Positions 1 through 21,210 of a stretch of DNA of 21,210 nucleotides are shown piece by piece. A program made the position numbers and the translations under genes. Under the pieces are notes generated by a model. It saw nothing but the letters and a program-made list of their open reading frames with translations. It was not told the origin of the DNA and searched no databases. The number at the start of each line of letters is the position of its first letter. Position 1 is the stretch's first letter. The DNA comes from Gammaproteobacteria bacterium (GTDB lineage: Bacteria; Pseudomonadota; Gammaproteobacteria; UBA6429), in the NCBI GenBank assembly GCA_003232015.1, contig QIKU01000251.1, positions 1-21,210 of the forward strand, given 5' to 3'.

Positions 1-251
1 TTTTTTTAAAATGAGGTTCATCCTGGAGTCTATGCTCGAATATATAGTATGTGGCCAGAATGGGTTGTGAAATAATAGCACTGTGCGGCTTTTTGAAATG
101 TCCAAATTACCCTGATCTGCTTACCCTGTTACGATATTAGTTTTAGAATGAGTAATCAAATGGGATACAGAATTGTCATAGAATCATGGGCCGTCAATCC
201 GTTATACTCTAGCCTGAATTTCACTAACCTATCATTTTTATAAAAATTATA
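1..251. other. Upstream region of the DUF481 gene, no gene seen
   Basis: No convincing reading frame is visible here. A TATACT hexamer at 203-208 could be a -10 element for the gene starting at 252. The nearest TTG-type hexamer, TTGTCA at 173-178, lies 24 bases upstream, too far for a normal sigma-70 promoter, so the promoter call is weak. The 40 bases before the start codon are AT-rich and lack a Shine-Dalgarno sequence. The end of any gene upstream of the window is not visible. Confidence 0.4.
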
Positions 252-1553
252 ATGAGTAAATTTAAATTATATTTGGGGATGCGCTTCAGCATGGTGTTTA
301 TCCTGAGCTCAGTTCTCTCCGCTAATCTTATCGCCGTAGAGGTTCTGCTTGAAGAATCAACTCAGGTCGTTAACTCCGCCACAAATAACAATGCGGATAG
401 TTTGGTTGAGAGCTTAACTGGTGAGGTAAGCACGGTAGAGCTGGCAGCTACTGCGCCACTCTTATTGACGGAGAACCTGGACAAAGAAATTGAGAGCGAA
501 GATACGCAAACCAAAGCGAAAAAAGAAATGGAGATGCGTATTGAACTACCACAGGATGATAAGTACGACTGGTTACAGTTGGTATCCGGTGAATGGCTTA
601 AGGGGGAACTCATCTCGCTTTACAGCTTTTCAGTTGAATTTAAGAGTAAAAAACTTAACTTGTTGACAATAAAATGGGCTGATATAAAACAATTACGCAG
701 TGCTCGGTCTATGAGTATTCGGGTTGAGATTGGTGGGGAACAGTCCATCATCACCGTTATAGGCAAGTTACAACTATTAGATGATAGCGTACGAATAGTT
801 GATGGGACAAAGGTATTTTCGTATCAACGTTACCAGATCATTTCTATTGCCAAAAGCACTAGCCATGAGTCTGATTATTGGACCGGTAGAATTTCTTTTG
901 GAGCCAATGTAAAAAAGGGTAATAGCGATATAACTGATAGCAATATTACCGCAAGTGCTCAACGACGAACGGCAAAATCACGCCTGTTGTTAGGTTATGT
1001 CGGAAATTTTAGTAAAGCACAAGGTGTCGAAACATCGAATAATCATCGTCTTAACTCATATTATGATTCGTTTTTAAATCGTAAGTTTTTCTGGCGAGTA
1101 TATTCGGTCGAATATCATCGTGACACATTCAAGAATATCGACACTCAGGTATCATTAGGCTCATCCTTTGGTTATGATCTGATACGCACGTCAAAAACAG
1201 AATGGGAAATTTCGGGCGGCCTGGGCGCCCTGTATAAACGTTTTGTGTCAGTTGGCCCCGGTGAAGAGATTGACAATGTATCCACCTTTTTAGAATTCGG
1301 AACTAAATACAATACTAAATTAACTACCACGATGAAATACTTGTTTGATTTTAGCTTTCAACTGGTTGATGAAAGTTCGGGAACTTATATACACCATTTG
1401 ATTACCACGCTCTCATCGGGTATCACGGGGAGGATGAGTCTTGATGTATCTTTTGTTTGGGATCGGATTGCTGATCCACAACCCGTAGCCAATCTAACCG
1501 TGCCGGAAAAAGATGACATACAATTGATTGTGGCGGTGAGCTATAAATTTTAG
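252..1553 (+). CDS. DUF481 family outer-membrane beta-barrel protein
   Basis: This 433-residue protein looks like a DUF481 (YdiY-like, PF04338) outer-membrane barrel. Residues 1-28 form a signal peptide with a hydrophobic core ending near an LIA site. Residues 30-95 are acidic and probably disordered. Residues about 110-175 form a small beta-rich domain with the SGEWLKGEL pattern common in front of DUF481 barrels. From about residue 205 to the end, alternating aromatic and polar residues suggest beta strands, and the chain ends in YKF, a C-terminal Phe typical of proteins inserted by the BAM machinery. The function of the family is not established. The ATG at 252 has no clear ribosome binding site but gives a sensible signal peptide. 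It appears to be transcribed alone. Confidence 0.8.
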   Translation: MSKFKLYLGMRFSMVFILSSVLSANLIAVEVLLEESTQVVNSATNNNADSLVESLTGEVSTVELAATAPLLLTENLDKEIESEDTQTKAKKEMEMRIELPQDDKYDWLQLVSGEWLKGELISLYSFSVEFKSKKLNLLTIKWADIKQLRSARSMSIRVEIGGEQSIITVIGKLQLLDDSVRIVDGTKVFSYQRYQIISIAKSTSHESDYWTGRISFGANVKKGNSDITDSNITASAQRRTAKSRLLLGYVGNFSKAQGVETSNNHRLNSYYDSFLNRKFFWRVYSVEYHRDTFKNIDTQVSLGSSFGYDLIRTSKTEWEISGGLGALYKRFVSVGPGEEIDNVSTFLEFGTKYNTKLTTTMKYLFDFSFQLVDESSGTYIHHLITTLSSGITGRMSLDVSFVWDRIADPQPVANLTVPEKDDIQLIVAVSYKF

Positions 1554-1624
1554 GGAGCGGTACGCAGAGAGTTTAAGCTTTATCATGCTTGGCTATAGTG
1601 TAAATATTAACTCAGGAATTGACC

Positions 1625-2605
1625 ATGGGTATGCTGATCAAAGGTAAGTTAGTCGATGACTGGTTGGGTAAAGAAATTGTTAATGGCGATTTCAAACGAA
1701 TGGAGTCGATATTTCGTAACTGGATCACAGTAGATGGGCATCCTGGTTCTACGGGTGAAGGAGATTTTATTGCTGAACCGGATCGTTATCACTTGTATGT
1801 TTCAAATGCCTGTCCCTGGGCGCATCGCACGGTTATTTTTCGGAAGCTAAAAAAACTCGAGGACGTTATAGGATTATCCATCGTCGAAGCGCATATGATG
1901 GAACAAGGCTGGACTTTTGCTGTGCAAGGTAAATATGTTGATCAGCTATATGGTTATCGATTCTTACACGAACTTTACACTAAAGCGGACAATAAATTTA
2001 CTGGTCAGATTACTGTGCCGGTACTCTGGGATAAAAAGCGAAATACTATCGTCAATAATGAATCTTCTGAAATCATTCGTATGCTAAATTCTGCCTTTAA
2101 TAATTTCACCGACGTAAAGACGGATTTTTATCCTGAAGAACTACGCCAACAGATTAATATCGTAAATCGTCCGATTTACAATAATATCAATAATGGTGTA
2201 TATCGGTGTGGTTTTTCCAGAACACAGGCGGCTTACGAAAGGGCATTTGATCGGTTGTTTTCGGAATTGCAAAACGTTGAAACTATATTATCCAGGCAAC
2301 GATATTTGCTTGGCGAGCATATTACCGAGTCAGACTGGCGTTTATTCACAACCCTTGTTCGGTTTGATGCTGTTTATGTAGGCCATTTCAAGTGCAATCT
2401 GAAACGGATTAATGATTATCCTAGCTTGTCAAATTACCTCAGGGAGCTATATCAAATTCCGGGTATTGCCGAGACAGTTGATATTGAGTACATCAAGCAA
2501 CATTACTACTACAGTCATACTAGCGTAAACCCAACGAAACTGGTTCCGAAAGGACCGGAGCTTAATTTTTCTTTAGCGCATAATCGGGCTAAAATATTTG
2601 ATTAA
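1625..2605 (+). CDS. Glutathionyl-hydroquinone reductase (Xi-class glutathione transferase, YqjG/ECM4 type)
   Basis: The protein (326 residues) belongs to the Xi-class glutathione transferases, cytosolic enzymes that reduce glutathionyl-hydroquinones and related conjugates with glutathione. The key motif NACPWAHR is at residues 61-68 and places the catalytic Cys at 63, the same position as in E. coli YqjG. The N-terminal thioredoxin-like domain is followed by an all-helical C-terminal domain with the YLLGEHITESDWRLFTTLVRFD segment type, which contains the conserved LG(E)xxTxxDxRLF pattern. A TTG at 1619 is in frame, but the ATG at 1625 is preferred because an AGGA sits at 1614-1617, seven bases before it. 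A TATAGT hexamer at 1594-1599 could be its -10 element. The gene stands between DUF481 and NnrS genes without overlap. Confidence 0.88.
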   Translation: MGMLIKGKLVDDWLGKEIVNGDFKRMESIFRNWITVDGHPGSTGEGDFIAEPDRYHLYVSNACPWAHRTVIFRKLKKLEDVIGLSIVEAHMMEQGWTFAVQGKYVDQLYGYRFLHELYTKADNKFTGQITVPVLWDKKRNTIVNNESSEIIRMLNSAFNNFTDVKTDFYPEELRQQINIVNRPIYNNINNGVYRCGFSRTQAAYERAFDRLFSELQNVETILSRQRYLLGEHITESDWRLFTTLVRFDAVYVGHFKCNLKRINDYPSLSNYLRELYQIPGIAETVDIEYIKQHYYYSHTSVNPTKLVPKGPELNFSLAHNRAKIFD

Positions 2606-2873
2606 GTTTGTATCTTGAGGTTGTTCTAGTAATTGGGCTGATTTGGTTATTTTCCCGGAATGGTTATTATTACGTTGGCATTATCTCGTTAGATCTAAAT
2701 AGGTGATCCAGATATCCGTCGACTTTGAAATTCCTTTAAGTGTTCGGGTATTTGGAAAAACTATTTAGATTCTTCGCGCAAATGTAGCTAACAGAAATTT
2801 GTGTTGAGTTTATCATCCAGGTGAATGGTATACTAACATTCATATTTACAGTCAGAAAATATATTAAAATATT
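2606..2873. other. Intergenic region in front of the NnrS gene
   Basis: This 268-base gap holds no convincing reading frame. It contains the candidate NnrS promoter near 2804-2834. Otherwise I see no repeat or RNA structure that I can support. Confidence 0.4.
2804..2834 (+). promoter_or_regulatory. Candidate promoter of the NnrS gene
   Basis: A TGG immediately before TATACT (2829-2834) makes an extended -10 element, and a TTGAGT at 2804-2809 could act as a -35 with a long 19-base spacer. The start codon of the NnrS gene lies about 40 bases downstream of the -10. The extended -10 is the stronger part of this call. Confidence 0.4.
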
Positions 2874-4097
2874 ATGTTAAACATCGAAGACGGAGTAGTT
2901 GATTCAAAACAGTCGAATTATGGCCTACCGATATTACGTTTAGGTTTCAGGCCTTTCTTTTTAGCGGCGGGTATTTTCGGCATCCTGGCAATGGCACTAT
3001 GGATGGCCAGTTATGTGTATTCAATCCAGTTTACCTTTTTGGGGATATCGACAGTCTTATGGCATGGCCATGAAATGCTGTTTGGTTATGTTATGGCGGT
3101 GGTGGCCGGTTTTTTGCTCACGGCAATAAAAAACTGGACCGGGATAGAAGTGTTACGTGGCAAAGCATTGGCTTTTTTATTTGTATTATGGTTGCTAGCT
3201 CGGTTCTTACCGTTTAGCGGGGCACTTACGGGCCTGATGGTACCGATAGAAATTGTTGGCGCCGTTAATGTGAGTTTTTTATTCTTACTGACGCTGGCAT
3301 GTTTACGTCCTGTGCTGAAGGTTAAACAATATAAGCAGCTCGGCATTATTGCACTATTGGTTGCACTGGTTCTGTGTGATCTTGTTTTTTATGCAGGTCT
3401 TACCGGCTTGATTGGTGATGGTGTGCAGTGGGGTTTATATTCAGCTTTATATATTCTTATCGCACTGGCCCTGATGATGATGCGCAGAGTGATGCCGATG
3501 TTTATTAAAAATGGCGTTGATGGTGAAGTAACATTAAAAAATTATCTCTGGATCGATTACTTCAGTCTAATTCTATTGGTATGTTTATGGATAAGTGATG
3601 TATTTACTGACTTTATAAATCTAACCGCTGTCTTTGCAAGCGTATTGACCTTGTTGCATGTTGTGCGATTATCTGGATGGTATACTCATAAAATCTGGAA
3701 CAAACCTCTGGTGTGGGTTCTGATAGTGGCTTACATCTCGTTTATTCTGGGATTTGCGTTAAAGGCCTGGGCGAACACGGCTGGAATTTCTCCTTTCTTA
3801 TCCGTGCATGCTTTCACTATGGGCGGGATCGGTCTGTTGACCCTCGGCATGATGTCACGTGTTTCTCTGGGGCATACCGGCCGTAATGTTGCTGAACCGT
3901 CACCCTGGGTATTCTGGAGCTTTGTGGCATTATTAGCCGCTGTTGTCGTGCGCGTTTTGTTTCCATTATTGAGTATGGAATTTTATATTTACTGGATCGG
4001 AATATCTCAGGTACTGTGGATGACTGCATTTGCTATTTTTGTTTTGGTTTATGCTCCAATGTTATGCAGTGTTCGAATTGATGGTCGCGATGGTTAA
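2874..4097 (+). CDS. NnrS family heme/copper membrane protein
   Basis: This 407-residue integral membrane protein matches the NnrS family (PF05940). The family opening is present: LRLGFRPFF at residues 22-30, then WHGHEMLFGY at about residues 63-72 with the conserved histidines, followed by a VVAGFLLTAIKNWTG segment. About twelve hydrophobic segments span the chain, as expected. NnrS in Rhodobacter is a heme- and copper-containing inner-membrane protein, and family members are linked to nitric-oxide stress and denitrification. No other nitrogen-oxide gene is in this window, so a role in NO tolerance rather than denitrification is the likelier reading. The Shine-Dalgarno sequence is poor. A terminator candidate follows at 4163-4206. 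Confidence 0.88.
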   Translation: MLNIEDGVVDSKQSNYGLPILRLGFRPFFLAAGIFGILAMALWMASYVYSIQFTFLGISTVLWHGHEMLFGYVMAVVAGFLLTAIKNWTGIEVLRGKALAFLFVLWLLARFLPFSGALTGLMVPIEIVGAVNVSFLFLLTLACLRPVLKVKQYKQLGIIALLVALVLCDLVFYAGLTGLIGDGVQWGLYSALYILIALALMMMRRVMPMFIKNGVDGEVTLKNYLWIDYFSLILLVCLWISDVFTDFINLTAVFASVLTLLHVVRLSGWYTHKIWNKPLVWVLIVAYISFILGFALKAWANTAGISPFLSVHAFTMGGIGLLTLGMMSRVSLGHTGRNVAEPSPWVFWSFVALLAAVVVRVLFPLLSMEFYIYWIGISQVLWMTAFAIFVLVYAPMLCSVRIDGRDG

Positions 4098-4162
4098 GGT
4101 TCTGTCGAACATATAGCTCGATCATCCTTATGGAGTTAATCGCTTAAGGATCTTCGTCCTGC

Positions 4163-4206
4163 CAGGTAATGTAAGACTAATACATTAAGATTCTTTACCT
4201 GTTTTT
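4163..4206 (+). terminator. Rho-independent terminator candidate after the NnrS gene
   Basis: CAGGTAA (4163-4169) pairs perfectly with TTACCTG (4195-4201) and is followed at once by five T residues (4202-4206). An inner TGTA/TACA pairing (4170-4173 with 4181-4184) could extend the stem, leaving an internal bulge. A second inverted repeat, ATCCTTA (4124-4130) with TAAGGAT (4145-4151), lies just upstream. The location between two converging genes fits termination. Confidence 0.5.
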
Positions 4207-4218
4207 GTTCGTTAGCGA

Positions 4219-5583
4219 TTATTTTTTCAGTTTTTTCCGCACCTCGATTACTCTTGCGATTAGTCGTGTTTTATTATCATCCGGCACGGTTTTTAATTCA
4301 CGCACGCGCTCAGCAAAGTGTTTACTGCTTTCAAGTAGCTCGTCGACGAGCTCATGGTAATGACCATTTGATATACCGCAATGACGGGCAAAGCGTTCAA
4401 CCGCTTGAGGGAGGTTTATCGGATTTTCCTGTTTTTCGACTAACTCACCGTATTGACCAAATGGCATAACGCTCAACATATCATGTTGTGAATAAGCGCG
4501 CATCGGGGTGGGATCATAGATCGGGGTAAAATTACGTTTATCATGCTGATCATATATTGACAGATTTTCTAAATGTAAATCGCCATTACCGGTCAGCAAG
4601 GCCAGTATTAAACGCTGAAACAGATGTCTCTTCGCCGTTGCTGCATCACTGACGATTCGAACCGCTGACTGGTCAATCGCCTGGGCGATGAGATCGTATT
4701 GATAATCAAAATTATTATTCAGCGGTGCACCGGATGCGAGTATCGAATAAAGCGTTTCAGTGTACAACGGTGTATTGTTTTCATCGCGGTCAAAACGCTC
4801 AATGGCAATGGCCGGCATGCCTTTGAAGTTACAATTCCAGTGGCGTGGCACCTTAAATCCTGCTTCGCGATGAACATCCAGTGCCAATGATTCGAGTTCG
4901 ATGATACCCGGATAGCGATTGTTTTGTTCGAACTTAAGTACGACGTCGATCACCCCGGGTGTTTTTTGTCTTGTCGGCAAACCAATTCGACCATCCCAGC
5001 CAGAGGAGGGAATGGAAACCAGCAACTTGGGGATTGCGCCACCGACACTGGGCGTTGGCCCGACGGTCTGGATGAGCAACTCAATATCGTCTTCAAACCA
5101 GGTCATGAATTCTTTTAATGAAAAACTCAATTCGTCTGATACGGCCGTTAATCGATGTTGGGGGGGATGTTGATACCAGTGTGTGGCCAACTCATCACTT
5201 TCAAATAGATCGAGGTGACCGATTCCGCCATGGCCGGATGCCTTTATAATTTCCCAGTCGGCATCAAAACCACTCAATTCCTTTTTGCCTTTTGATTCGA
5301 GATATTTTAGTGCCAGATTGCGTTGAAAATTATCATTTTCTTTCGGTGGGATCAGCGATTGCAAGGGTGGCAGCAGATCAAACCGATTTCCACGTTCCCG
5401 GCTGATGGTGGTTTTGCCGTAATATTTGGGTGCATAAACTAGACCCAGCCCGGGTTGATCTTTTTCCAGATATTGATCATCGTAAGTAAAGCGGCACTCT
5501 TTATCGGTTAGATACAGGCGACCCATGCGTGTGGGTTCGCCGCCCAGTCGGGTCCAGATGACGGCTTCGCGATCCGTACTCAT
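4219..5583 (-). CDS. hipA: HipA-family serine/threonine kinase toxin
   Basis: The 454-residue protein resembles HipA, the kinase toxin that phosphorylates a translation factor (glutamyl-tRNA synthetase in E. coli). Visible elements are a HipA N-terminal subdomain (about 1-125), a glycine-rich SVGGAIPK loop at 179-186 whose Ser179 is at the place of the autophosphorylated loop, VLKF with Lys217, IERFDR at 261-266, the catalytic segment GNGDLHLEN at 332-340 with Asp335, and YDPTP with metal-binding Asp357. All the residues expected for kinase activity are present, so it looks intact. It overlaps the upstream antitoxin gene by four bases (ATGA, 5580-5583), implying translational coupling. Its length is close to E. 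coli HipA (440). The cellular target cannot be read from the sequence. Confidence 0.88.
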   Translation of the reverse strand: MSTDREAVIWTRLGGEPTRMGRLYLTDKECRFTYDDQYLEKDQPGLGLVYAPKYYGKTTISRERGNRFDLLPPLQSLIPPKENDNFQRNLALKYLESKGKKELSGFDADWEIIKASGHGGIGHLDLFESDELATHWYQHPPQHRLTAVSDELSFSLKEFMTWFEDDIELLIQTVGPTPSVGGAIPKLLVSIPSSGWDGRIGLPTRQKTPGVIDVVLKFEQNNRYPGIIELESLALDVHREAGFKVPRHWNCNFKGMPAIAIERFDRDENNTPLYTETLYSILASGAPLNNNFDYQYDLIAQAIDQSAVRIVSDAATAKRHLFQRLILALLTGNGDLHLENLSIYDQHDKRNFTPIYDPTPMRAYSQHDMLSVMPFGQYGELVEKQENPINLPQAVERFARHCGISNGHYHELVDELLESSKHFAERVRELKTVPDDNKTRLIARVIEVRKKLKK

Positions 5584-5822
5584 GATGGAAACAGGGTGCC
5601 ATCGTTAATCTGCTCGACCACTGGGTTATCCGGTATTAGTTTGATCTGCAGACCGGCGATACGTGCCAGATCTGCAAAGGTTTTTAAACTCAGGTTGGGA
5701 TTCTTTTTGGCTCGAGACAGAGTTTCCTGGCGGATTCCGGCGCGGGCAGCCAGTTCGCCCTGGCTAATATTATTGCTCTTTGCCGCGGCAATAATCTCAT
5801 TAATCAGCTCAATGTTATCCAT
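5580..5822 (-). CDS. hipB: HipB-like helix-turn-helix antitoxin
   Basis: This is an 80-residue XRE/Cro-type DNA-binding protein. The helix-turn-helix lies at about residues 19-40 (ISQGELAARAGIRQETLSRA), and a short C-terminal tail follows. In HipBA systems the antitoxin gene comes first, binds the toxin and represses its own promoter; the order and four-base overlap with the kinase gene fit this. The start ATG at 5822 has no visible Shine-Dalgarno sequence, and a perfect TATAAT on the minus strand lies only about 33 bases upstream, so the leader is very short. Copies of TTTGATA in the upstream region are candidate operator half-sites. Confidence 0.85.
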   Translation of the reverse strand: MDNIELINEIIAAAKSNNISQGELAARAGIRQETLSRAKKNPNLSLKTFADLARIAGLQIKLIPDNPVVEQINDGTLFPS

Positions 5823-5854
5823 ATTTTGATAGTTACGTCATAAATGTACCTTAC

Positions 5855-5860
5855 ATTATA
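5855..5860 (-). promoter_or_regulatory. -10 element of the hipBA-like operon
   Basis: The plus-strand ATTATA reads TATAAT on the minus strand, a perfect -10 hexamer 33 bases before the antitoxin start. A weak TTGCGC (5877-5882) sits 16 bases upstream and could be a poor -35. Confidence 0.45.
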
Positions 5861-5910
5861 GTAAAATTGACAAATAGCGCAAATAATAATGATGATATAT
5901 AAAACAATAA

Positions 5911-5947
5911 TTGATATTTTATCGATATATTTGATAAATATATCAAA
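5911..5947. promoter_or_regulatory. Palindrome cluster upstream of hipBA, candidate operator
   Basis: TTTGATA (5930-5936) and TATCAAA (5941-5947) form a perfect seven-base inverted repeat around AATA. TATCGATA (5920-5927) is an eight-base palindrome, and a further TTGATA is at 5911-5916. Another TTTGATA occurs at 5825-5831, next to the antitoxin start. Such clustered half-sites are what an autorepressing XRE antitoxin would bind, but the binding is inferred. Confidence 0.4.
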
Positions 5948-6015
5948 ATTAGGACAATTATAAGCGTGATATCTGAAAGCCAGTATGGATTAGGAGCTAC
6001 GGCGGGTACTATTCT

Positions 6016-6056
6016 TCAACAACTAGCCAAGGGGAGCTAGCCCTCACCCGTTGAAA
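6016..6056. repeat. Nested stem-loop of unknown function
   Basis: TTCAAC (6016-6021) pairs with GTTGAA (6051-6056), and inside it CTAGC (6024-6028) pairs with GCTAG (6037-6041). The inner loop is purine-rich and the 3' internal loop is pyrimidine-rich (CCCTCACCC). No T-run follows, so it is not an ordinary terminator for the plus strand. Confidence 0.35.
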
Positions 6057-6245
6057 AACCAGTGCGGCATTCAAATAGATAACGGCTTGCGTGTTATTAA
6101 GGTGTGTACCGAATTTTTTTCCGTTATGGGTTGAAAATACATGGTTTAGGTAATTGAGAAAATAAAGCAAAGACAAAAGTGACTTGATGATACTGCAAAG
6201 ACGATTCAGGCTTATAATGACTTTGTTGAGAGTGACGGATATTCA

Positions 6246-6353
6246 ATGATGGCATTTGAAATTTCTAATAAGTTATCTATCGTCTATAAAAACAGAAATT
6301 TCAATTCGCTGGAATTGCCATTTATGGTCATCAGCCATTACACTGTTGCTTGA
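6246..6353 (+). CDS. Possible short leader ORF before the permease gene
   Basis: A 35-codon frame starts at ATG 6246 with a weak GGA six bases upstream, and its TGA (6351-6353) overlaps the TTG start proposed for the permease (6350-6352). The peptide is of mixed composition and I do not recognise it. Codons continue open upstream to 6201 without a start. A perfect TATAAT at 6213-6218 would put a transcript start just before it. It could be a coupling leader, a remnant of a decayed gene or chance. Confidence 0.2.
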   Translation: MMAFEISNKLSIVYKNRNFNSLELPFMVISHYTVA

Positions 6354-7540
6354 CGCTATTTTACGGGGACAGGGATATCAAAGCTGAAAATCAGGTGACG
6401 TTATCCGATAGTAAAAACTGGTCGTTATCGATTAAGCCAATGGATATTACGACGCTGATTATAATACCTGAGGGTGACTGGCGGTTAAAAAATAGTCTGC
6501 CGGATGCTGACGGCCTTTACGCCTATCTTAATGATCACCCTGATGTTCAAAAACTTGATTTTGACTCGCTGCATGTCAGTCATTGGGATACCGGTTTTTG
6601 TATTTTTTTACTGAGTGTGATTGCGATAACAAAAACCTCCGGTATAAATATCGATCTGTCCGGTTTGCCGGAAGGCGTGCGTCGTCTGCTAACGTTGGCC
6701 ACGGCCGTACCACAGGCGGTAGACACAGGTCGTGATCAGCAGTCCACAGGTAGACTGGAAAAAATCGGCCAGGCCAGCATCGACTTTATCAGTGGTGTAC
6801 CGGCCGCATTGCACTTTCTCGGTGAAGCCACGTTGGCCTTTATTCAATTTTTTAAGGGCAAGGCACAATACAAACGCTCCGATCTGTTTTTGATTATTCA
6901 GGAGGTTGGCCCTAACGCTCTCCCGATTGTGAGCCTGATCAGTTTTCTGGTTGGGTTGATCCTTGCCTATATGGGCGCCGTGCAATTACAACAGTTTGGA
7001 GCACAAATATTCATCGCGGATCTGGTTGGTATTGGTATGGTTCGAGAAATGGCCGGATTAATGACAGGAATCATTATGGCGGGTCGATCTGGTGCGGCCT
7101 TTGCCGCCCGGCTGGGTACTATGCAGGTTAATGAAGAAATCGATGCACTAAAAACATTAGGCATTTCACCGATGGAGTATCTGGTTTTGCCTCGCATGCT
7201 GGCCCTGATCATAATGGTGCCGCTGCTTACCCTGTATGGCAGTATCGTAGGTATAATCGCCGGTATGGTCATTGCCGTATCGGCTTTTGATGTGACCGTA
7301 TATGAATATTACAATCAAACCCTGCGTGCCCTGGACATGCGGCAGATTCTGGTTGGTTTGAGCAAGGCATCTGTTTATGGTGTATTGATCGCCTTTGCCG
7401 GTTGTTTGCGAGGCATGCAATGTGGCCGTAGTGCCTCGGCCGTCGGTGAAGCCACAACCTCAGCTGTCGTGACCAGCATAGTATTAATCGTGGTGGCGGC
7501 TTCGATATTAACCATCATTTTTCAGGCACTTGGAATTTAA
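6350..7540 (+). CDS. STAS-MlaE fused ABC transporter permease (lipid transport)
   Basis: The protein (396 residues from TTG) joins an N-terminal STAS domain (about 25-115) to an MlaE permease domain (about 145-396, PF02405). In E. coli these functions are split between MlaB and MlaE; fused forms are common elsewhere. The permease carries the MVREMAGLMTGIIMAGRSG segment and the NEEIDALKTLGISP coupling loop that contacts the ATPase. It should sit in the inner membrane and move lipids with the MCE partner. The start is uncertain: TTG 6350 overlaps a preceding stop as TTGA, GTG 6395 is in frame, and neither has a good Shine-Dalgarno sequence. An ATG at 6440 would cut into the STAS domain. Confidence 0.88.
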   Translation: MTLFYGDRDIKAENQVTLSDSKNWSLSIKPMDITTLIIIPEGDWRLKNSLPDADGLYAYLNDHPDVQKLDFDSLHVSHWDTGFCIFLLSVIAITKTSGINIDLSGLPEGVRRLLTLATAVPQAVDTGRDQQSTGRLEKIGQASIDFISGVPAALHFLGEATLAFIQFFKGKAQYKRSDLFLIIQEVGPNALPIVSLISFLVGLILAYMGAVQLQQFGAQIFIADLVGIGMVREMAGLMTGIIMAGRSGAAFAARLGTMQVNEEIDALKTLGISPMEYLVLPRMLALIIMVPLLTLYGSIVGIIAGMVIAVSAFDVTVYEYYNQTLRALDMRQILVGLSKASVYGVLIAFAGCLRGMQCGRSASAVGEATTSAVVTSIVLIVVAASILTIIFQALGI

Positions 7541-7574
7541 TTGGCGCATAACGAATGAGTAACAGGTATTAAAT

Positions 7575-8363
7575 ATGATCGCTAACGCACAGCAAACATC
7601 TTCAGACCGTGTGCATATAAAGTTGCGTGATATCACTATGGCCTATGGTGATTTTGTTATCCAGCGCAATTTAAGCTTTGACATTAATCATGAAGATATT
7701 TTTATTATTATGGGTGGCAGTGGTTGTGGTAAAAGTACTTTGCTAAAATTGCTGATTGGTTTAAAAGAACCTGCTACAGGCGATATTGAATTTGATGGTG
7801 TCAATTTCTGGACTTCGCCGTTTGAAATACAGGATCAATTAAAGCATCGTTTTGGAGTTCTATTTCAAAGCGGGGCACTATGGAGCTCGCAGACATTGGC
7901 CGAAAATATCGCTTTACCGATTGAGGAATATACCGACTTAAGCGCAAAGCAGATAAACGAAGTGGTTGCCTACAAATTGGCGCTGGTGGGGCTGGCCGGT
8001 TACGAAGAATTTTATCCAGCCGAAATCAGTGGCGGCATGCAAAAACGTGCTGGCCTGGCACGTGCCATGGCATTAGACCCGGAAATATTATTTTTCGATG
8101 AGCCCTCAGCGGGGCTGGATCCAATTAGTGCCCGCAGGCTGGATGAACTGATACTGGAACTACGCGATAGCTTGAAAACAACGGTGGTGGTGGTTACCCA
8201 CGAACTCGCCAGTATTTTTGACATTGGTAACAATTCGGTTTTTCTGGATGCTGAAACCAAAACCATGATCGCCACAGGCGATCCTAATAAACTGCGAACC
8301 GATTGCACACAGGCAAAGGTATGCGAATTCTTAAACCGGGGGAAACATGAGCAAAAAAGCTAA
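7575..8363 (+). CDS. MlaF-type ABC transporter ATPase
   Basis: This 262-residue ATPase powers the lipid transporter of this operon from the cytoplasmic side. Walker A GGSGCGKST is at 47-55, the signature ISGGMQ at 151-156, Walker B ILFFDE at 171-176 and the switch His at 209 in VTHE. The FQSGALW stretch near 97-103, around the Q-loop, is typical of MlaF. It lies 34 bases after the permease stop, and its end overlaps the MCE gene by 17 bases, so the genes are co-transcribed. Confidence 0.92.
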   Translation: MIANAQQTSSDRVHIKLRDITMAYGDFVIQRNLSFDINHEDIFIIMGGSGCGKSTLLKLLIGLKEPATGDIEFDGVNFWTSPFEIQDQLKHRFGVLFQSGALWSSQTLAENIALPIEEYTDLSAKQINEVVAYKLALVGLAGYEEFYPAEISGGMQKRAGLARAMALDPEILFFDEPSAGLDPISARRLDELILELRDSLKTTVVVVTHELASIFDIGNNSVFLDAETKTMIATGDPNKLRTDCTQAKVCEFLNRGKHEQKS

Positions 8364-9279
8364 TCCCACAGCCATCGGTGCGTTTATCGTTGGTGCTATT
8401 ATCATTATTACCGTTTTGATCCTGTTACTAAGCAGTAAAATATTATTTAAAAAAGAAATAAAGGTGATCATGTATTTCGAAGGCTCGGTAACTGGGCTAA
8501 ACATTGGTGCGCCGGTCAAGTTTCGCGGTGTAAAAATTGGCACGGTTACCGGTATCAAACTAATCGTGAATAAACACACGGGAGTTATTGAGGTGCCGGT
8601 CGAGGCGGAGATTGATCGGAGCAGCTACCTGATTAAATTACAGGATAAAACGGTTAAAGCTAGCGAGATATTTTTCGATACAAGTCATATGATCGAAAAT
8701 GGTTTGCGCGCACAGTTAAAACTACAGAGCTTATTAACAGGCCAGTTATTTATCGAACTGGAATTCGATCCGGATTCCAGCTATAAATTGCGGGGTGATG
8801 GCACAGAAAAAGAGATTCCTACCAGCATCACCGCGATGCAGGAGATAACCCAAACTCTTGAAAAATACCCAATCTCCAAGGTGTTAAATAATATAGCTTC
8901 GACGATGGCCAGCATTGATAGAATAATGTCCGACCCGGTTATTCTTGAAACAGTCAAGTCGATAAATCAGACGTCAAAAGATTATGCGCTACTGGCTAAA
9001 CAACTTAGCACCGAAACAGCAATCATTTCCGTCAATCTTAAACGTACTTTAACTCAGGCTGAAAAAAGCTTTAAACAAGTTGATCAATCATTGACTGCAG
9101 TTGAGAAAACATTAAAGACCACCGATGGTGTGCTACGAGAAGATTCACAATTAATGAATTCATTACTGGATGCGTTAAACGAATTGGCAAGTGCTGCACG
9201 TTCGGTACGTACTCTGGCCGATACGCTAGAGCAACAACCAGAAGCCATCATTCGCGGTAAATCCGCTGGGGGAAATTAA
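8347..9279 (+). CDS. MlaD/MCE family substrate-binding protein
   Basis: A 310-residue MCE protein with one N-terminal membrane anchor (about 10-31) and one MCE domain (about 37-120, with the GAPVKFRGVKIGTV motif, PF02470). The remaining 180 residues are mostly helical with long heptad-like stretches, longer than in E. coli MlaD (183 residues) and suited to span part of the periplasm. MCE domains form hexameric rings that carry lipids. The ATG at 8347 has GGGGG five bases ahead, and the gene overlaps the ATPase gene. Confidence 0.9.
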   Translation: MSKKANPTAIGAFIVGAIIIITVLILLLSSKILFKKEIKVIMYFEGSVTGLNIGAPVKFRGVKIGTVTGIKLIVNKHTGVIEVPVEAEIDRSSYLIKLQDKTVKASEIFFDTSHMIENGLRAQLKLQSLLTGQLFIELEFDPDSSYKLRGDGTEKEIPTSITAMQEITQTLEKYPISKVLNNIASTMASIDRIMSDPVILETVKSINQTSKDYALLAKQLSTETAIISVNLKRTLTQAEKSFKQVDQSLTAVEKTLKTTDGVLREDSQLMNSLLDALNELASAARSVRTLADTLEQQPEAIIRGKSAGGN

Positions 9280-9280
9280 A

Positions 9281-9904
9281 ATGAGAACAGGGTTATTGTC
9301 ATTCAACAAAAACGTGGGTTTCTATTTGCTCCTTTTATATATACTCAGCATAACTGGATGTACAACGACAACGCCATCCCAATATTATTTACTAAGTCCA
9401 ATTCAGGATCCCGAACCTGCTTCGATACCGCATACCGAAAAAATACATATAATAGGCGTTGGTCCGATAAAATTTCCCAAGTATCTCAACCGATCACCGA
9501 TAGTTCGTTTTTCAGGTAGTAATAAGGTACTGGTAGATGACTTTAATCGTTGGGCTGAATCATTGGAACAAAATTTCTCAAGAGTGCTACGAATCAATCT
9601 AACGCGTTTATTGACATCAAGTTATGCTATAGAATATCCATGGAAGCGCGCAATGAATGTGCGCTATCAGATCATGCTGGAGGTTCATCAGTTTGAAACC
9701 GATTCCAGTGGCAACGTAAACCTGAGTGCGCATTGGGCGATTTTGAATCTGGCAGAAAATAAAAAAATAGAAGTCGTGAGAAAATTTAATTACAGTCAGA
9801 AACTTGACAGTATAACGTATGAGAAAATTGTCGCAGGCCAAAGCAGGGCGCTTGAGAAACTAAGTCAGAAAATTGCAGGAGAGATTAGTAAATTAGTATT
9901 CTGA
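9281..9904 (+). CDS. PqiC-like ABC-transport auxiliary lipoprotein
   Basis: This 207-residue protein carries a lipobox, ITGC, with the acylated Cys at 27 after a hydrophobic stretch. The YYLLSPI motif that follows and the overall length fit the ABC-type transport auxiliary lipoprotein family (PF03886), the family of PqiC. PqiC-like lipoproteins sit at the outer membrane and contact the MCE component. Its ATG follows the MCE stop after a single base, so it closes this four-gene operon. No MlaC-like periplasmic carrier and no MlaA are present, which agrees with a tunnel-type rather than shuttle-type system. Confidence 0.88.
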   Translation: MRTGLLSFNKNVGFYLLLLYILSITGCTTTTPSQYYLLSPIQDPEPASIPHTEKIHIIGVGPIKFPKYLNRSPIVRFSGSNKVLVDDFNRWAESLEQNFSRVLRINLTRLLTSSYAIEYPWKRAMNVRYQIMLEVHQFETDSSGNVNLSAHWAILNLAENKKIEVVRKFNYSQKLDSITYEKIVAGQSRALEKLSQKIAGEISKLVF

Positions 9905-9925
9905 GCCAGGTTTTTCGTGAAGAAT

Positions 9926-10918
9926 CTAAGATCCTGAAATTTTTGTCACATATCGTATCTTGGCCGAATAGTCTGTCTTATCGGTCTTCTGCATCTCAAG
10001 ATCAATGCGGCTTTGTTTTCTAAGTTGTGCGAACGGAATATCCGCTCGAATGGCGGCATAGTCATATAACATTTCGTCAATGTGTCCATTGACCACCAGG
10101 CGCCAGTCAAACGGCAGTCGATCGGGGTTGGCCTCGTTATGTAGTTGAATCGTCGAAGTGCAGTTCATACTCAAGGCGTGATAAAACTCCGGTTTTTTTA
10201 CCAGACGATTCATGTGCGCGACATAACTGCCCAACAAGGCTTGCATGCGCTCTTTATCCAGACCCTGGAGGCGATAGACATAAACTTCTTCTTTGCGAAT
10301 ATTTGTACGTAGATGAATCAAATCACGCTCATCGGCAGCGACATATGCCAATGTGTATTGTTTAAAGAAACCTTTAAGCGCAGAGTATTGTTGTGTCTTG
10401 TCTTTGCGGGTCTCTATCGATACCGCAAGGTAATCACCATTGGAAAATCCCCAGCTTAATATCGTATGGGCCATATGCGGCGACCCCCAATAGGATAAAA
10501 ACAAATCAAGTGACGTGATCTGAGCTAGATCATACTGCCGTGTTTCCCATTTTTCGGTGAAGTCGGTTTTTGTCTGGTAATCGAAGTTACGAACATTGTG
10601 TAAAGTCAGGTGGTTGTCCTTAATTAGACCGTATGGAATATTGGCGACCTCGACGGCCCAGTCTTTATCGTTACTCGGGCTTAACGTGCCCCACCAAACC
10701 AGTAAGACAAAAAACAATATAGCAAGTGGAATCATTGCCAGCCAGAGGGTATGGGTAAAATAGAAGGCGATAGGCGCTGCAATGATAAACAATACCAATA
10801 TGCTAATACGAATGACCGATGAGTCCGGTCCAGCATACGCGATGGACAGACTTCCCCAGATCCAGACAGGAGTCAGAATCAAAATAGTTAAAATACGCGA
10901 AATCATGCTATCAATCAT
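9926..10918 (-). CDS. DUF4105 (Lnb N-terminal periplasmic) domain membrane protein
   Basis: The 330-residue protein starts with three membrane segments (about 8-28, 38-54 and 58-77), followed by a soluble domain resembling DUF4105 (PF13387), the domain found at the periplasmic N-terminus of Lnb, a lipoprotein transacylase. His151 in AHTILSWGF and Cys253 in MNCTSTIQ are at places expected for a papain-like Cys/His pair, so an acyl-transfer or hydrolase activity is possible. It converges on the lipid-transport operon with a 21-base gap. No ribosome binding site is clear; an internal ATG four codons later is an alternative start. Confidence 0.78.
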   Translation of the reverse strand: MIDSMISRILTILILTPVWIWGSLSIAYAGPDSSVIRISILVLFIIAAPIAFYFTHTLWLAMIPLAILFFVLLVWWGTLSPSNDKDWAVEVANIPYGLIKDNHLTLHNVRNFDYQTKTDFTEKWETRQYDLAQITSLDLFLSYWGSPHMAHTILSWGFSNGDYLAVSIETRKDKTQQYSALKGFFKQYTLAYVAADERDLIHLRTNIRKEEVYVYRLQGLDKERMQALLGSYVAHMNRLVKKPEFYHALSMNCTSTIQLHNEANPDRLPFDWRLVVNGHIDEMLYDYAAIRADIPFAQLRKQSRIDLEMQKTDKTDYSAKIRYVTKISGS

Positions 10919-11253
10919 GTCATATTAAGTCAGTGTATGCCTGTATCAGGTCAAACAAAGATATTACGATATCAGGGTTGGAGCAAGTAGTACAACCCTG
11001 ACGTAAGCGTGAAAATGGCTAGTAGTTGTTTTGCGCACATTGCATGATTATCTCTTGTACAGTTCAATACATGCGTTCTGGTTTGATGATTTTCCTGTTA
11101 GCAGAGACTTTTTAGAATGTTTGGGCTTGTGTTTGTGCTGTAGCGGGTTAAAGTGGGTAAGTATACTACCAAAATAACACGGCGTGGTCGGTTGTAACGT
11201 ATTTATGACACATCGTTATTGTGGATTAAACGAAGCTGAAAAGGGGGCGAGCA
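10919..11253. other. Divergent control region
   Basis: This 335-base gap separates two genes reading outward. It holds a nine-base inverted repeat at 10972-11001. TATACT at 11162-11167 is a possible -10 for the plus-strand genes, without a good -35. No reading frame is convincing until the leader ORF at 11254. Confidence 0.4.
10972..11001. repeat. Perfect inverted repeat, possible operator
   Basis: TCAGGGTTG (10972-10980) pairs with CAACCCTGA (10993-11001) around a 12-base loop. Neither strand has a T-run after it, so it is more likely a regulator site or RNA hairpin in the leader of the minus-strand gene than a terminator. Confidence 0.4.
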
Positions 11254-11313
11254 ATGAGTAAAATAGTATCGGCTGAAAATAAATTTAACTTCATAGTCGA
11301 ATTCAAAATATGA
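11254..11313 (+). CDS. 19-residue leader peptide coupled to the repeat protein
   Basis: ATG 11254 is preceded by AGGGGG at 11242-11247, one of the strongest ribosome binding sites in the window. The frame runs 19 codons (MSKIVSAENKFNFIVEFKI) and its TGA (11311-11313) overlaps the ATG (11310) of the next gene as ATGA. The downstream gene lacks its own ribosome binding site, so ribosomes most likely reach it by termination and re-initiation after this peptide. Confidence 0.5.
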   Translation: MSKIVSAENKFNFIVEFKI

Positions 11314-12149
11314 TGGAAAAATACAACAAAGTTAGTTATATATTGGCCATTAGTCAATTTAGTCTGGCCGCGGCACTTGTCTACTTTGCGTTAGAATTTT
11401 CTCGCGTAGCTACACAGATCCCTGAAATACTATCGAGTGTGGAAACAACCAGCGAAAAGATTGAACCTGTGCTAATTGAAATAGGGGAGATTCGTGCGCA
11501 AATCCCGTCGGTATTAAAAGAAGTCAAAGAAATACGTAAATTAATCTCGCCGGTACTGGACGAGGTGAAACTCGTGCGAGAACAACTTCCCGCCGTTCTT
11601 ACCGAAGTTAAAGAGGTTCGAGAGCAGATTCCAGTGCTGCTTGCCGAGGCTAAGGCAGTTCGAATTATCGTTCCGGATGTGCTGAAGGAAGTGAAGCGTA
11701 CACGCGAAGCTATTCCGCCCATGCTGGCGCAGGGGGAACGAATGATTGGCGCGGCCAGTAAGGCGGGTAGGCGCGCAAGCGAGGGTGCGATTACCGGGGT
11801 GATTACCGGCATACTTAAAGCTCCCTTTAATCTAATTGGTGGTCTTGGACGGTCTATGTTTGGAGCGTCGGCTGAAAAAATTAAAGGATTAACTGAAGGT
11901 GATGAGAACATGGCCGCTCGAACGGCCGTGGCGATTCTGGCCGCTGGGAAACTAGGCGAATCACGTAACTGGAATAATTCCGATAGTGGTAATGACGGCA
12001 CGGTGACAATAAAAGAAGTTAAGTTGATTGGCGGTGACGAATGCCGTGTCATAAACAATGTCGTCAGGATTGATGGAGAAGAAAAAATAAATACTGATGT
12101 CACTGCCTGCCTGAATGATAAATTAGAGTGGGAAATGTTTTATAGATAA
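11310..12149 (+). CDS. Membrane-anchored protein with eight 14-residue repeats
   Basis: I do not recognise this 279-residue protein. Residues about 9-29 form one membrane segment. Residues 37-148 are eight tandem 14-residue units with the pattern (I/L/V)PxVLxEVKxVRxQ, two heptads each, predicting a long helix or coiled coil with a Pro at the start of most units. A Gly-rich hydrophobic stretch (about 159-188) could be amphipathic or membrane-associated. The C-terminal 55 residues look beta-rich and hold two Cys (245 and 267), which could form a disulphide if the domain is periplasmic. The start codon is entered through an ATGA overlap with a leader peptide. A structural or membrane-scaffold role is a guess from the shape. 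Confidence 0.8.
   Translation: MMEKYNKVSYILAISQFSLAAALVYFALEFSRVATQIPEILSSVETTSEKIEPVLIEIGEIRAQIPSVLKEVKEIRKLISPVLDEVKLVREQLPAVLTEVKEVREQIPVLLAEAKAVRIIVPDVLKEVKRTREAIPPMLAQGERMIGAASKAGRRASEGAITGVITGILKAPFNLIGGLGRSMFGASAEKIKGLTEGDENMAARTAVAILAAGKLGESRNWNNSDSGNDGTVTIKEVKLIGGDECRVINNVVRIDGEEKINTDVTACLNDKLEWEMFYR
11418..11753 (+). repeat. Eight 42-bp coding repeats
   Basis: Each 42-base unit encodes one 14-residue repeat of the protein above. The period is exact with no insertion over 336 bases. The DNA units differ at many codon positions, so this is an old, selected protein repeat rather than a recent tandem duplication. Confidence 0.8.
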
Positions 12150-12170
12150 TCGCCATCTCAAAATTATAGA

Positions 12171-12266
12171 ATGAAAAAGTATAAAATTCGCCTGAACAGT
12201 ATATTTCTTGTTTATGCTGGACTATCAGGGATGCTCATCGTTATGTGTAACCCCTCCCAGTTTTAA
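12171..12266 (+). CDS. Possible small hydrophobic peptide
   Basis: A 31-codon frame starts with MKKYKIRLN and then turns hydrophobic (SIFLVYAGLSGMLIVMC) before a short polar end. The shape resembles a small membrane peptide or an incomplete lipoprotein signal, but the residues before Cys26 (LIVM) do not make a proper lipobox. There is no Shine-Dalgarno sequence, so translation is doubtful. Confidence 0.2.
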   Translation: MKKYKIRLNSIFLVYAGLSGMLIVMCNPSQF

Positions 12267-12322
12267 CCCGCATATATGAGTCTTACGTTTGAATACCCTC
12301 TGGGTTTTTATTTGAGTGCTGT

Positions 12323-12344
12323 TTATAACTGGAATGGTTATAAT
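12323..12344 (+). promoter_or_regulatory. -10 element inside an inverted repeat
   Basis: TTATAAC (12323-12329) and GTTATAA (12337-12343) form a perfect seven-base inverted repeat around seven bases. A perfect TATAAT (12339-12344) overlaps its right arm and could be the -10 of the gene at 12399. A regulator bound here would block the promoter. The nearest TTGAGT (12312-12317) is 21 bases from the -10, too far for a good -35. Confidence 0.4.
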
Positions 12345-12398
12345 AGAGCATAAAGACTAACAGGATTTTATATAGAAAAGTGATAAAGGGGAGGCAAC

Positions 12399-12977
12399 AT
12401 GTTTTTTCAAAGTATACTCATGCGTGTAAAACGATTGGCGGGAATGCATAAGGTGGTCGGTGGTTTAACTCGCGAGTTTTGGGTCGGCCATTTACTGGTC
12501 ATGATTTCAACCGTTTTAGGGGTCTATTTAGCCGCACATTCAGGCTTGAAGACGGCCGTTAAATTTGATGCGCTATCGTCAGATCGTGATAATTATTATT
12601 TGCGCGCTAATTTACGTGATGAAGTTCGTTACAATATTACTATTGCTGAAAAATTTATTGTGACCATTAATAAAATCGGCTCTTTTCATCGCAGTAATTA
12701 TCCTTCATTTCAAACCTATGTATTGGAAACTATGAAAGAACAATCAAATACATTAAAAACACCAAATGTGATTTTAAATGGCACACTGCAATATTATGAT
12801 CGAATAGATTATTTGCTTGATAAGAAAAGATCTGGTGGCATTAATGTCCTGCTATTAGCAAAGAAATTGCGTAAAGAAATTGATAAATATAATAGAAATG
12901 TAATGACTAAATTGGATAAAAATCTGCTGGATCTCAAAAAGCGACTGGATGACAATAATGTAGTTATTTATGAATAA
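12399..12977 (+). CDS. Unknown single-pass membrane protein
   Basis: I do not recognise this 192-residue protein. A basic N-terminus is followed by one membrane segment at about residues 27-48 (FWVGHLLVMISTVLGVYLA), then about 140 mostly helical, charged residues rich in Lys, Asn and Asp. No catalytic motif is visible. The ribosome binding site GGGGAGG (12388-12394) is strong and four bases from the ATG. The broken MAPEG gene follows after 21 bases, probably on the same transcript. Confidence 0.7.
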   Translation: MFFQSILMRVKRLAGMHKVVGGLTREFWVGHLLVMISTVLGVYLAAHSGLKTAVKFDALSSDRDNYYLRANLRDEVRYNITIAEKFIVTINKIGSFHRSNYPSFQTYVLETMKEQSNTLKTPNVILNGTLQYYDRIDYLLDKKRSGGINVLLLAKKLRKEIDKYNRNVMTKLDKNLLDLKKRLDDNNVVIYE

Positions 12978-12998
12978 AATATATTAGAGGGTATACCA

Positions 12999-13434
12999 AT
13001 GGAGTCGAGGATAATTCTTTATTCTTTGCTATGCATGTTTTTATTAACGGTTATCATTGGAATGCGCATGTTGCAATTGCGTTTTCGGGCGGTCTTAAAA
13101 GATAAATTGCATCCCGGTTATTTTAAGCTTAACCGGGGTGCAAAATTACCTGATTACCTGATTACCTGATTATCTGGTTCAGATAACTCAGCACTACGAA
13201 AATTTATATGAAACGCCAGTGTTGTTTTATGTGATCGTCATACTGGCCTACATATTGAAAGTAGTCGATGTGGTGACGATTACTCTGGCCTATGGTTATG
13301 TTATCACTCGTGCTATCCATGCTCTGATACATATAAATAGTAATAAGGTTCGGCAGCGTAGAAACATATTTTTAGTCAGCATTATTTTTCTTACGTTATT
13401 GTGGATATACGTGTTTATAAGTCTTGTAGATTAA
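12999..13434 (+). pseudogene. MAPEG family membrane protein, frameshifted by an 8-bp repeat expansion
   Basis: The first part (12999-13169) starts at an ATG with AGAGGG seven bases upstream and encodes a membrane segment followed by FKLNRGAKLPDYL before a TGA at 13167-13169. The second part, in the +1 frame from about 13162, continues with YLVQITQHYENLYETPVLFY and three membrane segments to TAA 13434. Joined, they give a normal MAPEG protein (PF01124) of about 140 residues; the NRG and HYENLxExPVLFY motifs are hallmarks of the bacterial MAPEG group. The break lies exactly in the ATTACCTG tandem repeat. Removing two units (16 bp) restores the family sequence. The rest is intact, so the lesion is recent or reversible. 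The 3' end overlaps metA tail-to-tail by 20 bases. Confidence 0.8.
13145..13176 (+). repeat. 8-bp tandem repeat (ATTACCTG), three perfect units plus one variant
   Basis: Units lie at 13145-13152, 13153-13160 and 13161-13168, followed by ATTATCTG at 13169-13176. The expected MAPEG sequence needs only one ATTACCTG plus the variant unit. The two surplus units add 16 bases and shift the frame. Confidence 0.9.
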
Positions 13435-14488
13435 GAGGGTTGTTTATATCAATGCCGTCTTGAAAAGGTTTGTCTCTTTCTACGTGTGTTAAAAGATACA
13501 CTTGTCCTAACCAATTATTAATAATAGCTTCTGCGCTGTCATGCCAGGTATTATTTATATGAGGTTCAATTATCGTTTCAGGAAACTCAGGCAGGCTTTG
13601 CTTATTTAGTCTGGCCAAAGTTACTTGTTCCTGGAATTCATTTAAAATCGCCTGTGCCTGAACACTAAGATAATTCTCAGGGAAGGGAGGGTAATCACTT
13701 ATGACACTATTGAAATAATTCAGGACTTCACGTTTGTATTCTTTTAGTAAGCTAATTGAGTCGTATTCTGGGTGGCCCTGGAAAAAAATCAGACGAAATT
13801 GATCTTCACTTACAGCTAAATGCACATCGGCTTGTTCACTTTCTACTAATATATGTAGATTAGAATCCAGGAACTGTTGCCGGTCAATTTGATTGAAGCG
13901 TGAATGGGGAACGTCAAACTGTGTGTTTACACCTGTGACGAGTGGATGTTTACGTTGTACCACATTATGTGGATAAACGCCCCAGCGCTTAAAGCCTAAA
14001 GGACGACGCTTTTGTTGATAGCGAAATTCTAAAACAGCATGTGTTGCTAGACAGGAGCAGAGTGTTGATGTTACGTTTTCATAAGCCCAGTCGATCACTT
14101 CAATTAAGGGTTGCCAGAAGGGTTCATTCGATAAGTTCGGTTCAGTTACGTTTGCACCGGTAATAATCAAGGCATCCAGTCCGGCTGCCTTTATTTCCTG
14201 AAAACTTTCATAATAGTTATCCACGTGAGCCTGTCCTGCTGCGTTTCGTTTAAGGCAGGGAATGCTAAAGGGATGAATGTAAAATTGAGCAATCTGGTTG
14301 CTTTCACCGATAAGACGGAAAAATTGCCGCTCGGTAGCCTCGAGCGCGGCATCGGGCATCATGTTTAACAGGCCAATATGCAATTCGCGAATATCCTGCG
14401 ATAAGGCATCTTTGTTGGCGAGCACATTCCCGCCTTCCTGTAACAGGCGAGAAAAACTGGGTAATTTTGAATGGGCAACCAGCGGCAT
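13415..14488 (-). CDS. metA: Homoserine O-succinyltransferase
   Basis: This 357-residue enzyme of the HTS family (PF04204) activates homoserine with an acyl group, the first dedicated step of methionine synthesis, in the cytoplasm. The nucleophile is Cys146 in CSCLATH, matching Cys142 of E. coli MetA, and the acid/base residues are His239 and Glu241 in QGHPEYD. ELHIGLLNMMPDAALEATERQF near the start and VPHSRF at 193-198 are family hallmarks. Succinyl rather than acetyl donor is assumed from the subfamily; family members differ by single residues. It starts nine bases after a P-loop gene and is probably co-transcribed with it. No SAM riboswitch or Met box is visible. Confidence 0.9.
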   Translation of the reverse strand: MPLVAHSKLPSFSRLLQEGGNVLANKDALSQDIRELHIGLLNMMPDAALEATERQFFRLIGESNQIAQFYIHPFSIPCLKRNAAGQAHVDNYYESFQEIKAAGLDALIITGANVTEPNLSNEPFWQPLIEVIDWAYENVTSTLCSCLATHAVLEFRYQQKRRPLGFKRWGVYPHNVVQRKHPLVTGVNTQFDVPHSRFNQIDRQQFLDSNLHILVESEQADVHLAVSEDQFRLIFFQGHPEYDSISLLKEYKREVLNYFNSVISDYPPFPENYLSVQAQAILNEFQEQVTLARLNKQSLPEFPETIIEPHINNTWHDSAEAIINNWLGQVYLLTHVERDKPFQDGIDINNPLNLQDL

Positions 14489-14497
14489 TTACAGAAC

Positions 14498-15331
14498 CTA
14501 TAAGGCTTTTTCGATCAATTGTAGAAACTCGTCAGCCGTTTCAATTTGCCAGAGATCAGTGGTGTGAATAGTATAGCCATATTGCTTTGCTATTGATTCA
14601 TAGCGAGGTATACGAGTTTTAAATAGTTTAGGGAATACCCAGCGCACAAAATCATCGGGTTCGATCATTGCGACATATTGCAGCTGCTTCTCTTTAAGAT
14701 ATACTTCAAGTTGTTCGTCAAGAAAGGCTTCACGGTAATAAAGTGGTTTAGGCTCCGATTCTGCCCGACGAATTAATTCCTGTTCATCATTTTCGGTGGC
14801 CTTGATATAGATAAGCAGGGTATGTTCAGCCAGGATCTCCAGAGTTTTGGGATCGTCCAGTTCACAGACACTGCCGCCAGCATCATTAATAAAATGCTGA
14901 TAGCCGTAAATGCTCTGAGCTTTATCAATAAAACTTGGTACATCACGCATCGCTTCGATCTCGGCCCGATGGTGCAATGCTTGGCGGCGTTTAAACTCCG
15001 CCAGTGGTAGGCCATCGTGATCAGGATTGCCGAGTTTGCCGAGAAAACTGGACACAGGTTGAAGGTTGTCGACGGTGATATTATTGGATATAAAAATTGA
15101 ATCGTTACGCAGGAGATCACGCAAAAAAGGAATTTTCATCACCTGAGTTTTGATATTATCCAGGATGGGTTCATCCAGATAGCGCGTGCCAATACGGTAA
15201 TCACCTGAAAAATGAAACCAGTCGTGTTTACGCAACAAATCTGCCAGTCGAGTCTTACCGACCCCTGACATGCCCAGCAGAGTGATGGATTTATGCTGCC
15301 AATTCCGAAATTGTTCAATATTCAGTTTCAT
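14498..15331 (-). CDS. P-loop NTPase of unknown role upstream of metA
   Basis: A 277-residue cytosolic protein with a Walker A motif GMSGVGKT at 20-27. A hydrophobic strand ending LLIYIKA (about 193-199) and an RRAESEPKPLYYREAF segment suggest a nucleotide kinase-like fold with a lid region. I cannot name the substrate. It begins with a good ribosome binding site (GGAG, seven bases before the ATG) and lies nine bases ahead of metA, so a link to methionine metabolism or its control is possible but only positional. Confidence 0.75.
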   Translation of the reverse strand: MKLNIEQFRNWQHKSITLLGMSGVGKTRLADLLRKHDWFHFSGDYRIGTRYLDEPILDNIKTQVMKIPFLRDLLRNDSIFISNNITVDNLQPVSSFLGKLGNPDHDGLPLAEFKRRQALHHRAEIEAMRDVPSFIDKAQSIYGYQHFINDAGGSVCELDDPKTLEILAEHTLLIYIKATENDEQELIRRAESEPKPLYYREAFLDEQLEVYLKEKQLQYVAMIEPDDFVRWVFPKLFKTRIPRYESIAKQYGYTIHTTDLWQIETADEFLQLIEKAL

Positions 15332-15351
15332 TTCAAGCTCCTATAGGCCGT

Positions 15352-15381
15352 ATTGTATGTGCATAGCCAGGTAAAAGACAA
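15352..15381 (-). promoter_or_regulatory. Candidate promoter of the P-loop/metA operon
   Basis: On the minus strand TTGTCT (15381-15376) and TACAAT (15357-15352) are separated by 18 bases. Transcription would start about 14 bases before the ATG, leaving just enough leader for the GGAG site. Confidence 0.45.
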
Positions 15382-15464
15382 TTCTTAAGACTGATTTCGG
15401 CAGCGAATGGTGGCAGGCTTATGCTAGGATAGTGGTGAAGTTAAGGGTGTGTTGAGTTTTAGCT

Positions 15465-16622
15465 ATGAAACGATTTTTGGTCTTTATCGTCATCTGGATT
15501 GGTTTTATCTTGGCCGCGACGGCACTTACTGAGGTGTCAAAAATTCAACAGGCGGAAATTATACCGGTAGAGACGGAACGTGAACAATCCGATCACCCTG
15601 TAATAGTCAAATTAAAGCAGGCCTTAGCCGATCAAAATTACCTCTCTGCGCTTGCTATTATTGATGCGGAGCATAAGTATTTTGCTAATCTACCTGACTC
15701 TGATGATTTTCAGGCGTACCAGTTTTTTTATCTAAAAGGGCATGTTCATTCTTCCTTGTGGCAACATCTGGAGGCAGCCAAGAGCTGGAAATTTGCGTTG
15801 AACTTTGCCAGTAACAATGACGAAAAGAAACGTCTTAATCGCCTGGTGGCGGCAAACCGCCTGCTGGTTGATGATATCAATGAAGAGCGCATGCTAAATT
15901 CCATTTACCGTGCAACACCGCGTACCGGCCCCGCCGCAATATTAAATGGCAAGATTGCGGTTGTATATGTTTTTTTAACCGACGGTGCTTTGCAAAACTG
16001 GAGTCTACGCAAACGAGATTTTGTACTGAGCAACTGGGCAATAGCTGAACAATGGCTGACATTAAATTCAAAAAAATACGAATCTAAAATTCATTTTTCG
16101 CGGCGAATATTTTTAGTCGATAAAAATCCGTACATAAAAAGGCTACAGGTTGGCGATTTTGACAGCCAGAACCAGCATGCGGGTAAGGTGGCTAGCCTGG
16201 TTGCTGAGCATTTTGGTTTTGATGATATTATGTCATTTATAGAAAAAATTAAAAAAGATGAACAGGCCGATCAGGCAATACTACTATTTCATCTTGCACG
16301 TGATGGACGCTCATTCGCGCAACGTTGTGTTTATGAGTGCAATGAAAGTGCCGAATATGTGTATTTAATGGAAGCACCATCTTCAAAACGCGGTAACTTC
16401 ATGAATTATGCTCAGGCCCATGAAACGTTGCACCTATTTGGGGCGGATGATCTTTATAATATCCATGGGGCAAAATATTATGTAGTTCGAGATATTATGA
16501 ATTATCCTGCCAGTGTGCTGGGGGCAAATACTCTGGAACCGATTACGGCATATGCGGTGGGAATATATGATAAAAAACCTAAGGCACCATTTGATATTCA
16601 ATCTATTTCGAGGAGTCAATAA
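15465..16622 (+). CDS. Putative exported metzincin-like zinc metalloprotease
   Basis: I do not recognise a named family for this 385-residue protein. Residues 4-21 form a signal peptide or anchor. Residues about 45-145 are helical and TPR-like. The C-terminal half has a zinc-protease signature: HETLHLFGADD at 319-329 gives the HExxHxxGxxD ligand set (His319, His323, Asp329 or Asp328) with catalytic Glu320, and DIMNYP at 343-348 supplies a Met345 turn as in metzincins. Two Cys (288 and 292) precede the motif. A periplasmic or surface protease is the likely role. The DUF350 gene starts directly after its stop codon, so the two are one transcript. Confidence 0.75.
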   Translation: MKRFLVFIVIWIGFILAATALTEVSKIQQAEIIPVETEREQSDHPVIVKLKQALADQNYLSALAIIDAEHKYFANLPDSDDFQAYQFFYLKGHVHSSLWQHLEAAKSWKFALNFASNNDEKKRLNRLVAANRLLVDDINEERMLNSIYRATPRTGPAAILNGKIAVVYVFLTDGALQNWSLRKRDFVLSNWAIAEQWLTLNSKKYESKIHFSRRIFLVDKNPYIKRLQVGDFDSQNQHAGKVASLVAEHFGFDDIMSFIEKIKKDEQADQAILLFHLARDGRSFAQRCVYECNESAEYVYLMEAPSSKRGNFMNYAQAHETLHLFGADDLYNIHGAKYYVVRDIMNYPASVLGANTLEPITAYAVGIYDKKPKAPFDIQSISRSQ

Positions 16623-16850
16623 ATGGAAATCACCACTCTTAGTCAAACGCTATTAAATTTATTAATTAGTTTAAGTTACGCTATTATTACGCTGATCGTC
16701 AGTGTAACAACGTTGTATATGATTGATCATTTTTTCTATAAAAAAATTGATTTTATCGAAGAGATAAAAAACGGTAACATTGCTGCAAGTATTTTCTACA
16801 GTGTAATCCTGTTGTTTGTTGCCATTATTGTAACGATCTCGATAAATTAA
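16623..16850 (+). CDS. DUF350 family small membrane protein
   Basis: A 75-residue protein with two membrane segments (about 10-34 and 50-73) joined by a loop with IDFIEEIKNGNIAASIF, the signature of DUF350 (PF03994, YjfL type). The function of the family is not established. The ATG follows the stop of the metalloprotease-like gene directly, with AGGAG (16611-16615) seven bases ahead inside that gene, so translation of the two is tied. Confidence 0.8.
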   Translation: MEITTLSQTLLNLLISLSYAIITLIVSVTTLYMIDHFFYKKIDFIEEIKNGNIAASIFYSVILLFVAIIVTISIN

Positions 16851-16854
16851 CAAA

Positions 16855-16890
16855 GGGCACTGCACGGAATTAATTTCATGTGCAATGCCC
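16855..16890. terminator. Stem-loop between converging genes
   Basis: GGGCACTGCACG (16855-16866) pairs with TGTGCAATGCCC (16879-16890) with 10 of 12 matches around a 12-base AT-rich loop. On the minus strand it is followed by a T-rich stretch (TTTGTTAATTT), so it best serves the SoxY-like gene ending at 16925; on the plus strand no T-run follows, but it lies right after the DUF350 stop. Confidence 0.5.
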
Positions 16891-16924
16891 CTGCACCACG
16901 ATATTAATAATCTGTATCGGATAG

Positions 16925-17404
16925 TTATAATTTATTACAAATACGAGGTGCGTTGCCTGACGTATTTACTGCGCCACCTCCGCCACAGCCCCCAATGGTA
17001 ACTTTGATATAACTTTGACCGCCAATAATTTCGCCGCTATCAAGTTTGGCAACGGCATAGATGTTGCTACTTTCGCGTAAACGGAAACGAGTCTTCAGAT
17101 TAGTGCTTTTCGTGTTTTGCGAAAAAGTAAAGGTTGCAATTGGCTCCTTGCGGAATTCATTGTAAAAGCTTAATTCTTTTACGAACTCTCCTTTCTTCAA
17201 ACCTTCAATACTACGTATACCGACCCCAACAACCGAACCGTCCTCGGCAATGTCCGGGGTACTTAGTATTATACGATTAGCACTAATTGATTTATTACCA
17301 TAGTTCTTGCTGATACAGCCTGGCAGTGTTTTCTGCGCGGCTACTGCAGTACCAGCAAAGATGGAAAAAATCATAAAACTCAGTAAGTAGGTTATATTTC
17401 TCAT
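16925..17404 (-). CDS. SoxY-like periplasmic sulfur-carrier protein
   Basis: From the ATG at 17404 the protein has 159 residues: a signal peptide (1-22, AVA cleavage site) and a SoxY-type domain (PF13501) with ISANRIILSTPDIAEDGSVVGVGI at about 40-63 and KVTIGGCGG at 134-142. In SoxY the Cys of the terminal GGCGG arm (here Cys140) carries the sulfur substrate. Two differences stand out: the motif is not at the C-terminus but is followed by 17 more residues including Cys156, and no soxZ or other sox gene is nearby. The frame is open upstream to 17509, but the ATG at 17404 is chosen because GGAG lies seven bases ahead and a signal peptide follows. Its neighbour upstream carries a TlpA thioredoxin domain, a plausible redox partner. 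Confidence 0.75.
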   Translation of the reverse strand: MRNITYLLSFMIFSIFAGTAVAAQKTLPGCISKNYGNKSISANRIILSTPDIAEDGSVVGVGIRSIEGLKKGEFVKELSFYNEFRKEPIATFTFSQNTKSTNLKTRFRLRESSNIYAVAKLDSGEIIGGQSYIKVTIGGCGGGGAVNTSGNAPRICNKL

Positions 17405-17466
17405 GTTAGTCTCCTTATTGTGTACGACAATTATTGTATTGCAGACACTGTGCCAACAACTGAACT

Positions 17467-17482
17467 CACATGGATTCATGTG
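17467..17482. repeat. CACATG-GATT-CATGTG inverted repeat upstream of the SoxY-like gene
   Basis: Six-base perfect arms around GATT. Another CATGTG is at 17507-17512. The site lies about 65 bases before the SoxY-like start, where a promoter would be, so it may be an operator; no matching regulator is known to me. Confidence 0.3.
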
Positions 17483-17573
17483 CTTAGCAATGTTAATGGT
17501 TGAATGCATGTGAAGTAGTCATACAATATGCATGATGAATTTGCAGTGTGCAGGAAAATAAAAAAGGGTTAAA

Positions 17574-18866
17574 TTAATAGAAAGAATTTAATAATGAAAT
17601 GACGTCATCTGCGTCCCACTGAATAGCCGCGTTCACTCCATAGTGAATTTTTCCATCGGGGCCAATGATAAATGTGGAAGGAAAGGCAACTACATTCCAT
17701 TTTTTAGATATCATCCCATCTTTATCCAGTAATACCGGGAACTCAACATTAACGCGCTTTAAAAAAAGGTCGATCGTTTGAGATGTTTCTGCATAGTTAA
17801 TCGAGATTAATTCAAAGGGTTTGTCTTTCATCTTTTGGCGAAGTCGGTTTAACGAGGGGATCTCTTCCACACAAGGTGGACACCATGTAGCCCAGAAATT
17901 TACTACAGTTACTTTTCCCTTAAAGTTATTCATCACAACGGTATTGTTATTGCTATCTTTTAGGATGAAGGGAAAAGGTGTTTTTTCTCCCTTGAATGTT
18001 TTAATCCGGTTATTCATCAGGGACTTATATTGAATTTTTTTATCTGGACGATATTTTGTGGGGGGTAAAAAATCGGTGTTACTTTGTAAAAGATTTATTA
18101 CACCGGGAATTAATCTGGGTAAGCGGTTTAGCATTTTGCTTACTAAGGGATCATTATCTTCATTATAAAAAATACCAGCTACCCCAGGCATATACATGAA
18201 ATAAATATGCTGGTTTGACTCTGATAATGCTTTTAATAAGCGCGGGAATTGCCAGGCTGAACCCCGTCGCTTAGCCTGAAAAATAAAAGTGGGTATGGTG
18301 GTTTGGTGGGTTATTGGTAAATATTCTGGATGCAGGCCGAGTTCCGGAATGGATTCAAAAAAGTCTGGAGAGAAAAGAATGGCTCCCAACAGGTATTTCT
18401 TATACGGATTTTGCTGTTGCCATAAGCTTGCCCCACGCATAACCGGGATAGCACCATAGGCCCGCGACAGCAGGACTATTTTTTTATTCGTTTTCTGATG
18501 CGCCGCCGAAATAAGATCAGCAACGTACTGTGCATTCAAATTCCGCATAAAATTTGAAGTTTTTGGCTCAAATAAAATTTCGGAGAAATCGACCTGCCAT
18601 ACTTCAAGATTGTTTTTTGCTAAGCGATGTGCCGTTTTATAGGCACGTTCTGAAAAATTGTAGCTTGAGCCAACCCAGATGATCAAAGTATCTCCCCGTG
18701 CAGGGTAATGCGAAACGATCATTTCGGTTTGATCATGGGCTTCAATACTGAGCTCTAATTCAGAAACAAGGTCAAGAGGATTGGCAGATACCAGTAAGCT
18801 GATGCTATATAAGATACCGGTAGATAAGAGATACAGGCTTTTTAGCCAACGGAGCGGGATGGACAT
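17574..18866 (-). CDS. Exported fusion: VirJ-like alpha/beta-hydrolase domain plus TlpA-type thioredoxin domain
   Basis: The 430-residue protein has a signal peptide or anchor (about 8-28). Residues about 50-265 look like an alpha/beta-hydrolase resembling the VirJ/AcvB type. Residues about 295-430 form a TlpA/ResA thioredoxin-like domain with WCPPC at 328-332 and the cis-proline in AFPST (Pro396). In the hydrolase half, the nucleophile elbow reads LSRAYGA (133-139) where GxSxG is expected, so Ala136 replaces the Ser and the domain is probably non-catalytic, perhaps a binding module. The thioredoxin half is complete. It lies 13 bases after the phosphatase gene and before a SoxY-like gene, which could be the thiol substrate. 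I know of no characterised protein with this architecture. Confidence 0.8.
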   Translation of the reverse strand: MSIPLRWLKSLYLLSTGILYSISLLVSANPLDLVSELELSIEAHDQTEMIVSHYPARGDTLIIWVGSSYNFSERAYKTAHRLAKNNLEVWQVDFSEILFEPKTSNFMRNLNAQYVADLISAAHQKTNKKIVLLSRAYGAIPVMRGASLWQQQNPYKKYLLGAILFSPDFFESIPELGLHPEYLPITHQTTIPTFIFQAKRRGSAWQFPRLLKALSESNQHIYFMYMPGVAGIFYNEDNDPLVSKMLNRLPRLIPGVINLLQSNTDFLPPTKYRPDKKIQYKSLMNNRIKTFKGEKTPFPFILKDSNNNTVVMNNFKGKVTVVNFWATWCPPCVEEIPSLNRLRQKMKDKPFELISINYAETSQTIDLFLKRVNVEFPVLLDKDGMISKKWNVVAFPSTFIIGPDGKIHYGVNAAIQWDADDVISLLNSFY

Positions 18867-18879
18867 GAGATAAGAGTAT

Positions 18880-19683
18880 TTATTGATGTCTGAATAGTAT
18901 AAAGGTCAGGTCATCTGGATGACAGGGGAGATTGTCTGCTTTTTCACGCATTCGGTGTTGTGCCAGCGTAACTAACTGCCTGGCGGCGTACTCTAAATCC
19001 CCTTTTCGTATTAAATCAGTAATCTCTGACAAATATAGATTATCAAATAATCCGTCACTGGCAACGATTACGGTATCATGTTTATCGAGTACCCGCTGAC
19101 TACCAATTTCTATGCTCATATCCTCCGCGCCCACAACATTAGAAATTAAGTGGCGCTCTTCATGATGAATAGCTTCATCTTCATCAAGCAGGCCTGACTC
19201 GACGGCGTATCCGACAGGAGAATGCGCAATCGATTGCAGTTTGATCTTGCCTCGTTGACCGCAGACCAGAATCATAGAATCGCCGATATGAAAGGGGCGT
19301 ACTTGATTTGCCTGAATTTCTATTGCCGCCAGCGTCGTTGCGGCACCACCGGATTGATTAAGAATTTGCTGATTGGCTTTTTCAATGCCATCCAGAATAG
19401 CTTCACGTAATGATATGTTGGCTGAACGGGCCTTTGTTATCGAGTTTGAAATGGATTCGATGGCGGTTCTCGACGCTGTTTCACCATTGGGCAGGCCACC
19501 TAATCCATCGGCTATGACTAACACTCCAGAAGTAGAATCATAAGAAATTAATGCGGCACAATCTTCATTGACAGTATCTTTATCCGGTGAACGATGAGTA
19601 TACAATACTGCAGTGCCACCGGCGAAATCCAGCCGTATAGGTTTATCTAAATCCGTTTGTGTGTAGCCGTTATTTTGAGTCAG
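18880..19683 (-). CDS. PP2C-family serine/threonine protein phosphatase
   Basis: This is a cytoplasmic PP2C phosphatase. Numbering from TTG 19605, the metal-binding set is visible: Glu14-Asp15 (VNED), Asp33-Gly34 (IADGLGG), Asp184-Gly185 (VASDGLFDN) and Asp232 (HPDDLTF); GGAATTLAA and HIGDSM are also present. The start is unsettled. TTG 19605 gives 241 residues but has no ribosome binding site and trims the first strand. The frame is open upstream and encodes a protein-like stretch (DKPIRLDFAGGTAVL), and a CTG at 19683 has AAGGGA seven bases ahead, giving 267 residues; I use that. The gene follows the kinase in the same frame, one TAA apart. It probably reverses the phosphorylation made by that kinase. 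Confidence 0.82.
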   Translation of the reverse strand: MTQNNGYTQTDLDKPIRLDFAGGTAVLYTHRSPDKDTVNEDCAALISYDSTSGVLVIADGLGGLPNGETASRTAIESISNSITKARSANISLREAILDGIEKANQQILNQSGGAATTLAAIEIQANQVRPFHIGDSMILVCGQRGKIKLQSIAHSPVGYAVESGLLDEDEAIHHEERHLISNVVGAEDMSIEIGSQRVLDKHDTVIVASDGLFDNLYLSEITDLIRKGDLEYAARQLVTLAQHRMREKADNLPCHPDDLTFILFRHQ

Positions 19684-19701
19684 AGTTCTATCCCTTATGG
19701 T

Positions 19702-20430
19702 TTACCAACGCATGGTTTCAATATATTCACGCAACTGGGCCGCACTGCGAAATTTCTTCAGGATAAGACTTCGTTTTTGGCCATTAATAATATCTTTTAC
19801 CGCCTTAGCTTGTTTAGCGTAATGCTTTTGCCCACCTAATATCTCATGGAAAATTCTTACCATCTCTACGGTATCATCCTGGATTGCGGTACGTTTTGAC
19901 GAGGGTGATTGAAACAGGTCAACTAATTTCATATCAAACCCCAATCCATACCGTTGTAGAATAATATTGTCGGTATGCAGGTCACCGTGATATTCACCAA
20001 TTCGGTGTACGGCCTCCATGCCGCAGGCGAGCGCATGCAAAACATGCAAAGCCTGATAAGGCTGTAGGCGTTTACCCGGTTGTCGGTTGACGAATTGACT
20101 TAGTAATTCGCCTTCAACGTATTCCGAAATGAGTAAGGTCACCGGGATACCTTTTACGGTAATCTGATCTTGAGCACTGTATTGAATGACGATCGGACAA
20201 TGACGTAGTTTATGCAATTTCTTGGCATAAAATTTAACGGCTTTGTCACGAGGATTACGTTGCGGAAAAAACAGTTTGGCGGTCCGTTCTATGCCGGTTG
20301 CAACTTCTCGCACAAGATAAACTTCGCCTTCCCAGCCGCCACCCAGCAAGGATATGACTTCATATTTTCGGGCTAAAATTCGTCCGGCTGCGAGATTAAA
20401 GTGGTCTATTTTTGAGTCTGTAACCGCCAT
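19702..20430 (-). CDS. Hanks-type serine/threonine protein kinase
   Basis: A 242-residue kinase made of a catalytic domain only, with no membrane segment or sensor. The Gly-rich loop is LGGGWEGEV at 29-37, the ATP-binding Lys is 52 (TAK), the catalytic loop is HGDLHTDN at 148-155 with Asp150 and Asn155, and the metal-binding DFG is changed to DLF at 171-173. The HGDLHTDN form resembles the kinases of the ABC1/RIO-like and atypical bacterial groups. Length is near the minimum for this fold. It leads a minus-strand operon with the PP2C phosphatase and the hydrolase-TlpA fusion. The substrates are unknown. Confidence 0.82.
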   Translation of the reverse strand: MAVTDSKIDHFNLAAGRILARKYEVISLLGGGWEGEVYLVREVATGIERTAKLFFPQRNPRDKAVKFYAKKLHKLRHCPIVIQYSAQDQITVKGIPVTLLISEYVEGELLSQFVNRQPGKRLQPYQALHVLHALACGMEAVHRIGEYHGDLHTDNIILQRYGLGFDMKLVDLFQSPSSKRTAIQDDTVEMVRIFHEILGGQKHYAKQAKAVKDIINGQKRSLILKKFRSAAQLREYIETMRW

Positions 20431-20718
20431 GGCTTTATTCTATGCTGCAATTCCATGTTTAGCTAGCCAGTATAGATATCAAATTCTGTTTAAAATTGAA
20501 TTAAACGGGCATATTTAGTTTTTAACTAAATGCATTCGTGAGTGTATTTTACTTACGAGTTTATCTCATTCCGCACGAGTAATATTACCATATGGTAATT
20601 AACAAAGCCGAAGCACAATGTCATTATTATTCGCAATATTCCCCGTTGCTCGCTACTATGAATACAACTTGTATGAAGACCGATTGTAAAAATCAGCTGC
20701 GATCTGGAGGGTAGATTT
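20431..20718. promoter_or_regulatory. Divergent control region with two palindromes
   Basis: This 288-base gap lies between the kinase and hydrolase genes, which read outward. It contains ATTTAGTTTTTAACTAAAT at 20513-20531 (eight-base arms, TTT loop) and the 16-base perfect palindrome ATTACCATATGGTAAT at 20584-20599. Both look like sites for dimeric regulators. I see no gene in it. Confidence 0.45.
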
Positions 20719-21210
20719 ATGCACAAATTGTTGTTATTTGTAATCTTGTTCGCTTATGTCGGTTCGATCCAGGCCAGTATCGTTGATACAGAAATTAAAT
20801 ATGAACAGGACGGTACTATCTTGACCGGGTATCTGGTTTACGATGATGAGCTGGAAGGTAAACGTCCTGGTATTCTGGTGGTGCATGAGTGGTGGGGGCA
20901 TAACGACTATGCGCGCAGTCGGGCACGGCAACTCGCCTCGTTGGGTTATATAGCTTTTGCGCTGGATATGTATGGTGACGGCAAGTTGGCGGAACACCCA
21001 AAAGATGCCGGGCGTTTTGCTGGACAGGTCAAAAAGGATATGAAGGTCGCCGAAGCACGTTTTGATGCGGCTATAAAGCAATTAAGCAGTCACAAGCTTA
21101 CCGATGCGAACAAGATTGCCGCCATCGGTTATTGTTTTGGTGGAGGAATCGTTTTAGAAATGGCAAGGCGAGGCAAGCCCTTAAAAGGGGTGGTGAGTTT
21201 TCATGGTAGC
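20719..21210 (+). CDS. Exported dienelactone hydrolase family protein (3' end outside the window)
   Basis: The visible 164 residues begin with a signal peptide (1-19, IQA cleavage site), unusual for a family that is mostly cytosolic. HEWWG at 56-60 and GYCFGG at 137-142 with nucleophile Cys139 are hallmarks of dienelactone hydrolases (PF01738), which use Cys-Asp-His. The Asp and His should lie beyond the window edge, since the usual length is about 230-270 residues. The start ATG at 20719 has GGAGGG at 20706-20711, a strong ribosome binding site. The real substrate is unknown; many family members act on other esters. Confidence 0.85.
   Translation, partial: MHKLLLFVILFAYVGSIQASIVDTEIKYEQDGTILTGYLVYDDELEGKRPGILVVHEWWGHNDYARSRARQLASLGYIAFALDMYGDGKLAEHPKDAGRFAGQVKKDMKVAEARFDAAIKQLSSHKLTDANKIAAIGYCFGGGIVLEMARRGKPLKGVVSFHGS

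Follow-up and report, generated by a model that had tools for sequence, protein, structure and literature searches.

Short repeats within coding sequences are known slippage hot spots, among them a 6-bp repeat of three units in mutL (PMC2955026) and the CTGG site of lacI (PMC3485313). In Salmonella and Escherichia coli, mutL is reported to be inactivated, in a way that can revert, by changes in the copy number of this repeat, and these changes are attributed to slipped-strand mispairing (PMC2955026). Where repeats are searched for on a larger scale, the unit number required depends on the unit: a review of phase variation describes cut-offs that differ by unit length (PMC11868660), and an SSR screen of Neisseria meningitidis is described as using a search cut-off of 3 units for units of 6-10 nt (PMC5084427). 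The GeneTack study of frame transitions assigns a cluster to phase variation when at least five of its genes are broken, the repeats are characteristic and the function has previously been associated with phase variation (PMC3711429).

We analysed a stretch of DNA of 21,210 nt (hereafter the window) in which an 8-bp tandem array divides a MAPEG gene between two reading frames. The array resembles the mutL site in being a short coding repeat of three units. It differs in that the functional mutL allele has three units and a 6-bp unit that stays in frame, whereas functional MAPEG relatives have two units and the frame is shifted here; and the mutL alleles were observed to interconvert in cultured mutator strains but not detectably in non-mutators (PMC2955026), whereas the MAPEG array is known from sequence alone. 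Like the lacI CTGG site, a frameshift hot spot at which units are both gained and lost, it consists of a few tandem units in coding sequence, although lacI is a laboratory mutational target with a 4-bp unit and not a natural allele (PMC3485313). As in the SSR phase-variable genes of N. meningitidis, a tandem repeat lies in an ORF and unit number sets the frame, with the cut-off just reached; unlike those genes, the MAPEG unit has a stop in every frame and its array comes from one strain (PMC5084427). With the GeneTack frame-transition clusters the locus shares a frame break in a conserved gene beside a tandem repeat, as well as some truncated relatives (PMC3711429). Set against the phase-variation class of that study (PMC3711429), the window copy is the only one whose DNA shows the MAPEG repeat, and a limited literature search found no link of function; for these reasons, and because the number of broken relatives is uncertain, we keep the case for now with indels and pseudogenes.

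A MAPEG gene in two frames

The features of the locus are given below in window coordinates; G001 and G007 are two genomes of the closest genus.

12399..12977, plus strand: upstream neighbour, a 192-aa protein with no Pfam match above the gathering score; it adjoins MAPEG in G001 and G007 too
12999..13169, plus strand: first half of the MAPEG gene, ATG to TGA, 56 aa, ending ...GAKLPDYLIT*, recognised by homology to N-terminal pieces
13145..13176, plus strand: 8-bp tandem array, ATTACCTG three times followed by ATTATCTG, from TRF and the sequence
13159..13161, plus strand: TGA closing the second-half frame on its upstream side, within the array, from the sequence
13162..13434, plus strand: second half of the MAPEG gene, LPDYLVQ... 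to TAA, recognised by its PF01124 match and 82% identity to G001
13167..13169, plus strand: TGA terminating the first half, within the array, from the sequence
13415..14488, minus strand: convergent neighbour, homoserine O-succinyltransferase (HTS, PF04204; metA), from Pfam

The initial annotation had proposed that the halves of a MAPEG protein lie in different frames and that the switch falls at an 8-bp array of three perfect units and one variant; TRF and the frames confirm both points. TRF reported a period of 8 with 4.0 copies (95% matches, score 57), the top score among its five rows for the window, and the two open frames overlap at 13162-13166 only, the second running to a TAA at 13432-13434. 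That this is a real MAPEG gene is likewise upheld: positions 13174-13431 match PF01124 (E 4.4e-13, profile positions 54-128 of 129) at 49.9 bits, which, being above the gathering cut-off of 23.4, places the product in the family. The first half alone had no Pfam match at E<=0.01; it shares 77-86% identity with the N-terminal pieces of P0002, P0003, P0004, P0006 and P0007, the five closest full-length homologues, and 41-71% with those of P0008-P0012. NCBIfam gave no name for any MAPEG piece, and a PDB sequence search returned one chance-level row and nothing else. By eye, an AGAGGG lies at 12986-12991, 7 nt 5' of the ATG at 12999.

Outside the array, the gene had been described as undamaged. 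This stands in so far as neither half contains any other stop, but not at the 3' end (13410-13434), which exceeds that of G001 and G007 by 1 nt and reads ISLVD* where they have VKL* or IKL*. We regard this length change as mild because more distant relatives also differ at the 3' end. With MAPEG 1 nt longer and metA ending NPLNLQDL in the window, the two convergent 3' ends overlap by 20 bp.

The pure 8-bp repeat translates as IT*LPDYL in each of the three frames. Since the TGA stops are part of the array and every unit brings a stop in every frame, extra units cannot reopen the MAPEG gene, and the suggestion that gain of one unit would restore the frame fails on the in-frame TGA inside the array.

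Arrays of period 8 with at least three perfect copies were absent from 200 first-order Markov simulations of the window, which served as the null, and from 1,206,185 bases of relatives, namely 80 loci round metA (L001-L080, not whole genomes) that represent the best 80 of 570 homoserine O-succinyltransferase relatives. Among the other periods from 4 to 12, the same loci held 15 arrays of period 4, three of period 5, three of period 7 and one of period 9, and none of the remaining periods. The zero counts in the simulations and in the 1.2 Mb of loci rule out a chance origin of the array. There is also no sign of an SSR-rich genome: the window holds a single array of this kind, and the relatives' 1.2 Mb round metA lack any of period 8.

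The closest relative by homoserine O-succinyltransferase, among the best 80 of 570, is L001, a locus of G001 from an uncultured Ectothiorhodospiraceae bacterium (89% identity; the second-ranked locus has 76%). The sequence is not known to come from any controlled pathogen. By blastn the window aligns with L001 in three collinear blocks within 12383-21209 at 74-77% identity, and window positions 1-12382 have no blastn match in L001 (12092-21062); collinearity ends just upstream of the 192-aa gene. Elsewhere in the window, a pair of genes with HTH (PF01381) and HipA_C (PF07804) domains at 4219-5822 on the minus strand has what we take to be the layout of a HipBA-type toxin-antitoxin module. At 16925-18866, on the minus strand, a SoxY-domain protein (PF13501) adjoins a protein with a C-terminal AhpC/TSA thioredoxin-like domain, a neighbourhood that would suit a sulfur-oxidising lineage.

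Unit number and break points among relatives

Both G001 and G007 have the order 192-aa gene, MAPEG, metA, with an intact MAPEG gene of 137 aa. In both, the LPDYL codons span the length of two units (GTTACCTGATTATTTA in G001, GTTGCCTGATTATTTA in G007), so that the window, at +16 bp, is exactly two units longer. Counting units in related genomes, a check put forward in the initial annotation, thus gives two in G001, two in G007 and four in the window by DNA. Its reading of the family sequence as one unit plus the variant is borne out in length by these genomes, and their intact orthologues of two-unit length agree with its claim that a 16-bp tandem expansion disrupted the frame. An intact syntenic orthologue in close relatives, here in G001 and G007, is also what characterises a recent pseudogene or indel.

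The window's last two units are alike at 7/8 positions, and the corresponding stretches at 4/8 in G001 and 3/8 in G007. Across 40 loci (L107-L146), of which 26 gave no regex match, likeness of the two stretches in the motif phase was 0-4 of 8 in 14/14 regex-found copies, among them those of G001 and G007; in five of these copies, which have PPEYL, the phase was anchored one codon early. Because the units are 7/8 alike in the window and 0-4/8 alike in these 14 copies, the slippage substrate seems to depend on the codon choice of the lineage. In L122 an adjacent pair of 8-mers that is 7/8 alike lies a few codons upstream of the motif, outside the motif phase and without expansion.

Besides P0005, which is the window's own, and the truncated P0013, a protein search with the second half listed 10 full-length relatives, 12 proteins in all. 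The full-length relatives have 137-146 aa and all carry a precomputed PF01124.24 assignment, P0007 being the MAPEG copy found in G007; their best identity to the second half is 80%, compared with 82% for G001 and 92% for P0013 over only 30% of the query. The first half found two proteins, P0013 and P0014 (86-87% identity over 70-77%), and a further search gave 16. No second sample of this species was among the protein-search matches, and a pattern scan of viral contigs found no two-unit form. Among genomes, 12/40 at family level match the second half at E<=0.001, and the order-level search gave the same 12/40. At class level there were 33 matches in 31/369 genomes, drawn from a larger group; none has an internal stop, and the one in G086 is partial, from residue 52 on. 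No truncated copy like P0013 or P0014 was among the matches listed at any of these three levels.

The homologues judged by eye to be truncated are P0013, P0014, P0016, P0017, P0018 and P0019, with several break sites, and some may be sequencing errors; the truncation of P0015 may be a contig edge. The 50-aa P0014 comes from a hydrothermal vent metagenome (source name MNBD_GAMMA21-1875, on which a limited literature search found nothing) and reads ...GAKLP and then GSGESALRESI. The GSGESALRESI part corresponds to what the window encodes out of frame when read from the array's final base (gene nt 178, position 13176). With each tail compared in nine frames (three sources with three frames each), the P0014 tail scored 29 against the window, where the best of 200 shuffles scored 26; against G001 it exceeded the best shuffle narrowly (25 vs 24) and against G007 it did not rise above the shuffles. 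The P0013 tail scored 23, the same as its best shuffle (23), and so showed no excess. Judging from the protein, the simplest account of P0014 is that one 8-bp unit was apparently lost at the array position.

P0013 (74 aa, a cluster of three members on two contigs) has the motif intact and breaks about 25 residues later. By eye it shows two differences from P0014 over about 39 shared residues, and the lesions of the two differ; both begin at an internal methionine, and their ancestor may therefore already have been damaged upstream. P0018, at 63% identity over 88% of the query on a 610-bp contig, appears by eye to owe its break near the motif to a small indel and not to a unit change, and P0016, P0017 and P0019 are cut, again by eye, at points other than the LPDYL motif. 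The LPDYL site may recur as a break point, and other break points exist in the relatives.

Constraint and dispensability

Counted over 132 codons, with the motif codons excluded and 27 three-way sites set aside, lineage-unique nonsynonymous and synonymous changes number 12:28 in the window, 7:31 in G001 and 14:22 in G007. On these counts the window gene, lying within the range of its intact relatives, shows no sign of relaxed constraint, and since it is no outlier the break looks recent relative to the divergence, in agreement with the earlier view of a recent event. Values of dS among the three are saturated (1.5-2.9 or not computable), which makes close dating impossible.

In G008, a member of the same genus, the 192-aa gene and metA are present with other genes between them and no MAPEG: tblastn with both pieces gave nothing convincing (best E 0.60), and the genome search had no match either. 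Because G008 keeps both neighbours without it, MAPEG is dispensable in the group. The G008 gap (L100, 1351-2897) holds a DUF302-like gene and a cytochrome-c-like gene on the other strand, as named by eye from the translation. G006 has no match to MAPEG, metA or the 192-aa gene and is therefore uninformative.

Explanations for the frame break

We think that a dispensable gene for a MAPEG-family membrane protein has probably lost its function here, recently and through slipped-strand expansion. The LPDYL codons in this lineage would have happened to form two near-identical 8-bp units (ATTACCTG followed by ATTATCTG, 7/8 alike), and replication slippage, in one or two steps, would then have added two copies of the first unit, or 16 bp, so that a ribosome would stop at the TGA inside the array after 56 residues. 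This account starts from what the sequences show: an array dividing the gene between two frames, intact syntenic orthologues that have two units, and no nonsynonymous excess over intact relatives. We infer from this that the ancestor had two units, that the mutation arose by slippage, that function was lost and that the unit change was incidental rather than a selected switch. A loss by slippage would in principle be reversible. Several observations count against this reading. The break of P0014 at the same place would be more recurrent than random decay predicts, a switching gene would likewise show no relaxed constraint, and saturation of dS makes the dating weak. L122 has its 7/8 adjacent pair without expansion, and P0018, which breaks close to the motif by a small indel, also dilutes the case.

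A true slipped-strand phase-variable (contingency) locus, at which unit number toggles MAPEG within a population, seems unlikely to us. The properties of such a locus claimed in the initial annotation are weakly supported. In favour, a frame-changing tandem array lies inside an ORF with both sides well conserved, P0014 has apparently changed by one unit in the opposite direction at the array position, and the array just reaches the cut-off of 3 that the meningococcal screen gives for 6-10 nt units (PMC5084427). However, added units cannot open the frame, the TGA belonging to the repeat, and the sole open form seen has two units, in both of the close genomes read as DNA (G001 and G007), which is below that 3-unit cut-off for 6-10 nt units as given there (PMC5084427). 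Moreover, MAPEG is absent in G008, such arrays are rare in the group (the 1.2 Mb round metA hold none of period 8), and the truncated P0013, P0016, P0017 and P0019 break elsewhere by eye. Phase variation with more than one open state is ruled out, the repeat carrying a stop in every frame. A limited literature search found nothing linking MAPEG to phase variation. It is similarly doubtful that the LPDYL motif is a latent 8-bp slippage site that goes out of frame both ways, with four units here and apparently one fewer in P0014; MAPEG would then be a gene of stochastic loss and regain in an uncultured gammaproteobacterial clade, and the locus an example, from free-living bacteria, of a membrane metabolism gene under phase variation.

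We also consider it improbable that the array is an assembly or sequencing artefact and that the true genome has a different unit number. The array is known from one contig, which the window appears to cover in full, with no further sample of the species among the search matches, but at 32 bp it is shorter than ordinary reads, a clean gain of 16 bp in exact units is unlike the usual homopolymer error of long reads, and the flanking ORFs at 12399-12977 and 13415-14488 are open.

Steady decay of an old pseudogene, which would fit the second length change in the window lineage (1 nt at the 3' end) and the repeated loss or truncation among relatives, is very improbable given a lineage-unique N:S within the range of intact relatives and no further stops in either half. 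Survival of expression by recoding, through a +1 shift at ACC-TGA (13164-13169), or by downstream re-initiation to give a MAPEG product is just as hard to credit: the frames overlap at 13162-13166 directly before the TGA, and a +1 slip there would therefore join them, but the intact G001 and G007 orthologues do not need it, the array contains no Shine-Dalgarno-like stimulator by eye, the gene has no run of at least six A/T or at least five G/C, and the first ATG, GTG or TTG of the second frame, at 13219-13231, would give a product without the N-terminal part.

If loss by slippage, the reading we prefer, is all that happened here, the locus illustrates that a conserved amino-acid motif can, through codon choice, hide a direct repeat that sets the break point of a gene. 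Frame switches of this kind are usually described in pathogen surface genes. Were mixed unit numbers to occur in the source population, the array would take phase variation beyond that setting, to a membrane-associated enzyme of an environmental bacterium.
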